DNA from: Acetobacteraceae bacterium
GTDB taxonomy: Bacteria > Pseudomonadota > Alphaproteobacteria > Acetobacterales > Acetobacteraceae
Assembly (NCBI GenBank): GCA_024280945.1
Contig: JAMXLO010000029.1
Coordinates: 1-64,000 of the forward strand
Direction: 5' to 3'
DNA length: 64,000 nt
The notes under the pieces: model-generated
The model's input: only the letters and a program-made list of their open reading frames with translations
Databases searched by the model: none
What the model was told of the DNA's origin: nothing
Shown: in pieces, positions 1-64,000 of the stretch
How the letters are laid out: every line of letters starts with the position of its first letter
Position numbering within the stretch: the first letter of the stretch is position 1
Made by a program: the position numbers and the translations under genes

Positions 1-128
1 AGCCGCAGGTGTTCATGCCGTATATCGGCGGCGTCGGCACCTACCGCGACATCTGCAACGAGATTGCGGCCGACGGGTACCGCGGCTTCGCGCTGTCCGC
101 GCGCTTGCAGACGCTGGCAGCGGAGTAA
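1..128 (+). CDS. C-terminal end of a flavin-dependent monooxygenase (Baeyer-Villiger type), partial
   Basis: An open frame runs in from the left edge (first full codon at base 3) and stops with TAA at 126-128, giving about 41 residues. The visible tail contains FMPYIGGVGTYRDIC followed by GYRGFAL, which resembles the end of cyclohexanone-monooxygenase-like FAD/NADPH proteins, where a Y-GG-YR stretch precedes a GY-GF motif close to the C-terminus. The flavin and NADPH binding motifs lie outside the window, so the family call rests on this short tail alone. No terminator-like hairpin was recognised directly after the stop. Confidence 0.5.
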   Translation, partial: PQVFMPYIGGVGTYRDICNEIAADGYRGFALSARLQTLAAE

Positions 129-677
129 TAGAGCTGGAGCGGTGAGTCGGATACAGAGAGAAGGGCAGGAGACGGAGATGGTGGCTTTGGATTGGGCTAT
201 AAGGGAGGAGCCGGCCCCGCTCTCCACCTGACTCACGGCCTCGAAAGAGTATGTGGCGGCGAGATCCCCACACTAACGATTGACTAGTTACTTCTTTTCC
301 TCAAGCGCGGCATCAATGGAGTTTACCACCACGTCAGCGCTTAACACCTCAAGCGATACCCGGGCGAGCTTGGTGCCTCGCTATAACGAGCAGAGTGTGC
401 TTGGCTTTGAGGGTTGGGAGCGCGTAAGAGGCAGTTAACGAGCAAACGCCTGAGCTACAAACAACGCGGTCGCGAACAAGGCGAAGAAGTCCACGTCTAA
501 TCGTCTACCGACGCTTTAACGGAAGCGGCGTGGCGACAACGCTTCGGGTTGGCCGGCAACTCCCGGCAGATGATTTTGCCTTTTGGGATCCTTCTTCGGA
601 TTCGTGCGCGATTGCGTGTTGGTCACCTCACGGCGCATCGCCTGCTCGCGACGGGTGCGGGTTCTTCGTTGTCATTG
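129..677. other. 549-bp stretch without a supported gene
   Basis: No open frame here has a credible protein signature or ribosome binding site. Composition shifts from GC-rich to visibly more AT-rich at about 280, which continues into the HEPN/DUF262 pair and may mark the edge of an acquired segment. A short minus-strand frame ending at 290 reads like a protein tail but has no start within a useful distance. I see no tRNA, direct repeat or integrase remnant that would define the boundary. Confidence 0.5.
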
Positions 678-1322
678 CTATCTCCTCTTCTGGCGTGGAC
701 TATCGGCACAAAATTCCTCGAAAACGTCGACGAGAGACAGACAAATCACTTTCATCTGGTCGATTACGTGATCGACGTCACTTACGGTATAACGACGGCC
801 GACCTCGAAGGCCGTTTCTCCACCATGCGCTATTTGGTTTCGGTTACCAACCACCTCATCAATCCTAGTTAGGTGTTGTGGTAAGACAGGAAGCGAGGTG
901 ATACCGAACACTTCAAGGATCATATAAAGATGGGACCGCCGATAATGGTTTCCATCAGTTGGCGGCCCCGCATTATTGGGTAGTGATATTACCTCGTCGG
1001 AAAACGCTCGGTTAAGAACGTTTAATCTCGCGCGCCATATGTTGCGGCGTCCAGAATCCCTAAGCGAGTGGAACTCAGAATCGAGATACAGCGCAAGCAA
1101 TGAGTGTGAAATCTCCTTCATCTTGTGCTTATGAGCATTAATGGAATCAATACTGATCCGCACGACGCCGTTCACCGCGTGCTCATAGGCCGCGTATACT
1201 TGAACGAACACGAGCCCTCGTGCTGTTGCGCCATTATCCCCGTCAAGCCCACCTGTGACGGCAAAAAATGACTCCATCGCGAGAAATCTCGCACCAATAT
1301 CACTCCTTAACGGGGCAAACAT
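678..1322 (-). CDS. HEPN-domain protein (MAE_28990/MAE_18760-like), putative RNase/toxin
   Basis: The product is 214 aa, alpha-helical and soluble, with no signal peptide. Its key feature is RNQIAHG at about residues 161-167, an R-x4-H motif that forms the RNase active site in HEPN proteins of toxin and defence systems. The ATG at 1320-1322 lies 23 bp inside the end of the upstream DUF262 gene, so the two are almost certainly translated together. The ribosome binding site is weak, consistent with translational coupling. Pairing of this HEPN type with DUF262 proteins is a known association in defence islands. RNase activity and a toxin role are inferred from the motif and neighbour. Codon use and base composition are less GC-rich than in most of the window. 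Confidence 0.75.
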   Translation of the reverse strand: MFAPLRSDIGARFLAMESFFAVTGGLDGDNGATARGLVFVQVYAAYEHAVNGVVRISIDSINAHKHKMKEISHSLLALYLDSEFHSLRDSGRRNIWRARLNVLNRAFSDEVISLPNNAGPPTDGNHYRRSHLYMILEVFGITSLPVLPQHLTRIDEVVGNRNQIAHGGETAFEVGRRYTVSDVDHVIDQMKVICLSLVDVFEEFCADSPRQKRR

Positions 1323-2379
1323 CCGGGATACCCAAGAACCTGTCTCGGCAGTATTCGATTCTGCCCCGGACCCTTCGCCGATCGTTTGTAGCTCCTGTCG
1401 TATACGACCGCAGTTCGTCAGTCCCCATCCACTTCGTGAGGTTATCCGTCACCAAGTTTCCTCTTTCTCTTATCGCTAACGCCGCACCAACTGCAATCCC
1501 TTCATAGAGATTGAGAGACGTCGTGCCTTTGCGGTGAGGTCGCATGACGCCATCAGGAAAAGCCTTGGCTAACTGCCGAAAAACTTTACGGAACTCTGGC
1601 TCCAGATGCTCGTAGTCGAACTTCTTGCTGGCATCTTCCATGTACTTATTTAGAAACTCCGTAACGCTGTGATCAAAGCATTGGTATCTCTCAAGAAAGG
1701 CAAAGAAGCGCAGAACGCATTCCTCAGCAGTCCCATCGCCGCGCTGCTTCTCAGTTAGTTTTACGACAACATTGAATTCAGGAGTGTCCCGGAGTTCGTC
1801 TAGTTTGTTGGCAAATCTCCCATGGTAGACAGCGGAGCGTATTTCCTGCGCCGAGAGTATGATGCCCCCCGTGTTGAGGCGCTCAAAAAGGTCAATCCGT
1901 ACAACCGGGCTACTCTTGTCATTGAGCGTAACCACCTTTAAGGGGCGTGTCCGTAGATGTTGCTGTATATGCGGTGGAAGGTCGTCGAAGGAAAATCCAT
2001 TAAACGCAGATAACTTCTTGAGGTCCGTTAAAACCAATTCCCCTCCAAGGTCGAGCTTTTCTCGGAGAGCGTGTTTCCCCATGAATTTTGCCACAGTGCA
2101 TAGGCGCTGCAGTCCATCAACCACTTCCCAAGTATTGTCGGCGTTGGTCGCCATGAACAGATTTGGGACCGGGATACCTAGCGCTAATGACTCAATGAGT
2201 TCAGAGCAGCGGTCGTCCTTCCAGCGAAACTGGCGCTGGTAGATTGGGGCGATTAAAATCTGCCCCTCTTCCAACATGGTCACGAGTTGCTGGAGCTGGA
2301 TGTCAAACGTATCGAAATCTACCGTTCGGCGCTGCTCGCTCAATTGCTGCGACAATGTGGCCGAGTTGCCTGAAGTCAT
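1300..2379 (-). CDS. DUF262 (ParB/Srx-like) protein, putative defence NTPase/nuclease component
   Basis: This 359-aa protein begins with the DUF262 core: IYQRQFRW near residues 46-53 and VDGLQRL near 87-93, a variant of the DGQQR motif (Leu for the first Gln). DUF262 is the N-terminal domain of GmrSD-type restriction enzymes and related defence proteins; here it stands alone, without the DUF1524 HNH domain of GmrD. I chose the ATG at 2377-2379 because AAGGG lies 8 bases upstream; an ATG at 2422-2424 and a GTG at 2467-2469 in the same frame are alternatives. It overlaps the HEPN gene by 23 bp, suggesting a two-gene operon in which the partners control each other. Function is inferred from family and context. 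Confidence 0.8.
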   Translation of the reverse strand: MTSGNSATLSQQLSEQRRTVDFDTFDIQLQQLVTMLEEGQILIAPIYQRQFRWKDDRCSELIESLALGIPVPNLFMATNADNTWEVVDGLQRLCTVAKFMGKHALREKLDLGGELVLTDLKKLSAFNGFSFDDLPPHIQQHLRTRPLKVVTLNDKSSPVVRIDLFERLNTGGIILSAQEIRSAVYHGRFANKLDELRDTPEFNVVVKLTEKQRGDGTAEECVLRFFAFLERYQCFDHSVTEFLNKYMEDASKKFDYEHLEPEFRKVFRQLAKAFPDGVMRPHRKGTTSLNLYEGIAVGAALAIRERGNLVTDNLTKWMGTDELRSYTTGATNDRRRVRGRIEYCRDRFLGIPDVCPVKE

Positions 2380-2545
2380 ACGACTAACCCTTGTGTGCCT
2401 GCCCTTGAGTTGCGGGAGAGGCATTATGGAGATGTCTCCCGAATCGGCACTTGGCAGAGTACGGCTCACTCGTATGTTCGATCAAGGTAGTAATCCGCGC
2501 GAGGGAAGGGAGAATTCTGGCCAGCTACACCCTGCAGTGGGTTAA

Positions 2546-2741
2546 GCGGTCGATTTTGCGGTTGGCGGAACAGCCACTTGTTGCCAGCATCACGATCTCG
2601 TCGTTGTAGCTGCCGGCGGAGGCAATATTCGGGTCCTGATCGCTGTTCTGCGCGGTGACACAGTTGGAGAAGCACCGCGCCGTCGTGCCCGCCAGACCGG
2701 TTACGATGTTGGTCACGTGGTGGATGGCCCGCGGACGCCGG
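2546..2741 (-). pseudogene. Decayed duplicate of the C-terminal half of a SnoaL-like gene
   Basis: About 195 bp align by eye, at roughly three quarters identity, with the 3' part of the intact SnoaL-like gene (about 3781-3976). In one minus frame the sequence keeps RPRAIHHVTNIV, CFSN and NSDQDP, then loses the frame before GNKWLFR (readable only in another frame) and regains it at NRKIDR. Two compensating frameshifts are therefore present, and the N-terminal half is absent. It cannot make a complete domain and is best read as a remnant of a tandem duplication now separated by the gene at 2960-3685. Confidence 0.7.
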
Positions 2742-2959
2742 CCGCTGCCGCGCCTGCCGGCAGCCAGCGCCGACCCTGACACTTGGGGCTGGCATTGTCG
2801 GTCAGTGGAAGAAAGCCAATTAGACCGGCGGCATATGCGAGAAATCGCTTGCCATCAGCGCCTCGTCTTGTTAGTCATACTATCGTGATTTGTGAGAAGA
2901 CCACCATCCCCCGTCCTGACCTCCCGTCCGATCCGCAACGGGATCGGCCCAGCGGCAGC

Positions 2960-3685
2960 ATGCCGGAGCGCACCGCCGCGCTCTTCCGCGTCGTTCGCAT
3001 CCTGCTCCGCTACGGCCGTCATCTCGCCGAAACCGTCAAGGACCGTGCCGTGGCACCCGGTTTCGCCCACATCGCGGCGTGCTTCGGCACCGCCAGCCTC
3101 CCGGTCATCCTCGCCCACCTGCATCGCGGCATCCTGCGCGCCGTCGCCCTTGAGCGTGTCCTCCTCGCGCGCGCCGCAAGTGGCCGGGATCTGAACTTCA
3201 CCGCGCCCCGCATCCGTACGACCGCCAGACCACCCGCGTCGGCCGGGCCAAGCGCAGACTGCAAAACTGGGGCACCCGCTTCACACATGTCCGTGCCGCG
3301 CCCGGCGCGCAGCCTGCCAGGCTGCGACCATCCGGCCGGTTTCCATACCCCCACATTGGAGCAACTCGAGGCGCAGGTGCGCCGCCGCCCTCTCGGCCGC
3401 ACCATCGTCGATATCTGCCTCGATCTCGCCGTCGTGCCGGGCTTCTGCACCGGCGCATTCTGGAACGAGTTGTTCGACCTCACGCGCTGCTACGGCGGCA
3501 GCATTGCCACCATGGTGCAAGAGAGATGGCGTCGCGAGCAGGCGTTCCACCGGGAGCAGGACATGCATCCAACGCACGACCGGCTCTGGCTTGACCAGCG
3601 ACGCGAAGCGATCCGCCAGACACTGGGATTCTTTATCGGTGAGGAGCCGGCCGCTCCTGCCGCGCAGGGCACCGGCCCGCCCTAG
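2960..3685 (+). CDS. Uncharacterised protein
   Basis: I do not recognise the family. The frame is open from about 2783, but the first part reads like non-coding sequence and the ATG at 2960 (MPERTAALF) is the most credible start. GTG at 2885 is possible, and no convincing ribosome binding site is seen for either. The product is about 241 aa. An amphipathic helical N-terminal part (about residues 5-75, FRVVRILLRYGRHLAE onward) is followed by a proline/alanine-rich middle and a helical C-terminal part (about 120-225) with LEQLEAQVRRRPLGRTIVDIC and an Arg/Glu-rich end. No catalytic motif, signal peptide or membrane segment is clear. It lies between two copies of a SnoaL-like sequence. Confidence 0.5.
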   Translation: MPERTAALFRVVRILLRYGRHLAETVKDRAVAPGFAHIAACFGTASLPVILAHLHRGILRAVALERVLLARAASGRDLNFTAPRIRTTARPPASAGPSADCKTGAPASHMSVPRPARSLPGCDHPAGFHTPTLEQLEAQVRRRPLGRTIVDICLDLAVVPGFCTGAFWNELFDLTRCYGGSIATMVQERWRREQAFHREQDMHPTHDRLWLDQRREAIRQTLGFFIGEEPAAPAAQGTGPP

Positions 3686-3725
3686 CGCGATGACCGGAGG
3701 CGGAATCGTCGGAGGTCTGAACATG

Positions 3726-3751
3726 TGGCCGGACTCGTCCCGGCCATCACG
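3726..3751. repeat. Dispersed palindromic repeat, copy 1
   Basis: TGGCCGGACTCGTCCCGGCC and the following bases form an imperfect palindrome. It differs at two of 23 positions from the arm of the larger inverted repeat at 11292-11370. It sits between the ends of two convergent genes (3685 and 3766), a typical place for intergenic palindromic elements, and may also act as a bidirectional transcription stop. Confidence 0.6.
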
Positions 3752-3765
3752 CGCTCAAACAAACA

Positions 3766-4164
3766 TCAGTCGTGGATGAAGCGGTCGATCTTGCGGTAGC
3801 GGAACAGCCATTTGTCGCCTTGCCTGACGATGTCATCGCTGTAGCTGCCGGCTGAGCCGATCTTCGGCCCCTGATCGCTGTTCTGCACGGTGACCCAGTT
3901 GGAAAAACACTTGGCGCTCGCGCCCTCCAGCTTGATCACGATATTGGTCACGTGATGGATAGCACGCGGACGCGGCCCATCACCGCGAATGCGGCGAACC
4001 AGCGCCTCGATACCCGCGTGACCGGTGCCCTTGCCGAAGGCAGTGTCCCAGGTGCCATCGTCGGTGAACAGCGCCGCCATGTCGGCAAAGCGGTCGTTGT
4101 CCAGTCGGAAACAGTACTCGGCCATCAGCTCGCGGATCGCATCCTTCTCCACCAACTCGCTCAT
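3766..4164 (-). CDS. SnoaL-like / NTF2-fold protein
   Basis: This 132-aa protein has the standard length and layout of SnoaL-like (NTF2-fold) proteins: an N-terminal helix pair (IRELMAEYCFRLDNDRFAD), the FTDDGTWD strand, an IHHVTNIV strand in the middle and a C-terminal WLFRYRKIDR strand. The family includes polyketide cyclases, dehydratases and isomerases of ring compounds; which activity applies here cannot be read from the sequence. The start at 4162-4164 is fixed by GGAGG five bases upstream. The gene is divergent from the acyl-CoA dehydrogenase-like gene with only 11 bp between start codons. A damaged partial copy lies at 2546-2741. Confidence 0.85.
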   Translation of the reverse strand: MSELVEKDAIRELMAEYCFRLDNDRFADMAALFTDDGTWDTAFGKGTGHAGIEALVRRIRGDGPRPRAIHHVTNIVIKLEGASAKCFSNWVTVQNSDQGPKIGSAGSYSDDIVRQGDKWLFRYRKIDRFIHD

Positions 4165-4175
4165 GCTATCCTCCC

Positions 4176-5099
4176 GTGATGTCGTATGCCGCGATTGCAC
4201 GCGAGAAAGCCGAGCTTGTCGAGCGTACCGGATTGCTGGGAGAGGGAGACGCCGCCCGCCAGGTCGTGGCCCGCTTCTTCCTGGAAGGCTTCGGCACATC
4301 CGAGCAGCGCGAGCGCTGGCTGCCGTGCCTTGCCGCTGTGGCGATCTCCGAGCCACGGGTCGGCGCGCATCCGAAGCTGCTGAATACACGAGCGGAGCAA
4401 GTCGCCAATGGCTACCGCATCTTCGGCGAAAAAGCCTGGGTGACCAATGGACCGCTCGCCGATGTCTTCATCGTGCTGGCGATCACTGCAATCGAGGCCG
4501 GTCGCAAACGATACAGTGCTTTTCTTGTGCCACGTGACACACCATGCCTGGCGATCGATGAAGCGCCACAGTATCGCGCGCTGATGCCGTCGCGGCATTG
4601 CGGCCTGAAACTGGACGGCTGCCATGTGGCGCATTCTGCGCTGCTGGGTGGCGCCGCAACGGCATACGAGACCATGGCGCTGCCATTCCGCGATGTGGAG
4701 GATGCGGTCGGCACCTTCGGCCTGCTCGGTGCGTTCCGCTTCGTGCTGAAGCGATTGGCGCAAGGGGCATCGGATGATGCAGCGACGCTTTCGCTTGGGA
4801 AACTGGTTGCGCTGGTCGCCGTCTTCGCGGAAGGTGCGACGGCCGTCATCGCGGCACTGGATCTCGGCGAACTGCCGCGTGCTGTGAATACGCTGGTCGG
4901 ATTGCGTGTGCTGGCCGCCGACATGGTGCGACATGCCCGTGAGCATTGTGATGCATATGGGCTGATCGGCGATGCAGCGATCGGTCGCGTGCTGGGTGAC
5001 CTCGATACGTCGCTTTCGGTTGCGCGCGGGCCGCGTCAGGCGCGACAGATGCGCCTGGGCGCCGGGTTGATCACTGATCATCGTTCACTGCGGGGATAG
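4176..5099 (+). CDS. Shortened acyl-CoA dehydrogenase-like protein
   Basis: The product is 307 aa against about 380 for the family. It starts inside what should be the N-terminal helical domain. GTSEQRERWLPCL, AISEPRVGAH (FAD/substrate region, normally ALTEPxAGSD) and NGYRIFGEKAWVTNG are clear dehydrogenase motifs. Near the C-terminus, where acyl-CoA dehydrogenases carry YEGTSEIQ with the catalytic Glu, it reads SVARGPRQ, so the base appears to be missing. No ribosome binding site precedes either GTG 4176 or ATG 4179, and only 11 bp separate it from the divergent SnoaL gene, so it may be a 5'-truncated gene. Its 3' end overlaps the convergent lipoprotein gene by 22 bp. It may be inactive or have another role. 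Confidence 0.65.
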   Translation: MMSYAAIAREKAELVERTGLLGEGDAARQVVARFFLEGFGTSEQRERWLPCLAAVAISEPRVGAHPKLLNTRAEQVANGYRIFGEKAWVTNGPLADVFIVLAITAIEAGRKRYSAFLVPRDTPCLAIDEAPQYRALMPSRHCGLKLDGCHVAHSALLGGAATAYETMALPFRDVEDAVGTFGLLGAFRFVLKRLAQGASDDAATLSLGKLVALVAVFAEGATAVIAALDLGELPRAVNTLVGLRVLAADMVRHAREHCDAYGLIGDAAIGRVLGDLDTSLSVARGPRQARQMRLGAGLITDHRSLRG

Positions 5100-5347
5100 C
5101 TGCCGGATCCGCTACTGTACATGCTCTTCTTCGGGCCGGAGGCGGTCAGTGCCCCGGCAACTGCTCCGCCCACGGCGCCGACCCCTCCGCCTATCAATGC
5201 TCCCTTACCGCCTCCGGCCACCGCGCCCACGACGGCCCCGCCAGCCCCGCCCAATAATCCGCCAGCGGCGGCACGCGGCCCAGGCTGATGAGGATTTGCG
5301 CATCCGGTGACGAGAGCGATACTCGCAATGATCAGGCAGCGCTTCAT
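5078..5347 (-). CDS. Small glycine-zipper lipoprotein
   Basis: An 89-aa protein starts MKRCLIIASIALVTGC: a short basic n-region, a hydrophobic core and a V-T-G-C lipobox, so it should be lipidated at Cys16 and anchored in the envelope. After the Cys comes a glycine-zipper segment (GGLLGGAGGAVVGAV and GALIGGGVGAVGGAVAG), as in outer-membrane lipoproteins of the SlyB/YMGG type. The ATG at 5345-5347 is preferred over an upstream extension because it starts the signal peptide and has GAGG upstream. Its last codons overlap the end of the convergent dehydrogenase-like gene. Confidence 0.8.
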   Translation of the reverse strand: MKRCLIIASIALVTGCANPHQPGPRAAAGGLLGGAGGAVVGAVAGGGKGALIGGGVGAVGGAVAGALTASGPKKSMYSSGSGSYPRSER

Positions 5348-5550
5348 GTTGGCCTCGGTCCTCCCAATTGCGTCGCGCTTGGAACGGCACCGGATGGCCT
5401 CGGTTGCTGAACTCAAAAATGATGGTTGCTGGACCGGCTACGTTCAGTGGTTACGTGACGTCGCGTCTCAATCGCCGATTGCAACGCCGCTGTTCTGAAA
5501 CTAACCTTGCTCCGCCTTCTCGCTGAGCCCAAACAAACGGAGGAAACATC

Positions 5551-6015
5551 ATGAATATCGGTCGCCGTCATCTGACCGGGCACCTGCCAGGCGTCGCGGT
5601 GGTCGCGGTCGGTCTGCTGGGAGCAAGCGCGGCTCACGCCGTATCGGCCGATGAAGAAACCGTCGCGAAGCGTCTCGAAGCATTCCGGGCCGCGCAGTTC
5701 GCACACGACGCAAAAGCGCTGAACGCCCTATGCTCGGATGAATTGAGCTACAGCCACTCCGATGCGCATGTCGAAGACAAGGCTACATTCGTCAAGAACG
5801 CTACCGCCGACAAGACAAAGTTTCTGTCGCTGGAATACAAGGACCCATGGATTCGCGTGGTCGGTGACACCGCGATTGTCCGGTTTCACTGGGTAGCGGA
5901 GAGTGAGACAATCGCCGACGGCAAGAAGAACTCGACCAACCTCCACATCCTGATGATTTGGCAGAAGCAAGCCGGGGACTGGAAACTTCTGGCACGCGCC
6001 GCAACGAAACTCTGA
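5551..6015 (+). CDS. Exported NTF2-like (DUF4440-type) protein
   Basis: A 154-aa protein with a signal peptide (basic MNIGRRH, hydrophobic core to about residue 25, likely cleavage after AHA near residue 30), so it is probably periplasmic. The mature part has the DUF4440/SnoaL layout: an N-terminal helix with FRAAQFAHDAKALNAL, a LCSDELSYSHSD strand, DTAIVRFHWVAES, and a closing ILMIWQKQAGDWKLLAR hairpin. Such proteins are often small-ligand-binding or steroid-isomerase-like; the ligand is unknown. A strong GGAGG ribosome binding site precedes the ATG. The stop codon lies 3 bp from the stop of convergent pepN. Confidence 0.8.
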   Translation: MNIGRRHLTGHLPGVAVVAVGLLGASAAHAVSADEETVAKRLEAFRAAQFAHDAKALNALCSDELSYSHSDAHVEDKATFVKNATADKTKFLSLEYKDPWIRVVGDTAIVRFHWVAESETIADGKKNSTNLHILMIWQKQAGDWKLLARAATKL

Positions 6016-6018
6016 CTG

Positions 6019-8676
6019 TCAGGCGATACTGCGTGATGCCATCTCGAACGTGCCCTTGCTGAGGTTGGCTGTATCGAGGATGCGTTGCAGTTCCTGCTTC
6101 ATCAGCGCCTGGCGCGCCGGCTCGAAACGCCGCCACTGTCCAAGTGGCGGCACCAGCCGCGCGGCGACTTGGCTGTTCATCGGATCCAGCGCGATGATGG
6201 TGTCGGCCAGGAAGCGATAGCCGCTGCCTGCAGGGTCATGGAAGCGCACCTGGTTGCCGGACGCGAAACTGGCGACCAGGGCGCGCACGCGGTTGGGGTT
6301 GCGCAGGTCGAAATCCGCATGCTTCGCCAGCCCGCGCACAGCATTGGGCGTATCCGCCAGTGGCGACATCGCCTGGATGGCGAACCACTTGTCCAGCACC
6401 AGGTCATCGCTCCGCCAGCGCGCATGGAACGCGTCCAACGCCGCAATGCGCTCGGGGCAATCGATGGCCGAGAGCACCGCGAGCGCTGCCAGCACGTCGG
6501 TCATGTTCTGTCCGGCGTCGAACTGCGCCTTCGCCCGGGCGATGCCTTCCGCATTGCCGTCGGCCGCGAGGTAGGCGAGGCAGGCATTGCGCAATGCGCG
6601 ACGACCGATCGCACGACCGTCGATGCGGTAGGGTCCCGGGTCGGTCAGCCGCTCATAGGTGACTTGCAGCGTGCCACGCAGGGCCTGGCCGATCGTCGTG
6701 CGCGCAGCGCGGCGCACAGCATGGATCGCATCGACATCCGCCACCGTCATCTGGTCGGCAAGAAACGATTCGCTGGGCAGCGCAAGTGCTTCGGCGGCGA
6801 AGGCGGGGTCCGCATCGTCATCGCGCAACGTCACCGCGAGCGCATCGATCAGTCCCTGGTCGAGCACCATGGTTTCATCGCGGCGCCACGCCGTCGCCAT
6901 TGCCAGCAGCAGATGCGTGGCATATTGCTGGGCCGACTCCCAGCGTACGAAGGGATCGGTGTCGTGGGCGGCGAGAAACCGCAATTGCGCCAGCGGTACG
7001 CCGGACAGTTTCACGGGCGCGGAAAAGCTGCGCAGCAGAGACGGCACCGGACGCTCGGCTAGATTTTCGAATGCAAAGTTCTGCTCCGCGTCGGTCAGCA
7101 ACAGCGTGCGCGCCGCGATCTCATGGCCAGCGCTGTCGAGCAGTCCCATCGCGACCGGAATCATCAGCGGCTGCTTGTCGGGCTGGCCGGCCTGCCCCGG
7201 ACTGCGATCCGGGGGCGTCGGCGGCGTGCGCTGCTGCAAGGTCAGCGTGTAGCGGCGTGCAGCGGCATCATAGCTGTCGGATACCGTGACCTCAGGCGTG
7301 CCAGCCTGGTGATACCAACGCTTGAACCGCGTCAGATCGACACCAGAAGCGTCCTGCATGGCCTGGGCGAAGTCATCGATGGTGACCGCCTGGTTGTCGT
7401 GGCGTGCGAAATACAAATCCATGCCGCGGCGAAACGCCTCGCGACCAATGATCGTCGCCATCATGCGAATGACTTCGGCGCCCTTGTTGTACACGGTCGC
7501 CGTGTAAAAATTGTCAATGGTGATGTAGTGATCGGGCTGCACCGGGTGCGCCAACGGGCCGGCATCCTCGCGGAACTGCGCCGCCCGCAGCCCGCGCACA
7601 TCGCCGATGCGCTTCACCACGCGGCTGCCCTGATCAGCGGAAAACTCCTGATCTCGGTAAACCGTCAGCCCTTCCTTCAGCGACAGCTGAAACCAGTCGC
7701 GGCAGGTGACGCGATTGCCGGTCCAGTTGTGGAAATACTCGTGGGCGATCACCGTCTCGATGCCCTGGTAGTCGGTGTCGGTGGCAGTCTCCGGTTTGGC
7801 CAGCACATACTTGGTGTTGAAGACATTCAGCCCTTTGTTCTCCATCGCCCCCATGTTGAAGTCGGACACCGCGGCGATGTTGAACACGTCGAGGTCATAC
7901 TCCAGGCCGAACACCTCTTCGTCCCATTTCATCGCGGCTTTCAGCGAACGCATCGCATGCGGGCAACGATCCTCGTCGCCACGGCGCACCCAGATGCCGA
8001 GTTCCACTTGGCGACCGGAACGCGTGACGAACCTGTCCTTCACCGCGACCAGGTCACCGGCGACAAGAGCGAACAGGTAGCAGGGCTTCGGGTGCGGATC
8101 GGTCCAGGTGACGCGGTGCCGGCCTTTGCCCGCGTCCTCGATGGCGCCGGGATTGCCGTTCGACAGCATCACAGGAACCCGTGTCTTGTCGGCCGTGATC
8201 GTGGTGGTGAAGCGTGCCATCACGTCGGGCCGGTCGGGGAAATACGTGATGCGACGAAATCCTTCCGCCTCGCACTGCGTGAAGTAACTGCCGTTCGATG
8301 TGTACAGCCCGGAAAGCTCGGTATTGTCCTTTGGTGCGATGCGAGTCTCGATCTCCAGCGTGGCCGTGTCCGAAAGATCGGGGATCAGCAATGTCTCGCC
8401 CTCGATGCGATAGCGATTGGCGCCAAGCTCCTCGCCGTTCAGCGCCACGCGCAGCAGGGTGAGCGCCTGGCCGTCCAGCGTCAGCGGCGCGTCCGTCTCC
8501 GTCGAAGCAGGATTGCGTCGCAGCGCCAGCCGCGAGCGCACGCGCGTCGCTGTCTCGTCGAGGTCGAATGTCAGCTCGACGGTGTCCACCAGAAAGGCTG
8601 GCGGCCGGTAGTCAGCCAGGCGGGTTTCGCGGGGTGTGGTCTGCGGCGGAGCGGAGCTTACGTCGAGCAGCATCAT
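6019..8676 (-). CDS. pepN: Aminopeptidase N (M1 family zinc metallopeptidase)
   Basis: This 885-aa protein matches the length of bacterial PepN. The N-terminal beta domain is followed by the GAMEN substrate-recognition motif at 276-280, the zinc motif HEYFH at 312-316 with the third ligand Glu335 in KEGLT, and a long helical C-terminal domain. It removes N-terminal amino acids from peptides in the cytoplasm, the last step of protein turnover; no signal peptide is seen. The ATG at 8674-8676 follows GAGGG by five bases; a second Met follows directly. It is convergent with the 5551-6015 gene with a 3-bp gap and appears to be a single-gene unit. Confidence 0.97.
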   Translation of the reverse strand: MMLLDVSSAPPQTTPRETRLADYRPPAFLVDTVELTFDLDETATRVRSRLALRRNPASTETDAPLTLDGQALTLLRVALNGEELGANRYRIEGETLLIPDLSDTATLEIETRIAPKDNTELSGLYTSNGSYFTQCEAEGFRRITYFPDRPDVMARFTTTITADKTRVPVMLSNGNPGAIEDAGKGRHRVTWTDPHPKPCYLFALVAGDLVAVKDRFVTRSGRQVELGIWVRRGDEDRCPHAMRSLKAAMKWDEEVFGLEYDLDVFNIAAVSDFNMGAMENKGLNVFNTKYVLAKPETATDTDYQGIETVIAHEYFHNWTGNRVTCRDWFQLSLKEGLTVYRDQEFSADQGSRVVKRIGDVRGLRAAQFREDAGPLAHPVQPDHYITIDNFYTATVYNKGAEVIRMMATIIGREAFRRGMDLYFARHDNQAVTIDDFAQAMQDASGVDLTRFKRWYHQAGTPEVTVSDSYDAAARRYTLTLQQRTPPTPPDRSPGQAGQPDKQPLMIPVAMGLLDSAGHEIAARTLLLTDAEQNFAFENLAERPVPSLLRSFSAPVKLSGVPLAQLRFLAAHDTDPFVRWESAQQYATHLLLAMATAWRRDETMVLDQGLIDALAVTLRDDDADPAFAAEALALPSESFLADQMTVADVDAIHAVRRAARTTIGQALRGTLQVTYERLTDPGPYRIDGRAIGRRALRNACLAYLAADGNAEGIARAKAQFDAGQNMTDVLAALAVLSAIDCPERIAALDAFHARWRSDDLVLDKWFAIQAMSPLADTPNAVRGLAKHADFDLRNPNRVRALVASFASGNQVRFHDPAGSGYRFLADTIIALDPMNSQVAARLVPPLGQWRRFEPARQALMKQELQRILDTANLSKGTFEMASRSIA

Positions 8677-8762
8677 GGTGTCCCTCTGGTCCTCACTTGC
8701 GCGGGGGTGACGAGTGATACGGGTGGGGGCACAATAGCCGATCAGGGTACGGAGATAAGTCC

Positions 8763-10484
8763 ATGGCAGCGGAATTCGACCTCATTATTCGCAACGGCAC
8801 GGTGGTCGATGGCACCGGGCGCGCACCGAGCGAGGCTGATGTCGGGATCAAAGGCGACCGGGTCGCGGCGATCGGCGCGCTGGCCAAGAACGGCGCCGAA
8901 GAGATCGATGCCAAGGGCAAGCTGGTGACGCCGGGCTTCGTGGATATCCACACCCACTACGATGGTCAGGCGGTGTGGGACAGCCACATGACGCCGTCGT
9001 CGATGCATGGCGTGACCACGGCGGTGATGGGCAACTGCGGTGTTGGCTTCGCCCCATGCCGGCCGGCCGACCGCGAGAAGCTGGTCGAACTGATGGAGGG
9101 CGTCGAGGACATTCCAGGCCCCGTCATGCACGAAGGCCTGACGTGGGAATGGGAATCCTTCGCCGGGTACCTCGATGCGCTGGAGCGGCGCAGCCGGGAC
9201 ATCGATCTGTGCGCACTGCTGCCGCATGCGGCAGTGCGCGTGTTCGTCATGGGCGATCGGGCGATCGGGCTGGAGAACGCGAACCAGGCCGACATCGCCC
9301 AGATGCGCGAGATCGCTGCCGAAGCCATGCGTGCCGGTGCCTTCGGCTTCTCCACCTCGCGCAGTCTGAGCCATAAGACTCTGAAGGGCGATCCGACGCC
9401 CACATTGCGCGCGCAGGAGGACGAACTGACCGGCATCGCCATGGGCATGCGCGACGCGGGCTCCGGGTTCCTCGAGATCGTGTCCGAATGGGCGCCCGAT
9501 CCAAAGGCCGAATTCGACATGTTGCGCCGCGTGGTGGAGCGCTGCGGCCGGCCCTGCGTGTTCACCCTGACGCAGCGCCATGCGCGGCCGACGGTGTGGC
9601 GCGATCTGCTGGGTTATGCGGATGCGGCGATCGCTGATGGTGTGCCGATCCGTCCGGTCGTGGCGCCGCGCGCCATCGGCATCCTTATGGGACTGGAAGG
9701 CAGTCAGAACCCGTTCTCCGGCACACCGTCCTACAAGTCGATTGCTCACCTGCCGCTCGCGGAGCGAGTACGGCGCATGCGCGATCCGGCATTCCGTGCG
9801 CAATTGCTGTCGGAGGATCCGCGGAAGGAAAGCACCTTCGTGCTGATCAACCGGGTCTCGTATGCACAGATGTTCCACTTCGGCAATCCGCCAAACTACA
9901 AGCCCCGGCGGGAGGATTCTTTCACCGCGATTGCGGAGCGAGAAGGCCGCACGCCGGAGGAAGTCGCCTACGACGCGCTGCTGGAGGATGACGGCCACGC
10001 GTTCATCTACATGCCGCTGGGCGGCTATGCCGACTATGATTTCTCGGTCAGCGAAACGACGCTGGCAGACCGCAACACCATCATGGGCCTGGGTGACGGC
10101 GGCGCGCATGTCGCGTTCATTCTGGATGCTGGCTATCAGACCTGGTTGCTGACCCATTGGGGCCGCACGATGCAGCGCTGGCCGATGCCGGAGCTGATCC
10201 GCCGGCTCACGTCCGATACGGCGCAAGCAGCAGGGCTTACCGATCGCGGCGTGCTGGCCGTCGGTAAGAAGGCCGATGTCAACATAATCGACTGGGACCG
10301 GCTTGGCTGCGACAAGCCGTACGTGGTGCACGACCTGCCAGCCGGCGGCAGACGGCTGATGCAGAAGGTGCACGGCTACGACGCAACGATCGTGTCGGGG
10401 CGCGTCACCTATCGCAACGGCGAACCGACCGGCGTGCTGCCCGGGCGGCTCGTGCGCGGGCGGCAGTTATTGCAAGGCGCCTGA
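8763..10484 (+). CDS. N-acyl-D-amino-acid deacylase family amidohydrolase
   Basis: A 573-aa cytoplasmic amidohydrolase of the D-aminoacylase/dihydroorotase superfamily. The metal motif DIHTHYDGQ is at about 61-69 (His63, His65). MGNCGVGFAP, typical of D-aminoacylases, lies near residue 90, and the C-terminal DGGAHVAFILDA region supplies a later active-site Asp. It should cleave the amide bond of N-acyl-D-amino acids or related compounds such as hydantoin-like ureides; the exact substrate is not readable. GGAG lies 8 bases before the ATG. A paralogue begins at 63870 in a catabolic cluster. The stop codon is 3 bp from that of the convergent SDR gene. Confidence 0.88.
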   Translation: MAAEFDLIIRNGTVVDGTGRAPSEADVGIKGDRVAAIGALAKNGAEEIDAKGKLVTPGFVDIHTHYDGQAVWDSHMTPSSMHGVTTAVMGNCGVGFAPCRPADREKLVELMEGVEDIPGPVMHEGLTWEWESFAGYLDALERRSRDIDLCALLPHAAVRVFVMGDRAIGLENANQADIAQMREIAAEAMRAGAFGFSTSRSLSHKTLKGDPTPTLRAQEDELTGIAMGMRDAGSGFLEIVSEWAPDPKAEFDMLRRVVERCGRPCVFTLTQRHARPTVWRDLLGYADAAIADGVPIRPVVAPRAIGILMGLEGSQNPFSGTPSYKSIAHLPLAERVRRMRDPAFRAQLLSEDPRKESTFVLINRVSYAQMFHFGNPPNYKPRREDSFTAIAEREGRTPEEVAYDALLEDDGHAFIYMPLGGYADYDFSVSETTLADRNTIMGLGDGGAHVAFILDAGYQTWLLTHWGRTMQRWPMPELIRRLTSDTAQAAGLTDRGVLAVGKKADVNIIDWDRLGCDKPYVVHDLPAGGRRLMQKVHGYDATIVSGRVTYRNGEPTGVLPGRLVRGRQLLQGA

Positions 10485-10487
10485 TGG

Positions 10488-11270
10488 TCAGAACATCGGG
10501 CCGCGATTTGCGGCGCCGCCATCGATGGTGATGATCGTGCCGCTGGTATAGGCGGATCGGTCGGACGCAAGGAACGCGACCATCCAGCCGATTTCTTCCG
10601 GCGTGCCGGCGCGGCCATAGGGCAGGGGCTTCATCAGCTCCTCCCAACGGCTCGCGTCGCCCAGCCGGTCCTGCGCGCGCTTTTGCATGATCGTCACCAG
10701 ACGATCGGTCGCGATAGCACCGGGGTTGATGCCGACGACGCGCAGATTGTCCGCCGAAGCCGCGCCACCGAGCGTTCTGGTGAATGCCATCAGGCCGGCA
10801 TTGCCGGTCGATCCGGCGATGTAGCCGGCGTCCATGCGTTCGCCGGCCATGCCGAGGATATTGATGATCACACCGCGCCCAACTTGCTTCATCAGCGCAT
10901 AGAAGCGGCGGCACATGTTGATATAGCCATAGACCTTCAGGTCCCACGCCTCGCGCCAGCGCGGCTCGTCGATCTCCTGCAGATTGCCGCCCGGGATGGC
11001 GCCGGCATTGTTGACCAGGATGTCGATGTCCGGATGCAGCTGAGCGAGGCGATCGACGTTGCGGCTGTCAGAGATGTCGAAGGCATGAACCTCCGCGCGC
11101 ACGTTCTGGCGCGAGGCAATCCTGTCGCGCACCGCATCAAGGTCGCTCTTTGTGCGCGAGACAAGGATGACGTTGACGCCCTCCTCGGCCAGCGCTTCGG
11201 CGCAGGCGCGGCCGATGCCCTTCGATGCGCCGGTGATCAGCGCGGTCTTGCCGCGCAGGTTCAGATCCAT
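10488..11270 (-). CDS. SDR-fold protein lacking the canonical Tyr/Lys catalytic pair
   Basis: The 260-aa protein has a clear Rossmann fold: TGASKGIG at 13-20 for the dinucleotide and NNAG at 87-90. Where classical SDRs have YxxxK, this one reads IAGSTGNAGL, placing Gly153 at the Tyr position and Asn157 at the Lys position; the catalytic Ser region is NILG. It belongs to a divergent SDR subgroup seen beside acyl-CoA and aromatic catabolism genes, so it may bind NAD(P) with altered chemistry or act in another way. GGAG lies upstream of the ATG at 11268-11270. It is convergent with the deacylase gene and appears monocistronic. Confidence 0.8.
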   Translation of the reverse strand: MDLNLRGKTALITGASKGIGRACAEALAEEGVNVILVSRTKSDLDAVRDRIASRQNVRAEVHAFDISDSRNVDRLAQLHPDIDILVNNAGAIPGGNLQEIDEPRWREAWDLKVYGYINMCRRFYALMKQVGRGVIINILGMAGERMDAGYIAGSTGNAGLMAFTRTLGGAASADNLRVVGINPGAIATDRLVTIMQKRAQDRLGDASRWEELMKPLPYGRAGTPEEIGWMVAFLASDRSAYTSGTIITIDGGAANRGPMF

Positions 11271-11291
11271 GCGTCTGCTCCCTGGCTACTA

Positions 11292-11370
11292 CGTCATGGC
11301 CGGCCTTGTGCCGGCCATCGCTCATCGCAGTGTGCCGCTACTGATGGCCGGGACAAGCCCGGCCATGACG
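11292..11370. repeat. Large inverted repeat (dispersed palindromic element, copy 2)
   Basis: The left arm at 11292-11319 (CGTCATGGCCGG, then CTTGT, then CCGGCCATC) and the right arm at 11343-11370 (GATGGCCGGGACAAGCCC onward) are complementary at 26 of 28 positions across a 23-bp spacer. Each arm is itself palindromic around CTTGT. Elements with this GGCCGG-CTTGT-CCGGCC core are common between genes in alphaproteobacteria. The repeat lies just upstream of the SDR gene and before the GIY-YIG gene; a related single arm is at 3726-3751. Confidence 0.8.
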
Positions 11371-11418
11371 TGGGGAGGCGTTTGCGGCCGATTAACCTGC
11401 GGTGTCGATGATCAGGGC

Positions 11419-11709
11419 ATGCGTGGTGGCTGGGTGTACATCATGGCGAACCGGCCGTTCGGGACCCTGTACGTCGGCGTCACCAATGATCTTGCCAGGC
11501 GCGCGTGGGAACATCGCACCGGTATCGGCGGAAGGTTCACGAGCCGCTATCGCCTAGGCATGCTGGTCTATTCAGAATGGCACGGAGAGATCGGGCGAGC
11601 GATCCAACGCGAGACCAGCATCAAGCGCTGGCCGCGGCAGTGGAAGCTGAACCTTATCGAGACTCAGAATCCTCAGTGGCGCGATCTGTTCGAGACCTTG
11701 CTCGCATAG
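11419..11709 (+). CDS. GIY-YIG domain protein (YhbQ/UPF0213-like)
   Basis: A 96-aa single-domain protein. WVYIMANRPFGTLYVGVTND gives the VYI...LYVG form of the GIY-YIG motif at residues 5-20, followed by the conserved Arg of LARRAWEHR and a Glu near residue 66 (QRETSIKRW) that would be the metal-binding residue. Stand-alone proteins of this type are small nucleases or structure-specific DNA-binding proteins with poorly known roles, common in alphaproteobacteria and often next to palindromic repeats, as here. The frame is open further upstream, but that part is translated repeat sequence, so ATG 11419 is preferred. Its stop abuts the stop of convergent livF with no gap. Confidence 0.85.
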   Translation: MRGGWVYIMANRPFGTLYVGVTNDLARRAWEHRTGIGGRFTSRYRLGMLVYSEWHGEIGRAIQRETSIKRWPRQWKLNLIETQNPQWRDLFETLLA

Positions 11710-12404
<695 letters not shown>

Positions 12405-12405
<1 letters not shown>

Positions 12406-13154
12406 CAGGCGAGGCCCCCAAGATAGGCACGCTGCACCTCGGCATCCGCTCGCACAGCATCGGGCTCGCCGTCGGCGATCACCGCACCACGGTGCAGCAC
12501 GGTGATCATGTGCGCGAGGCGAAACACCACTTCCATGTCGTGCTCGACCAGCAGCACGGTCATGGCCCTGTCGGCCAGCAGTGTGGCCAACGTGTCCACC
12601 GCCTGCGCGGTTTCCTCGACCGACAGTCCCTGCGTGGGCTCGTCCAGCAGCAACAGGCGAGGCTGCTGTGCCAATGCCATCGCCACCTCCAGCAGGCGCT
12701 GATCGCCGTGCGACAGCAGCCCTGCCGGTCGATGCGCGACATGCGTCAGCCCGAGACGTTCCAGCGCGGCATCGCCGCGGCGCGCGGCGTCGCCGAACAC
12801 CGTGCTGCCGCCGTAGGGCTGCCAGCGTCGCACATGGCGCGCCTGCGCGGCGAGGCGTGCATTCTCGCGTGCGGTCATCTCTGGAAACAGCGCGGTGATC
12901 TGAAATGTGCGTGATATGCCGTGCTGGCAAATGCTGTAAGGCGACATTCCGCTCAGCATGGTGCCATCGAAGCGCACACTGCCGTCGGATGCCTTCACCA
13001 CGCCGGTGATCAGGTTGAACAGAGTGGACTTGCCGGCGCCGTTCGGGCCGATGACGGCGCGCACTTCGCCCGCCTCGACGCGCATCGATACGCGGTCGAC
13101 GGCGATGATGCCGCCGAAGCGGCGGGTCAACTCGTCGATTTCAAGAAGCGCCAT
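12405..13154 (-). CDS. livG: Branched-chain amino acid-type ABC transporter ATP-binding protein LivG
   Basis: The start at 13152-13154 (MALLEIDELTRRFGG) gives 249 aa, normal for LivG; the longer open frame upstream overlaps livM and is not coding. Walker A is GPNGAGKST, the signature is LLSHGDQRLLEVA (the His-Gly-Asp variant is usual in LivG), and Walker B is LLLLDEPTQGL. QITALFPEMT is the typical LivG stretch after Walker A. Its 5' end overlaps livM by 28 bp and its 3' end overlaps livF by one base, so the genes are translationally coupled. Confidence 0.93.
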
Positions 13155-14098
13155 CGCACTCGCTCGCGTCCCTCCGCGCGACCCGTGCCGCTCAGCAATC
13201 CCCAGATTCCCTGCGGCGCGAACAGCACGAAACCGATGAAGATCAGGCCGAAGAACAACGCCCAGGAGTCGGTCCAGGAGCTCAGCAGGTTGGAGACCAG
13301 CATGAAGAATGCAGCGCCGATGATCGGCCCGACCAAGGTGCCGGCGCCGCCGACGATGACCATGATCAATACTTGGCCGGAGAACAGCCAGAACAGCAGC
13401 TCGGTATTGGCGAAGCCGGCGAACGGCGCGTAGAGCGCACCGGCCAGCCCACCAAGAGCGAAGGCGATTGCCACGACGGCAATCTTGTAGCGGCGGGTGT
13501 TGTAGCCGAGTGATAGAGTCTTTGCCTCGTTCTCGCGAATGCCACGCAGCACTTCGCCGAATGGCGAATGCACCAACATACGGCAGAACAGCAGCGACCC
13601 GAGCAGGCAGGCGAGCACGAGGTAGTAGAAGCCTGCTTTGCCAGCGAAGATCGCAATGCCGAACGGGCCAGGGCTGCGTGGAATGCCCGCGAGGCCGTCG
13701 GATGCGCCGGTGACCGTGGTCCATTTGAATGCCACGGCATAGAACAATTGTGCGAAGGCCAGCGTCAGCATGGAGAACGACACACCGGAAGCGAGTGTGC
13801 ACACCCATGCGACGCCGATCGCGACAATGCCGCTGAAGAGGGCGGCGAGCGGGACGGCGAAGAGCAGCGGCATGCCGGTATGCAGCAGCAGATTGCCGCA
13901 GGTGTAGGCACCTAAGCCGTAGGCAGCGGCATGGCCGAACGACAGCAGGCGGGTATAGCCAACCATCAGGTCGAGGCTCATGGCGAACAGGCCAAGGATC
14001 AGCGCCTCGGTGAGCAGCGTCATCGCGTAAGGCGGCAATGCCGCCGGTGCGAGCGCGAGCACACAGGCGGCCGCAGCAAGTCCGCGGGAAAAGTTCAT
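13127..14098 (-). CDS. livM: Branched-chain amino acid-type ABC transporter permease LivM
   Basis: A 323-aa integral membrane protein with about 8-10 hydrophobic segments. The LivM hallmarks are SLDLMVGYTRLLSFGHAA near residue 41, GIRENEAKTLSLGYN near 192 (the loop that contacts the ATPase) and the final LFAPQGIWGL. With LivH it forms the inner-membrane channel. The ATG overlaps the livH stop by one base (TGATG) and the 3' end runs 28 bp into livG. Confidence 0.93.
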   Translation of the reverse strand: MNFSRGLAAAACVLALAPAALPPYAMTLLTEALILGLFAMSLDLMVGYTRLLSFGHAAAYGLGAYTCGNLLLHTGMPLLFAVPLAALFSGIVAIGVAWVCTLASGVSFSMLTLAFAQLFYAVAFKWTTVTGASDGLAGIPRSPGPFGIAIFAGKAGFYYLVLACLLGSLLFCRMLVHSPFGEVLRGIRENEAKTLSLGYNTRRYKIAVVAIAFALGGLAGALYAPFAGFANTELLFWLFSGQVLIMVIVGGAGTLVGPIIGAAFFMLVSNLLSSWTDSWALFFGLIFIGFVLFAPQGIWGLLSGTGRAEGRERVRWRFLKSTS

Positions 14099-14967
14099 CA
14101 GGCTTCCTTACCGAGCAAGCCGCCTGGCCGGATCACCAGCACCATCACCATGACCAGGTACATCAGAGCGAGTGCCAGGTCTGGGAAATAGTACGTGCCG
14201 AACACCTGCACGAAAGCGACCAACAGCGCTCCGAGTGCTGAGCCCAGGAAGCTGCCCATGCCGCCAATGATGACGATGACGAAGGTGTCGATCACGGCAG
14301 TGGGTGCCATGGCCAGCGAGGCGGTGACCAGCGGCGCAGCCAGCACGCCGCCGATACCGGCGAGCCCGCAGCCGATGCCGAACACGGCCGATCGCACAAG
14401 GCGCACGTCGGTGCCAAGCGCGTGCACCATCTCGGCGTTCTGCGATGTGGCACGGATCAACAGGCCGAGGCGGGTGCGCTCCAGGAACTGCCAGATGGCG
14501 ACCGCCACCACGATGCCGGCAGCGGCGAGAAACAGGCGGTACAGCGGGAACGGTTCATCGAGGATGAACACGATGCCGGACAGCGCAGGCGGGGCGCGAA
14601 CTTCGAGCGCGTTGACGCCCCAGATCAGGCGGATCGCTTCACCCATGATCAGGGTGAGGCCAAAGGTCACCATCAGAAAAGCGCTGTGATCGCGCCGGTA
14701 CAACAACCGGAGTACGCCAAGTTCGAACGCTATACCGAAGCCGCCGACTAGCAGTGGTGACAAGACCAGCGCAGCCCAGAAATTCCCGGCGATCGCGACC
14801 GAGGAATAGCCAACATACGCGCCCAACATAAAGAAGGCACCGTGCGCGAAGTTCACGATACGCATGATGCCAAAAATCAGCGTGAGGCCGACACCCAGGA
14901 AGAACAGTAACGCCGCTTGGGAGAGCGCATTCAGGCACTGCGTGACGAGGAAGGCGGCAAAATCCAT
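14098..14967 (-). CDS. livH: Branched-chain amino acid-type ABC transporter permease LivH
   Basis: A 289-aa membrane permease with about eight hydrophobic segments. It shows GLTLIFGIMRIVNFAHGAFF near the N-terminus, the LRAT-like loop RATSQNAEMVHALG that contacts the ATPase, and GGMGSFLGSALGALLVA near the end, all typical of LivH. The ATG at 14965-14967 follows GGGGGAG by nine bases; that purine run is the edge of the repeat element at 14979-15069, so the repeat supplies its ribosome binding site. It lies 127 bp downstream of livK and one base into livM. Confidence 0.93.
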   Translation of the reverse strand: MDFAAFLVTQCLNALSQAALLFFLGVGLTLIFGIMRIVNFAHGAFFMLGAYVGYSSVAIAGNFWAALVLSPLLVGGFGIAFELGVLRLLYRRDHSAFLMVTFGLTLIMGEAIRLIWGVNALEVRAPPALSGIVFILDEPFPLYRLFLAAAGIVVAVAIWQFLERTRLGLLIRATSQNAEMVHALGTDVRLVRSAVFGIGCGLAGIGGVLAAPLVTASLAMAPTAVIDTFVIVIIGGMGSFLGSALGALLVAFVQVFGTYYFPDLALALMYLVMVMVLVIRPGGLLGKEA

Positions 14968-14978
14968 CAGCGCGAACT

Positions 14979-15069
14979 CCCCCTCCCCTTGCGGGAGGAG
15001 CCTGCCCCGGACTTGATCCGGGGGGTCAGGGGGAGGGGGCGGTGGGTACCGCTATCACCCCCTCCCCCT
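14979..15069. repeat. GC-rich hairpin element in the livK-livH gap
   Basis: Two stem-loops follow each other. CCCCGGA (15005-15011) pairs with TCCGGGG (15017-15023) over a 5-base loop, and AGGGGGAGGGGG (15028-15039) pairs perfectly with CCCCCTCCCCCT (15058-15069) over an 18-base loop. In the sense direction of the operon (minus strand) the hairpins would sit in the mRNA between the binding-protein gene and the permeases. That is a common place for structures that keep binding-protein mRNA more abundant. Confidence 0.6.
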
Positions 15070-15094
15070 ATCCCCTCGGTCGATACCACTCTTC

Positions 15095-16300
15095 TCAGCT
15101 CTCGAATGTCATCTGGCGGCAGGCGGGAGTAATCTCATCGCCCGGGTAAGCGGCGATGATCTCCGGGATCGGGGTCTTGAACCCCTCCTTCTTCACCACC
15201 TTCACCATGTAGCCGCCTTGCACCGCCTGATGGTCGCAGGCGCGGATCGCGGCCTTGCCCTTGATCGAGTCTACCGCCGCCGTCTCCAGCGCAGCGCGCA
15301 GCTTATCGGTGTCGGTGCTTTGCGCCTTCTCGATGCCGGCCTGAAGGATTTGGCATGCCTGCCATTGCTCGCCCTCGAAGACGTCGGGCTCGGTGCCGTA
15401 CTCCTTGCGCCATGCCTCGACGAAGGCCTTGTTCGCCAGATTGTCGATGGTGAAGACATAGCGGGTGGAGCCGGCCAGCCCGAGCGCGGCGTCGCCAACG
15501 GCGTGAATGCTGTTCAGATCGACGATCGACGTCACCAGCTGCACCTTGTCGGCCAACCGGTACTCACGCGCCTGCGAGAGGAACGCGTTGTTATCGGCGC
15601 CCTGCATGACAATGAAGCAGGCATCGGCGCCGGCCTGGCGGATCTTGGTTATGTAGGTGGAAAAGTCCTTGGTGCCGATCGGCGAGAACACCGCGCCAAC
15701 GAAATTCTTCTTCGCCTTCGCCACCTCGTCTTTGAACACGTCGATGCTGTTGTGGCCCCAGGCGTAGTCCATGCCGATGGCGTAAAAATTCTTCATCTCG
15801 CCGCGACGCAGCCAGAGCGAGATGACGCGGGTTTCCATGGGTCCGGAGATATTGGCGCGGAAGAAGTTGGGCACGAACGACGAACCGGTCAGCCGTCCGT
15901 CGCCATTGTCGGAGGAGACGAAGATCGCGTTCCACTCGGCGAGCTTGGGCACCACGGCGAGGGCCTCGGACGACAGCACCATGCCGAACAGCAGATGACA
16001 GCCATCGCGCTCCACCACGAGCTGGGCCTTGCGGACGCAGGTGGCGGGATCGCCGGTGGTGTCCTCGACATGCAGTTCGATTGGCCGACCGAGCAGGCCG
16101 CCTTTGGCGTTTACCGTCTTGGCCCAGAATTCTGCGCCGTGGCGCATCTGCTCGCCGATCTCTGCGGCGGGTCCGGTCAGCGCGAGCGGCATGCCGATCT
16201 TGATCGGTGCCTCGCCCCGGGCATGGCGCAGCACCGCGGGTGCTGCCACAGCAACAAGGCTCGCGCGCATCGCGGCGCGACGGGTGACAGATGTTGCCAT
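15095..16300 (-). CDS. livK: Branched-chain amino acid-type ABC transporter substrate-binding protein
   Basis: A 401-aa periplasmic binding protein of the LivK/AmiC (Peripla_BP_6) type. The N-terminal signal (TRRAAMRASLVAVAAPAVLRHA) has twin arginines and may be Tat-like. The mature part begins IKIGMPLALTGPAAEIGEQM, the usual opening of the family, followed by GRPIELHVEDTTGDP and a central FYAIGMDYAWG segment. GGGAGG lies five bases before the ATG. It is the first gene of the liv operon. The closing residues (ACRQMTF with a Cys) do not identify the ligand, which could be an amino acid, amide or aromatic acid. Confidence 0.9.
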   Translation of the reverse strand: MATSVTRRAAMRASLVAVAAPAVLRHARGEAPIKIGMPLALTGPAAEIGEQMRHGAEFWAKTVNAKGGLLGRPIELHVEDTTGDPATCVRKAQLVVERDGCHLLFGMVLSSEALAVVPKLAEWNAIFVSSDNGDGRLTGSSFVPNFFRANISGPMETRVISLWLRRGEMKNFYAIGMDYAWGHNSIDVFKDEVAKAKKNFVGAVFSPIGTKDFSTYITKIRQAGADACFIVMQGADNNAFLSQAREYRLADKVQLVTSIVDLNSIHAVGDAALGLAGSTRYVFTIDNLANKAFVEAWRKEYGTEPDVFEGEQWQACQILQAGIEKAQSTDTDKLRAALETAAVDSIKGKAAIRACDHQAVQGGYMVKVVKKEGFKTPIPEIIAAYPGDEITPACRQMTFES

Positions 16301-16570
16301 GGAATCCTCCCTGCGGCTTTGGCGACAGTATCGCCGCTATGCAGAGCAGGCATCAAGACGCGGGAGTTGACCCACTCGACAGGTGGGCGATGACACTGGC
16401 AGAGGAGAGCAGGACTGATGTTCCGGGCGTGATGCAATCACGAGAAACCACAGCCGACGTAGGCGACGATCAGCGCCAGACGAGACTACAACGGCCGCAG
16501 TGGCTCCCCGCTAACCTTCACACCGCCTGTGGCATAGGGGTACGCCCCGGCACACCGCCGCCGTCGCCCG

Positions 16571-16927
16571 TTATACTGTTTCCTTCAGTTCCTTCGCGAC
16601 GCGGAAAGCGACCTTCTTGCTCGCCTTGATCTTGATCGCCTCGCCGGTTGCCGGGTTCCGACCCATGCGTGCGGCACGCTTGCGAACCTGGAGAACGCCG
16701 AGACCGTTGATTCGGATTTTGTCCCCCCGCTTCAGATGCCGTGTGACCAGACCGACCATGTCGGACAGCATGGCGTCACACTGCTTCTTGGGGACCTCAT
16801 GGCTCTCGGACAATGAGGCGGCGAGATGCTTGAGCGTAACGGTGGCTTGTGCGCCGCCTTTCGCTGACGCCGCCTTCGGGGTCTTTGCCGCGGACTTGGC
16901 CACCGCGGGGGCCTTTCTTGCTGCCAT
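16571..16927 (-). CDS. HU-family DNA-binding protein with Ala/Lys-rich N-terminal tail
   Basis: The 118-aa product starts at ATG 16925-16927 (MAARKAPAVAK). About 30 residues of Ala/Lys/Pro-rich tail precede an HU/IHF domain: VTRHLKRGDKIRINGLGVLQVRKRAARMGRNP is the beta-arm region with the RNPATG tip, followed by IKIKASKKVAFRVAKELK. The family binds and bends DNA in the nucleoid. The basic tail is longer than in classical 90-aa HU and resembles the histone-H1-like tails of some bacterial HU proteins. It stands alone, between livK and a GST gene. Confidence 0.9.
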   Translation of the reverse strand: MAARKAPAVAKSAAKTPKAASAKGGAQATVTLKHLAASLSESHEVPKKQCDAMLSDMVGLVTRHLKRGDKIRINGLGVLQVRKRAARMGRNPATGEAIKIKASKKVAFRVAKELKETV

Positions 16928-17113
16928 AGTGAAGCGACTCGCTATACGGGTTTCCACTGGGCGCCGACGGAATCACGGTTTGTGCGAAATAACAAGCATT
17001 TCTTGCGCGCAGGGCGGGGATTCTGGGGACTTTCCAACGTCTCAGGCTGTGGCATGGTGTGTCCGCCATGCGTTTGCACCGCAACCCATAAGCAAGCACC
17101 GAAAGGCAGAACC

Positions 17114-17836
17114 ATGTATGACGTCCACTACTGGCCGACGCCCAACGGCAAAAAAGTGACAATCCTGCTGGAGGAACTCGGCGCCCAATACAAGACCGTG
17201 CCATGTAATATCGGTCGTGGTGACCAGTTCACGTCCGCATTCCTCAAGATGAATCCCAATCACCGCATGCCGGTTCTGGTGGATCACTCACCCAAGGACG
17301 GCGGTGAGCCCCTGGTCGTCTTCGAATCCGGTGCCATCATGCTGTATGTCGCGGAGAAGGAGGGCAAATTCTATCCGCAGGCCACCCGGCCGAGGTATCA
17401 GGTCACGCAGTGGCTGATCTGGCAGATGGCCAATCAGGGGCCGAAGAGCGGCGAATGCGGCCACTTCCGTCGGCTGGGCGACACCAAGGGCGACCAGTCC
17501 TATGCCGTCAATCGCTTCACAGACGAGGTTAACAGGCTGTACGGGGTGCTGAACAACCGGCTGTACGAGAGCCGCTATCTGGCCGGCGACGAGTACACGA
17601 TCGCCGACATGATCTGCTACCCGTGGACGGTGAACTGGCAGGCGCAGGGCCAGGACATCGCGGAGTTCAAATATTTCAAGCGCTGGTTCGAGGAACTGGG
17701 CGCGCGGCCCGGCGTGCAGCGCGGCATGGCGGTGGGGGCTGATCTGTCCGAGGACCCGTCCAAGCTGTCGCAGGAGGAGCGCGACCGGCGAGCCAAGCTG
17801 CTCTACAACCAACGCGCTCGCCCGGTGCCAGCATAG
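17114..17836 (+). CDS. Glutathione S-transferase family protein (YfcG/YghU-like)
   Basis: A 240-aa cytosolic protein with an N-terminal thioredoxin fold (MYDVHYWPTPNGKKVTILLEEL), the cis-Pro region HRMPVLVDH, the ESGAIMLYVAEK glutathione-binding segment, and a helical C-terminal domain with YTIADMICYPW. The TPNGKKV start matches YfcG-type proteins, which act mainly as glutathione-dependent disulfide-bond reductases. ATG 17114 is preceded by AAGG. It opens an operon with the isomerase at 17847 (10 bp apart) and the enoyl-CoA hydratase. Confidence 0.88.
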   Translation: MYDVHYWPTPNGKKVTILLEELGAQYKTVPCNIGRGDQFTSAFLKMNPNHRMPVLVDHSPKDGGEPLVVFESGAIMLYVAEKEGKFYPQATRPRYQVTQWLIWQMANQGPKSGECGHFRRLGDTKGDQSYAVNRFTDEVNRLYGVLNNRLYESRYLAGDEYTIADMICYPWTVNWQAQGQDIAEFKYFKRWFEELGARPGVQRGMAVGADLSEDPSKLSQEERDRRAKLLYNQRARPVPA

Positions 17837-17846
17837 GAGCCGCATC

Positions 17847-18461
17847 ATGGCAGATATTGAATGCTTCTTCGATTGCTCGAGTCCGTGGACCTATTTCGCC
17901 TTCCATAATCTGCTGCTGATGCAGAAGGAGCTCGGGATCGACGTCGCATGGCGGCCGATCCTGGTCGGTGGCGTGTTCAACGCGGTCAATCCGAGTGTTC
18001 ACAACTCGCGCGAGAAGCCAGTCCCGGCGAAAGTCGCCTACAACAAGAAAGACCAGCAGGACTGGGCACGCCATCTCGGCATACGTATGCACTATCGCCC
18101 CACCGTGTTCCCGGTGAACAGCGTCCGCGCCATGCGCGGGTGCATTCTGCTGGAGCCGGAAGGCAAGCTGGTGCCGTTCGCCCTGGCGACGTTCGAGGCC
18201 TATTGGGGCGACGACAAGGATATCTCGCAGGTCCCGGTGTTGCGCGAGATCTGCGGCAAGGTCGGCATCGATGCTGAACAATTCCTGGCGGGCATCGAGC
18301 GCCAGGAGATCAAGGACAAGCTGCGTGCCATCACCCAAGAGTTGATCGACCGTGGTGGGTTTGGCTCCCCCACCATGTTCGTCGGCGGTGATGACATGTA
18401 TTTCGGCAACGACCGCATGCCGCTGATACGCGAGGCCGTGCTGCGCCGCCGCCGGGCATGA
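17847..18461 (+). CDS. 2-hydroxychromene-2-carboxylate isomerase family protein (DsbA/GST-kappa fold)
   Basis: A 204-aa thioredoxin-fold protein. FFDCSSPWTYFAFHNL at the N-terminus carries the SPxxYxA motif in which Ser is the glutathione-activating residue, and GSPTMFVGGDDMYFGNDR at the C-terminus is the typical end of this family. Characterised members isomerise 2-hydroxychromene-2-carboxylate in naphthalene breakdown using glutathione. Here the partner GST and enoyl-CoA hydratase suggest a related step on another ring or enoyl compound. AGGAG lies upstream of the ATG; the stop overlaps the next ATG (ATGA). Confidence 0.88.
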   Translation: MADIECFFDCSSPWTYFAFHNLLLMQKELGIDVAWRPILVGGVFNAVNPSVHNSREKPVPAKVAYNKKDQQDWARHLGIRMHYRPTVFPVNSVRAMRGCILLEPEGKLVPFALATFEAYWGDDKDISQVPVLREICGKVGIDAEQFLAGIERQEIKDKLRAITQELIDRGGFGSPTMFVGGDDMYFGNDRMPLIREAVLRRRRA

Positions 18462-19237
18462 GTCTGGTTCTGGTGGCGATCGAGGACCGTGGTGAGGCAG
18501 GTCGCGTTGCGCGTGTGACGGTGAACAATCCGGAGCAGCGCAACGCGCTGGGCAACGCGGGAAAGCGCGAATTGGCCGAGGCGATCGAGGCGGTTTCCGG
18601 CGATGCGCAGCTGCGCGCCATCGTACTGACCGGAGCCGGCGAACGATCGTTCATATCGGGTGCCAATATCGCCGAGATGGCGACATTCGAGCGCGGTCGC
18701 GCGACGGAGGGGCCCACCCTGACGCATCGCGTTTGCGAAGCGATTCGCCGCGCGCCGGTACCAGTCATCGCTCGGGTCAATGGCTGGTGCCTTGGAGCCG
18801 GCCTGGAGATCGCGGCGTCCTGCGACATGCGCGTCGCCGTCGACAGTGCGCGCTTCGGCATGCCGGAGGTGCTGTTCGGCATCCCCTCCGGTATGGAGGC
18901 GTGTCTGCTGCCGCAGCTGATCGGCTGGGGCAAGACGCGTGAGTTGGTGTTCACCGGCCGCCACATCGATGCGCGCGAAGCGGCCGAGTGTCGTCTGGTC
19001 GAGCTTGTGGTGCCAGCCGACCAACTGGACGCCGCGGCCGAGGAATGGGTCGGCGCCATTCTGTCCGCCGGACCGGCGGCGATCCGTGCGCAGAAGGAGT
19101 TGGTCCGTGCCTGGGAAAACATGTCGATCGCCGATGCCGTGCAACACGGCATTGCCGCAGTGGCGTCGGCGCATGGCAGTGACGAGGCGCGGCGGCTGAT
19201 GGGTGCGTTCGTGGCGCGACAGCGGGCGAGACGCTAG
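18458..19237 (+). CDS. Enoyl-CoA hydratase/isomerase (crotonase) family protein
   Basis: A 259-aa crotonase. SGANIAEM near residue 66 gives the oxyanion-hole segment, and GAGLEIAASCDMRVA plus MPEVLFGIPSG hold both Glu residues (in LEIA and MPE) that act as the hydratase acid/base pair in rat enoyl-CoA hydratase. It should hydrate or isomerise an enoyl-CoA. The ATG overlaps the isomerase stop by four bases, so the three genes at 17114-19237 form one operon linking glutathione chemistry to CoA-thioester breakdown. Confidence 0.9.
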   Translation: MSLVLVAIEDRGEAGRVARVTVNNPEQRNALGNAGKRELAEAIEAVSGDAQLRAIVLTGAGERSFISGANIAEMATFERGRATEGPTLTHRVCEAIRRAPVPVIARVNGWCLGAGLEIAASCDMRVAVDSARFGMPEVLFGIPSGMEACLLPQLIGWGKTRELVFTGRHIDAREAAECRLVELVVPADQLDAAAEEWVGAILSAGPAAIRAQKELVRAWENMSIADAVQHGIAAVASAHGSDEARRLMGAFVARQRARR

Positions 19238-19319
19238 TATCCGATCGCAGAGGAGCGTGAGTCGCGTGCGACACACGATCCGCCGCGTGAATCGGATACT
19301 CAAAACCAAAGAGCGACGT

Positions 19320-19342
19320 GCCGACTTTCACTGAAAGTCGGC
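19320..19342. terminator. Bidirectional terminator-like hairpin
   Basis: GCCGACTTTCA at 19320-19330 and TGAAAGTCGGC at 19332-19342 are perfectly complementary around one base. The hairpin sits between the convergent ends of the enoyl-CoA hydratase gene (19237) and the M20 peptidase gene (19344). No T-run follows on either strand, so it may block transcription weakly or protect mRNA ends. Confidence 0.5.
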
Positions 19343-19343
19343 G

Positions 19344-20735
19344 CTAGGGCGTAGCGCTCTCACCCAGGTCCCACCAGATGCCGGCGAAGGCGGCTATTCC
19401 CTCGCGTGCCGGCGCGATCAGCAGGTGCTCGTCCGGGCCGTGCTGCTTGCAGCCATTGTAGCTGTGCGGCACCCAGATCAGCGCCGTACCCAGATGATCG
19501 ACGAATACATCGCCTGGCAGTCCGCCCGACGAGTTCGGGATCACCTGCACCCGCCGGCCGAGCGTTTGTTCCATGGAGCTTACGGTCCAGCGCACCCAGG
19601 GGTCGGATGGATCGGTGCGGCTGGCCGGCATGCGAATACCAGCGTTCTCGATCCGTACGGTGTTAAAGCCGGAAGCGTCCAGGTGGCGGCGCAGCGCCGG
19701 CTCGAACGTTGCCGGGTCGGTGTCCACCGTGTAGCGGATCTGGCAATGCGCCCGGGCGTTTGGTGCAACGGCATTCACCGGATTTTCCGGCCGTCCCGAT
19801 ACCATCGCCAGCACGATGAAGCTGTTCCAGCCATAGATCTTCTCAGCCGCCGACAGACCGGGTTCTCCCCAATCAGGATCGATCGAGGCGGCCTCGCCAC
19901 CGCCCCCGACCTCGCAGCCCGCCAGCACCGAGCGGACGTTCGCAGGCAAGCCATTGCGCGGCAGCCAGTCGCGCACCTGGATACGGCCATTGCGGTCGAT
20001 GATGGTGCCGAGTGCGTGGGTGAGCACCACGGCGGGGTCGGTGGTCAATCCACCCCAATGTCCGGAGTGAACGCCTCCCGGCCGCAGATCCACCACAAGA
20101 TCGAAGTGGAATGTGCCACGGGTGCCTGTGGCGATGGTCGGCACCTCCGGCATCACGCGGGGACCATCACTGCCGATCAGCACGTCGGCCGCCAGTTCGT
20201 CCTTGTGCCGGGCGACGAACTCGCGGAGTCCGATCGAGCCACGTTCCTCGCAGGTCTCCAACACCAGCTTCAGGTTGAAGCCAAGTTTTCCCTCGCGCTC
20301 GGCAAGGACTGCTTCCAGTGCCGAGAGGTTCAGTGCGTGCTGGCCCTTGTTGTCGGCACTGCCGCGGCCATACCAGCGACCGGCCTCTTCTTTCAGTCGC
20401 CAGGGATCGAGACCGGCGCGCCACTGGTCCGCCAGGCCTCGAACGGTGTCGCCGTGGCCGTAGGTCAGCACGGTCGGCCGCGCCGCATCCTCGTGGCGTT
20501 CGGCGGTCAGGATCGGGCCGAAGCCGGGTGCGGGGTTTGGGTGGATGGCGACATCGAAGCCGAGACGCCGCAGCCAGGGACACATCGCTGCTTCCAGATA
20601 GCGCTGCACGTCGGCCTCGTGACCCGAACCCTGCGAGGTGCTGGGAATCGCAACCAGGTCCGCCAGCCGATCGCGAAAGCCGTTGCTGTCGAAGAACGCC
20701 AGCGCCCGTGCGACGGCGCCATCCCGGGTTGCCAT
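19344..20735 (-). CDS. M20 family metallopeptidase (dipeptidase/deacylase)
   Basis: A 463-aa cytoplasmic M20/M25/M40 peptidase. TYGHGDTV near residue 91 has the first metal His and Asp, GRGSADNKGQH near 123 the bridging Asp, and LETCEERGS near 160 the catalytic and metal Glu residues. The lid domain follows, with RGTFHFDLVV and GGVHSGHWGG. The family cleaves dipeptides, N-acyl or carbamoyl amino acids. AGGAG lies six bases before the ATG. The MFS gene directly upstream on the same strand ends 9 bp before it, suggesting co-transcription with a transporter for its substrate or product. Confidence 0.9.
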   Translation of the reverse strand: MATRDGAVARALAFFDSNGFRDRLADLVAIPSTSQGSGHEADVQRYLEAAMCPWLRRLGFDVAIHPNPAPGFGPILTAERHEDAARPTVLTYGHGDTVRGLADQWRAGLDPWRLKEEAGRWYGRGSADNKGQHALNLSALEAVLAEREGKLGFNLKLVLETCEERGSIGLREFVARHKDELAADVLIGSDGPRVMPEVPTIATGTRGTFHFDLVVDLRPGGVHSGHWGGLTTDPAVVLTHALGTIIDRNGRIQVRDWLPRNGLPANVRSVLAGCEVGGGGEAASIDPDWGEPGLSAAEKIYGWNSFIVLAMVSGRPENPVNAVAPNARAHCQIRYTVDTDPATFEPALRRHLDASGFNTVRIENAGIRMPASRTDPSDPWVRWTVSSMEQTLGRRVQVIPNSSGGLPGDVFVDHLGTALIWVPHSYNGCKQHGPDEHLLIAPAREGIAAFAGIWWDLGESATP

Positions 20736-20744
20736 GTCTGTCTC

Positions 20745-22013
20745 CTATTCGCGACCAGCGTCCACGTATTCGGGGACGGTCAGATAGACCCAAATCAGGT
20801 TGGCCAACAGCAGCGCGGCGGTGATCAGGAAGACCCACCGCAGGCCGAACGAAGCAGCGATCGCACCGCCGGTCAGCGGCCCCAGCGAATTGCCGAGAAA
20901 CGTCGCCGAGGCGGTCATGCCATAGACCGTTCCGCGGTCAGACCGCGGCACCATGCGGCCGATCAGCGCATTGGCAGTCGGCAGAATGCCGCCGATGAAC
21001 AGGCCGACACCGAAGCGCTCCAGCGCGAAGACCCAGTAGCCCTGTGCGAAGCCTTGCGGCAGGCTGGTCAGCGTTGCGCCCAGCAGGCAGATCAGCAATA
21101 CGCGACGGTAGCCGATCTCGTCGCTGTGCTTGCCGAGCAGCGGTACTGCGATCATGCCTGCGAGACCGGTGACGGAAAAGGCGACGCCGCCAAGCGTGGC
21201 GAGGTCCGGCCGGGGACCGGTCAGTTCCTGCACGAACAGCGTTACCACCGGCTGCACCGCACGGGTGCTGAATTGCGCCATCAGCAGTACGAAGAACAGT
21301 GGCAGCACGCCGGTGGTGCCGATCAGCAGAACCAGGCCGCGCAGGCCACCTCGCCTCCGACGGCCGCCATCGGGGCGCACGAAGCGCTCGTGGACGCCAC
21401 GCCACACCAGGAACACCGCGGCGAAGGTTATGGCGGAGGTGCAATAGAACGGGATCCGGTAGCTGCCGGTAAGATCAGCGAGGATGCCGCCAATCACCGG
21501 TCCAATGAGCGAGCCCACCAACTGCCCGGTGCTGAGCCAACCGAGGGCGTAGCCCAGGCGCTGCTCGGGCACTTGGCTGGCGACCAGCGCCATCGCGGTG
21601 GAAGAAAAGCCGGCGAATACGCCCATCAGCGCCCGCGCACCGAAGAACTGCCATACGTTGAGTGACAGGCCCATCAGCGCAGTGAACAGCGCGATGGCGC
21701 AGCTGGAGCGGATCAGCATCGGCTTGCGGCCATAATTATCCGCCAGCCGCCCCCAGAGCGGCGAGGCAAAGGCCGCGACGAAGGAGGTTGAGCCGTTCAG
21801 GATGCCGGACCATAGGTCGATACCTGCCTCAGTTGTCACGCCAAGCTTGGGAAGAAACAGCGGCATGATGGGACTGAGGAAGCTGAAGGCCATGGTCATG
21901 ATGAACTGGATGCCGACCATGGCCCACAGGGTGATCCGCCAGTGGCGGTCGGGAGCAATTTCTTCATAGGACGACCCGGTCGGGGCCGACGCCTGGTGTG
22001 AGGCATCCGTCAT
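20745..22013 (-). CDS. MFS transporter (multidrug/metabolite type)
   Basis: A 422-aa inner-membrane protein with about 12 hydrophobic segments. The cytoplasmic loop between helices 2 and 3 reads GRLADNYGRKPML, the usual MFS signature, and FLGNSLGPLTGG lies in the second half. There is a short soluble N-terminal tail. The frame has a GTG six bases upstream (22019), but ATG 22011-22013 is the more usual start; no clear ribosome binding site is seen. The gene is followed after 9 bp by the M20 peptidase. Substrate unknown. Confidence 0.88.
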   Translation of the reverse strand: MTDASHQASAPTGSSYEEIAPDRHWRITLWAMVGIQFIMTMAFSFLSPIMPLFLPKLGVTTEAGIDLWSGILNGSTSFVAAFASPLWGRLADNYGRKPMLIRSSCAIALFTALMGLSLNVWQFFGARALMGVFAGFSSTAMALVASQVPEQRLGYALGWLSTGQLVGSLIGPVIGGILADLTGSYRIPFYCTSAITFAAVFLVWRGVHERFVRPDGGRRRRGGLRGLVLLIGTTGVLPLFFVLLMAQFSTRAVQPVVTLFVQELTGPRPDLATLGGVAFSVTGLAGMIAVPLLGKHSDEIGYRRVLLICLLGATLTSLPQGFAQGYWVFALERFGVGLFIGGILPTANALIGRMVPRSDRGTVYGMTASATFLGNSLGPLTGGAIAASFGLRWVFLITAALLLANLIWVYLTVPEYVDAGRE

Positions 22014-22244
22014 TGGCACGAGACTGGCACGCGACTGGCAGGACGTCGAACCCGGAGAACAGCCAACGATCGATGCGCAGCCCGGCAGGAAAGTGCCGAG
22101 ATGTGGATCAGTCCCACCGCTCCCATGATTTTGCCCGCTGCCAGCACGAGCTGTCGACCAAGGTCAGGTCGCCGATGGTGACACGGGCCTGTAATGAGTG
22201 GCGGGCGCGATGCAGCACCGCTGCTTAACGAGCGGCTTAAGCTA

Positions 22245-25200
22245 CTAGAGGCAAAGCGGTCGCTGTCTCGCCGCCCGGCTGGGGGCCGAAAAATCGTCTG
22301 GGGAGGTTGATGAGCGCTCCCTAGGCTGCGTGTTGGACGACTGACGGTCAGGCCGCAGTCCATGTGGCGTCAGCGGCATGCCGCCACGGTCCCCCGAGTC
22401 GTGCGCTGGCAGCACCGCCCGGATCTTTTGGGCATATGCATCTCTTCTGTTGTCACGCCGCAGCCGTGCCATCGCCGCCTGGCGCAGGCGTTTCCACAGA
22501 ACCTCTGAACGATACAGCGCAACTACCCTGGCGGCGAAGCCGAGCGCGTCGTCTGTGTCGGCCGCCAGTAATTCGCTATCATCCATCCACCCCATCCGGT
22601 CGGATAGCAGCGACGTTGCTACCACCGGCACTCCGAAAGAGGCTGCCTCATAAACCTTGTATGAGTTGCCAGCCGAGAAGCGTGCCGGCGCCACCATCAC
22701 GCGGTGACTGTCGTAGAGCGGCGTGAGCTTGGATACAGGCCCCAGCAGCACTATGCGTGAATTCTCGGCGATCCGCTCCAGCGTCATCCAAGGCGACAGG
22801 TCACTTACCACCGTCAGCTGAGTCTCGTGGCCCAGCTCTGCCTCAATCAGCGGCAAGACCTCGTCGACGAACCAGCAGAGCGCGTCAAGGTCCGGCGTCC
22901 CTCCACCACGTACATCGCCGACGAATAGTAGGCCCGACCGCTTTCGCCATGGCTGCAGCGTCGGCGCCACGTCACGCATGGTGCTGAGCACATGAACGTT
23001 CGGAAGGCCAATGCTGGAGAGTAGACGCGACTCCTGCTCGCTGACGGCCAGCACCTCGTGGCAACGAAGCGCGTTGCGGAATTTGCACCTCAGTGCGTCC
23101 GACAGCGACTCCATGACTTGCTGACCCGACGCCCGGGCGCGCACCATCTCCTGCGTCACCGCGACCGCTTCGGCGTCTAGGATGATCCGCGTGCGGGCCG
23201 GTATCAGCGCGGCATCGTCGAGCACCGAACGAATATGGTCCAGGTTGGCGGTGCGCGATACCCAGATTGCATCGTAGTAGCCCGGACGGCTCGCTAAGAA
23301 GGCTCGGAAGTCCTTGTGGGAGTGATCATGCAGGATTTCCGCGGTATCCGGGAAATCGGCGGCGATCGCAGCAGGGTCGTCTTCTGTCGCCTCCATCGGG
23401 AATACCGTCACCTGATAGTCGAGTGCGCACATAACCCCAATAATATCGTTGGCTCGCAGGTAGCTCGAGCCAGGCACTCGGAGCGGCACTGTGTCCTCGA
23501 TGAACAGGACGCGCCGGTGACCTCTGTCGGCCGCACGGGCGAACGGCAAAGCTGCCGCGGATGCGGCGTAGTGTGAGCGTAACGCGGCCCGATGCTTGTC
23601 GAAAAGGACAGTCCGCTGGCCGCCCTGTTTGTCCCGCAAGTCTTCGAAATCGACCGGCTCGGCGGCGGCGTACCGGTGCAGCATCACTGAAGGATCGTAG
23701 ACCACGCGATACCCTGATTGACGGATTCGCAAGCCAAGATCGGCTGATGCCAGGCGATCGGGCGCGATAGAGACGTCCAAGCCGCCGAGGCAACGCACCA
23801 GTGCAGTGCGGACCACGAGGCAGGCGATGGAGCAGAAATCCACGTCGCGCACGAATCCCGCTTCCGGAGCAAGCGGCGCGGCGCCATTCATATAACCGGC
23901 AATGGAGCCGTCGCGCCAAACGATGCCACCGGCCTCCTGCACAATCTCGTCACTGCCGATGATCTTGCCGCCGACGGCACCGATGCTTGGATCGCGGTCA
24001 AGGCGCGCCAGTGCTGCGGCAACAGCGCCCGTGGCAAGCCGCGCATCGCTGGAGAGATACAGCAGCCGGTCGGCAGTCGCGGACCCGAGCGCGACGTTAC
24101 AGGCTCGCACGAGACCGATATCGTCCGTGAATTGCAGCAGACGGGCGCCGATGACATAGCGTTCCACCTGCCGGACATCATCCACGGAGCCAGGGTCGAC
24201 CAATATCAACTCGATGTCGCCCGGATGGTTCTGGCGCAGTGACGAGATCGCCTGCAGCGCAAGGTGAAGCCCATTCAGCAGGACTACGACGGCGCTGCAG
24301 ATCGGTGGCCCGGAGATGGTGAAATCTAACTTCTGCCGTCCGTAGAGCGGCAGTAAATGCCGGGCCCGCGCCGCGAAAAGCGCGCGCGCCGTGTTCTGGA
24401 TGGGCGGGCTGTCGGCGTGCATCGGGGGCGCGGCACGGCCTTGAGTGAGCACGTGTGCGAAGGCGTCTCGCACCGTCCTGGAGCGCACCGCGCGGCGGAC
24501 AGTATCGTTGTGGGTCCAATAGGAGCGCAAATCGATATGGCGTGATGGACTGCGCAGCTCGAAGACTCCCGATTGCAGAAAGTGCATATAGCCGTTGAGG
24601 AATGTGCCGTTCGCCACCGCCTCAGCGACATCGGGGTAGCGGCTGAGGTAGTCGGCTTCTGAGAAATCAGCCAATGGGTTGAATGCGGTAGGGCTGTCGT
24701 TGCAGAGATAGTGCTGAAGCGCACACAGGAACTCGCCGGCGGCAATGGCTCGCGCCGCGGCCGGATGGTTTGCGCGATACCATCCACTATCGAAATAGAG
24801 CGACGTGTCCACGTCCAATTGTCGCTCGTGGATCTGGTACAGAAAGTAAGCGTACGCGCCGGCCCGTGTCACAGTGACTGCGTTCTCTCGCCACGCGGCA
24901 GCGGTGCTGTAGAACGCCGGATCGAACAGCGGATGGCCCATGAGCCCATTGCCGCACCCGGTGCGGAGGAAATGATCGTAACCATTGATGTAAGCACCGG
25001 CTGGCGGTTCCCCCGGCAACTGAAGCCGGTAGAATTCCGGGCTGAACAGCCAATGGGGCGCGTACATCTGCAGGCCGTCCCGGCAGTAATGGTCGAATCC
25101 CGATCGGTACGAGCCTTCCCGTACGGCCTTAGCAACGTTTGGGTGGCGTCGCAGGTAGAACGCCTCATCGAAGAACACGTTCGGCGAGCGGCCCAGCCGC

Positions 25201-25343
25201 TGACCTTCCGTCAGATAGTTTGCGAGCAGATCTTCGACAGTCGGGCCGATCGCATATGTCTTCCGATACCAGTGCACATCGAATTCGACCCATCGTGCGG
25301 CTCGTTGTTGCACACATATGAGCGTTTCGCCCGGTGATGGCAT
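22245..25343 (-). CDS. Large multidomain glycosyltransferase: YPDV-type repeats + GT2 + GT4
   Basis: About 1032 aa. The first 310 residues hold five or six copies of a 40-50 residue module of the type Y-x4-P-[ND]-V-x2-A-V-x2-G-x3-G-x2-H[YF] (FYLRRHPNVAKAV, YLSRYPDVAEAV). A GT2-like domain follows (about 345-600; PPICSAVVVLLNGLH, LILVDPGSVDD, YLSSDARLATGA). A GT4-like domain ends the protein (GLLFVGDVRGGGTPDLDAL; YKVYEAASFGVPVVAT). It probably adds two sugars to a surface glycan. The frame is open to a TTG at 25409, but ATG 25341-25343 is the likelier start. It is transcribed away from the Hint gene, alone or with unknown partners. Confidence 0.85.
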   Translation of the reverse strand: MPSPGETLICVQQRAARWVEFDVHWYRKTYAIGPTVEDLLANYLTEGQRLGRSPNVFFDEAFYLRRHPNVAKAVREGSYRSGFDHYCRDGLQMYAPHWLFSPEFYRLQLPGEPPAGAYINGYDHFLRTGCGNGLMGHPLFDPAFYSTAAAWRENAVTVTRAGAYAYFLYQIHERQLDVDTSLYFDSGWYRANHPAAARAIAAGEFLCALQHYLCNDSPTAFNPLADFSEADYLSRYPDVAEAVANGTFLNGYMHFLQSGVFELRSPSRHIDLRSYWTHNDTVRRAVRSRTVRDAFAHVLTQGRAAPPMHADSPPIQNTARALFAARARHLLPLYGRQKLDFTISGPPICSAVVVLLNGLHLALQAISSLRQNHPGDIELILVDPGSVDDVRQVERYVIGARLLQFTDDIGLVRACNVALGSATADRLLYLSSDARLATGAVAAALARLDRDPSIGAVGGKIIGSDEIVQEAGGIVWRDGSIAGYMNGAAPLAPEAGFVRDVDFCSIACLVVRTALVRCLGGLDVSIAPDRLASADLGLRIRQSGYRVVYDPSVMLHRYAAAEPVDFEDLRDKQGGQRTVLFDKHRAALRSHYAASAAALPFARAADRGHRRVLFIEDTVPLRVPGSSYLRANDIIGVMCALDYQVTVFPMEATEDDPAAIAADFPDTAEILHDHSHKDFRAFLASRPGYYDAIWVSRTANLDHIRSVLDDAALIPARTRIILDAEAVAVTQEMVRARASGQQVMESLSDALRCKFRNALRCHEVLAVSEQESRLLSSIGLPNVHVLSTMRDVAPTLQPWRKRSGLLFVGDVRGGGTPDLDALCWFVDEVLPLIEAELGHETQLTVVSDLSPWMTLERIAENSRIVLLGPVSKLTPLYDSHRVMVAPARFSAGNSYKVYEAASFGVPVVATSLLSDRMGWMDDSELLAADTDDALGFAARVVALYRSEVLWKRLRQAAMARLRRDNRRDAYAQKIRAVLPAHDSGDRGGMPLTPHGLRPDRQSSNTQPRERSSTSPDDFSAPSRAARQRPLCL

Positions 25344-25656
25344 GAGATCCGGATCTCCGAAATCACCCAGACCGTCGCCGATGCAGATCAGCCGCGCGAT
25401 GCAGTTCAAAATCCGCGCCCACGCCGCCTGCTGCTGGTGTCCCGATTCGGAAGGCTGTCACAGTGTGGATCCGCCAGATACGGACTTCCGAATTGATAAG
25501 GACAGTAGCAAACCATTGATTCTAGTGTGGTTTCTGGTTCGGAGGTCCGCTACGGCGGCTGATCCGCAAAGCGGCGGACTTCGGAACCACCGCACTGGTT
25601 GGACGATGGACGAGTGAGGTCGGCGGTGCGGGGTTCCAGCCATGGCCGGCGCCACG
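25344..25656. other. 313-bp gap with inverted CGGACTTC repeats
   Basis: No gene is seen. A short motif recurs: CGGACTTCCGAA at 25481-25492, its near-complement TTCGGAGGTCCG at 25538-25549, and CGGACTTCGGAAC at 25575-25587. GTCCGC (25545-25550) and GCGGAC (25574-25579) could pair to form a hairpin just past the end of the Hint gene. The region must also contain the promoter of the large glycosyltransferase gene, but I cannot point to a convincing -35/-10 pair. Confidence 0.4.
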
Positions 25657-27369
25657 TCAGGCAACAACGCGCTGCCGCTCGGCACTCGTGACGTAGGTCA
25701 TGTCTCCTCGGCTGGCCCGGATTTCCAACACCGCTGGACCATTCAGCGCCGGCAGAGGCACGACTGCATTGCCGTCCGTCCATCGGCGCAACACGGCTCC
25801 GTATCGCTCGACAGGCCACCAGCCCCGCAACATATTCGGATGGTCGAGCGGAATCTGTCGTATTCCTCCTGTTCCGCGCAGCGACATCCGATCGACGTAC
25901 ACCCCGAAGCAGCGGCGATCCTCCAGCCACGGCCGAGTGTCCGTCAGCTTGCCGGCGCGCGAAACCAAGCTGACTTCAGTCGTGCCGTCCGGCAGCAAAA
26001 AAACGTATAGCCCGTTCTCGACAGACAGCGGCTGCAACTTCACGCCCTTGGCCACAATGTGCAGCGCCGGTTCGGTGGTCGCATCGAGTTTCGGTACCGG
26101 TTGACCGAGGGCCTCAGCACGCTCCGCCAGGCGCTGCCACACCGGCCGCACATTCTCCTCGTCCCAGACGAACGGCTTGCACGATCCAGCTTCCCGCGAC
26201 GGATAGTCCGTCTTCGTCAGTTCCGGATGCAGCGCGACCGGTCCATCGGCGTTGGTGAAGAAGCGACGGGTCCCCGGTGTGTTGAGATAGCTCTCCGACG
26301 TCAATCCCTCGGCGAGCACGATCGCATGGGTGTCGAGCTCGACATGGAAATACTCCACAGAGACCAGGCCGGTCTCCTGACAGATCGTCGTGCCGTTGAT
26401 CAACTGGCGGGCACAGATCAGCTTGCCGTCAATGAAGATCGCATGATCCGGCGATACCAGCAGATCCCTGTGCGGCATGCTATCAGCGATTGCAGCGCGC
26501 CGTATGCGGATTGGGGCTACCGTTTCGGGACGCGGATACGCGGCAAGGTCGATCCGGCGTCGGCCGAGCCAAGTGACCGGCCGAGGGATTAGCTTATCAT
26601 CGGTGAGCACAAGGACAAGGTCGCCCTGCATCAAGCTTTCTATCCGCTGCTCACCGGTCGCGGTCAGGATGCGGGTGCCGGCGACATAGCAGACCGCGCT
26701 GGGATCCTCGACGATCGTATAGGCGCCTGACGCGGTGCTGACGTTGCCGGCCGCATCTGTATCCCTCGCGGTGAGATCAACCGCTCCGGTTGACGGCAGC
26801 GTCGGAGTAGTGAACGTCGCCACTCCGCTACCGTCCGCGGTGACAGTGCCAAGTTGGGTCTGTCCGTCGAAGATTGTGACAGTATCATTTGGCACGGCCG
26901 TGATGTTCAAGGTCGGCGTGGTATCATTGGTGCTTGCGCCGCTGGGCACGATCCCGGTTCCCGGGGCGACGTTGTCTGTCACCGAGTTGATCACCGGTGG
27001 TGCTGGTGCCGTGCCGTCTATTTCGAGTGTTCGGGTGGCCAGGCTCCTCCCGGAGCTGTTGCCAGCCAGGCGGATTGTATAAGTGCCGTCTGCCAAGCTC
27101 TGAGCATCGACATTGGTCGAAGTGGCAAGGTTGAACGTCCAGCTGCCACTCCCAGAGACAGAAATGCTTCCGACCAACGTCCCTTTCCCCGCCCCAAATG
27201 CGCCTCCGACAAGGAAGATGTCGAGAGTAGCGGCCGCACCATTCCCACTGGTTCTGGTTATGGTCCCTGCCAGGGTCAGTGTGCGATCGGCGGTAATGAA
27301 ATCAGACTCTGAACTGCCGGAATCAGCGCCAACTGAGTCGATAGTTGCGCCTCTAACATGTACAGCCAT
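25657..27369 (-). CDS. Hint-domain surface protein with Ig-like repeats
   Basis: A 570-aa protein. Residues 1-225 are Thr/Ser/Gly/Asp-rich and form two Ig-like (Big-type) repeats (FITADRTLTLAGTIT; NDTVTIFDGQTQLGTV). A Hint domain starts at about residue 227 with CYVAGTRILTATGEQRIESL, where Cys would be the self-cleaving residue, and includes LVSPDHAIFIDGKL. About 200 further residues are conserved in related Hint proteins of Acetobacteraceae. There is no N-terminal signal peptide, so export by a type I system is likely. The Hint domain could cut or cross-link the protein at the surface. ATG 27367-27369 is preferred. It sits inside the polysaccharide region. Confidence 0.82.
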   Translation of the reverse strand: MAVHVRGATIDSVGADSGSSESDFITADRTLTLAGTITRTSGNGAAATLDIFLVGGAFGAGKGTLVGSISVSGSGSWTFNLATSTNVDAQSLADGTYTIRLAGNSSGRSLATRTLEIDGTAPAPPVINSVTDNVAPGTGIVPSGASTNDTTPTLNITAVPNDTVTIFDGQTQLGTVTADGSGVATFTTPTLPSTGAVDLTARDTDAAGNVSTASGAYTIVEDPSAVCYVAGTRILTATGEQRIESLMQGDLVLVLTDDKLIPRPVTWLGRRRIDLAAYPRPETVAPIRIRRAAIADSMPHRDLLVSPDHAIFIDGKLICARQLINGTTICQETGLVSVEYFHVELDTHAIVLAEGLTSESYLNTPGTRRFFTNADGPVALHPELTKTDYPSREAGSCKPFVWDEENVRPVWQRLAERAEALGQPVPKLDATTEPALHIVAKGVKLQPLSVENGLYVFLLPDGTTEVSLVSRAGKLTDTRPWLEDRRCFGVYVDRMSLRGTGGIRQIPLDHPNMLRGWWPVERYGAVLRRWTDGNAVVPLPALNGPAVLEIRASRGDMTYVTSAERQRVVA

Positions 27370-28044
27370 TACGCCCCCGCGTTCATGTTGCCGTGTTTGC
27401 ACTCACAATAAGGACGTCGGTGATGGCGCGTGCTACGGTGTCGGGCCCTGGGCCAGTCCGGTCTCGCGATCTGGCCGCCCCTTCCTGCTGGCTCCATTCG
27501 CGTCCACCAAGCTCTCATCATTGCTGGCCTGCCTCTTAATCTTGGCCGGACGCAAATACAAACCAATACCGATGTGGAATGAAATATTGACGATTTTCTA
27601 ATATCCAGTTCACCAATGCGAGCCACGGCGCTCCACGCGGGCAGGTCAGGCCACACATCCTGGCCCGTGGCCTGCCTCGACACAGCATCGTCACACAGGC
27701 CCCACGCGACGGCCGGGTCGCCTGCGTCCACGCTCGCGATGCGACGGCCCCAAATACCATGCTGCAGGCCCGCGTCACTGACGCAGTCCGGTAGGGCGAT
27801 GATCGCCGCATCGGCGGCGCAAACACATGGGCGCGCGTGCAGCGGGAACGAGCGCGAGTGAATGCTGGTGGCGAGCAATCCAAGATTGCAAAGCGGATAA
27901 CGGGGTGATAACTCTGTGGCTCCAGATTGAATACCTTGTGGGAGGTTCGAGCAACGGTGGATGCCTCCGGTGTCGCTGCAACTCTATCCTTGCACAGTCG
28001 AGCAAGGTTCGGGGGCCAGATCGCTGATGACAGAAGGAAATTAT
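27370..28044. other. 675-bp divergent intergenic region
   Basis: The region lies between the starts of the Hint gene (minus) and the repeat protein (plus). Long frames here lack ribosome binding sites and family features. It should hold both promoters. AT-rich stretches at 27540-27610 and 27885-27940 are the only likely promoter zones; no exact boxes can be defended. Confidence 0.4.
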
Positions 28045-28554
28045 ATGGAGATTGGCACCTATGCCGAACTGATAAACCGAAAGATTCTGGTTCCGGATGC
28101 ACAGACCAATTATCTACGTGTCGACCTGTATTTCTTCATTAATTGCATGCTGCCAATATTGCAAAGAATTAAGGTGGACGAAGCCTGGTACCTCCGCGCG
28201 TATCCAGACGTTCAGGAAGCAATCCACAAGGGCGTCGTAACGGATCCACAATCCCATTATTGCCGTTTTGGTTTTTACGAGCACCGTATGCCCTATCATA
28301 TCGTGGTTGATGAGCCGTGGTATCTCGCGCAATATCCAGATGTCAGCGATGCCATCGCGAGGCAACATTTCGCTTCCGGCCAGGCGCACTTTGACCTTCA
28401 GGGCTTCCGCGAGGGTCGCTTGCCTTATGCAAATTTCCGCCTGGGTTCGGCAAATGCCGCCAAACTGAATGGCAAGATGCAGGGCGCCACGCGAACTCTG
28501 CAGTCATCGAAGGCGCCAAGCGGGACTATACACATCGACAACGCACCGTATTGA
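28045..28554 (+). CDS. Small protein made of YPDV-type repeats
   Basis: A 169-aa protein with no signal peptide, starting at ATG 28045, which is well placed after AAGGA. After about 45 residues come two clear copies of the module found in the neighbouring glycosyltransferases: WYLRAYPDVQEAI...SHYCRFGFYEHRMPY and WYLAQYPDVSDAI...AHFDLQGFREGRLPY. No catalytic domain is present. It may be a free-standing adaptor that binds the same partner as the repeat parts of the glycosyltransferases, or a remnant of a longer enzyme. Base composition of its first part is AT-rich. It is followed after 37 bp by the GT2 gene. Confidence 0.65.
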   Translation: MEIGTYAELINRKILVPDAQTNYLRVDLYFFINCMLPILQRIKVDEAWYLRAYPDVQEAIHKGVVTDPQSHYCRFGFYEHRMPYHIVVDEPWYLAQYPDVSDAIARQHFASGQAHFDLQGFREGRLPYANFRLGSANAAKLNGKMQGATRTLQSSKAPSGTIHIDNAPY

Positions 28555-28591
28555 GAGGGCATTTGCGCTGCATGAGTGGACGGAGGATCGA

Positions 28592-30409
28592 TTGGCTCTG
28601 AAGGCCGCGCGCAAGAGCCGTCCTGGTAAGCCGAAATGGGCCGGAAACCGCGGCCCAATGCTCAAATCTCACACTGCAAAGCTGTCTGCCGAGGATCAAC
28701 AATCCTCCTCTGTTGTTCCGGCTGTCGAAGAGTTCGACGAAGATGCGTACCTGGCTGCGAATCCGGACGTCGCGGCCGCGGTGAAAAACGGCCTCTATCG
28801 GTCTGGGCACTTCCATTACCAAACTGTCGGATGGCGGGAGAAGCGACCCCTATTCGAACAGGGCAGCGAGCCAGATGACAGGTCGATCCGAGAGTTGCCG
28901 GAACTGCCGGTTCGGCGCAAGGAGGCGATCCAGCTGCAACTTACTGTCGAGGCAGCCCTGTTGTCCGATGCCGGCGGCCTGATGATAGTCGGGTGGCTCG
29001 ACGACTCGGAGTTGCCGCTGGATTATTTCCGGGTTTCTGCGGCAGGATGGCAATACACTTTTCATGCCTCGGCAATCGTCCGTTTGCGACGACGCGACGT
29101 CGAGGCGGTGACCGGTTCCTCGCGCACGTTTGGATTCGGGTTTCTCGTCTTTGCGTTCGTGGCGGGTACGCTCGACGTATCGGCCGGCTGCGAATTGGCG
29201 GTTGGGCTGAAAGGAATCGGTCAATCAGCGACGCCTCTTGCGCTGCGCCGCGTGGCCGACACCGAGCTGCGACACACGGTACTTTGCTATCTCGCCGAAG
29301 CGGAATTCTTCGGCAACCGCCAGATCGAGGTGCTGCGCGCCCTCGACCTCTCCATCGGCGGACAGATCATAGATCACAACCTGCATATCACACGTAATAT
29401 CGTCGGTGGGGCTTGTATCGAGCGCTTTGGCCGGCCGGCGAGACCGCCGCAGGGCTCCATTGTCGTCTGTCTGTATGGCAAGCCGGAGTATCTTTTTCTG
29501 CAGGATGCCATGTTCGCAGGCTGCCCCAGGTTCGAGGACTACGAACTGGTGTTTGTCTCGAACAGCCCAGAACTGGCGGAGCGCCTGCTGAAGGAGGCCG
29601 CAGCGGCGCACCTCGTCTATGGTATCCCGCAGACCGTCGTGCTGTTGCCGGGGAACGCCGGGTTTGGGGCTGCGAACAACGCGGCTGTGTGCCATGCACA
29701 GAGCGATCGCATCCTCATTGTCAATCCTGATGTATTCCCTCGCGATCCGAACTGGGCACTGAAGCATAGCCAGGCTGTCGCATACTTGCCGGCGAGCCAG
29801 ACGCGAATCTTCGGCGTGCCGTTGTACTATGATGACGGCTCCCTGATGCACGGCGGGATGTATTTCGATGTGGATCGGGGTGTGTCGCTCGATGGCAACC
29901 GGGTGCTGCGGCTTCAGCTGCTGCGCGTGGAGCATTATGGCAAGGGTGCGCCCGTCTGGGCCGACAGGTTCACGACGCCGCGGCCGGTTCCGGCGGTTAC
30001 CGGTGCATTCATGTCGATGGACCGCGCCTGGTTCGAGAACCTGGGCGGCTTCACCGAGAACTATGTCTTCGGACACTACGAGGATGCCGATCTGTGCCTG
30101 AAGAGCATCCAGAGGGGCATCCCTCCGTGGATCCACGATATCCGCCTATGGCATCTGGAGGGGCAGGGATCCCATCGCCTGCCAGTGCATGAGGGGGGCT
30201 CCCTGGTCAATCGCTGGCTGTTCAACCGGACATGGGGCGAGGTTATCGCCGACGGTCTGCTTGGGCCCAATCCGACCCACCGCCTGATGCAGCCTCCCCA
30301 GCTCGTCAGCGACCTCGCCGCACCGACGATGCCACCGCCGGCAACCCGCAGCCTGTCTTCTGCATCCATGCCGCGTCGCAGGCGCATGCCGGCAAATGGT
30401 GCGGTATGA
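28592..30409 (+). CDS. Family 2 glycosyltransferase with one YPDV-type repeat
   Basis: The start is taken as TTG 28592 because GGAGG lies five bases upstream; this gives 605 aa. One repeat (YLAANPDVAAAVKNG...FHYQTVGWREKRP) lies near residues 51-85. A beta-sandwich-like segment follows (about 105-210; LMIVGWLDDSELPLDYF), of a type found in other glycan enzymes. The GT2 domain spans about 285-560: GSIVVCLYGKPEYL, NAGFGAANNAAV, ILIVNPDVFPRD (DXD-like) and FGHYEDADLCLKSI, the ExD segment of GT2 enzymes. It likely transfers a sugar in surface polysaccharide assembly. The stop overlaps the next ATG (ATGA). Confidence 0.85.
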   Translation: MALKAARKSRPGKPKWAGNRGPMLKSHTAKLSAEDQQSSSVVPAVEEFDEDAYLAANPDVAAAVKNGLYRSGHFHYQTVGWREKRPLFEQGSEPDDRSIRELPELPVRRKEAIQLQLTVEAALLSDAGGLMIVGWLDDSELPLDYFRVSAAGWQYTFHASAIVRLRRRDVEAVTGSSRTFGFGFLVFAFVAGTLDVSAGCELAVGLKGIGQSATPLALRRVADTELRHTVLCYLAEAEFFGNRQIEVLRALDLSIGGQIIDHNLHITRNIVGGACIERFGRPARPPQGSIVVCLYGKPEYLFLQDAMFAGCPRFEDYELVFVSNSPELAERLLKEAAAAHLVYGIPQTVVLLPGNAGFGAANNAAVCHAQSDRILIVNPDVFPRDPNWALKHSQAVAYLPASQTRIFGVPLYYDDGSLMHGGMYFDVDRGVSLDGNRVLRLQLLRVEHYGKGAPVWADRFTTPRPVPAVTGAFMSMDRAWFENLGGFTENYVFGHYEDADLCLKSIQRGIPPWIHDIRLWHLEGQGSHRLPVHEGGSLVNRWLFNRTWGEVIADGLLGPNPTHRLMQPPQLVSDLAAPTMPPPATRSLSSASMPRRRRMPANGAV

Positions 30410-31761
30410 AGGTGCTGCTGGTCAGCCTGTTCCATCCGGAGATTGTCCGCGGCGGCGCGCAACAGGTTTGCTACGAACTGTTCCAGGGTCTGAAGGAGCG
30501 GGGCGACGTCGATGTGACCCTGCTCGCCGCCATCGATGAATCGCACGCCGCGCTGTACAAGAGTGGTGCGAGAATTACCGGGTTCGATGGCCGCGAGGGC
30601 GAATTCCTGTTCCTGAGCCGCGAGTACGACTACTGGTGGCACAAGACATCGAACGTCCTGCTGCTGGAGACGTATGTGGAGTTCCTGCAGCTGCTGGACC
30701 CGGACGTGGTGCATTTCCACCATTTCCTGCTGCTGGGGATCGACCTGATCACGCTGACCCGGCGCACGCTGCCCAAGGCGCGCATCGTGCTGACGCTGCA
30801 CGAGTTCATGACCATCTGCGCGGCGGACGGCCAGATGCTGCGCAAGACCGACGGGTCGCTGTGCACTCGCGCCTCTGCCGTGCGCTGCAACCAGTGCTTT
30901 CCCGACAGCCCGCCGGAAAAATTCTTCATGCGCGAGATGTGGATGAAGAAGCACCTGGAGCAGGTCGATGTGCTGACCACGCCCAGCCGCTACATGATCC
31001 GGCATTACACCGACTGGGGGATCGATCCGTCGCGCATCGTGCACGTGACGAACGGGCAGCGGCACCATGGCGCGGTGGCGGCGATCGACAGCGACGACCG
31101 GCCGCGCAACCGCTTCGGCTTCTTCGGCCAGATGGTGGACAACAAGGGCGTCTGGCTGGTTCTGCAGGCGGTGGAGCACCTGCGGGCCGAGGGTTTCTGC
31201 GACTTCGTGGTGGAGCTGAACGGCGACAATCTGCGCTATGCGTCGGAGCGGCGGCGGGGCGAGATCGAGGCGTTCCGCGAGCGCGAGCGCGAGCGGCCGA
31301 TCGCCGAGCAGAACGTGGTGTTCAACGGCTCGTATCATACCGAGCAGCTGGCGGCGCGGATGGCGCGGGTGGACTGGTGCATCGTGCCGTCGGTGTGGTG
31401 GGAGACTTTCGCGCTGGTGATCTCCGAGGCGTGGATGTTCCGCCGGCCGGTGATCGCGTCGAACGTCGGTGCGCCTGGCGAGCGGGTGCGGCACGAGGTG
31501 GACGGGCTGCTGTTCCAGGTGGGCGATGCGCGCGCGCTGGCACGGACGATGCGGCGGGCATGCACGGAGGAGGGGCTGTGGGAGCGGCTGGTGGATGGGA
31601 TCGAGGCGCCGGTGGGGAGGGAGGCGATGGTGGAGGGGTTTATCGCAACCTACCCGATTACCGATCGACGGGTAGAGGACAAGAAGGCAAAGGAGATCAA
31701 GAAGGCAGAGGCGCGCGGCGGCTGTGAACTACAAGCCGTTACCATCCGTGCCAATCGCTGA
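30406..31761 (+). CDS. Family 4 glycosyltransferase
   Basis: A 451-aa GT-B enzyme. MKVLLVSLFHPEIVRGGAQQ opens the N-terminal domain, DVVHFHHFLLLG and LTLHEFMTICAADGQ are typical acceptor-side segments, and the C-terminal domain has RNRFGFFGQMVDNKG and PSVWWETFALVISEAWMFRRPVIAS, the E-x7-E motif of GT4 nucleotide-sugar binding. A Cys cluster (CTRASAVRCNQC) near residue 160 is also usual in this subgroup. The ATG overlaps the preceding stop by four bases, so it is coupled to the GT2 gene. The last 40 residues are Lys/Glu-rich and of lower complexity. Confidence 0.9.
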   Translation: MKVLLVSLFHPEIVRGGAQQVCYELFQGLKERGDVDVTLLAAIDESHAALYKSGARITGFDGREGEFLFLSREYDYWWHKTSNVLLLETYVEFLQLLDPDVVHFHHFLLLGIDLITLTRRTLPKARIVLTLHEFMTICAADGQMLRKTDGSLCTRASAVRCNQCFPDSPPEKFFMREMWMKKHLEQVDVLTTPSRYMIRHYTDWGIDPSRIVHVTNGQRHHGAVAAIDSDDRPRNRFGFFGQMVDNKGVWLVLQAVEHLRAEGFCDFVVELNGDNLRYASERRRGEIEAFRERERERPIAEQNVVFNGSYHTEQLAARMARVDWCIVPSVWWETFALVISEAWMFRRPVIASNVGAPGERVRHEVDGLLFQVGDARALARTMRRACTEEGLWERLVDGIEAPVGREAMVEGFIATYPITDRRVEDKKAKEIKKAEARGGCELQAVTIRANR

Positions 31762-31890
31762 GAATGAATCAATCTCAAGGTGAGCTTAGAAAGAACATGG
31801 GCAGGTCCTTTCCCACTTTATTGATTGTGGTACGGGCTGGACAAAACTCACTTCATAGGTCGTGGAGTTCTTTGTGTCACAAACTCGCTG

Positions 31891-32052
31891 ATGAGCCTTT
31901 CCTTTGACGGTTTATTTGCAGAAGTAGAGGAGCGCATCAGTTTGGTGACACGGCATCCGAGCCGCGGGCTCCCAACAAACGTATCTGTGGATGACCTAAA
32001 GCCGGTTGCTGAGTTCGAGTTTGCGTCAGGCATAGTCGAGAGGGAGCGATAG
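31891..32052 (+). CDS. Hypothetical 53-aa protein
   Basis: ATG 31891 opens a 53-codon frame (MSLSFDGLFAEVEERISLV) whose TAG shares its last base with the GTG of the sulfotransferase-like gene. The product is acidic with a helical first half; no family is recognised. A longer version from a GTG at 31825 is possible. There is no convincing ribosome binding site. The overlap with the next start and the similar base composition suggest it could be a real leader gene, but it could also be chance. Confidence 0.3.
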   Translation: MSLSFDGLFAEVEERISLVTRHPSRGLPTNVSVDDLKPVAEFEFASGIVERER

Positions 32053-33107
32053 TGCCAAGATTCTTCAGCAAGTGCGTACTACACATCGGTACTGAGAAGA
32101 CTGGCACCACCACTCTGCAAAGGTTCTTGGGAGAGAACAGGGCACTACTTGCAGAGCGAGGCTATTTCATACCAAAGTCGTTGTCCCCGTACCAAGTGCT
32201 CGCCAATCACGAGCGGCTTACGACCACGTCGTTGGAAACCACGAAGCTTAGTGATGATTTGCGCCGCGCAGCGCGCCTCGAAACACAGGCGGACGTGATC
32301 GCCCACAGAGTAAGAGTGCGAGACGAGTTTGATCAAGAAGTACGTCAAATCGAGACGCGCATTCCGATGACGCTACTGCTCAGTAATGAGCACTGCCACA
32401 GCCGTCTGATTTCAGACGATGAGGTTCAGACATTGTACGAATTCTTGTCGAGGTATGCTGACGATTTCGAAGTGATAGTTTACCTGAGACCGCAGCACGA
32501 GTTGGCGACGAGCCTGTATGATCAAGCTCTCAAGGCTGGTTATGCGGACATCGATGTGCTGCCTGACCTCGGAGGTACTAAAATTCGGTGGGTAGAACAG
32601 AGGTACTTCGACTATGACGATTTAACGTTGCGGTGGGGACGAGTATTTGCGTCGAATAAGGTGAGGCCCAGGATATTTGTGCGCGAGGAGCTTATAGGTG
32701 AGAGTATCATAGACGACTTTCTATATGCAATCGGTTGCGACCATAAAAGCTCTACTGCGCGAGTGGAAGAAAATAAGAGCATGTCGTCTGAATTCCAGTC
32801 GGTGCTGAACGCCGTCAATCGCTATGCTAAAACACATTCTGAACACATTTCCCCAGGAATCCGCGCTCGCCTGATCGCCAAGTTACAGGGATTGTCCCAA
32901 GGAAGTGGTCGCCGCCCGACTCGCATGGAGGCGGAAGAGTTCTACAAGAGGTTTGTGGAGTCTAATGAGCGCGTACGACAGCGCCACTTCCCGCAACGAA
33001 AATCCCTGTTCAATCCCGACTTTTCATCGTTTCCTGTGCAGTTACCCGAAAGTCCTTCCGAATTAGATGCCCTTATTCGGGCGCTGGTGATGGTTTCGGC
33101 TCAGTGA
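32052..33107 (+). CDS. Sulfotransferase-like P-loop protein
   Basis: A 351-aa protein. CVLHIGTEKTGTTTLQRFL at residues 8-26 matches the 5'-phosphosulfate-binding loop of PAPS-dependent sulfotransferases (KTGTTT). LLSNEHCHSRL and DDFEVIVYLRPQHELATSLYDQ (about 137-158) fit the 3'-phosphate-binding strand with its R-x-P-x5-S pattern. It would transfer sulfate from PAPS to a glycan or other carrier in the cytoplasm. The start is GTG 32052, with GGGAG upstream. Base composition is visibly less GC-rich than that of the glycosyltransferases to the left, suggesting transfer from another source. Confidence 0.75.
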   Translation: MPRFFSKCVLHIGTEKTGTTTLQRFLGENRALLAERGYFIPKSLSPYQVLANHERLTTTSLETTKLSDDLRRAARLETQADVIAHRVRVRDEFDQEVRQIETRIPMTLLLSNEHCHSRLISDDEVQTLYEFLSRYADDFEVIVYLRPQHELATSLYDQALKAGYADIDVLPDLGGTKIRWVEQRYFDYDDLTLRWGRVFASNKVRPRIFVREELIGESIIDDFLYAIGCDHKSSTARVEENKSMSSEFQSVLNAVNRYAKTHSEHISPGIRARLIAKLQGLSQGSGRRPTRMEAEEFYKRFVESNERVRQRHFPQRKSLFNPDFSSFPVQLPESPSELDALIRALVMVSAQ

Positions 33108-33188
33108 CTACCCAAGAGCTAGCCCAAATGGATTTGCAGTTTATAAAGCGGATGCGCCCGGTAAGGTTCTTATAGCTATAGGTTGCGC

Positions 33189-34541
33189 ATGGACATCAGA
33201 GGTTTCGTCGATTATTTTGAGACGCCAAATGTGATCGGCGGCTGGGCGTCTGATGGTCTCCGGACACCAGTGAAGCTACAGGCATTTCACAATTCAGTAT
33301 TAGTTGCTAGCGGTGAAACAAGCTTTTATCGGAACGACACGAAGGGTAGTCACGGTTTTCGCCTCTACTTGACGGATGTTGTCGTCGAAAGAGCTCTCGC
33401 ATTTCGAGAGATCACGGTATTCGCTGTTACAGCGGAAGGGAATTTGGTTGAGATCCCCTTGCACCCGCACGTCATAAGCAAGGCGTGCTTCTTGGTGGCA
33501 CGGATGCTTATTTTCGAGCTGAACCCGGAGGAGCTTACTAAGCTGGCCTTCGCAATGCCCAGTATGGATGGCGCCGGGAGTAAGGGCAGCTGCGCTAACT
33601 TGAGGATATCTTCATCCCAGCAAGATACAGGCATCCCCTCAGGCCTTTCTTTTATAGGCGTGACCCCGGGACACATTTCCGCGGATAACTCTGTCATAGT
33701 AGGCGAGAACGGGTATCTATTTATTTGGCAGGGCTCGAACGACCTAGCTGCTCAATATGCAGAAGATCGCCAAGGCTCAGCATTACGTAGGATCGTGGAG
33801 GGTTGGATTAAGAAGGTTGAAGATCGCCACATGGAGCTAAGAAGACGTAATATCAGATTTGTTCAAATGATAATACCCGAGAAGTCCTCTATTGTTGGGG
33901 AATTCTTCCCACGCCCCATTCCGCCAGAAACTCCGCTGCTATCCGTTCTGGATCAAGAACTCAGGGCCGGAACTCTAGGCGGGATCTATCTCAGATCGCT
34001 CAATCATATGCGAGCGGATCCCGAGAGAACCTCCATGTTTCGTCACATGGATTCACACCTGTCACCGTTCGGCGCGTGGTCAATCTTCCGTAAACTGTTA
34101 GCGATAGTCGGCGCTCCAACGGAGCGCAGCGTCATCTTCGACGTGTGCCAAGTTCAGGTCCCAGATTTGGGTAGTAAGTTTCCGGACTTGCCACTTTGCG
34201 AATACGTCTTTCACCCCCGGTCGAATGATTTTCAGGACTTTGAAGTATGCCTGAAACGGGTAGAGTACGAATCGCCCCCGGACGGAGGGCACGTTGGCAT
34301 CCGGTCGGTTTGGACGAATCCCTCTGCTCCGGTTGCCCTACGGGTTGTCGCATTCGCAAACTCCTTCTTTGAACGTGCGGCCTCGCCAGCTAATTTGTCG
34401 TGGTGGGCGGCAAGATGGTTTCGTGAGTTCCACTTTGTTTGGTCGCCATTCGTGAGCTATGACTACATTGACCGCATTGCACCAGACGTGGTTGTGTGCC
34501 AGACAATAGAGCGCTTTCTTCCAATGGTACCGCGAACCTAG
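33189..34541 (+). CDS. AlgX/AlgJ-like SGNH O-acetyltransferase
   Basis: A 450-aa protein (ATG 33189; a TTG six bases upstream is also possible). Residues 1-100 form a small beta domain (NVIGGWASDGLRTPVKL ... SHGFRLYLTD) found in glycan-modifying proteins. The SGNH-like domain follows: IVGENGYLFIWQGSN, MIIPEKSSIVGEF, then MDSHLSPFGAW with the Asp-x-His pair and VAFANSFFERA, which replaces the GDSF Ser motif of AlgX with ANSF but keeps Ser. AlgX and AlgJ acetylate alginate in the periplasm; here no signal peptide or membrane segment is visible, so its site of action is unclear. It probably acetylates the local polysaccharide. Confidence 0.7.
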   Translation: MDIRGFVDYFETPNVIGGWASDGLRTPVKLQAFHNSVLVASGETSFYRNDTKGSHGFRLYLTDVVVERALAFREITVFAVTAEGNLVEIPLHPHVISKACFLVARMLIFELNPEELTKLAFAMPSMDGAGSKGSCANLRISSSQQDTGIPSGLSFIGVTPGHISADNSVIVGENGYLFIWQGSNDLAAQYAEDRQGSALRRIVEGWIKKVEDRHMELRRRNIRFVQMIIPEKSSIVGEFFPRPIPPETPLLSVLDQELRAGTLGGIYLRSLNHMRADPERTSMFRHMDSHLSPFGAWSIFRKLLAIVGAPTERSVIFDVCQVQVPDLGSKFPDLPLCEYVFHPRSNDFQDFEVCLKRVEYESPPDGGHVGIRSVWTNPSAPVALRVVAFANSFFERAASPANLSWWAARWFREFHFVWSPFVSYDYIDRIAPDVVVCQTIERFLPMVPRT

Positions 34542-34567
34542 AGAACGTTGCCCTTATTACTGAACCT

Positions 34568-36157
34568 TCAGCGCATTCTCCTCATGTTCGAGCCGCCGAC
34601 ATACACCGGATCTTCGCGAGGGGGTCTTTGGGTAATCTCCCAGTTACTTTGGACTGTTTCTATCACGACCCGGTTTCGTAAAATCTGGAATACAGGTGTT
34701 CCGTGCGTCGCTGGGACTGAAAATACATTAAGCCCAGGTTTTCCGACCTTATCGTAGCTCCTGTTGCCCATCGAGATCCGTAAGGTGGCTCCTCCTGTCA
34801 GCATGGCGAGCATCTCCACCTCATTGTGTAGCGGTGTTCTGCCCAGAAGCTCCATCGTCTTTTGGCTCGGGTAATTGGCTGATCTGTCTATTATCTGACT
34901 GCGGTGTGAAAAATAGATCGCGTCTTGGTTGATCTGAGGTACATGTCCCGAATGAAACCACATGGAAAAAAATGCGGTTAGGTCGTAGAACAGGAACTGC
35001 GTTCGAGCAGTTGGCTCTATTTCGCTATTCTCCGATAAGTCGTTCCACGTTATAATATGTACGCTTGGAGCACCCTCCGCTATTGCGACTGACCAAGTTG
35101 CGCGTAGCATTGCTGAATTCCTTGTCTCCCAATAGATGGAATCCTTCGGACGGACGTCTTGTGCCTTTACTGGTAGAAGCCAGTTGGACGTCAGTCCCTT
35201 AAGCAATCGTCGTACAGAGGTGCCTGGCTCTCCAAGTACGCTATCGGGGTCCGTTATATCCCAGTAAGTCAGCCCGTGGCTCAATGGTGCAAATTCCTTC
35301 AGAAAGCGTTGGGGCGCAAGCACGTCGGGGACAAGTGCGATCTTCAGCCCCTTTTTGGCTGCTTCGTCGAGGATTTCGTTCCAATACGGGATCGGCTTCA
35401 ATTGTGGGGCGAATGGGGCAACGACTAGCTGTCCATCAGGTGTGCGCTCGGCAGCAGGACAATTTGAAATGTCCGATAACAAGCCCACCACCTCCGCTGG
35501 CGAGGCCTTGGAGCCAAGGCTCGCGAGATCAGGCTGCGCGACCACGCGAAAGCCCGGCGCAATGTGAGAGGCCACGTCGCACAACATCAGTGGCACACGC
35601 GCCAGGGGCGTGCCTCGGGCATCCCCAAGCCCAACAATAAATCCATCTATCCCGATCCGGCGAGCTCGCAAAATGTCAATGGCCAGGTTGCGCTGCTGCC
35701 AGAACGCAGATTCGTAAGGGGGCGGTGTAATCGGACGGTCTCGGAAGAAACCTCCGTTATGTTTATACTTTTGCGCATCACGACTGAATGTGTTGTCGAA
35801 ACTTTGTTCGTTTAAGGCCCAAAAATCTTCATGGAGTGGCTTATTGTCGAGCGAAAGCCGCCAGATTGGAAAATAGTGCGCATAGACAGTGCGTATTGGT
35901 GCTGACGGGACCCCGGCTCTCTCCATCTGAAAGGGAAATACGGAGTCTGGAGACTCATGCAGTACGAATTGGGAGGCATCAGCAGCCACGATATCCCACG
36001 GCACCCGACTATCATCAACAGATGCAGCGGAGGCACCTGCAACAGAATTCGCTAGCAGGCATAGAACCAGTAGTTCAGGACCCCACAATCGGGACAACCC
36101 TTGCCTTCGATGTCGGGGTGAGGGTTGGAACGTGGCTTGATTCCGGTTGGAGCCCAT
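34568..36157 (-). CDS. GH71-like glycoside hydrolase (alpha-1,3-glucanase-like), exported
   Basis: A 529-aa protein with a basic N-terminus and a hydrophobic segment (LLVLCLLANSVAGASAA, about residues 28-45) that should be a signal peptide with a long n-region. The mature part begins with TVYAHYFPIW, a hallmark of family GH71, and contains RIGIDGFIVGLGD (about 168-180) and IITWNDLSENSEIEPT (about 374-389), which matches the ITWNDxGES motif of mutanases. It may trim or cut an alpha-glucan during polymer export. It lies 20 bp after a glycosyltransferase gene on the same strand, and its 3' end is convergent with the acetyltransferase gene. Base composition is lower in GC than the outer cluster. 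Confidence 0.75.
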   Translation of the reverse strand: MGSNRNQATFQPSPRHRRQGLSRLWGPELLVLCLLANSVAGASAASVDDSRVPWDIVAADASQFVLHESPDSVFPFQMERAGVPSAPIRTVYAHYFPIWRLSLDNKPLHEDFWALNEQSFDNTFSRDAQKYKHNGGFFRDRPITPPPYESAFWQQRNLAIDILRARRIGIDGFIVGLGDARGTPLARVPLMLCDVASHIAPGFRVVAQPDLASLGSKASPAEVVGLLSDISNCPAAERTPDGQLVVAPFAPQLKPIPYWNEILDEAAKKGLKIALVPDVLAPQRFLKEFAPLSHGLTYWDITDPDSVLGEPGTSVRRLLKGLTSNWLLPVKAQDVRPKDSIYWETRNSAMLRATWSVAIAEGAPSVHIITWNDLSENSEIEPTARTQFLFYDLTAFFSMWFHSGHVPQINQDAIYFSHRSQIIDRSANYPSQKTMELLGRTPLHNEVEMLAMLTGGATLRISMGNRSYDKVGKPGLNVFSVPATHGTPVFQILRNRVVIETVQSNWEITQRPPREDPVYVGGSNMRRMR

Positions 36158-36177
36158 TGGTACGACTTCTTGAACGC

Positions 36178-37029
36178 CTAGAGTGTTCCAGTGAATTGAT
36201 CTGGCACCAGTATGCAGGTTGAGGTGCTGTGAAAGGGCCCTCGATAGCGCTTATTGGCAGCATCATAGGTTATGCCGTCGAGAAACTGCTTATCGAGCCC
36301 ATCGTTGAACAGGACATCCCATCCCCGGACAAGAGGTTGGTTCAGGGTCGCCTTGTTGGTATCCATATAACTGTTGCGGGTCTGTCCATAATACTTTTCA
36401 AGATCGCTGTTCCCCTTGACCTGCGGTAGCATCCACTCGCCCCAGGAAACAAGCATATCAATATCGGCTCGCTTTAAGTGAAAGAGAAATAATTCTCCCA
36501 GACACGGGTAGACGGATGCGAAGTGCATCCCGAGCCCCCAGTCCAGGGCGATTGCTGTGACACACGTCTTATTTAAAGCAGTCTCCGCTCGAACGAAGCG
36601 TCTCTGCGTGACCAGTATCGGTTTTTCAAGGTCAATAGGGCGTTCATCGGGAGCCTGATAGACATTCAGGCCGCGCGCGGTTACGTATGGACGCGTCAAC
36701 TTCTCAACATAGTCTCTGAGGCTTGGGTACTTTCTAGGATCAGGTACGAGGAACTCGTCCACATCTACCCGGATCACGTAGTCGTATGACGTCAACAAGA
36801 ATGACACCGCGGCGCTCATCGTCCGTGCGCGAGCCGCATCATCGTAGGCATGTGTGACGTGCCATACCCCGCCAAGAGGAAGTGGACGAAACTCGCTCAA
36901 GCCGCTGTCCGAGGTCACCACAAAGAGATTCTCCGGCCCGAACTGCGCGCCATAATAACGTTGCCATAGGCCGAAGTAAAACCTGCTGCTGGTGGTATCT
37001 GTTACGACAGCAACTCTTCTTGCGCTCAT
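36178..37029 (-). CDS. Glycosyltransferase family 2-like (Glyco_tranf_2_4 type)
   Basis: A 283-aa protein starting at ATG 37027-37029, preceded by AGGAG; a GTG nine bases upstream (37036-37038) would leave no room for that site. SFLLTSYDYVIRVDVDEFLVPDP carries the D-x-D motif of GT-A enzymes, YQAPDERPIDLEKPIL follows, and TALNKTCVTAI with ELFLFHLKRAD gives the later His-Lys segment typical of this family. No membrane segment is seen. It is probably co-transcribed with the GH71-like gene 20 bp downstream. It is likely to add a sugar to the local glycan. Confidence 0.75.
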   Translation of the reverse strand: MSARRVAVVTDTTSSRFYFGLWQRYYGAQFGPENLFVVTSDSGLSEFRPLPLGGVWHVTHAYDDAARARTMSAAVSFLLTSYDYVIRVDVDEFLVPDPRKYPSLRDYVEKLTRPYVTARGLNVYQAPDERPIDLEKPILVTQRRFVRAETALNKTCVTAIALDWGLGMHFASVYPCLGELFLFHLKRADIDMLVSWGEWMLPQVKGNSDLEKYYGQTRNSYMDTNKATLNQPLVRGWDVLFNDGLDKQFLDGITYDAANKRYRGPFHSTSTCILVPDQFTGTL

Positions 37030-37182
37030 CAGTCTCACTCCTGTTTTCGACCGCTCAGATTGTGGCCAGGATGCGGACGCATGAAATGGCTTGCTCAGAC
37101 ACCATGCGAAGTTTGCGATCCGAAGCTGCCCTCCCGGATCAACGCTATTACTCCAGCCCCGGCAATGCTAGGAACTGCACGT

Positions 37183-40100
37183 TCAGTGTCGTAGAACAGG
37201 TGACTTCCAACGATCACTATTCGATCCAGAAAAGTGGGCAAGAAGGTCGGCAGCCGTCGCGTCCAACGGCACGACCACCCCTCCGCCCATCGCCCTCACA
37301 CGCTCCGCCTGCGACCCAATGTCATAGACCACCACACGAAGCCCTGCCTGCCAGATCTCGGTCAGAACATAGCACCATGTCTCGGGCCAGATCGACGGCA
37401 ACCACGCGATGTCGGCCTGCTGCGCCTCGATCAGCGCGACCGCCTCCGTCTGATCATATCGCCCGGTGATCCGCACCACGCCGGTCTCCAGCAGCCGCCG
37501 GTCGTCGCAGGTGTGGCCGACGACCATGAACTCCACAGGCAGCTTCTCCGTCGCTGCCAACCGCGCGCATTGCAGCAGGTTGTTGTAGCCCTTTTCGTAA
37601 CTGATCGCGCCGACCACGCAGACCCGCATGGGGCGCGACCGTCCCGCCTCCTCACTGACCGGCCGCAGCGTGAACCGGCGCTGCTCCTCCCAGTGCGCCA
37701 CCACGACCTCGCGGCCAAAATGCCGCTCGATTCGCTGTGCCGCGTCGCTGGATGGCGCAATGACGGAACGCGCCCGCTCGATCAGCCGATGCGTGCGCGC
37801 CACCAACGCGTCAGGCGACGCCGGTTCGAAGGCCGCGCCGTGATCGGCGATGCAGTCGCGGCAGGCGGCGATCCCGGGCTCGCCGCAATAGCGATGGTCG
37901 CCGCTCACCAGTGTGATGCGTGGGCAGAACCAGCTGTAGTCGTGGATGATCAGATGCAGCGGCGCGGCCAGACCGAACAGCAGGTCGATGACGCTGTCGC
38001 CGTGCCCGATCAGGCTGTGCACCTCGATCTCGCGCACCCGGCACGCCTGCAGATATGACAACAGGCAGTCCCGCTCATCCGGCATGCGGAACACGAGGTT
38101 CGGATATTCATCCCCGAACCCGACTTCGACACGCGCGACGTAGGCCGCGGCTTCGCCTCCGGCGGTGACCGGGTGTTCGGGGAACAGGAGAAGCGCACGC
38201 CTGCCGCTGTCAGCAATCACGTCGAGGCGTTCAGCGATGTGCCGGCGAACCCCGCCGTCGCGATCATGGGTCACCATAAGGACGGCATCGCGGCCGAGGG
38301 CACTGGATTGCAGCCGCGCGAGGTCGATCCGCCGGCGGCTCTCGGCCAAGGGGTCCTGTCGGTGCCATCGTGCGATCATGTCGCTGTAGCCGGCATGCAA
38401 CTGGTTCAATATCGCCAGGTTCCTGCGCATGAGGTCGTCGCGCGCAGCGTTGAAGGACCCGCCGCCCTGATGCGCGACGAAGACGCCTGGCACGGCCACA
38501 TGGCGCCACCCCAGGTGGCGGGCACGCATGCAGAAATCATTCTCCTCGCCATAGCCCTGGGCAAACAGGTCCTCGCGCAGAACTCCCGTCTCCTGCAGAC
38601 ATTCGGCACGGATGTAGAGGCAGAACGCGTGGCCCGTCGGCACCTCGACGATACTGCCCTGGTTCGCTGCGGCGGCCTGGCTGGCCAGCTCGGCGGCGGA
38701 TGCGGCGTCCGGGCAGGGATTGGGCCCATCGCGCCGCGGGTAGCTGAGGATCGTCGCGTCGTTCGAAAGCGGAGTCGCCGTGCCGATGTCGGGCGCGCTG
38801 TGGATGGCTGCACGAAGTCCGGAAAGCCAGCCCGGCGTGACGATGGTATCGGAATTCAGCAGCATGGCATCGTGCCCTGCCGCCAACCTGAGGCCGATAT
38901 TCGCTGCAATTGGAAATCCGCGATTGACCGCCTCAACGTGCAGCACGATTTCACCCTGGCCCGCGAGTGCCGACAGTGCCGCGACAAGGTCGCGGTCGGG
39001 AGAACCGTCCGCGACGACGATGACGCGTTCGCCGGGGGCACGGTGTGCAAAGACGCTGGCCAGGCAGGCCAGTGTCGCGTCTTTCCCGCGATAGGCTGGG
39101 ATTACTATGTCGATGCGTGCTGACCGCGTCGGCCTTCGCTTCGCACTTGCTTTCAGGCGTGGAGGAGCAGCCGCGGCCACCGGCACCGAGAACTCCACGG
39201 GCAATACTGGCGCAGGACGTTTGGCCGCTTCGCGGTACAGGGGGAAGCGCTGCGCAACCGTCAGCATGGCGGTTCGTGCTGTCTGCTCAAAACTCCGTGG
39301 CCGTATCGGACTGCCATAGAGCGTTCGCCCATGCGGGCCGGAAATCCGCAAAAGGTCGCCCAGCGCCGCGATCTTGCCGGCCTGAATCGCGAATCTGTGG
39401 AGAAGCGCGAACTGGTCACCGCCGACGGCACGGGTTTCCGTCGGCCCGGCGCGGACCGACAGCCGCCTGCGGGGGTCACCAATAGACGTGACGGTTATGG
39501 TCGGAACGACCTCGCGCTCGGCGGGAAACCGACACCATCCTTGCAGCGCACCAGAGGTGGAGGCGGTCTCCACAAAACCTTCCACCTGGGCTATGCGCGT
39601 GATGTCGATCGGGCTCCCGATCAGTCGGCGGCCGCGCAGGAGAACCTCGAGGCGTGTTGCCTTTGGCCAGTGCTTCGGCAAGCGAAACTGGCGAACACTT
39701 CCGGACCGCGGCAGTTCCGAACATGGCACGTTGGTTCCATCCAACAGAAGCTCGAGGTCACGCAGGGCTCTCTGTCTGATGGCGATCGTGACGCGGCCAG
39801 TATTGTCCAGTCCGCACCAGCCATCGACGTCTGCCCGCCGGCTTACCGTGGTGGCGAGCTTGATATCGGCGAGGCTGCAGGGCGCAGCAATCCGGCTCAA
39901 CATAGTCTGCAGGTCGCCAGCGGCTCGTTCCGTGTTGCCAGAGCGCAAGCGGACCAGAATGAGTGCCATCCACAAATCGCGCCAAGTCGAATGCCGCGTC
40001 AGCCTCTCGAGCGATTCCACAGCGCGCGGGTCGCCAAGCACCAGACGAACCACGGCCATCGCGAGGCTGATCGTGCCATCTGTAGGGGACAGACGGTGCG

Positions 40101-40266
40101 CATATTCCAGCATACGGAGCGTGGCATTCAAATCTCGACAGGAAACCAATGCAGTCGCCTTCTTCATCGCGTATGCTGTGGCATCATCGCGAAGGACTGG
40201 ATGCGTCGCGAGAGCATGTAGCAAGAGACCTAGGCGGTCAGTCGACTTGTCGGCAAAGCCGTTCAC
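37183..40266 (-). CDS. Large bifunctional glycosyltransferase: helical N-terminus + GT2 + GT4
   Basis: A 1027-aa protein. Residues 1-130 are helical and TPR-like (LNATLRMLEYAHRLSPTDG). About 230-325 resemble the small beta domain also seen in the neighbouring acetyltransferase (VEGFVETASTSGALQGWCRF). The GT2 domain is at about 385-640: IDIVIPAYRGKDATL, VVADGSPDRD, MLLNSDTIVTPGW (DXD-like) and FAQGYGEENDFCMRARHLGW. The GT4-like domain is at about 670-1015: VCVVGAISYEKGYNNLL and AWLPSIWPETWCYVLTEIWQAGL. Start is GTG 40264-40266. GC content is high again, unlike the genes just downstream of it. It probably adds two successive sugars. Confidence 0.87.
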   Translation of the reverse strand: MNGFADKSTDRLGLLLHALATHPVLRDDATAYAMKKATALVSCRDLNATLRMLEYAHRLSPTDGTISLAMAVVRLVLGDPRAVESLERLTRHSTWRDLWMALILVRLRSGNTERAAGDLQTMLSRIAAPCSLADIKLATTVSRRADVDGWCGLDNTGRVTIAIRQRALRDLELLLDGTNVPCSELPRSGSVRQFRLPKHWPKATRLEVLLRGRRLIGSPIDITRIAQVEGFVETASTSGALQGWCRFPAEREVVPTITVTSIGDPRRRLSVRAGPTETRAVGGDQFALLHRFAIQAGKIAALGDLLRISGPHGRTLYGSPIRPRSFEQTARTAMLTVAQRFPLYREAAKRPAPVLPVEFSVPVAAAAPPRLKASAKRRPTRSARIDIVIPAYRGKDATLACLASVFAHRAPGERVIVVADGSPDRDLVAALSALAGQGEIVLHVEAVNRGFPIAANIGLRLAAGHDAMLLNSDTIVTPGWLSGLRAAIHSAPDIGTATPLSNDATILSYPRRDGPNPCPDAASAAELASQAAAANQGSIVEVPTGHAFCLYIRAECLQETGVLREDLFAQGYGEENDFCMRARHLGWRHVAVPGVFVAHQGGGSFNAARDDLMRRNLAILNQLHAGYSDMIARWHRQDPLAESRRRIDLARLQSSALGRDAVLMVTHDRDGGVRRHIAERLDVIADSGRRALLLFPEHPVTAGGEAAAYVARVEVGFGDEYPNLVFRMPDERDCLLSYLQACRVREIEVHSLIGHGDSVIDLLFGLAAPLHLIIHDYSWFCPRITLVSGDHRYCGEPGIAACRDCIADHGAAFEPASPDALVARTHRLIERARSVIAPSSDAAQRIERHFGREVVVAHWEEQRRFTLRPVSEEAGRSRPMRVCVVGAISYEKGYNNLLQCARLAATEKLPVEFMVVGHTCDDRRLLETGVVRITGRYDQTEAVALIEAQQADIAWLPSIWPETWCYVLTEIWQAGLRVVVYDIGSQAERVRAMGGGVVVPLDATAADLLAHFSGSNSDRWKSPVLRH

Positions 40267-40919
40267 CGGTCAAACGCATCCGGCGCCATCGGGCGCATCA
40301 TAGCCATGGCCGGCGTCCCAATCTGAAGTTGGTCATTTTTCGACGTAGGCCACATCGCTGAAAGGTCAGTTTAGTTCCGTTCGAGAACCAATTGGAAGTG
40401 CGGAATCGAGCCAATTACGCGGCCAATATGTGCCGGGCAACTCGAATGTGTCACGTCCTATTGCAGCCGTCATCGTGGCTGCGCTGGCTGCCTTATCAAA
40501 TCCCAGAATCGGCAGACAGTCGATACCGGCGAGACCTTCGTGGTTTGGTCCGGCGAAGCGTGCCACGGTGGCGAGCACATTGGCCGGCGGCTAGGCATGG
40601 TCCATCGACAGGACGATTAGGGGGATCAGGCCCACAAACCAAGTTTCCACGAGCAGTCGGACAGACCGGCCTTGAAGGGCGAGACAGATCGATGCACGGG
40701 AAGGCGAAGGTGGCCAGGATCGCAGCCATCGTCGCCGCGCTGAGCTTTCTGCACCACCGCGGCGCGTCGGGCCGGTCCTGTTCACAGGCGATCAGCGTGT
40801 CTTGGGCCCGCCCGGCTGCGTCCGGCCGTGCTTGGGATCAATCTGGGCAAGAACAGTAGCAGGTGGCGGGGCGTAGCGACGGCGCAATGGTGCTGCTGGA
40901 GATGACAGGGAAGGTTTGG
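40267..40919. other. About 650 bp without a supported gene
   Basis: Frames on both strands are short and interrupted. On the minus strand a stretch at 40366-40785 reads weakly protein-like in two frames (PRNWLDSALP; VETWFVGLIPLIVLS), as in a decayed gene, but I cannot assign a family. The region leads into the GntP remnant. Confidence 0.4.
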
Positions 40920-40970
40920 TGGCGTTCGTCAGCAAGCTGGTTCAGCTTACTCGAAGCCTTCCACCCATAG

Positions 40971-41890
40971 CGGCGGTTGATACCAGCAACGGTCGGCCTC
41001 GGTGCATTCACATTCACCATGTCAGTGATGCCTGGAACCCCCTCAATCAACAACGCCATTCCAATGCCGTATTTCAGAACCACCACCTTCGCGGCCCCAG
41101 GACTAAGTCTCATTGCGTCGGCCATCATCGTCGTCTTCGGCATGTGGTGGCTCAGCCGTGCGGAGGCAGTCGCGCGCAAAGCTGGGGAAGGTTACGCCGG
41201 GGAGGCGGCAACCGCTCCGGTCGTTAGCGACATGGTTCGCGAGCGGGCGGCGCCGGCGGGCAATTTCGATCCGGCCGAGTTGCCGCATGGCAAGCCGGCA
41301 GAGAGCGGGCCTCCCTTCGCCCTGGCTGTGCTGCCACTCGTCGTCGTTATCGTCACAAATTTCCTGATGTCGCTGGTCGTATTCCCGCGACTCGATTTCT
41401 CTTTTCTCGCAAAGTACCAGTGGGGCGGCACCACGATCGGCGCCGTGTCCGGGGTCTGGCTGATGATCGCCAGCCTTGTCGGCATCGGCGCGGTGGTTGC
41501 TTCCTTGCCGGCATTTGCAGCTGTTCGTGATGCGGTATTCTCGATTCAGGGAGGACCGCTCATCTCATTGGCGGCCGCTATGAATGTGCTGGCGGGGCTG
41601 ACGGGTACCGCCTCTGGAGGGATGGCAATAGTACGCAATGCATTCGGCGACCAATTCACGCGTCTTGCCACCGAGTATCACATCAGTTCGAACTAATGCA
41701 TCGCATAACAACGATGAGCGCCGGTACTCTGGATGCACTCCCCCATAACGGCACCGTATTGCTGTTACTACAAATCAGCGGTCTCCCCCATGGTGAGAGC
41801 TATCCGCATATGGTGATGACCGGGATAGTCAGTTGCATCATTGCACTCGTTGCTGTGCTGCTACTAGGCTCGGTTTTTGGATCGTTTTGA
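40971..41890 (+). pseudogene. GntP-family permease remnant (5'-truncated, frameshifted)
   Basis: RRLIPATVGLGAFTFTMSVMPGTPSINNAIPMP is unmistakably the middle of a GntP-type gluconate/citrate-proton symporter. It continues through NVLAGLTGTASGGM to TEYHISSN and a stop near 41695. The missing C-terminus (ELMHRITTMSAGTLDALPHNG ... GSVFGSF) is present one frame over from about 41690 to the stop at 41890, so a single-base indel at about 41685-41690 broke the gene. At the 5' end an in-frame TAG at 40968-40970 precedes the homology, and the N-terminal 150 or so residues of the family are absent. The gene cannot make a working transporter. Confidence 0.85.
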
Positions 41891-42312
41891 CGGCCAGTCA
41901 TTGGTGTTTGATCGCGTGTCTTTGATGCCGTGTTCGGGCATGCGTCAACCTTGTGTTGGACCCCCAGCGTAGCCGACGCGGCCCGCATAGGTCTGGACCA
42001 ACCCGAGCGCGTTCTTTTCAGCCGCCACGTTCGGCAACACACGAGCGTAGGCCGCAGAGAGCCGGCTCAAGGTCCCACGTGTTGGCGTTGTGCAGCCGCC
42101 GCTGCGGCTTTACGTTCTGCCGCTGAATCACCACCGCGGGTGGCTCGTTACGCCCAAAGTTCCCTCGCGCAACACGATCCCTGCGGGGTAGCTCGCGCGC
42201 TTCACGAAGGCTTCAGGCTCCTTGATAAGCCGGCGTCCGCCGGGCCGGCATCAGCGGGTCAAGGCGCAGTGCCATGCGGGGCATCATGTCGCCGTGCCAC
42301 TGCAGGGGCCGC
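41891..42312. other. About 420 bp without a supported gene
   Basis: An open plus frame (41930-42340) is Arg/Ala/Ser-rich with no family features, as is usual for non-coding GC-rich DNA. A minus-strand stretch at about 41950-42050 reads AYARVLPNVAAEKNALGLVQTYAGR in one frame before a stop, which could be a fragment of an unidentified gene. No repeat or terminator was recognised. Confidence 0.4.
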
Positions 42313-42567
42313 CTATCGGTGCCGATTCTCGGGGAAGTAGGGCAGCGGATGGCGCGGCATCGGCGGGCAGGGCCTAGGTTCATCCGGCGTGCCGCAGTTC
42401 TCGGGATCTAAGGGTCGTGTGACCCAGTTACCAGCGGTAGCTCGACCGCCTTGGTAGGCAACCGCCGGTGGCTGGGCGCCGGGGGAAGGCTGGGCATATC
42501 CCTGCGCGTAAGCCGAGTAGCAGGCAAGCAGAAAAATTGGTGACAAGAGCAGACTCAGGCGGGGCAT
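42313..42567 (-). CDS. Small secreted proline-rich protein
   Basis: An 84-aa protein with a signal peptide (MPRLSLLLSPIFLLACYSAYAQ, cleavage probably after AYA). The mature part is Pro/Gln-rich (YAQPSPGAQPPAVAYQGG) and ends in a Cys/Pro-rich segment (NCGTPDEPRPCPPMP). A perfect AGGAGG lies five bases before the ATG at 42565-42567, which makes it very likely a real gene in an otherwise decayed area. Function unknown; a periplasmic or surface location is expected. An internal Cys at residue 16 follows LLA, so a lipoprotein reading (LLAC) is also possible. Confidence 0.7.
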   Translation of the reverse strand: MPRLSLLLSPIFLLACYSAYAQGYAQPSPGAQPPAVAYQGGRATAGNWVTRPLDPENCGTPDEPRPCPPMPRHPLPYFPENRHR

Positions 42568-42732
42568 TGGGACCTCCTGAAACTCTTCGGTTCATTACGC
42601 TAGCTCTGCACCGCAGGCACCGCAACCTTTGGCAAGCCACCATGGCGATCACACTCTGCGCCAAATCCTTGCCCAGATGCGTATCGTGGCTCGGATAGCC
42701 TGCCGCAAATGCTAACCAAGACCAAAACCAAC

Positions 42733-43971
42733 TCATCCATCAAGCTGCGAGCGTCCAGGCGAGACGTCGAGCTGATCATGGGCGAGCGGCCCAGCCTGAG
42801 GAGCCAGGATCTTGAAGGGCACTTCCTGATGCTTGGGGGAATGGCTTGCCAAACTTCCAAGACCTGCCGCGAGCACCAGCAAGAGCACCGAGGCGGCCAT
42901 GAAGTAGAATACGCCGTCGATTTCGAAGTGCGCCATCAGACTCGCCCCGATTAACGGGCCGAGTATCGACCCAAGTCCGCTCGCCAAAATGAGACGTCCG
43001 CTCACGGCCACGACTCTATCGGCTGGCATGCGATCGTGCGCGTGGGCGACGCAGACGGGGTAGAGCGTTGACATGAACCCACCGAGTAAGACTGCTTCTG
43101 GCAGAAGCGCCGGCAGAGAACGCGGCAGCAGCACCATCACGATTGCCGTGCCGGAAAAACCGAGACCGAGCAATGCCAGCACCGCGCGACGGTCGAACTT
43201 GTCAGAGAGGCGTCCAACCGGTATTTGGAACGCAAATCCGCCCAGCACCGCCACGAGCATGAATAAGGCGATGGTTGTTCGTGGCGTATCCTGATCCTGC
43301 ATCCAGGCTGGAACAAGCGCGTAGAAGCAGCCTCCCACGAGCCCACTCAAGGCGCAGCCAATTACAGCAATCGGCGCGGCGCGCGCGAGCACATTATAGG
43401 AAAGCCCAGTGTCAGCGCTCACTCTGGGCGGCTCGGCTCTGGCCGTAGTGACCATGACCAGTGACACAGCGAACACCGCAACGATTGCGTTGAAGGCTGA
43501 CGCTGCCCCGATGTCCGCTCGGGCGATCAGAAGCTGACCCAGTGCCAGGGCCAAGAACGTGCCAACCATATAAACCGAGAAGACCCGCCCGCGCTCAGAT
43601 GGCATGGCCTTGGCGGCCAGCCAGCTCTCTGTGGTGACGAAAATCCCGGCACAGCCGAACCCAACGATGGCGCGCAACAGCACCCAGGCGAACGATCCCA
43701 CCAGGAGCGGCATAACAGCGGTCGCGGCAGCGACCAAGCCGGCGAAGGCGGCATAAGCACGAATGTGGCCGACCTGCTCAATGATCCTGCCGCAGCCGAA
43801 CGCGCCCAGGGTGAAGCCAGCGAAATAGGCGCTGAGCACCAGACCAGGTGCGTCGAAACTTTCGATGGCCACGCGCAAAGAAATGAAGGTGCCAAAAAAG
43901 CCGTTAGCAAGTTGCACAAGGCTCGTAGCGATGACGAGAGTCTTTATTTGTGTCCGGACAGACGCAGCCAA
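42733..43971 (-). CDS. MFS transporter (YcaD/sugar-efflux-like)
   Basis: About 412 aa with about 12 hydrophobic segments. I take TTG 43969-43971 as the start because AAAGGA lies about six bases upstream and the product then opens directly before helix 1 (MAASVRTQIKTLVIATSL). RVFSVYMVGTFLALALGQ and GRLSDKFDRRAVL (the MFS loop 8-9 motif) are visible, and TTESWLAAKAM matches YcaD-type carriers. Substrate unknown. The C-terminal tail after SLASHSPKHQ is soluble. The gene stands alone among pseudogenes and appears intact. Confidence 0.85.
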   Translation of the reverse strand: MAASVRTQIKTLVIATSLVQLANGFFGTFISLRVAIESFDAPGLVLSAYFAGFTLGAFGCGRIIEQVGHIRAYAAFAGLVAAATAVMPLLVGSFAWVLLRAIVGFGCAGIFVTTESWLAAKAMPSERGRVFSVYMVGTFLALALGQLLIARADIGAASAFNAIVAVFAVSLVMVTTARAEPPRVSADTGLSYNVLARAAPIAVIGCALSGLVGGCFYALVPAWMQDQDTPRTTIALFMLVAVLGGFAFQIPVGRLSDKFDRRAVLALLGLGFSGTAIVMVLLPRSLPALLPEAVLLGGFMSTLYPVCVAHAHDRMPADRVVAVSGRLILASGLGSILGPLIGASLMAHFEIDGVFYFMAASVLLLVLAAGLGSLASHSPKHQEVPFKILAPQAGPLAHDQLDVSPGRSQLDG

Positions 43972-44425
43972 AGCATTTCCTTTCGTTGCCGGCGGAACGG
44001 CGCCAATGACGGGAAGCAAGGGAGGCAGCAGGCCCGTATGTGGGGACCTCCGCAAGTGGCGCGGCGACCGGCCTGATCCCTCGAGTATCCGGTCGTTCTT
44101 TCCTCATCGATTGGCCGTGCAAGCCCGGCAACGCCGCTCACTGTCCAATAACGTGCGGAAATCATCATGTGGCGCAGAAAGCAAACATCTGCGACGCACT
44201 ATCATACTCGACTGGCAAGCGTTGGCGCCCCTTACGATGCCGCCCTCTCAACAGCGTTCGTGGGCGGCCCGCTCGTTTTCGCGGGTGCGGCATATTTTGC
44301 AACTCCCTGCTCGGTCTCGTGCCGAGCACGATCGTCGCGGGCACGGCCGCGGCGCGCGACAGCGCTTGTACCATCGACACGAGGACGAAGATGGCCACCA
44401 CCAGGCAGGTCATGAATGCGTAAAT
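43972..44425. other. About 450 bp without a clear gene
   Basis: A minus-strand frame at 44165-44413 opens with a hydrophobic stretch (MTCLVVAIFVLVSMVQALSRAA) but then turns Arg-rich and loses any family character. It may be a fragment of a membrane protein gene. Nothing else is supported. Confidence 0.35.
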
Positions 44426-44575
44426 CTAGTCCAGTGTGCAAGCAACGGCTCGCCCGGCAACGCCGCCGCCCGCAGCGCGGCGGCTGGATCCAGCACCCTC
44501 CGACCCCGGAACGAATGCCCCGAGCAGCAGGCCAAGACTGAGCAGAATTCCTATAAGCCCCACACGCTCAAACAC
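44426..44575 (-). CDS. Possible 49-aa single-pass membrane peptide
   Basis: GTG 44573-44575 overlaps the end of the patatin remnant and opens a 49-codon frame: one hydrophobic segment (VGLIGILLSLGLLLGAFVPG) followed by a Gly/Ala/Arg tail. Overlap with the upstream stop suggests it was once translated together with the patatin gene. With that gene broken it may be a leftover. The evidence is only the hydrophobic segment and the overlap. Confidence 0.25.
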   Translation of the reverse strand: MFERVGLIGILLSLGLLLGAFVPGSEGAGSSRRAAGGGVAGRAVACTLD

Positions 44576-45147
44576 CCCTCAAGAGGTCATCGAGCTCATA
44601 GGTGGAGCGCACTCCAAGATCGGCGGAATGCGTCGAGAGGAAAGCATCGGCTGCACGCCGCCCCTCATCGCGCAGCATGGTCAGGAATTCCCACTCCGCG
44701 TTGAGCTTGGAGGAGTACCCGAGATCGACCATTACGTCGCTTGCGACGCGATGAATGCGCATCCCGGCCCAAGCTTCGCCTTCGGGGTCCTCCGCGGGCG
44801 CTATCTGCCGGAGCAGCGCGATCATGCGCATCTCCTTGAGCAGAACGGCGTTGAATGACACCTCGTTCAGTCGGTTGAGGATGTCGCGTGCCATGCGCGG
44901 TGTGCCGGGCCGTTCGACCGGGTTGATCTGCACAAGGATCGTATCCCTTGATGCGCACTCGCGAATGAGCGGCGTAATGGTCGGGTTGCCGGAATAGCCG
45001 CCATCCCAGTAGCTCTGACCATCGATCTCAACGGCATGGAAGAGTGTCGGTAGGCAGGCGGAGGCAAGCAGCACTTCTGGCGTAATCTCCGAATTGCGGA
45101 ACACTCGCCCACGGCCGGTATGCACGTTTGTCGCGGTAACGAAGCAC
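44568..45147 (-). pseudogene. Patatin-like phospholipase, C-terminal half only
   Basis: In the minus frame the sequence reads CFVTATNVHTGRGRVFRN, ITPEVLLASACLPTLF and YWDGGYSGNPTITPLI, the second half of a bacterial patatin-like phospholipase. The DGG carries the catalytic Asp. The first half, with the oxyanion glycines and the GxSxG nucleophile, is absent. At about 45141-45150 the homology stops and a cinA-like sequence begins in another frame. The longest start-to-stop frame (from 45125) lacks the nucleophile, so the product would be inactive. Confidence 0.8.
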
Positions 45148-45258
45148 GGCGGTAATCAGGCCGCCTGCACAACTTTCGGCAGTGGCGAGCATGATGCCTT
45201 GCCTGCGGCACGAGGGAAGCAGGGCTTCGGCTTCAGCGAGTAAAGAGGTTGGGAACAT
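45141..45258 (-). pseudogene. cinA (nicotinamide-nucleotide amidase-type) N-terminal fragment
   Basis: From ATG 45256-45258 the minus strand reads MFPTSLLAEAEALL followed by GIMLATAESCAGGLITAVL, the start of the CinA C-terminal-type domain (PncC; ATAESCTGG is its hallmark). Only about 38 codons remain before the sequence switches to patatin in a different frame, so the gene is cut off. Full-length domains are about 160 aa and hydrolyse NMN to NaMN. Confidence 0.75.
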
Positions 45259-45452
45259 GAATGGTGTTCCTGACCACAGAGGGAGACGACATGCGCAGTC
45301 ATTCGGTAAACACGACCTGTTGAGTGCTCCGACGTACAATCTTCGAGACTTGTTGATCCCGACTTGGCCCCCCATTCACCGTAAACCCGGCAGCCGGTTC
45401 GGCCTATCGGTCACAGACCGCAGCCCTTGTCTTTGCGCTTACTCCCGCAGTC

Positions 45453-47099
45453 CTAAGCGCCGCGTCCCAGAAGATGCGCAGCCGAGCGCCAGGCCAGGTG
45501 CACCATTTCATCGAGGCGCCGGACTGCTTCGACACGGTCAAAAGCCTCCGATGCATTCAGCTTTCCGGGCGCGACGGCGGCCAGCGTTTTGGCGCGGTGC
45601 TCTTGCTGTATGACTTCGAGCGCCTTCGCCACGTTTTCCAGCTCCCTGAGCGCCGTTTCGGCCACAGCCGCGGTCTGCCAGCCGATCGGCGGCGCCCGCT
45701 CGCTCAGCGCCGATTCGGTCGAAATTGATTCCGCGACAGTTCGGGCCCAGTGCATAGCCGCGTTGCAGAGCGCAGCGGCGCGGAGAGCATCCGGCCCGCC
45801 TGTGTCCGGTCCCGGCGCTCCGGTCTCCTGAAGCATCCGAGCAAGCCGCGAGGCGCGATCGAGCGCGTGGAGTGTGCTGGTCAGGCGATTCTGCTCCGCT
45901 TCCGTCTCTGGCGCGGCCTTTAGCGCGGACAGGAATTCGCGAGCCTCGTCCAGCGCGCGCGAGGTATTCGCCGCCGCGCCATCCCTGCCTCCGCCACCCG
46001 AGAGGGACGCAGAGATGGAGATGAAGAGCCTTGCAAGAACCCTCGCGACCATTCGACGAACGGCCTCCACTGCCACGACCGAATTGCCGAGCGCAGCCGG
46101 ATCGAGGCCGCTTTTGAGCGGCGGTTCCCGCGATGGAAGCATCCGCTCGATGAGACGCGTGAACCAGCCAACGGCAGGCAGCAATACGGCGACGCCAACC
46201 ACATTGTAAGCGGTGTGATAAGCCGCGAGCAATGTCAGTCCATCGACCGCGCTCTGCCAGCGCTGCATCGACCGCATGGTGAAGGGAAACGCGATCAGCA
46301 TGATCAGCGCCGCGACCACCTTGAACAGCACATAGGCAAGGGCCAGCCGCTTCGCAGTCACGCTTGCCCCGATCGCCGCCAATGCCGAACTCGTCGCAGT
46401 TCCGATATTTTGTCCGATGATCAGCGCACAACCCTGATCGAGTCCGATTGCGCCAGCACCAAAGGCGGCGAGCGTCACCGAGATCGCCGCTGTCGACGAC
46501 TGCATGACCGCCGTCATAGCAAATCCCACGAAGACCAGCTTTAGAAGGCCTGACGAACCCGCAAGCCAACCCACCTCCGGCGCGCCGAGCACGGCGGGTA
46601 GGTCTGACGGATGGAGACGTTCCGCAAGACCGCCCATGCCTTGCTGGAGTGTCGTCAGTCCGTAAAGCACAAGCGCGAAGCCGGCCAATGCCGCCCCGAC
46701 AGCTGCGATCCGACCGGTCGCCAGCAGCTTCGTCAGCGCGCCGACGAAAATCATCGGTAGGGCGTAAGATGACAGCGATATCCTCAGGCCGACGAGCGCG
46801 ATGAGCCATCCCGTGCCCGTCGTTCCGACATTCGCGCCGAAGACGAGACCGAGCCCCTGCGGGAAGGTCAATAGTCCCGCGCTGACGAGGCCAATCGTCG
46901 TCATTGTCGTCGCGCTCGAAGATTGGACGAGTAGCGTGACAACGCCACCCCAGAAGGCGCCGGAGAGAGGGTTCGCTGCGGCTTTGCTGAGAACCGTGCG
47001 CAGCGCCGAGCCCGCCATAGCCTTAAGCCCATCGGTCATGACGGTCATGCCGAGCAGGAACAAACCGACGCCGCCGAGCGCCGCAATCGTCGTGGACAT
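45453..47099 (-). CDS. Na/Pi cotransporter family protein with PhoU-like C-terminus
   Basis: A 548-aa membrane protein. The start at ATG 47097-47099 (MSTTIAALGGVGLFLLGM) is chosen because it begins the first membrane helix and has AAGGG upstream; the longer frame runs over the ppk2 remnant. The two inverted repeats carry LLVQSSSATTMTTIGL (about residue 57) and TAVMQSSTAAISVTL (about 195), the QSSS/T motifs of NptA-type sodium-phosphate carriers, and GANVGTTGT and GQNIGTATSS follow each. The last 180 residues are helical and PhoU-like. It moves phosphate with sodium across the inner membrane. A broken ppk2 gene lies just upstream on the same strand. Confidence 0.9.
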   Translation of the reverse strand: MSTTIAALGGVGLFLLGMTVMTDGLKAMAGSALRTVLSKAAANPLSGAFWGGVVTLLVQSSSATTMTTIGLVSAGLLTFPQGLGLVFGANVGTTGTGWLIALVGLRISLSSYALPMIFVGALTKLLATGRIAAVGAALAGFALVLYGLTTLQQGMGGLAERLHPSDLPAVLGAPEVGWLAGSSGLLKLVFVGFAMTAVMQSSTAAISVTLAAFGAGAIGLDQGCALIIGQNIGTATSSALAAIGASVTAKRLALAYVLFKVVAALIMLIAFPFTMRSMQRWQSAVDGLTLLAAYHTAYNVVGVAVLLPAVGWFTRLIERMLPSREPPLKSGLDPAALGNSVVAVEAVRRMVARVLARLFISISASLSGGGGRDGAAANTSRALDEAREFLSALKAAPETEAEQNRLTSTLHALDRASRLARMLQETGAPGPDTGGPDALRAAALCNAAMHWARTVAESISTESALSERAPPIGWQTAAVAETALRELENVAKALEVIQQEHRAKTLAAVAPGKLNASEAFDRVEAVRRLDEMVHLAWRSAAHLLGRGA

Positions 47100-47104
47100 C
47101 GGCG

Positions 47105-47465
47105 TCAACCCTTCTCTGCTGGCGCCAGTCGGCTCATCTCTCGGCCACGAGTTCTGCGCGTGCCGCGGCGAGCTCCTTCCTCGGCTCCCGTGGGATAGGT
47201 CAGATCCAAATTCTCGACCGCTTCCAAAATCGCCGCGGCGACCGCGAGTCGGGTGAACCACTTGTGGTCGGCGGGGACGACGTACCAAGTGGCCTCTTTC
47301 GTCGCAGTTGCTCGGACGACCTCCTCATAGGTGTGCATATAGTCGTCCCAATATCGGCGCTCGCGCACGCCAGAGGCTGAGAATTTCCAAACTCTTTTCC
47401 GGCTTGTCGAGCAGAGTCTGGTGGACGCGAACGACGAGGACTTCTTCGCGAATAACTCGACCCGG
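47105..47465 (-). pseudogene. Polyphosphate kinase 2 (ppk2) remnant
   Basis: The minus strand encodes VRERRYWDDYMHTYEEV, then WYVVPADHKWFTRLAVA, the C-terminal part of PPK2 proteins. Just upstream, in another frame, REEVLVVRVH and LDKPEKS are readable. In PPK2 these two pieces are normally separated by about 40 residues, so a deletion lies near 47420-47430, and a frameshift separates PEK from the VWKFSASGVRERRY frame near 47395. The N-terminal kinase part with Walker A is missing. It lies 5 bp upstream of the Na/Pi carrier start, suggesting an old phosphate/polyphosphate operon. Confidence 0.85.
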
Positions 47466-47645
47466 TATCGTGGTGGCTATTCGCGCGACTTCCACGTCAG
47501 GCGGCGGCATGAATGGGCGATCGGAGCGTTAGGGGGGTCTTTGGTCTCTATGTCCTGTCAACGTCCTGTATTCTGTGCGGTCGTATTGCCCGTCAGTGTG
47601 GCAATTGGCTGGGAACCGCACTACAATATCAGTGCGCTAACCGAA

Positions 47646-47717
47646 TGCCGGGTGAGGGATTTGAACCCCCGACCTTCGGTTTACAAAACCGCTGCACTAC
47701 CACTGTGCTAACCCGGC
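47646..47717 (-). tRNA. tRNA-Thr (UGU)
   Basis: The minus strand folds as a full cloverleaf: acceptor GCCGGGT with ACCCGGC, D arm GCAC-AGTGGTA-GTGC, anticodon loop TTTGTAA with anticodon TGT, variable loop AGGTC, and T arm GGGGG-TTCAAAT-CCCTC. The discriminator base is A, and CCA is not encoded. Pair 27-43 is G-A, the only mismatch seen. The D loop is short (7 bases). It reads ACA codons. No second copy of its 3' end was noticed in the window. Confidence 0.93.
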
Positions 47718-48299
47718 ATTAGCTGGTTTATCAATGACTTAGGTCTACCCCTCCGGGTCGAGAACCTGGATTTTCTGCCCACTCGCCATGTCGCCTCCCA
47801 GGAACAGCGCCTCCCGGAACAGTGCGTCGATACGCCGTGCCGCATTTTGCTGCAAGCCAGGAATCGTGTCGCTCGTACTCGCCAATGACCGTTGCACAGG
47901 CGGTCGAGGGGTCGCACAACTCGTGCCCGGTACAACCTGCGTTTCGCGACAGCACGGCGGCCGGCGCGGCAAGCGGGACGGTTGCCCGGTCGGATGAGCT
48001 TTTCACTCACCAAGGATCATGCCAGCCCGCCGGCCGTATCGTCGTATCCGGGCAAGACAATCTAGGATCCGCCTGCGCCGTCATGGAGGTGCGCTCCGGC
48101 GCTAGCCTCGGCCACTCGCTTCGCCTTCTGTCCCTAACTTGGGCCGATCTATCGGCAGGCAGGATCATCGCAGGAGCGTCCATAGTGCACCCTTGCCCGG
48201 CGCTACGTCCTTACGTTGATGGTTGAGGCAAGCGCTGTCGTCTCGCTCAGCGACGACTGCTGCGTGCTTCGGCGGGGCGCGACAGACGCTGCGAGTGAA
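47718..48299. other. 582-bp stretch without a supported gene
   Basis: Several minus-strand frames upstream of the tRNA (47731-48013) overlap one another; one reads IDALFREALFLGGDMASGQKIQV, which looks protein-like but has no recognised family, ribosome binding site or clear start. The rest up to the oxidoreductase stop shows nothing. It may contain remnants like those in the preceding 7 kb. Confidence 0.4.
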
Positions 48300-49490
48300 C
48301 TACGCCACCGTGACCGTGTAGCCCACAATGGCGCTGAAATTCTTCCGCATATTATTGTAGCGTGGCTCTCGCGACTGCACGCGGCCCACCTCGTCAGTGG
48401 CCCGCGACATCAGCGTGTATCTGCCCTTGTGACGCACATCCCAGCAATATGACCAACGCGCCCACATAAACCGCTCACGCGGCGGTTCAATGTGTGCAGC
48501 GTGCCAAGTTTCCCCGCCGTCCACGCTCACCTCGACTTGGGCAATGGCGCCTGCGCCGCTCCAAGCGTAGCCGCGGATCATATGGATGCCGAGGGACATC
48601 GTCTCCGTGTCGTCATTGGGTTGGGTGATTATAGATTTTACCCCGATGGTGGTGATCAGCTCTTTGTCAGGATCAGTGGCTGAGGTGCCGTAGTAGTAGA
48701 ATTCGTAGTGGTACCAGCAGTTTGGCTCCTGCTCGATGAGCTCCAGCTTGTTGAGCCACTTCACCGACCAATTGCCGGACCAGCCGGGCACCAGCAGACG
48801 CACCGGCGCGCCGTGGAGGTGTTCCAGCAATTGGCCGTTTTGCGCCCAGGCAAGAATGGTGTCGGGGTGGAGCGCCTTTTCTATCGGCAGGCCCTTGTCG
48901 TAATAGAACGGCTTGGTTCCCTCCGCGGCGGTGGCAGGCACGCCGAAGTCGTTGCCTTCGGCCCGTACGTAGAGCGATTTGGCAGTCAGGCCGGCCTCGT
49001 ACAGCACGGCCGCCAGAGGCACACCGGTCCACTCGCTGGCGCTGAGTATCATCCCCTCCTGAGTACGAGAGGGTTTCGGGCCCTCACCTCTGAGATATTC
49101 GAAGTATGTGGCGTCGCTGCCGGAGCATTCCATGACGGTACGGACGCTGCGACCCGGGAAGCGCCGGACCTGCTCGAAGTTGAGGGTCAGCGGTGTCTTG
49201 ACCTCCCCGGAAATCTCCAGCTTCCAGTCGTCAGCATGCACTACCGGAGGCACAGCGAAATGTTGGACCGTATAGTGCAGGTCGGTGGGCGTTATGAGCC
49301 CCTCGAGGTCCATGACGGGTGTCCTGATGCGCATCGTCCGGCCCTCATCGTCCGTCAGGGTGACGGGTCTTATGTCTTTGGTGGGCCAGCCGTGCCAATG
49401 CCCAGTCTTTTCCGTGTTGGCCGGATCCGAGTTCACCACTTGATCCATGCGCAAGAAATCAGGAACTGCGCCCTCTTGTTGCCTCGTCGC
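48300..49490 (-). CDS. Sulfite oxidase-like molybdopterin-dependent oxidoreductase
   Basis: A 396-aa protein with the sulfite oxidase fold. HYTVQHFAVPPVV opens the molybdenum domain, RSVRTVMECSGSD has the Cys that should bind the metal, GAPVRLLVPGWSGNWSVKWL is the typical pterin-domain segment, and a C-terminal dimerisation domain follows (VEVSVDGGETWHAA; RATDEVG). It oxidises sulfite or a similar oxo-substrate. Start ATG 49488-49490 is preferred for its upstream GAGG; the frame is open to 49775. No Tat or Sec signal is visible from either start, although many relatives are periplasmic. No haem partner gene lies nearby. Confidence 0.88.
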   Translation of the reverse strand, partial: ATRQQEGAVPDFLRMDQVVNSDPANTEKTGHWHGWPTKDIRPVTLTDDEGRTMRIRTPVMDLEGLITPTDLHYTVQHFAVPPVVHADDWKLEISGEVKTPLTLNFEQVRRFPGRSVRTVMECSGSDATYFEYLRGEGPKPSRTQEGMILSASEWTGVPLAAVLYEAGLTAKSLYVRAEGNDFGVPATAAEGTKPFYYDKGLPIEKALHPDTILAWAQNGQLLEHLHGAPVRLLVPGWSGNWSVKWLNKLELIEQEPNCWYHYEFYYYGTSATDPDKELITTIGVKSIITQPNDDTETMSLGIHMIRGYAWSGAGAIAQVEVSVDGGETWHAAHIEPPRERFMWARWSYCWDVRHKGRYTLMSRATDEVGRVQSREPRYNNMRKNFSAIVGYTVTVA

Positions 49491-49827
49491 CATCTGCTCC
49501 CTCATGCGTCGTTGTGTTCGCTGCCGTTTGGTCTTGGCGACCAGTAAGCTGCCCCTTGCAACTGCAGTCCATTCAGGCTTGCTCTCTGGCTGATGCGCAA
49601 GGTTCGCTGGAATATCCTTGCCTGGCACATACTCGGCGTCCACTGTGACAAGCGGCCGCAAGGCCATGTAGATTGCGCGTTTGATGCGGCGTCCGACACG
49701 CCAGCAACGATCTGTATCGGCACCCACGCCTGGCGGATTCTTTGGCGCGGGTTCGTCCACGGCGCGCTCGACCATGTTGCAAAGCCGGATGGCCGGATCA
49801 TCTTCTGTGATCCCAGCAACAGATCAC
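49491..49827. other. 337-bp gap upstream of the molybdoenzyme gene
   Basis: The frame of the oxidoreductase stays open to 49775, but this part encodes no signal peptide or recognised domain (LVTVDAEYVPGKDIPANL is the most protein-like piece). It is either an N-terminal extension or the 5' region with the promoter. No other gene is seen. Confidence 0.4.
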
Positions 49828-51414
49828 TCAGGACTTGCTGACGTTCCAGAACACGGGCACCGCGCCTTTCAGGACCCCGGTCAGGTTGCTGCGATACGCT
49901 GAGGGAGGCAGGTACTGGCCAAGCGGCACGAACGGCACCGTCTCAAACGCACGCATCTGAATCGCTGCGTCCAGCTTCTTACGGTCGGCATCTTCGGTGG
50001 CGTCCATCCAGGAGTTGCGCAACGCCTCCATCTTCTCGTCACTCGGCCAACCGAACCAGGCATCCTTGCCGTTGCCGCGGAGGTTCGTCGCGAAGACCGG
50101 ATCGCGGTATTCAGCCGCCGGTGCACCGTACGGGAAGAGCGACCAGCCGCCTTTGTCCAGCGGCTCCTTGCTGGTGCGGCGTTGCACCACCGTTCCCCAA
50201 TCGAGCGACTGCTCGTCCAGGTTGATCCCGACGCGCCGGAGCGATGCGGCGACCACACTGCTCATGGCATCATAGAAGGTCTGATCTGTGGGATGCATCA
50301 GCACGACGCGCTCGCCGCCGTAGCCGGCCTGCTTCAGCATTGCCTTGATCGCGTCGGCATCCGGCCGCTTGCGCACCGCGTCCATGCCGGCATCGTTCGC
50401 CGATGGCGTGCCGGGCAGGAAGTAGCCGACGGGCGCGCGGTAAAGGCTCTTCTCCTCCCCCATCACCGCTGTCATCACCTCGACCTGATCGATCGCAGCA
50501 AGGATGGCACGGCGCGCGCCTTCACTGGCGGTTGGACCTTGCAGACAGTTCGGCCGCAGTCCGCCGAATGTGCCGTAGATGTCGATGGGCGCGACGGTCA
50601 CGCCCGACGCCTTGCGCAGCATCGGCAGCAGGTCCGGCACCGGCGAGTCCAACCAGTCGACCTCACCGGCTGTCAGCGCGTTGGCCGCAGTGGCGGCATC
50701 GGGAATGATGCGCCACTCGACGCGGTCGACCAGCACCCGATAGCCGCCGGCGGCAAAGCTGGCCGGCTCTGGCCGCGGATTGTAACGCTCATTCTTCTGG
50801 AACACTGCCAGGTTGCCGGCAACGTATTCATTGGCGACCCAGCGGAACGGGCCACTGCCAATGACCTCGGGAACCTGCTTGAACGGATCGGTCTGTGCCA
50901 GGCGCTCCGGCATGATCGCCGGTGTCGGCTGTGTCTTCGCCAGCGCATAGGGCAGCGATGCAAATGGCTTGTGCAGCCGGAAAACGATGGTCCGGTCGTC
51001 ATGCGCTTCCAACGCGTCCAGCCGGGCCGCAATCGTCTGGCCGATCGCGTCGCGCTTCATCCAGCGTTGCAGCGAGGCCACGCAGTCGCGCGCCAGCACC
51101 TTCTCGCCGTCATGGAACGCCAGCCCGTCTCGCAGGCGCATCGTCCAGCGCAGCCCGTTGTTCTCTACCTGATGGCCCTCGACCATCTGCGGCCGCGGAT
51201 CGAGCTGCTCGTTGCGGCCATAAAGCGTTTCGAACACCATCGCGGCATAGTTGCGGGTGACCAGCGCGGTGGTCCAAACCGGATCAAGACTGGTAAGATT
51301 GGCCTGCGGCACATGGATCAGCATCTTCGCCTTGGCGCCAATGGCGGGCTGGGCAAGCGATGTGCGGCCAAACGCGGCAATAGCCGCTCCCCCAAGGAAG
51401 CTGCGGCGTTTCAT
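49828..51414 (-). CDS. ABC transporter substrate-binding protein, family 5 (peptide/opine type), Tat-exported
   Basis: A 528-aa periplasmic binding protein. MKRRSFLGGAAIAAFGRTSLAQPA has a twin-arginine RRSFLG motif and ends in AQPA, so Tat export is likely. Family features are SLDPVWTTALVTRNYAAMVFETL (start of the SBP_bac_5 domain), WTMRLRDGLAFHDGEKVLARD and VIGSGPFRWV. GGAGG lies nine bases upstream of the ATG. It is divergent from a second binding protein and the permease operon, with 258 bp between starts, and probably feeds the same permeases. The ligand could be an oligopeptide, glutathione, nickel complex or opine. Confidence 0.9.
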   Translation of the reverse strand: MKRRSFLGGAAIAAFGRTSLAQPAIGAKAKMLIHVPQANLTSLDPVWTTALVTRNYAAMVFETLYGRNEQLDPRPQMVEGHQVENNGLRWTMRLRDGLAFHDGEKVLARDCVASLQRWMKRDAIGQTIAARLDALEAHDDRTIVFRLHKPFASLPYALAKTQPTPAIMPERLAQTDPFKQVPEVIGSGPFRWVANEYVAGNLAVFQKNERYNPRPEPASFAAGGYRVLVDRVEWRIIPDAATAANALTAGEVDWLDSPVPDLLPMLRKASGVTVAPIDIYGTFGGLRPNCLQGPTASEGARRAILAAIDQVEVMTAVMGEEKSLYRAPVGYFLPGTPSANDAGMDAVRKRPDADAIKAMLKQAGYGGERVVLMHPTDQTFYDAMSSVVAASLRRVGINLDEQSLDWGTVVQRRTSKEPLDKGGWSLFPYGAPAAEYRDPVFATNLRGNGKDAWFGWPSDEKMEALRNSWMDATEDADRKKLDAAIQMRAFETVPFVPLGQYLPPSAYRSNLTGVLKGAVPVFWNVSKS

Positions 51415-51672
51415 TCTGGACGTCCTCCAATGCGTGAGCCATCGATCGACGTGATGTTCCAGCAGACCACCCGTGGGGAGGTCAAACCTGACGCTCACCG
51501 CTGGCACCGTCGGCCGGCGCGGAGTTGAGTCCGCCGGCCGGCGGAGGTCCGCAGTTTTGCCGGCACGTCCCTTCGTGTTCGCCGCACTGATTGACACCGT
51601 CAGTCCCCTGGCCAAACACTTCGCCAAGGCGCAGCCTCAGCAAGAAGCGCGATGGTCGCGGGAGGAAATCCT

Positions 51673-53631
51673 TTGAACCGCATAACCGCAAGACCGGGAA
51701 TCTACGGTTTCGCAACGGAACTGGCGGCCATCGGCCTGATGCTGACGATCGTACAGCACACGCCGGCCGCCGCGCAGAGTGGCAAGTATCATGAGGCCCC
51801 GGCGCTCGCCGAGCAGGTGAAGGGAGGCAAGTTGCCGCCAGTGGAGCAGCGTCTGCCGGAACAGCCGCTGGTGGTCCCCGTGGTCGAGAAGGTCGGAGAG
51901 TACGGCGGCGTCTGGCGACGCGCGTTCCTGGGTCCGGCCGATGCCAACAACTATGTGCGCGTCGCCTACGACAGCCTGTTCCGGTTCTCTCCCGATGGCG
52001 CGGACATCGAGCCCAAGATCGCCGTCGGTGCGAAGGCATCCGCCGACTACAAGACCTGGACGATCCTGTTGCGCAAGGGCGCGAAGTGGTCCGACGGCGT
52101 GCCGTTCACCGCCGATGACATCGTCTTCTGGTACAAGAACATCCTACTGAACAAGGACCTGATGCCGTCACTGCCGACCTGGATGCGCAACGCCGACGGC
52201 ACCGCGGCGAAGGTGGAGAAGGTGGACGACACCACGGTGCAGTTCACCTACGACCGTCCCGCCACGTTGTTCCTTTCGGAGGTCGCCAACCAGGATGGCC
52301 CCGACCTGCAGTATGCGATGTTTCAGCCGGAGCATTATCTGAAGAAGTTTCACCCGGCCTACGTCTCGAAGGAGGAACTCGACCGCCTGGTACAGGCTGG
52401 GAGCTTCAAGTCCTGGACCGAACTGTTCCTGTCGCGCGCCACACCGGCGCAGAACCCGGAACGTCCGACAATGGCGGCGTGGATGCCGGTGAGCCGGGTC
52501 AGCGATCCGGTGTTCACCATCCGGCGCAATCCGTACTACATCGGCGTCGACAAGGACGGGAACCAGCTGCCGTATATCGATGAGGTGCGGTTCACCTACT
52601 TCGCCGACCAGCAGGCACTGAACCTGGCCGCCATCGCCGGCGACTTCGACATGCAAGAGCGCCACATCCAGATGACCAACTACCCAGTGCTCAAAGAGCA
52701 GGAACGCACCGGCAAATACCGGGTGATCACCTGGCCGACCTTTGGCGGGTCGGATGCGGTGATCGCGCTCAACGCCACCTACGCGGCCGATCCGGAGATC
52801 GGCAAGCTGATGGCGACGAAGGATTTTCGTATCGCATTGTCGTACGCGATCAATCGCGATGAGATCAAGGAGTCGGTGTTCCTGGGTCTGGGCGAGGCGC
52901 GACAGGCCGTGGCGGCGCCTTGGCATCCTTACTTTCCTGGCAAGGAATGGGCCACGAAGTACACCGAGTTCGACCGTGACCGGGCGAACAAGATGCTGGA
53001 CGCTCTTGGACTGACGAAGCGCGATCCGCAAGGCATTCGGCTGATGGCCAATGGCAAGCCAGCAACCATCGAGATCAGTGTCGTGCCCGCATTCGGCGCC
53101 TGGCCCGACGTGGCGCAGCTCGTTGCCAAGGACTGGGAGGCGGTCGGGGTCAAGACCATCGTGCAAATCCGCGAGCGGGCGCTGCATTTCAACATGCGCC
53201 CCGCGAACCAGCTGATGGCCGAGATCTGGAACGAGGACACCACGGCGTTCCCGTTCACCGGAGGATCGAAGTTCGATCCGCGCAACGGCGCGCTGTCCCA
53301 GTTGACGGTCGGCCCGCTGTATTCGCGCTGGCTGGATACGAAAGGCAAGGAGGGCGTCGAACCGACCGAGCCGATCAAGCGCATCATGCAGCTGATCGAC
53401 ACGGCCCGAACCGTGGGGCACGATGGGCAGGTGCAGGCGGCGCAGGAGCTGTTCCGCATCTGGGCGGACAATGTCTATGAGATCGGCACCATCGGGCTGA
53501 CGCCGATGGTCCAGGGCGTCGTCGTCATCAACACCAAGATGCACAACGTTCCGACGACCCTCGGCAATGATTGGCCGCTGCGCAGTCCTGGCAACGCGCG
53601 CACCGAGCAGTTCTTCTTCTCGTCGAAGTGA
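51673..53631 (+). CDS. ABC transporter substrate-binding protein, family 5 (peptide type)
   Basis: Start TTG 51673 is chosen because GGAGG lies six bases upstream; the in-frame ATG at 51652 lacks such a site. The product is 652 aa with a signal segment (FATELAAIGLMLTIVQHTPAAAQ). This is the long form of family 5 binding proteins: YDSLFRFSPDGADIEPKIA, WTILLRKGAKWSDGVPFTADDIVFW and IALSYAINRDEIKE are clear. It delivers its ligand to the permeases encoded next; the stop overlaps the next GTG (GTGA). The size and layout resemble TT_C0383-type or microcin C-type binding proteins, but the ligand is unknown. Confidence 0.9.
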   Translation: MNRITARPGIYGFATELAAIGLMLTIVQHTPAAAQSGKYHEAPALAEQVKGGKLPPVEQRLPEQPLVVPVVEKVGEYGGVWRRAFLGPADANNYVRVAYDSLFRFSPDGADIEPKIAVGAKASADYKTWTILLRKGAKWSDGVPFTADDIVFWYKNILLNKDLMPSLPTWMRNADGTAAKVEKVDDTTVQFTYDRPATLFLSEVANQDGPDLQYAMFQPEHYLKKFHPAYVSKEELDRLVQAGSFKSWTELFLSRATPAQNPERPTMAAWMPVSRVSDPVFTIRRNPYYIGVDKDGNQLPYIDEVRFTYFADQQALNLAAIAGDFDMQERHIQMTNYPVLKEQERTGKYRVITWPTFGGSDAVIALNATYAADPEIGKLMATKDFRIALSYAINRDEIKESVFLGLGEARQAVAAPWHPYFPGKEWATKYTEFDRDRANKMLDALGLTKRDPQGIRLMANGKPATIEISVVPAFGAWPDVAQLVAKDWEAVGVKTIVQIRERALHFNMRPANQLMAEIWNEDTTAFPFTGGSKFDPRNGALSQLTVGPLYSRWLDTKGKEGVEPTEPIKRIMQLIDTARTVGHDGQVQAAQELFRIWADNVYEIGTIGLTPMVQGVVVINTKMHNVPTTLGNDWPLRSPGNARTEQFFFSSK

Positions 53632-54614
53632 CCCGCTACATAGTTCAGCGGTTGCTGTTGCTGCCGTTCCTGCTGCTGGTCTACTCGTTCGTCATCTTCG
53701 TGATCATCCAGGCGCCGCCTGGGGATTTTCTGACGGCCTATGTGGCGACCCTGTCGGCTTCGGGAACGTCGGTCAGCGCCGAACAGATCGAGGCGCTGCG
53801 TCATACCTATGGGCTGGATCAGCCATTCGTCGTGCAGTACCTCTATTGGCTGCGAAACCTGCTGGCCGGTAATTTCGGCGTTTCGCTGGAATACCACCGG
53901 CCGAATGCAGAGCTGATCGAAGAACAATTGGGCCTGACCGTGGCGTTGGCGGTCATGTCCTTTGTGCTCACGTGGCTCATCGCGGTCCCGGCCGGGATCT
54001 ATTCCGCCACTCACCGTCGATCCGTTCTGGACCACCTGCTCACGGTTATCAACTACATCGGAGTGGCAACGCCGAACTTCATGCTGGCCCTGATCCTGAT
54101 GTGGATCGCGTTCGCGTATTTCGGCATCAGCGTCACTGGGTTGTTCTCGCCCGAATACGCCGATGCACCGTGGAGCCTGGCGAAACTCGGCGATCTGCTG
54201 GCGCATCTCTGGCTGCCGGCGCTGATCCTGGGCATTGCCGGGACCGCGCGTCTGACCCGGATCATGCGCGCCAACCTGCTGGATGAGCTGAACAAGCCCT
54301 ACGTCGTGACGGCGCGCGCCAAGGGATTGCGCGAGTGGCGACTCGTGCTTCGCTACCCTGTGCGGCTGGCGCTCAATCCGCTGGTCAGCACGATTGGATG
54401 GTATCTGCCGCAGCTGTTCTCCGGCAGCCTTATCGTGGCGACGGTGATGAACCTGCCGAACATCGGGCCGCTGCTGCTGCGCGCACTGGTCAACCAGGAC
54501 ATGTACCTCGCCGGAGGCATCCTGCTGATCTATTCGTTCCTGACCATTGTTGGCACGCTGCTCTCCGACATCGCTCTGGCGATGATGGACCCGCGTATCC
54601 GCATGGGGGCGTGA
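53628..54614 (+). CDS. Oligopeptide-type ABC transporter permease (DppB/OppB-like)
   Basis: A 328-aa membrane protein starting at GTG 53628, overlapping the binding-protein stop. It has the DppB layout: an N-terminal helix (YIVQRLLLLPFLLLVYSFVIFVI), QAPPGDF, LDQPFVVQYLYWLRNLLAGNFG, and the ATPase-contact loop YVVTARAKGLREWRL (EAA-type). About six helices are seen. A TGATG overlap links it to the next permease gene. With it, it forms the inner-membrane channel. Confidence 0.93.
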   Translation: MTRYIVQRLLLLPFLLLVYSFVIFVIIQAPPGDFLTAYVATLSASGTSVSAEQIEALRHTYGLDQPFVVQYLYWLRNLLAGNFGVSLEYHRPNAELIEEQLGLTVALAVMSFVLTWLIAVPAGIYSATHRRSVLDHLLTVINYIGVATPNFMLALILMWIAFAYFGISVTGLFSPEYADAPWSLAKLGDLLAHLWLPALILGIAGTARLTRIMRANLLDELNKPYVVTARAKGLREWRLVLRYPVRLALNPLVSTIGWYLPQLFSGSLIVATVMNLPNIGPLLLRALVNQDMYLAGGILLIYSFLTIVGTLLSDIALAMMDPRIRMGA

Positions 54615-55753
54615 TGCGGGCGCCATCGATCGCTTCTGATGCCACCGTATCCGACGTGCAGGTTACCGCGGCCGAGGAAAGAATCGCCGTTGCATCCAAT
54701 TGGCAACTGGTGTGGTGGCGCTTCCGCAAGCACCATCTGGCGCTGTTCAGTGCCGGTCTGCTGATCTGCCTGTACTGCGTCGTGATCTGCCCGGCATTCT
54801 TCGCCACCCAGGATCCACAGCGGACCGATGCGCGGCAGGCATTCATTCCGGTACAGACGCTGCATCTGTTCGATGGCGGCTGGAATCCATGGATCCCAGC
54901 GACCGTCGGCAAGCGCAATCCGGTCACGCTGCGAATGGAGTGGACGACCGATCCGCAGCGGAAGATCCGTGTGAGCTTCTTCACGCGTGGCGAACCTTAC
55001 CGGCTGTTCGGCCTGTTCGACGCGAACATCCACCTGCTCGGCGCGACAGATCCCACGCAGCGGATCTTCCTGCTGGGCTCCGACCGGCTTGGCCGAGACC
55101 AATGGTCGCGCATCATGTACGGCACGCAGACCTCTATGACGGTGGGCCTCGTCGCGGTCACGCTGAGTGTGATCTTCGGCGTGGTGCTGGGCGGAATTTC
55201 CGGCTATTTCGGTGGCTTCATCGACCTGGTGATCCAGCGCCTGATCGAGCTACTACAATCTGTTCCCACCATACCGATCTGGCTCGCTTTATCCGCGGCA
55301 CTGCCGCGCGACTGGACGCCGATCCAGGTGTTCTTTGCCATCACGGTCATCCTGTCGCTGGTCGGCTGGACCACGCTGGGCCGCGAAGTGCGCGGGCGAT
55401 TTCTCGCGTTGCGCGAGGAGGACTTCGTGCTCGCCGCCCGTCTCGCTGGTGCCAGGCGGATGCGCATCATTCTGCGCCATATGGTGCCCACCTTTCTCAG
55501 CCACATCATCGCTACGAGCTCGCTGGCGATTCCCGTGATGATCATCAACGAGACATCATTGTCCTTCCTCGGCCTCGGCATCAGGCCCCCGGCGATAAGC
55601 TGGGGCGTGTTGTTGCAGGAGGCGCAGAACATCCAGACCCTGGCGCTGGCGCCGTGGCTGCTGATCCCCGGGCTGGTTGTCATCGTCGCGGTGCTGGCGT
55701 TCAATCTTGTAGGCGATGGCCTGCGTGATGCATCAGATCCGTATAGTCATTGA
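54614..55753 (+). CDS. Oligopeptide-type ABC transporter permease (DppC/OppC-like)
   Basis: A 379-aa permease starting at ATG 54614-54616, one base inside the preceding stop. It has the OppC layout: an N-terminal soluble part, helix 1 (LALFSAGLLICLYCVVICPAFF), a periplasmic loop longer than in DppC (about residues 65-150), GTDRLGRD-like LGSDRLGRDQWSRIMYG, and the contact loop DFVLAARLAGARRMRII. ETSLSFLGLGIRPP near the end is typical. It partners the preceding permease. Confidence 0.93.
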   Translation: MRAPSIASDATVSDVQVTAAEERIAVASNWQLVWWRFRKHHLALFSAGLLICLYCVVICPAFFATQDPQRTDARQAFIPVQTLHLFDGGWNPWIPATVGKRNPVTLRMEWTTDPQRKIRVSFFTRGEPYRLFGLFDANIHLLGATDPTQRIFLLGSDRLGRDQWSRIMYGTQTSMTVGLVAVTLSVIFGVVLGGISGYFGGFIDLVIQRLIELLQSVPTIPIWLALSAALPRDWTPIQVFFAITVILSLVGWTTLGREVRGRFLALREEDFVLAARLAGARRMRIILRHMVPTFLSHIIATSSLAIPVMIINETSLSFLGLGIRPPAISWGVLLQEAQNIQTLALAPWLLIPGLVVIVAVLAFNLVGDGLRDASDPYSH

Positions 55754-55777
55754 CAGTTTCGTTGCGGCAGTAGCGAC

Positions 55778-56794
55778 GTGACGATCGATGCCGAACCGCT
55801 GCTCCGCGTGCGCGATCTGCGCGTGTCGTTCCAACTGGACGAAGGGACGGTACGCGCAGTCGATGGCGTCAGCTTCGACGTGTTTCCCCGCCAGGTCGTG
55901 GGCATCGTCGGTGAAAGCGGCTGCGGCAAGAGCGTGACGATGCGGGCCGTGCTGCAGCTGATCGATCCGCCCGGCCGCATCACCGGGGGCGAGATCACCT
56001 ACCGTCAGAATGGCAGGCCGATCGACCTTGCGCGCGTCTCTCCACGCAGCCGGCAGATGCGTGACCTGCGCGGTGCGGAGGTTGCGCTGATTCCGCAAGA
56101 ACCGATGGCGGCTTTCAGTCCGGTGCACACGGTCGGCGCACAGATCATCGAGGCGATCATGTTGCACGAACGGCTTGGCCGCGGGGAGGCGCGCGCCAGG
56201 ACCGTGGAGCTGTTCCGCGATGTCGGCATCTCCATGGCGGAGCAGCGTGTCGATGCGTATTCCTGGCAGCTGTCCGGCGGATTGCGGCAGCGGGCGATGA
56301 TCGCGATGGCGCTTTCATGCCGGCCACGCCTGCTGATCGCCGATGAACCGACCACTGCAATCGATGTGACGACGCAGGCGCAGATCCTGGCTCTGCTGCG
56401 CGAGCTGCAGCAGAAATACGACACCGCGATCATCTTCATCACACACGATCTCGGCGTGATTGCCCAGATGGCAAATTATGTGGTGGTGATGTATCTCGGA
56501 CGCGTCATGGAAGAAGGCCCCGTGGACGAAATCTTCCACGCGCCGAAGCATCCCTATACACGCGCTCTGCTGCGTTCGATTCCCAGCCTGCAGACCGAGA
56601 CCCGCGCCGCACTGCCGGTGATTGCCGGCACTCTGCCACATCCATTCAATCGCCCGCCTGGCTGTCCTTTCCATCCGCGCTGCGAGGACATTCGGCGTGG
56701 CTATTGCGATGTGGCCGTTCCCGCTTTGCATGCGCTGGGACCGCGGCGCGCCGTGAGCTGCTTCCTGCACAGCGATGCCGCGGAACCGGCATGA
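55778..56794 (+). CDS. Oligopeptide-type ABC transporter ATP-binding protein (DppD/OppD-like)
   Basis: A 338-aa ATPase from GTG 55778. Walker A is GESGCGKSV, the signature LSGGLRQRAMIAMAL, Walker B LLIADEPTTAIDV, followed by IIFITHDLGVIAQMA. The C-terminal oligopeptide-family extension carries Cys residues (GCPFHPRCEDIRRGYC), which in relatives bind an iron-sulfur cluster. The gap to the permease gene is 24 bp and the 3' end overlaps the next gene by four bases (ATGA). No strong ribosome binding site is visible. Confidence 0.93.
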   Translation: MTIDAEPLLRVRDLRVSFQLDEGTVRAVDGVSFDVFPRQVVGIVGESGCGKSVTMRAVLQLIDPPGRITGGEITYRQNGRPIDLARVSPRSRQMRDLRGAEVALIPQEPMAAFSPVHTVGAQIIEAIMLHERLGRGEARARTVELFRDVGISMAEQRVDAYSWQLSGGLRQRAMIAMALSCRPRLLIADEPTTAIDVTTQAQILALLRELQQKYDTAIIFITHDLGVIAQMANYVVVMYLGRVMEEGPVDEIFHAPKHPYTRALLRSIPSLQTETRAALPVIAGTLPHPFNRPPGCPFHPRCEDIRRGYCDVAVPALHALGPRRAVSCFLHSDAAEPA

Positions 56795-57795
56795 CAGCCC
56801 CGCTGATCGATGTTCGCGGACTGCGCAAGTTCTTTCCGATCGCCAAGGGCATGCTCGGCCGCATCACCGGCCATGTGCGTGCCGTCGACGACGTGAGCTT
56901 CTCGGTGCAGGAGGGTGAAACCCTCGGGCTAGTGGGTGAAAGCGGCTGCGGCAAGACGACCACGGCGCGCTGCATCCTGCGGGCGATCGATCCGACGGAT
57001 GGGCAGGTGCTGTACCGCACCAGCGGCGGCAAGATTGTCGATCTGGCGCCGATGTCGCCGGCAGAGCTCGCGCCGTTCCGCAAAGAGATCCAGATGATCT
57101 TTCAGGATCCGTTCGGTTCACTCAATCCGCGCATGACGCTGTTCGACAACGTCGGTGAGCCGCTGCTGGTGAATGGCATGCGCAACCGCCGCGAACGCAT
57201 GGACCGCGTGGCCGAACTGCTGCGCCTGGTCGGGCTGCGGCCGGAGTTCATGCACCGTTTCCCGCATGCATTCAGCGGCGGCCAGCGCCAGCGCATCGGC
57301 ATCGCTCGCGCGCTGGCGACGAGCCCACGACTCGTGGTAGCCGATGAACCGGTGTCTGCCTTGGATGTATCCGTGCAGGCACAGGTGCTGAACCTGCTGC
57401 TGGAGCTGCAAGCGCGCCTGCGGCTGACGTTCCTGTTCGTAGCGCACGACCTGTCCGTGGTGCGGCATATCTGCGATCGCGTGGCGGTGATGTATGTGGG
57501 GAGACTGGTTGAGCTGGCACCCACCGATGCGGTGTTCAGCCGGCCACGCCATCCATATACCGCCGCGCTGATGCGCGCCGTTCCGGTGCCTGATCCGCGC
57601 GTGTCGGGTGCTGATGGGATCCTGAAGGGCGAGGTCCCGAGCCCAGCGTCGCCGCCATCCGGCTGCTATTTTCACCCGCGATGCACGCTTGCTCAAGAAC
57701 GCTGCCAGCGGGAGGCGCCAGCGTTGCAGGAAGTGACCCCCGGGCATTTTGCGCGATGCCACTTTGCCGCCGAACTTGATCTGGCGATGCGCTGA
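56791..57795 (+). CDS. Oligopeptide-type ABC transporter ATP-binding protein (DppF/OppF-like)
   Basis: A 334-aa ATPase starting at ATG 56791 inside the end of the preceding gene. Walker A GESGCGKTTTARCI, IFQDPFGSLNPRM (the OppF hallmark after Walker A), signature FSGGQRQRIGIARAL, Walker B LVVADEPVSALDV and a FVAHDLSVVRHI switch region are present. The C-terminus has the Cys-containing extension GCYFHPRCTLAQERC. It ends the five-gene transporter operon that begins at 51673. Confidence 0.94.
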   Translation: MTAPLIDVRGLRKFFPIAKGMLGRITGHVRAVDDVSFSVQEGETLGLVGESGCGKTTTARCILRAIDPTDGQVLYRTSGGKIVDLAPMSPAELAPFRKEIQMIFQDPFGSLNPRMTLFDNVGEPLLVNGMRNRRERMDRVAELLRLVGLRPEFMHRFPHAFSGGQRQRIGIARALATSPRLVVADEPVSALDVSVQAQVLNLLLELQARLRLTFLFVAHDLSVVRHICDRVAVMYVGRLVELAPTDAVFSRPRHPYTAALMRAVPVPDPRVSGADGILKGEVPSPASPPSGCYFHPRCTLAQERCQREAPALQEVTPGHFARCHFAAELDLAMR

Positions 57796-57932
57796 GGGGT
57801 CGGCTTGCCGGCTCGGCATCGGTCATCTCGCGTCGGGTGACAATTTGTCATGCGACGGCTGAGAACATATCGTTTGCCGCCGGGCACGCGATGGTCATGT
57901 GATTGCCAGGTTTCCGGAGGGAGAGCACGACG

Positions 57933-58760
57933 ATGCCGCTTGATATCGCTACACGACGCCAGCAGACGACGACGGCGGAACTGCATTATCTGATACGCAC
58001 GGCAGAAAGGCCGGCGCGCTACGTAAAGGAACCGCCACCTGGTGTGCCGAGATGGAACGGCATTGACGACCCACACACTGTGCTGATCGAAGACGCACGC
58101 GGTCGCGAGTCAGAGTTCACCTTGGACCGCAATGGCTTTGCGTTGATCAAGGCGCCGACGTCTGTCGCCAACTTCTATGACCCCGACGAGATCAAATCGG
58201 TTTATTACCCAGAGGTCGAACAGCTGCTGCGCGAAACGCTCGGTGCATCGCGTGTCGTCGTCTTCGATCACAATGTGCGCAACGGGGGACGCAGCGACCT
58301 TCCTCAGCCTTCGCGCAGGGTGCATAACGACCATACCATCAATTCAGCGCCGCGACGGGTGCGTGACCATCTTGGAGCCGAGGCCGAAGAGCTGCTGAAA
58401 CATCGGTTCGGCATCGTGAACGTCTGGCGGCCGATTCGTGGGCCAGTGCTGGATTCGCCGCTTGCGCTGTGCGATGCGCGCAGCTTTACCGACGACGACC
58501 TGATCGCCAGTGATCTGGTTTATCAGCATGTCCGTGGGGAGACCTCCTCGGTCGAGTTCAAACCGGGGCACCGGTGGTACTATTTCTCGGAGCAGCAACC
58601 TGACGAAGTGATTCTTATCCGCGTCCATGACAGCGCCACCGATGGGCGCGCCAGGCTGTCGTTCCATACATCATTCGAGAACCCGCTGGCGCCGAAAGAC
58701 GCACCGCCGAGAGAGAGCATCGAGGTCCGCTCCCTGGTTTTCTTCCCGCCGAACGCCTGA
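57933..58760 (+). CDS. CmcJ/NvfI-family non-haem iron oxygenase
   Basis: A 275-aa protein starting at MPLDIATRRQ, with a purine-rich GGGAG upstream. VHNDHT gives His131 and Asp133, and SFHTSFENP gives His245: the H-x-D...H set expected for Fe(II)/2-oxoglutarate-type enzymes. Other family features are NVWRPIRGPVLDSPLALCD and YYFSEQQPDEVILIRVHDS. Characterised relatives act in cephamycin methoxylation (CmcJ) and as a fungal endoperoxygenase (NvfI); the substrate here is unknown. It lies 137 bp after the transporter operon on the same strand and ahead of an LLM monooxygenase gene, so it probably oxidises the imported compound. Confidence 0.85.
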   Translation: MPLDIATRRQQTTTAELHYLIRTAERPARYVKEPPPGVPRWNGIDDPHTVLIEDARGRESEFTLDRNGFALIKAPTSVANFYDPDEIKSVYYPEVEQLLRETLGASRVVVFDHNVRNGGRSDLPQPSRRVHNDHTINSAPRRVRDHLGAEAEELLKHRFGIVNVWRPIRGPVLDSPLALCDARSFTDDDLIASDLVYQHVRGETSSVEFKPGHRWYYFSEQQPDEVILIRVHDSATDGRARLSFHTSFENPLAPKDAPPRESIEVRSLVFFPPNA

Positions 58761-58766
58761 CCGCGA

Positions 58767-58792
58767 GCCGGCGAGCCATCAGGCTCGCCGGC
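58767..58792 (+). terminator. Hairpin after the CmcJ/NvfI-family gene
   Basis: GCCGGCGAGCC (58767-58777) and GGCTCGCCGGC (58782-58792) form a perfect 11-bp stem with a 4-base ATCA loop, seven bases after the stop codon. No T-run follows, so it is a strong hairpin without the full features of an intrinsic terminator. Confidence 0.6.
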
Positions 58793-58914
58793 CATGCCAT
58801 TCGCCGCCGGACGCCCCAAGGATGGTGTTCGATACACTGCGCAACGCGGCTTTCAGCGCTGGGCATGGTGAGAGCTTGCCCTGGCGAGCTCGGTTGACGC
58901 AAAGCCGGGCTCTT

Positions 58915-59238
58915 TCATTTATACCATTTGCGCCCACGTATTGTTCGGATCATCAGGATTACGATGCCGAGAATACTTCTGAAGATAAGTATAGCGACGG
59001 TCAGTTGTAACCACAGTCCGAAATTTCCGATTGTCGACTCAAGGCGATCCCCCCAAGGGTATGGAAGCTGCGAGGAGCCACTCTCGACTAACCTGTCCAT
59101 GCTTCTTTTCCACCAGGTAAGGTACTCAGGTTTGTGAAGCCAAAGATAGGCAGAGCCGCAGAGAACGGCGAGAGCAGTCCAAAAGCGAAAGAAATGAACC
59201 CGAAGCCACGCCCAACCAACTGAAAGAGCTTGCCTCAT
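58915..59238 (-). CDS. Small two-helix membrane protein
   Basis: A 107-aa protein with two hydrophobic segments, near residues 17-35 (FFRFWTALAVLCGSAYLWL) and 75-98 (LWLQLTVAILIFRSILGIVILMI), separated by a polar loop and ended by a basic tail (RTIRGRKWYK). No family is recognised. No good ribosome binding site precedes the ATG at 59236-59238. Base composition is lower in GC than in its neighbours, and it is the only minus-strand gene in the 51.6-64 kb block. It could be a recent insertion. Confidence 0.45.
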   Translation of the reverse strand: MRQALSVGWAWLRVHFFRFWTALAVLCGSAYLWLHKPEYLTWWKRSMDRLVESGSSQLPYPWGDRLESTIGNFGLWLQLTVAILIFRSILGIVILMIRTIRGRKWYK

Positions 59239-59440
59239 CGACAGTCGCTCGGCCCCTCAGGCGTGATACGGATTAAGCCACCGGGCTGCCACCAGCCTGG
59301 GAGCAGCCCAGCGCACTCCGCTCTGTGCGCGTCCGGCCAGAATCATTACTCCAGCTGAAAGCAGACGGCCACACCGCTTGGCGTTGACGAACTCGTACTC
59401 GTCAGCACAATCGCGTACCGACAGGTATCGGAGGAACGCC

Positions 59441-60736
59441 ATGCTCAAGCCCATCATGATCATGTATCCCGTGGTTCCCGCGCATGATGAAGATGAGCGG
59501 GCCGCGCTGCGGCCGATCGGACGTAACCGAGAGCGATACCAAGCTGCCATCTCCGGCATGACCGAGATCATTCAGGCTGCGGATGACATAGGATTCTGGG
59601 GTGCTGCCACCCCCGAGCATCACTTCTGGTCGGAGGGGTATGAGGTGGCGCCCTCTCCAGGAGCTACCAATGCCTACTGGCTGGCCAAGACGAAGCACAT
59701 CCACATTGGACCACTCGGCTACGTAATGAGCACACAGAATCCGATCAGGGTGGCCGAGGAAGTTGCAGTCATCGACCACCTTTCGAAGGGCCGCACCTTC
59801 GTCGGCTTTGCCCGCGGCTACCAATCACGGTGGACCAACACGCTGGGCCAGCACTTCGGCACGCGCGCGACGAAGTCGCCTGATGCCGCAGTCTACAATG
59901 CGCAGACGCTGCAGGCCGGCTTCTCGCAGGAAACTCAGCTGCAGAGAGACAAGGAAGACGACACGCATAACCGCGCAGTATTCGAGGACAATGTCGAGTT
60001 GGTGGTGAAGGCCTGGACGCAGGAGAGCTTCACTCACAAGGGTGTCGCCTGGCATGTCCCCTTTCCGTACGACACGGGGATCGTGGATTGGCCGCTCGCC
60101 CGCGCTGGCGTCACGCAGAGACTTGGCGCTCCCGGCGAAGTGGATGCTCATGGTGTGTGGCGCAGAGCATCGGTGGCGCCTGCGCCATATACGAAACCTC
60201 ATCCAAAAGTGTTTGTCGCGGGCTCGGGCAGCCCCGACACCATCGAGTTCTGCGGCAAACACGGTTTCGTGCCAACTTATTTCGCCTCGATTGCCGCCGC
60301 TGGGCCGCTGTCCGAACGCTACCGCAGTGTCGCGGCGAAGCACGGACACAACTTCGCTCCGGGGCAGAACCAGTGCCTTGTGCGCTGGCTGCAGATCGGC
60401 AAGACCGAGGAAGATGCCCTGAACCGTATCCGTGCCTGGGACCTCGATATCTGGAAGAATTTTTATGCCGCGATGGGCCGCCGCAAGGTGGACGGCGACG
60501 ACATCTTTGGCTCCTTGGTCAATTCAGGCCTGTTCGTGTTCGGGACTGTCGACAGCGTGCGACGCCAGCTTGTCGAGCAGTGGAAAACGCTGCCGGGCGA
60601 GCATATAGCGCTGGTCAATCACTATGCGCAGATGCCAAAGGATGCGGTCATAGAGACGATTGAGATATTCCAGCGTCAGATAAAGCCGGCACTGGATGAG
60701 GTGATTGACAGCACATTCCGCGTCGCAGCGGAATAG
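59441..60736 (+). CDS. LLM-class flavin-dependent oxidoreductase (luciferase-like monooxygenase)
   Basis: A 431-aa TIM-barrel enzyme with GGAGG six bases upstream of the ATG. ADDIGFWGAATPEHHFWSEGYE (about 47-68) matches the N-terminal LLM motif with the EHH residues. IGPLGYVMSTQNPIRVAEEVAVIDHLSKGRTFVGFARGY is the characteristic middle region, and PKVFVAGSGSPDTIEFCGKHG leads to the flavin phosphate site. It uses reduced flavin and oxygen to oxidise its substrate. It starts a run of four catabolic genes on the plus strand. The substrate is not readable. Confidence 0.9.
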   Translation: MLKPIMIMYPVVPAHDEDERAALRPIGRNRERYQAAISGMTEIIQAADDIGFWGAATPEHHFWSEGYEVAPSPGATNAYWLAKTKHIHIGPLGYVMSTQNPIRVAEEVAVIDHLSKGRTFVGFARGYQSRWTNTLGQHFGTRATKSPDAAVYNAQTLQAGFSQETQLQRDKEDDTHNRAVFEDNVELVVKAWTQESFTHKGVAWHVPFPYDTGIVDWPLARAGVTQRLGAPGEVDAHGVWRRASVAPAPYTKPHPKVFVAGSGSPDTIEFCGKHGFVPTYFASIAAAGPLSERYRSVAAKHGHNFAPGQNQCLVRWLQIGKTEEDALNRIRAWDLDIWKNFYAAMGRRKVDGDDIFGSLVNSGLFVFGTVDSVRRQLVEQWKTLPGEHIALVNHYAQMPKDAVIETIEIFQRQIKPALDEVIDSTFRVAAE

Positions 60737-60774
60737 TCTCCACTGCTACCAAGAAGAAACGGAAGGAAACACGG

Positions 60775-62103
60775 ATGGACGCCCTTGAGGTCCGCACCAT
60801 GGTGAAGGTGTCACGGCGGCTGATACCCTTCGTCATCATCTGCTACTTTGTCGCATATCTCGATCGTGTGAATCTCAGCTTCGCTGCGCTGGAGATGAAT
60901 AAGGATCTCGGGTTCACCTCTACCGTCTATGGCATCGGTGCCGGTGCCTTCTTTATCACCTATTTCCTGCTCGAGACGCCGTCCAACCTGGTGCTTCTGA
61001 AGATGGGTGCGCGACTCTGGATCGCCCGGATCATGTTCACGTGGGGCATACTCTCCGGCGCTATGGCATTCATCTGGAACGAATGGAGCTTCTATACAGT
61101 GCGCTTCCTCTTCGGCGCGGCTGAGGCGGGCTTCTTTCCCGGGATCCTGTTCTATCTGACACTGTATTTCCCTGCCGCATACCGCGCGCGGATGGTCAGC
61201 ATGTTCATGGTGGCAATCCCGGTATCCGCGGTTATCGGCGCACCGCTTTCCACCTCGATTCTTTACGCGGACGGGTTCCTAGGGCTCAGAGGGTGGCAGT
61301 GGGTGTTCATCGGTGAAGCGATTCCGGCACTGATCCTGTCTGTCGTTACGTGGTTCTACCTGACGGATGACCCGGCAGAGGCACGCTGGCTGGAGCCTGA
61401 TGAGCGGAACTGGCTGGTCAAGCGGCAGGAAGCCGAGGTACGCCAACGTGAAGCTGCCCACTCGATGTCGGTGTGGCAGGTGCTGCGCAATCCGCGTGTC
61501 ATTGCACTCGGCATTGCCGGCTTCGGCATCGCCTATGAGATCTATGGCATGACCTATTTCCTGCCGCAGATCGTCAAGCAGTTCGGCTTGACCAATATGC
61601 AGACCGGGCTCGTCTCGGCACTACCGTTCGCGGTGGGTGCAGTGGGCATGGTTTGGTACGGCAAACGCTCGGATCGTGTGATGGAGCGACGCAGCCACAC
61701 GGCCGTCACGTTCCTGATCGCCGCCGCAGGCCTGGTGCTGACGGCACTCACGCCAAACCCCTATTTCCGCCTCTTCACTCTGTGTGTCGCTTCGTTCGGC
61801 ATGTTCTCGGTACTGCCAGTGTTCTGGTCGATGCCCACCGCGTTCCTGAGCGGCGCGGCAGCGGCGGCAGGGGTGGCCTACATCAACTCGATCGCCAATA
61901 TAGCCGGCTTCGTTGGCAACTATGTCATGGGCTGGTTGCGCGACCTGACTGGCAGCTTTGACAGTGGTCTGCTCGTCATTGCTGCTGTCTGCAACGTCGC
62001 GGCGCTTGCGACGCTATGCATCCATCATGACAAGGAGCTTGAGCAGGCACCGGCTCCTGAGGAGACACCACCAGTGCCAGGACGGGTCGCTGAGATCGTG
62101 TGA
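60775..62103 (+). CDS. MFS transporter of the anion:cation symporter (ACS) family
   Basis: A 442-aa carrier with 12 hydrophobic segments. RLIPFVIICYFVAYLDRVNLSFAALEMNKDLGF is the standard ACS opening (with DRVN), followed by RFLFGAAEAGFFPGILFYL and LTDDPAEARWLEPDER, both typical of organic-anion carriers for phthalate, hexuronate or tartrate. AAGGA lies upstream. The 38-bp gap after the LLM gene suggests one operon. It would take up an organic acid related to the pathway. Confidence 0.92.
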   Translation: MDALEVRTMVKVSRRLIPFVIICYFVAYLDRVNLSFAALEMNKDLGFTSTVYGIGAGAFFITYFLLETPSNLVLLKMGARLWIARIMFTWGILSGAMAFIWNEWSFYTVRFLFGAAEAGFFPGILFYLTLYFPAAYRARMVSMFMVAIPVSAVIGAPLSTSILYADGFLGLRGWQWVFIGEAIPALILSVVTWFYLTDDPAEARWLEPDERNWLVKRQEAEVRQREAAHSMSVWQVLRNPRVIALGIAGFGIAYEIYGMTYFLPQIVKQFGLTNMQTGLVSALPFAVGAVGMVWYGKRSDRVMERRSHTAVTFLIAAAGLVLTALTPNPYFRLFTLCVASFGMFSVLPVFWSMPTAFLSGAAAAAGVAYINSIANIAGFVGNYVMGWLRDLTGSFDSGLLVIAAVCNVAALATLCIHHDKELEQAPAPEETPPVPGRVAEIV

Positions 62104-62163
62104 GGCTCTGACCTGCCGTCGCTTGTGCGACGTTGCGCCACCGACAAAGAAGTGGAGGAACAA

Positions 62164-62973
62164 ATGGCCACCGAAGTGTCGTTATTCGGTTTGCAGGACA
62201 AGAAGGCCGTCGTTATCGGCGGCGGCCAGGGCATGGGTGAAAGCACCTCGCGTTACCTGGCGCATGCGGGGTGTGATGTTGCTGTCATCGACATCGAACG
62301 CGAACGTGCGGAGCGCGTCGCCAGCCTGGTCAATGAACTCGGTCGGCGAGGGATACCCATCGTCGGCGACGTACTCGATGATGCGCAGATTCCAACGATC
62401 GTCGCGTCAGCCGAGCAGCAACTCGGCAAGGTGGACGTCATGGTGTCGATCGTCGGTGCTGCGGTTTGGGGGGCCCTGCTGGAGACAACTGCCGGCATCT
62501 GGGACCAGCAGATGCATCTCAACCTGCGTTATTTCTTCCTGTGCGCGCGGGAGGTTGCGGCGACCATGATAAGGCGGGGCGATGCGGGGGCTATCGTCGG
62601 TATCGCCTCGGTGGATGGGCAGCGTTCGGCCCCCATGCGCGGTGCCTACGGTGCAGCGAAAGCCGGATTGATCAGCCTGGTGCAGACCATGGCTGTTGAG
62701 TGGGCGCCGCATAACATACGGGTCAATGCTGTTGCGCCCGGGCATATCGTCACGCCGCGTCTTTACGATACTCCGCAACGGGCTGAAGGCTATGCCAACA
62801 GTCTGCTGCCGGTGCGGCGACGAGGCGTGACTGACGACATCGGCAAGGCGGCGCTGTTCCTCGTCTCTGATCTTGCCAGCTATATCACTGGCACGACTCT
62901 CGACGTTGACGGTGGCCTGTTGGCCGCCAATCTGTTTCCTGGAGGATTTCTCAGGGACAATCGTCCCGGCTGA
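62164..62973 (+). CDS. SDR family oxidoreductase (classical)
   Basis: A 269-aa protein from ATG 62164, with GGAGG five bases upstream. VIGGGQGMGE near residue 17 is a Gly-rich coenzyme loop, VDVMVSIVGAAV replaces the usual NNAG, VGIASVDGQ has the catalytic Ser, and YGAAK gives the active Tyr and Lys. VDGGLLAANLF near the end is usual. Unlike the SDR at 10488 this one has a full active site. It probably oxidises an alcohol or reduces a ketone in the pathway of its neighbours. Confidence 0.9.
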   Translation: MATEVSLFGLQDKKAVVIGGGQGMGESTSRYLAHAGCDVAVIDIERERAERVASLVNELGRRGIPIVGDVLDDAQIPTIVASAEQQLGKVDVMVSIVGAAVWGALLETTAGIWDQQMHLNLRYFFLCAREVAATMIRRGDAGAIVGIASVDGQRSAPMRGAYGAAKAGLISLVQTMAVEWAPHNIRVNAVAPGHIVTPRLYDTPQRAEGYANSLLPVRRRGVTDDIGKAALFLVSDLASYITGTTLDVDGGLLAANLFPGGFLRDNRPG

Positions 62974-63041
62974 TCGCTCGTGCCTCCCAGATCAGTCGAT
63001 TTCGTGAGCGGTCTCAACCTTATTGGCAGGAGAGGCAGGCC

Positions 63042-63770
63042 ATGGCTTACGAGTTCTTCTACTGGCCGGAGATCCAGGGACGCGGCGAGTTCGTCCGCCT
63101 GGCATTGGAAGATGCAGGTGTGCCATTTGTCGACGTGGCGCGCGGGTCGGAGAGCGAGGGACGCAGCGTTCCGGCCATGCTGGCCCTCATGCAGGGCGAA
63201 GGCACATCACACATCCCGTTTGCTCCACCGTTCCTGCGCGATGGCGATATGATTGTCAGCCATACAGCGGTGATCCTGCTGTACCTGGGCGGGCGGATCG
63301 GCCTCGCGCCTACCGATGAAGACGGCCGGCTATGGACGCATCAAATACAGCTGACGATCACCGACATCGTCAAGGAAGTGTATAACTCCCACCATCCGAT
63401 CGACGAGGACAAGTGGTTCCACGAACAGAAGGATGAAGCAATCGCGCGTGCCGCAATCTTCCGCAGAGACCGGATGCCAAAGTTCCTTGGTTGGTTCGAG
63501 CGGATCCTTCAGGCAAATCCCGCAGGAGCCGGCCATCTGGTTGGCAGCTCCGTCACCTATGCTGATCTGTCCTTGTTCCAGCTGATCGAGGGATTGCATT
63601 TCGCATTTCCTCTCGCGGCCAAGCGAGAGTTGGCGAAGCTGCCGCGCGTGACTGCTCTGCACAGAGCAGTGGCGGAACGACCGCGAGTGAAGGCCTATCT
63701 GGCGAGCGAACGGCGCGTACCGTTCAAGGAGACAGGGATCTTCCGCCGCTACCCGGAGCTGGATGGTTAG
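63042..63770 (+). CDS. Glutathione S-transferase family protein
   Basis: A 242-aa cytosolic protein. MAYEFFYWPEIQGRGEFVRLALEDAGVPF is the thioredoxin-like N-terminal part with Tyr7 at the site used by sigma/alpha-type enzymes. HIPFAPPFLRDGDMIVSHTAVILLYL has the cis-Pro and the glutathione Ser, and VTYADLSLFQLIEG lies in the C-terminal helical domain. AGGAG lies upstream. It follows the SDR gene by 68 bp. It may detoxify or open a reactive intermediate. Confidence 0.9.
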   Translation: MAYEFFYWPEIQGRGEFVRLALEDAGVPFVDVARGSESEGRSVPAMLALMQGEGTSHIPFAPPFLRDGDMIVSHTAVILLYLGGRIGLAPTDEDGRLWTHQIQLTITDIVKEVYNSHHPIDEDKWFHEQKDEAIARAAIFRRDRMPKFLGWFERILQANPAGAGHLVGSSVTYADLSLFQLIEGLHFAFPLAAKRELAKLPRVTALHRAVAERPRVKAYLASERRVPFKETGIFRRYPELDG

Positions 63771-63869
63771 TTCGGGAAGTTCTCGTCGCATGTCGCCGAG
63801 ATTGTCGGCCCCTTGTCTGGACGAACGCGCGGCGTGACACTGACACAAAGCAATCGAGGAACCCGAAAC

Positions 63870-64000
63870 ATGGCCAACGAATTCGACCTCGTCATCCGCG
63901 GCGGCACCATCATGGACGGGAATGGTGGAGCGCCGTTCTGCGGCGATGTCGCTGTCAGTGGCGGCTGCGTCGCCGAGCTCGGCAAGGTAGCGGGTCGCGG
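63870..64000 (+). CDS. N-acyl-D-amino-acid deacylase family amidohydrolase, N-terminus only
   Basis: The gene runs off the right edge. The 43 visible codons, MANEFDLVIRGGTIMDGNGG onward, align closely with the N-terminus of the deacylase at 8763 (MAAEFDLIIRNGTVVDGTGR). The metal-binding His residues lie beyond the window. GAGGAA lies upstream of the ATG. It follows the GST gene by 99 bp, so an amide-cleaving step probably belongs to this catabolic cluster. Confidence 0.82.
   Translation, partial: MANEFDLVIRGGTIMDGNGGAPFCGDVAVSGGCVAELGKVAGR

Follow-up and report, generated by a model that had tools for sequence, protein, structure and literature searches.

What does an oxygenase of the CmcJ/NvfI family do in a member of the Acetobacteraceae, and which of the genes around it share in its task? 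The question is raised by the 64,000-nucleotide stretch of DNA analysed here (the window), in which an earlier note had read seven parts as one pathway in which an N-acyl or cyclic compound is imported, oxidised step by step and cleaved at an amide bond. Genes were called with a codon-usage script trained on this window (Table 1), and many gene names in the neighbour lists below were assigned by eye. The gene content proved to be real: a five-gene SBP_bac_5 ABC importer, the CmcJ/NvfI oxygenase, a luciferase-like monooxygenase (LLM), an MFS carrier, an SDR and a GST are present, followed by a D-aminoacylase-type gene of which the window contains the beginning, and Pfam and NCBIfam matched the families that had been listed (NF041278, Bac_luciferase, MFS_1, SDR, GST, Amidohydro_3). 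The cluster had been started at position 57933, where the oxygenase gene begins; upstream of it, at 51652-57795, lies the importer.

Table 1. Features of the window around the CmcJ/NvfI-family oxygenase gene.
Feature	Position	Strand	Basis and remarks
SoxC-like molybdopterin sulfite-dehydrogenase-family enzyme	48300..49775	-	PF00174 + PF03404; divergent from importer operon
Second SBP_bac_5 substrate-binding protein (SBP)	49828..51414	-	PF00496, 193 bits; strand shared with SoxC-like gene
SBP_bac_5 SBP, probably of the carbohydrate/sugar-acid branch	51652..53631	+	PF00496
Importer permease B	53628..54614	+	PF00528, PF19300; 4-bp overlap with SBP gene
Importer permease C	54608..55753	+	PF00528, PF12911
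Importer ATPase D	55778..56794	+	PF00005 + oligo_HPY
Importer ATPase F	56791..57795	+	PF00005 + oligo_HPY
CmcJ/NvfI-family oxygenase, core of the finding	57933..58760	+	NF041278, 315.6 bits; NvfI E 1e-38
Terminator-like hairpin 3' of oxygenase gene	58886..58912	+	10-pair stem, then TTTCATTTAT; consensus match only
Doubtful 107-aa ORF between the two blocks	58915..59238	-	GC3 0.53
LLM monooxygenase, probably opening a separate unit	59441..60736	+	PF00296, 98 bits
MFS organic-anion carrier	60775..62103	+	PF07690; best NCBIfam model HpaX, below cut-off
SDR oxidoreductase	62164..62973	+	PF13561, 206 bits
Glutathione S-transferase	63042..63770	+	PF14497
N-acyl-D-amino-acid-deacylase-type gene start (Amidohydro_3)	63870..64000	+	runs on to contig end at 64684

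The genes named in the note do all lie on the + strand, but their common direction had passed over a break between the oxygenase and the LLM gene. From the end of the former (58760) to the start of the latter (59441) there are 680 bp without a confident + strand gene, and the gaps within the importer and oxygenase block and within the LLM block measure -7 to 137 bp. The GC content of the 680-bp gap is somewhat lower (0.56), and that of the LLM-MFS junction is equally low. The minus-strand ORF in the gap differs in GC3 from three neighbours (0.53 vs 0.69-0.84) and gave no match in Pfam, NCBIfam or PHROGs. A promoter-like match precedes the LLM gene (59384-59411). The hairpin behind the oxygenase gene is weak evidence, because the scanned stretch held four terminator-like sites against 2.1 (SD 1.4) in shuffled sequences.

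The oxygenase belongs to a rare and patchy clade with members at least 75% identical, and the relatives of both blocks were compared. None of the six loci with an orthologue of the LLM gene, two of them cut by contig ends, carried a window-like GST, deacylase, MFS or CmcJ gene. One had an SDR (39% identical, about 4 kb off), no neighbours shared among the orthologues were evident by eye, and the window's GST was absent from all six genomes at E 1e-20. Among 26 tight CmcJ loci the importer, a deacylase (64%) and a distant MFS (44%) were found in one locus each, and LLM orthologue, SDR and GST in none. The closest approach seen to the full set was L116 (genome G057), where a stretch of about 9 kb contains a CmcJ relative (50%) together with a deacylase (65%) and an MFS carrier (55%). 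At E 1e-20 the source genome contains 48 SDR matches besides this one. The deacylase-type fragment (271 aa) is 64-65% identical to full-length homologues; since this family is common, with 0 to 9 homologues per genome in 12 genomes and six in the source genome, its presence within three genes of a CmcJ-family gene at three loci (L021, L116, L042) says little. The SsuD model TIGR03565 was not among the 14 models that the window's LLM matched at E 0.001. The best plasmid relatives among the matches listed were 59% (GST) and about 30% (LLM) identical, and the single plasmid GST neighbourhood examined was unrelated; records H1, H3 and H8 have no feature annotation at the places concerned.

Because of the hairpin and the 680-bp gap, and because the LLM orthologues lack the partners, the seven parts are not one conserved cluster. 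The co-orientation and the short gaps inside each block, the three D-aminoacylase loci, the MFS carrier of L116 and the recurrence of the LLM type near CmcJ genes (7/21 clade loci vs 1/20 controls) favour a single pathway. However, the anatomy divides the genes into two units whose members, save the one SDR, do not co-occur in relatives of the LLM, and the GST is missing there altogether. We therefore rejected the single pathway, which we consider improbable. The block from the LLM to the deacylase is probably a separate transcription unit, unneeded for the function proposed below for importer and oxygenase.

The oxygenase itself is placed in the CmcJ/NvfI family with 315.6 bits to NF041278 (cut-off 80), and it matched no Pfam family at E 0.001, the TauD family PF02668 included. 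Its AlphaFold model (pLDDT 95.9) has the double-stranded beta-helix fold and superimposes on NvfI (7de2) with Z 36.3 and an rmsd of 1.8 over 261 residues; CTB9 follows with Z 34.6, and the next structural rows lie near Z 11. Absence from the VIA-align list excludes no family. H131, D133 and H245, the iron triad, and R260, the arginine of a PPRES motif, are invariant in 118/118 relatives. The triad aligns with positions 155, 157 and 270 of the chain in the NvfI entry, which equal 135, 137 and 250 if the chain has 20 extra residues; the text of the NvfI paper gives His135-His137-Asp250, with the residue letters ordered otherwise than in our alignment. The enzyme is predicted to depend on Fe(II) and 2-oxoglutarate.

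NvfI, CTB9 and CmcJ are fungal or streptomycete 2-oxoglutarate oxygenases of natural-product biosynthesis, and the window's enzyme has the fold of the first two and the same iron triad and family model (NF041278). This membership would fit a biosynthetic role, but the window's clade often stands beside importers and sulfur genes, and no synthase or scaffold gene was seen by eye within ±4 genes, among the neighbours listed, or among the 25 most frequent Pfam families of the clade's neighbours. On these grounds we rejected such a role, which appears very improbable. The enzyme is probably catabolic, as had been suggested, or nutrient-scavenging, as the clade is found among importers and oxidative enzymes.

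The only block that recurs is importer plus oxygenase, in one other genome (L024), where the importer proteins are 74-86% (74% for the + strand SBP) and the oxygenase 78% identical; farther downstream, the opposite strand of that locus carries genes that were read as cysN, cysD and cysH. The two SBP_bac_5 proteins of the window are 26% identical over 123 aa. The transporter had been called peptide-type, and it is indeed an SBP_bac_5-type ABC importer, but neither its SBP nor its permeases reach the curated Opp/Dpp cut-offs (Opp4A 79/650; Opp4B 233/450; Opp4C 257/350), and no model among those listed was matched above its cut-off. That the SBP falls below every peptide-importer cut-off also speaks against the single pathway. 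Its best solved relative is 5ipw, a putative oligopeptide-binding protein (E 2e-115), followed by the pectin-binding SPH1118 (E 3e-86) and the alpha-galactoside-binding 6epy (E 7e-31). In 5/5 annotated plasmid neighbourhoods examined, homologues 32-37% identical adjoin genes for galactarate dehydratase, gluconolactonase, glycosidases or similar; the five are not independent, because three have one arrangement in common. Most of the importer's relatives seem to serve for sugars or sugar acids. A peptide substrate was rejected because the importer stays below those cut-offs and the SBP, its best solved relative apart, mostly resembles carbohydrate-linked proteins. The N-acyl, D-amino-acid or diketopiperazine compounds that had been proposed are likewise not supported, and organosulfur compounds are favoured by the evidence.

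The window's importer resembles carbohydrate importers such as SPH1118 and the galactarate type over most of the SBP and in its row of SBP, two permeases and ATPases. It differs in being followed by an oxygenase and by no sugar-acid enzymes. The solved relatives and the plasmid neighbourhoods would suit an importer and oxygenase that catabolise a sulfur-free sugar acid or carbohydrate-like anion, hydroxylated for its carbon, with the sulfur neighbours incidental. We think this unlikely, as no sugar-catabolic gene was seen beside the window's importer and as it leaves unexplained why clade members that stand with different importers have sulfonate-type SBPs, MetY/Z or SoxC nearby.

These sulfur neighbours were counted as a strict set (sulfonate-type SBPs of the NMT1 family, TauD, SfnB-like, and the O-acylhomoserine sulfhydrylases MetY/Z or CysDH). 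At least one lay within ±5 genes in 12/21 de-duplicated clade loci, against 2/20 controls (p 0.0017) or 3/43 pooled controls (p 2e-5). The controls were not paired individually with the clade loci, and the seed families for this phmmer count were picked after the clade's own neighbourhoods had been viewed. A Pfam tally over ±4 genes (139 proteins from the 21 loci vs 142 control proteins) gave 11 ABC_tran, 8 NMT1, 4 TauD and 3 Cys_Met_Meta_PP against at most 2 each, and 9 LLM against 2. The TauD genes, at 3/21 loci, encode enzymes separate from the clade members. Nine NMT1-type SBPs, not all from the counted loci, were typed; the aliphatic-sulfonate model was the best match in 9/9, above its cut-off in one. 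The remaining 9/21 loci had no strict sulfur genes, some being short contigs and some lying in housekeeping surroundings (L015, L016). TctC SBPs near CmcJ were rejected as proof of a sulfur role, as 4/20 control regions have them. Left out before the counts were clade near-copies (L019, L020, L023, L026, L027), loci with no CmcJ gene called (L067-L069, L032, L065, L066, L252) and L259, a copy of L009; the same-genome pairs L003/L024 and L007/L013 were kept. In the Pfam control, L152 and L153 (2/20 regions) and two L150 proteins were omitted for size, leaving 142/160. In a tree count the clade had 23/34 sulfur loci with the window, labelled 'S' by hand though its SoxC-like gene lies outside ±5, and 22/33 without it.

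Individual loci vary in what they hold. In a one-contig genome (L276), examined after the organosulfur hypothesis was formed, the next called gene is SoxC (562.6 vs cut-off 420), divergent and about 1 kb off, and two NMT1-type SBP genes are also present; of the three clade members examined later, L281 had no strict sulfur gene. SBP_bac_5, SfnG-like LLM, SfnB-like and Ssu-type genes accompany CmcJ in L009, which belongs to the tight clade, and in L216 of the broader family, with the Sfn matches below their cut-offs. The sister loci L111, L114, L117 and L118 variously hold SfnB-like, TctC, LLM, CmcJ and MetY genes, the LLM of L114 having SsuD as its best model. A Variovorax locus (L132) contains a CysB-type regulator, TauD, LLM, rhodanese, EpsC and a family 2A encapsulin with cysteine desulfurase, and a Caballeronia locus (L131) LLM, acyl-CoA-dehydrogenase-type, TauD and ABC genes. 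The LLMs of L028 fall in the NtaA/DmoA family and the one of L012 in another subfamily, so that none of them is SsuD. A same-genus relative (L006, genome G988, 6.7-kb contig) has CmcJ without importer or strict sulfur genes. The window's called genes include no Ssu-type importer, TauD or SsuD. Its SoxC-like gene, separated by 52 bp from the neighbouring gene on the same strand, lies beyond the importer, seven genes from the oxygenase and outside the ±5 rule; SoxC (TIGR04555) is its best NCBIfam model at 242 bits, below the 420 cut-off, and the protein is 35% identical to the SoxC of L276.

The clade occurs in 5/387 Acetobacteraceae genomes and in 7/242 genomes of a Bradyrhizobium-type genus, its members being 75-85% identical across families and their gene arrangement varying by lineage. 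CmcJ/NvfI relatives at E 1e-40 were found in 69/385 sampled genomes of the class. More distant relatives had strict sulfur genes in 6/35 in the same scan, and fresh genomes with the broader family in 7/38 vs 1/20 controls (p 0.16, not significant), or 11/38 vs 2/20 with LLM added (p 0.09). A rare, patchy clade so alike across families, with differing arrangements, little sulfur-gene enrichment in the wider family and TctC SBPs no rarer in controls (2/21 vs 4/20), could reflect a general hydroxylase carried horizontally into variable catabolic regions where sulfonate-type importers and LLMs simply happen to be frequent. This explanation seems rather unlikely to us, although somewhat less so than the sugar-acid one. 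Sulfur genes are enriched near the clade relative to controls that came mainly from genomes of Acetobacteraceae and other Proteobacteria, and sulfur-specific genes outside import (MetZ, MetY, CysDH, SoxC, SfnB-like) recur.

Since its close relatives often stand amid organosulfur genes and its own gene lies beside an importer, the oxygenase probably helps in sulfur supply. Our preferred reading, which we hold with close to even confidence, is that importer and oxygenase form one unit, the enzyme being an Fe(II)/2-oxoglutarate oxygenase that serves sulfur supply by oxidising an organosulfur compound once it has been imported. It builds on the enzyme's fold and family, on its complete iron triad, on the recurrence of importer plus oxygenase in one further genome and on the sulfur-gene surroundings of the clade. 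The importer would take up the compound, presumably anionic and, because of the SBP's relatives, perhaps sugar-like, and its oxidation by the oxygenase would make sulfur available to the cell. TauD, an Fe/2-oxoglutarate enzyme, hydroxylates the carbon next to a sulfonate, yielding a carbonyl compound and sulfite. SqoD, the SQ dioxygenase, is described as iron- and alpha-ketoglutarate-dependent and as releasing sulfite (PMC12890257). Both are alike in chemistry and physiological role to what is proposed here. By analogy, the oxygenase might hydroxylate the carbon adjoining a sulfonate, leading to C-S bond cleavage into a carbonyl compound and sulfite, and the divergent SoxC-like enzyme could then handle the sulfite. 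TauD differs in that the window's oxygenase has no PF02668 match and in that TauD genes occur separately near some clade members. Some neighbours of clade members resemble SsuA, SsuD, SfnB and SfnG of the SsuEADCB and SfnB-SfnG sulfonate/sulfone systems, but these matches are mostly below curated cut-offs, and the window has none of them, only its SBP_bac_5 importer and a distant LLM. The most specific version, a desulfonating dioxygenase for a sulfonated sugar or sugar acid, fed by a carbohydrate-type SBP_bac_5 importer and serving alphaproteobacterial sulfur assimilation without a Pfam tie to TauD, is a long shot.

Among the matches listed from open-licence PMC papers, none linked the CmcJ/NvfI family to sulfur. 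Soil and plant-associated bacteria carry genes annotated, without a stated role, as 'CmcJ/NvfI family oxidoreductases', and the organosulfur reading supplies a short list of candidate substrates for them. If it is true for one clade, a further family of Fe/2-oxoglutarate oxygenases would stand beside TauD in sulfur physiology, and 'CmcJ', a name that suggests antibiotic synthesis, would be misleading.

We take the importer and the CmcJ/NvfI-family oxygenase of the window as one unit for the use of an organosulfur compound. The window spans bases 1-64000 of a contig of 64,684 bases; the source genome measures 6.42 Mb and is 99% complete. Family-profile matches confirmed the genes and families named in the earlier note, which had joined seven parts (importer, oxygenase, a luciferase-like monooxygenase (LLM), an MFS carrier, an SDR, a GST and a D-aminoacylase-type deacylase) into a single catabolic pathway. 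By their anatomy, importer plus oxygenase and the block that begins with the LLM are probably two units, and the 680 bp between oxygenase and LLM hold no convincing + strand gene. On the same contig, the window's region 8763-18461 is another catabolic block, with most gene names assigned by eye; SDR, branched-chain-type ABC set, GST-like, DsbA-like isomerase and enoyl-CoA hydratase genes were read there, together with a second, full-length D-aminoacylase homologue, 57% identical to that of L021, a locus with an oxygenase relative.

Features around the oxygenase gene in the window
Feature	Position	Strand	Remarks
Second gene of the importer's substrate-binding protein (SBP) family, SBP_bac_5, and SoxC-like molybdenum enzyme	48300-51414		Divergent from the importer
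Importer: SBP, two permeases, two ATPases in a row	51652-57795	+	Internal overlaps/gaps -7 to 24 bp
Oxygenase	57933-58760	+	137 bp downstream of the importer
Terminator-like hairpin	58886-58912		Such matches also arise in shuffles
Membrane-like ORF of 107 aa, between the two blocks	58915-59238	-	Without a Pfam, NCBIfam or PHROGs match; low GC3; may be a remnant
Weak promoter-like match	59384-59411		Such matches also arise in shuffles
LLM, MFS, SDR, GST, deacylase, in this order after the 680-bp gap		+	Intergenic gaps 38 to 99 bp

Scanning one genome per species yielded 67 relatives of the oxygenase, 26 of which (L003-L028) share at least 75% identity with it across most of its length; this level defines the clade. 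Among these 26 loci, the block SBP-permease-permease-ATPase-ATPase-oxygenase recurs only in L024, where the importer is 74-86% identical. The window's LLM orthologue, GST and SDR were found in none of the 26, one of which has an LLM at 24%, and a distant MFS carrier (44%) and a deacylase (64%) occurred in one locus each. Six LLM orthologues, 66-75% identical, were present in 250 genomes of the order. Oxygenase, GST, MFS and deacylase were absent from their loci (contig ends truncate two of them); a single locus has an SDR, 39% identical and roughly 4 kb off, and no shared gene setting is visible among the six. The GST was not found at E 1e-20 in these six genomes, nor was the LLM at E 1e-60 in a same-genus relative (genome 73% complete). 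The seven-part set as such had no second occurrence in the loci compared, and the single pathway proposed earlier was not supported. In its favor is L116 (genome G057, 7010-15703), where one CmcJ relative (50%) shares about 9 kb with a deacylase (65%) and an MFS carrier (55%) of the window's types, and because of this locus we rate the pathway slightly higher than before, as very unlikely. A rival reading of the oxygenase as a general hydroxylase is rated marginally lower than before, as unlikely. The joint presence of the seven parts looks like ordinary co-location.

With the CmcJ/NvfI model (cut-off 80) the oxygenase scored 315.6 bits, and a PDB search returned NvfI (E 1e-38) and CTB9 (E 5e-31). 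Residues H131, D133, H245 and R260 are invariant in all 118 collected relatives, and the first three align with positions 135, 137 and 250 of the NvfI triad when the chain's 20 extra residues are allowed for. The AlphaFold model (pLDDT 95.9) matched the structures of NvfI (Z 36.3) and CTB9 (Z 34.6), with the next rows at about 11. The protein should be a working iron oxygenase and, judging by its family, would use 2-oxoglutarate.

With five near-copies left out, 21 clade loci gave 139 neighbor proteins within four genes. Pfam counts among them were ABC_tran 11, Bac_luciferase 9, BPD_transp_1 8, NMT1 8, TctC 5, TauD 4, Cys_Met_Meta_PP 3 and PAPS_reduct 2, compared with TctC 4, Bac_luciferase 2 and at most 2 for the others among 142 neighbors of arbitrary points in Acetobacteraceae genomes. 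A strict sulfur gene (NMT1-type SBP, TauD, MetY/MetZ, CysDH or SfnB-like) stood within five genes at 12 of the 21 clade loci; among controls the count was 2 of 20 (p 0.0017), or 3 of 43 when pooled. With LLMs counted as well, the figures were 15/21 and 3/20 (p 0.0003). The nine clade loci lacking such a gene weaken the organosulfur reading. More distant relatives from the same scan had one at 6 of 35 loci. The aliphatic-sulfonate SBP was the best model for all nine SBPs typed, one of them above a cut-off. MetZ of L010 and MetY of L022 exceeded their cut-offs. For the LLMs of L017 and L114 the best model was SsuD, below cut-off; those of L028 belong to the NtaA/DmoA family and that of L012 to yet another subfamily. 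L009 carries SfnG-like and SfnB-like genes, both below cut-off, and an SBP_bac_5 gene directly ahead of the oxygenase, and in L024 genes read as cysN, cysD and cysH lie downstream on the opposite strand.

Three more clade members (L276, L279 and L281) were read after the sulfur hypothesis had been formed. In L276, from a one-contig genome, the oxygenase is 80% identical, and the gene called next to it, some 1 kb off in divergent orientation, encodes a SoxC sulfite dehydrogenase that scores 562.6 bits (cut-off 420); beyond it comes a small gene, cytochrome c by eye; an Ssu-type importer occupies one flank and a second NMT1-type importer the other. In L281, no strict sulfur gene was seen within five genes, and L279 has the same arrangement as L014. 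Read by eye, five Bradyrhizobium loci (L014, L019, L020, L023 and L279) combine CmcJ, in conserved order, with a D-2-hydroxyacid dehydrogenase, a class II aldolase and two amidases; the set also includes a fumarate-reductase-type flavoprotein, whose L279 copy exceeds the PRK08275 cut-off, and an ABC importer that typing in L014 showed to be SsuA-like.

In fresh genomes from the class and phylum, relatives from the broader family (39-56% identical) had strict sulfur genes at 7/38 loci versus 1/20 controls (p 0.16), or 11/38 versus 2/20 with LLMs included (p 0.09). This out-of-sample test was not significant, which weakens the organosulfur reading, and the weakness of the link leads us to regard the CmcJ/NvfI family as mixed. 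A quick tree of 118 proteins grouped the clade (30 rows) with four Acetobacteraceae proteins (98% SH-aLRT). SfnB-like, LLM, TctC and MetY genes occur at the loci of these four in differing combinations. With the window excluded, strict sulfur genes were near 22 of 33 members of this 34-row group versus 18 of the 84 remaining rows; the Fisher p of 3e-6 for 23/34 includes the hand-labelled window (SoxC-like gene seven genes off) and is uncorrected for relatedness. Around a CmcJ relative (52-56%), L111, L114, L117 and L118 carry different mixes from a partly conserved Acetobacteraceae set of SfnB-like dehydrogenase, TctC SBP, LLM and MetY. Among three annotated betaproteobacterial records (oxygenase 48-52%), Caballeronia L131 and Variovorax L132 showed the sulfur pattern within five genes, and in Paraburkholderia L130 an aliphatic sulfonate SBP lies roughly 6 kb from the CmcJ relative. 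The L132 gene lies beside a family 2A encapsulin with cysteine desulfurase; a cyanobacterial encapsulin of this kind is described as upregulated under sulfur starvation (PMC8346489). The enclosing plasmid region (1446-12554), with a CysB-family regulator, TauD, LLM, rhodanese, EpsC and the encapsulin shell plus desulfurase cargo, resembles a sulfur-starvation island. At the Geminicoccaceae locus L133 there are ABC transporter genes and a different GST. The window's own genome carries a second CmcJ-family gene (L112, C53:31000-50900; 55%), with a TauD gene two genes off and a MetZ-like gene four off. Tandem CmcJ-family pairs occur in L205 (G362:C8:44441-46213) and at G628:C55:18436-20226, and genomes G544 and G621 have six members apiece.

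The ABC family of the window's importer is usually labelled peptide-type. Its SBP reached no Opp or Dpp cut-off, and the best solved relatives were 5ipw (putative oligopeptide-binding), the pectin-binding SPH1118, for which a pectin role is described (PMC9314435), and an alpha-galactoside-binding protein. Five annotated plasmid neighborhoods of SBP homologues, three of them alike, all contained carbohydrate or sugar-acid genes (galactarate dehydratase, gluconolactonase, glycosidases, 5-deoxy-glucuronate isomerase). Because of these relatives and neighborhoods, a sugar-like or anionic cargo appears more likely than a peptide. SBP_bac_5 importers are also found near other clade or family members (L009, L029 and L216). 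By eye, L029 (2286-11006) is an independent importer, oxygenase and LLM set, in which a CmcJ-family gene (53%) precedes two oligopeptide-type ATPases, an SBP_bac_5-like gene apparently in two pieces and two permeases, with an LLM-like gene on the opposite strand.

Fe/2-oxoglutarate oxygenases are already known in sulfur scavenging; a search of open-licence PMC literature did not find the CmcJ/NvfI family in this role. Hydroxylation by TauD gives a product that yields a carbonyl and sulfite. The product of SQ dioxygenase is likewise described as falling apart to carbonyl and sulfite (PMC12890257). The window's called genes include no Ssu, TauD or SsuD, which counts against organosulfur use, and its SoxC-like enzyme, distant and below the SoxC cut-off, weakens the case further. 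What the analysis shows directly is the oxygenase's fold, its iron triad, the importer-oxygenase block of L024 and the neighborhood counts. For the importer-oxygenase unit, we infer that the substrate would be an organosulfur compound, that the oxygenase would hydroxylate its sulfur-bearing carbon, that the hydroxylated product would break down to a carbonyl and sulfite, and that the SoxC-like enzyme would deal with the sulfite released.
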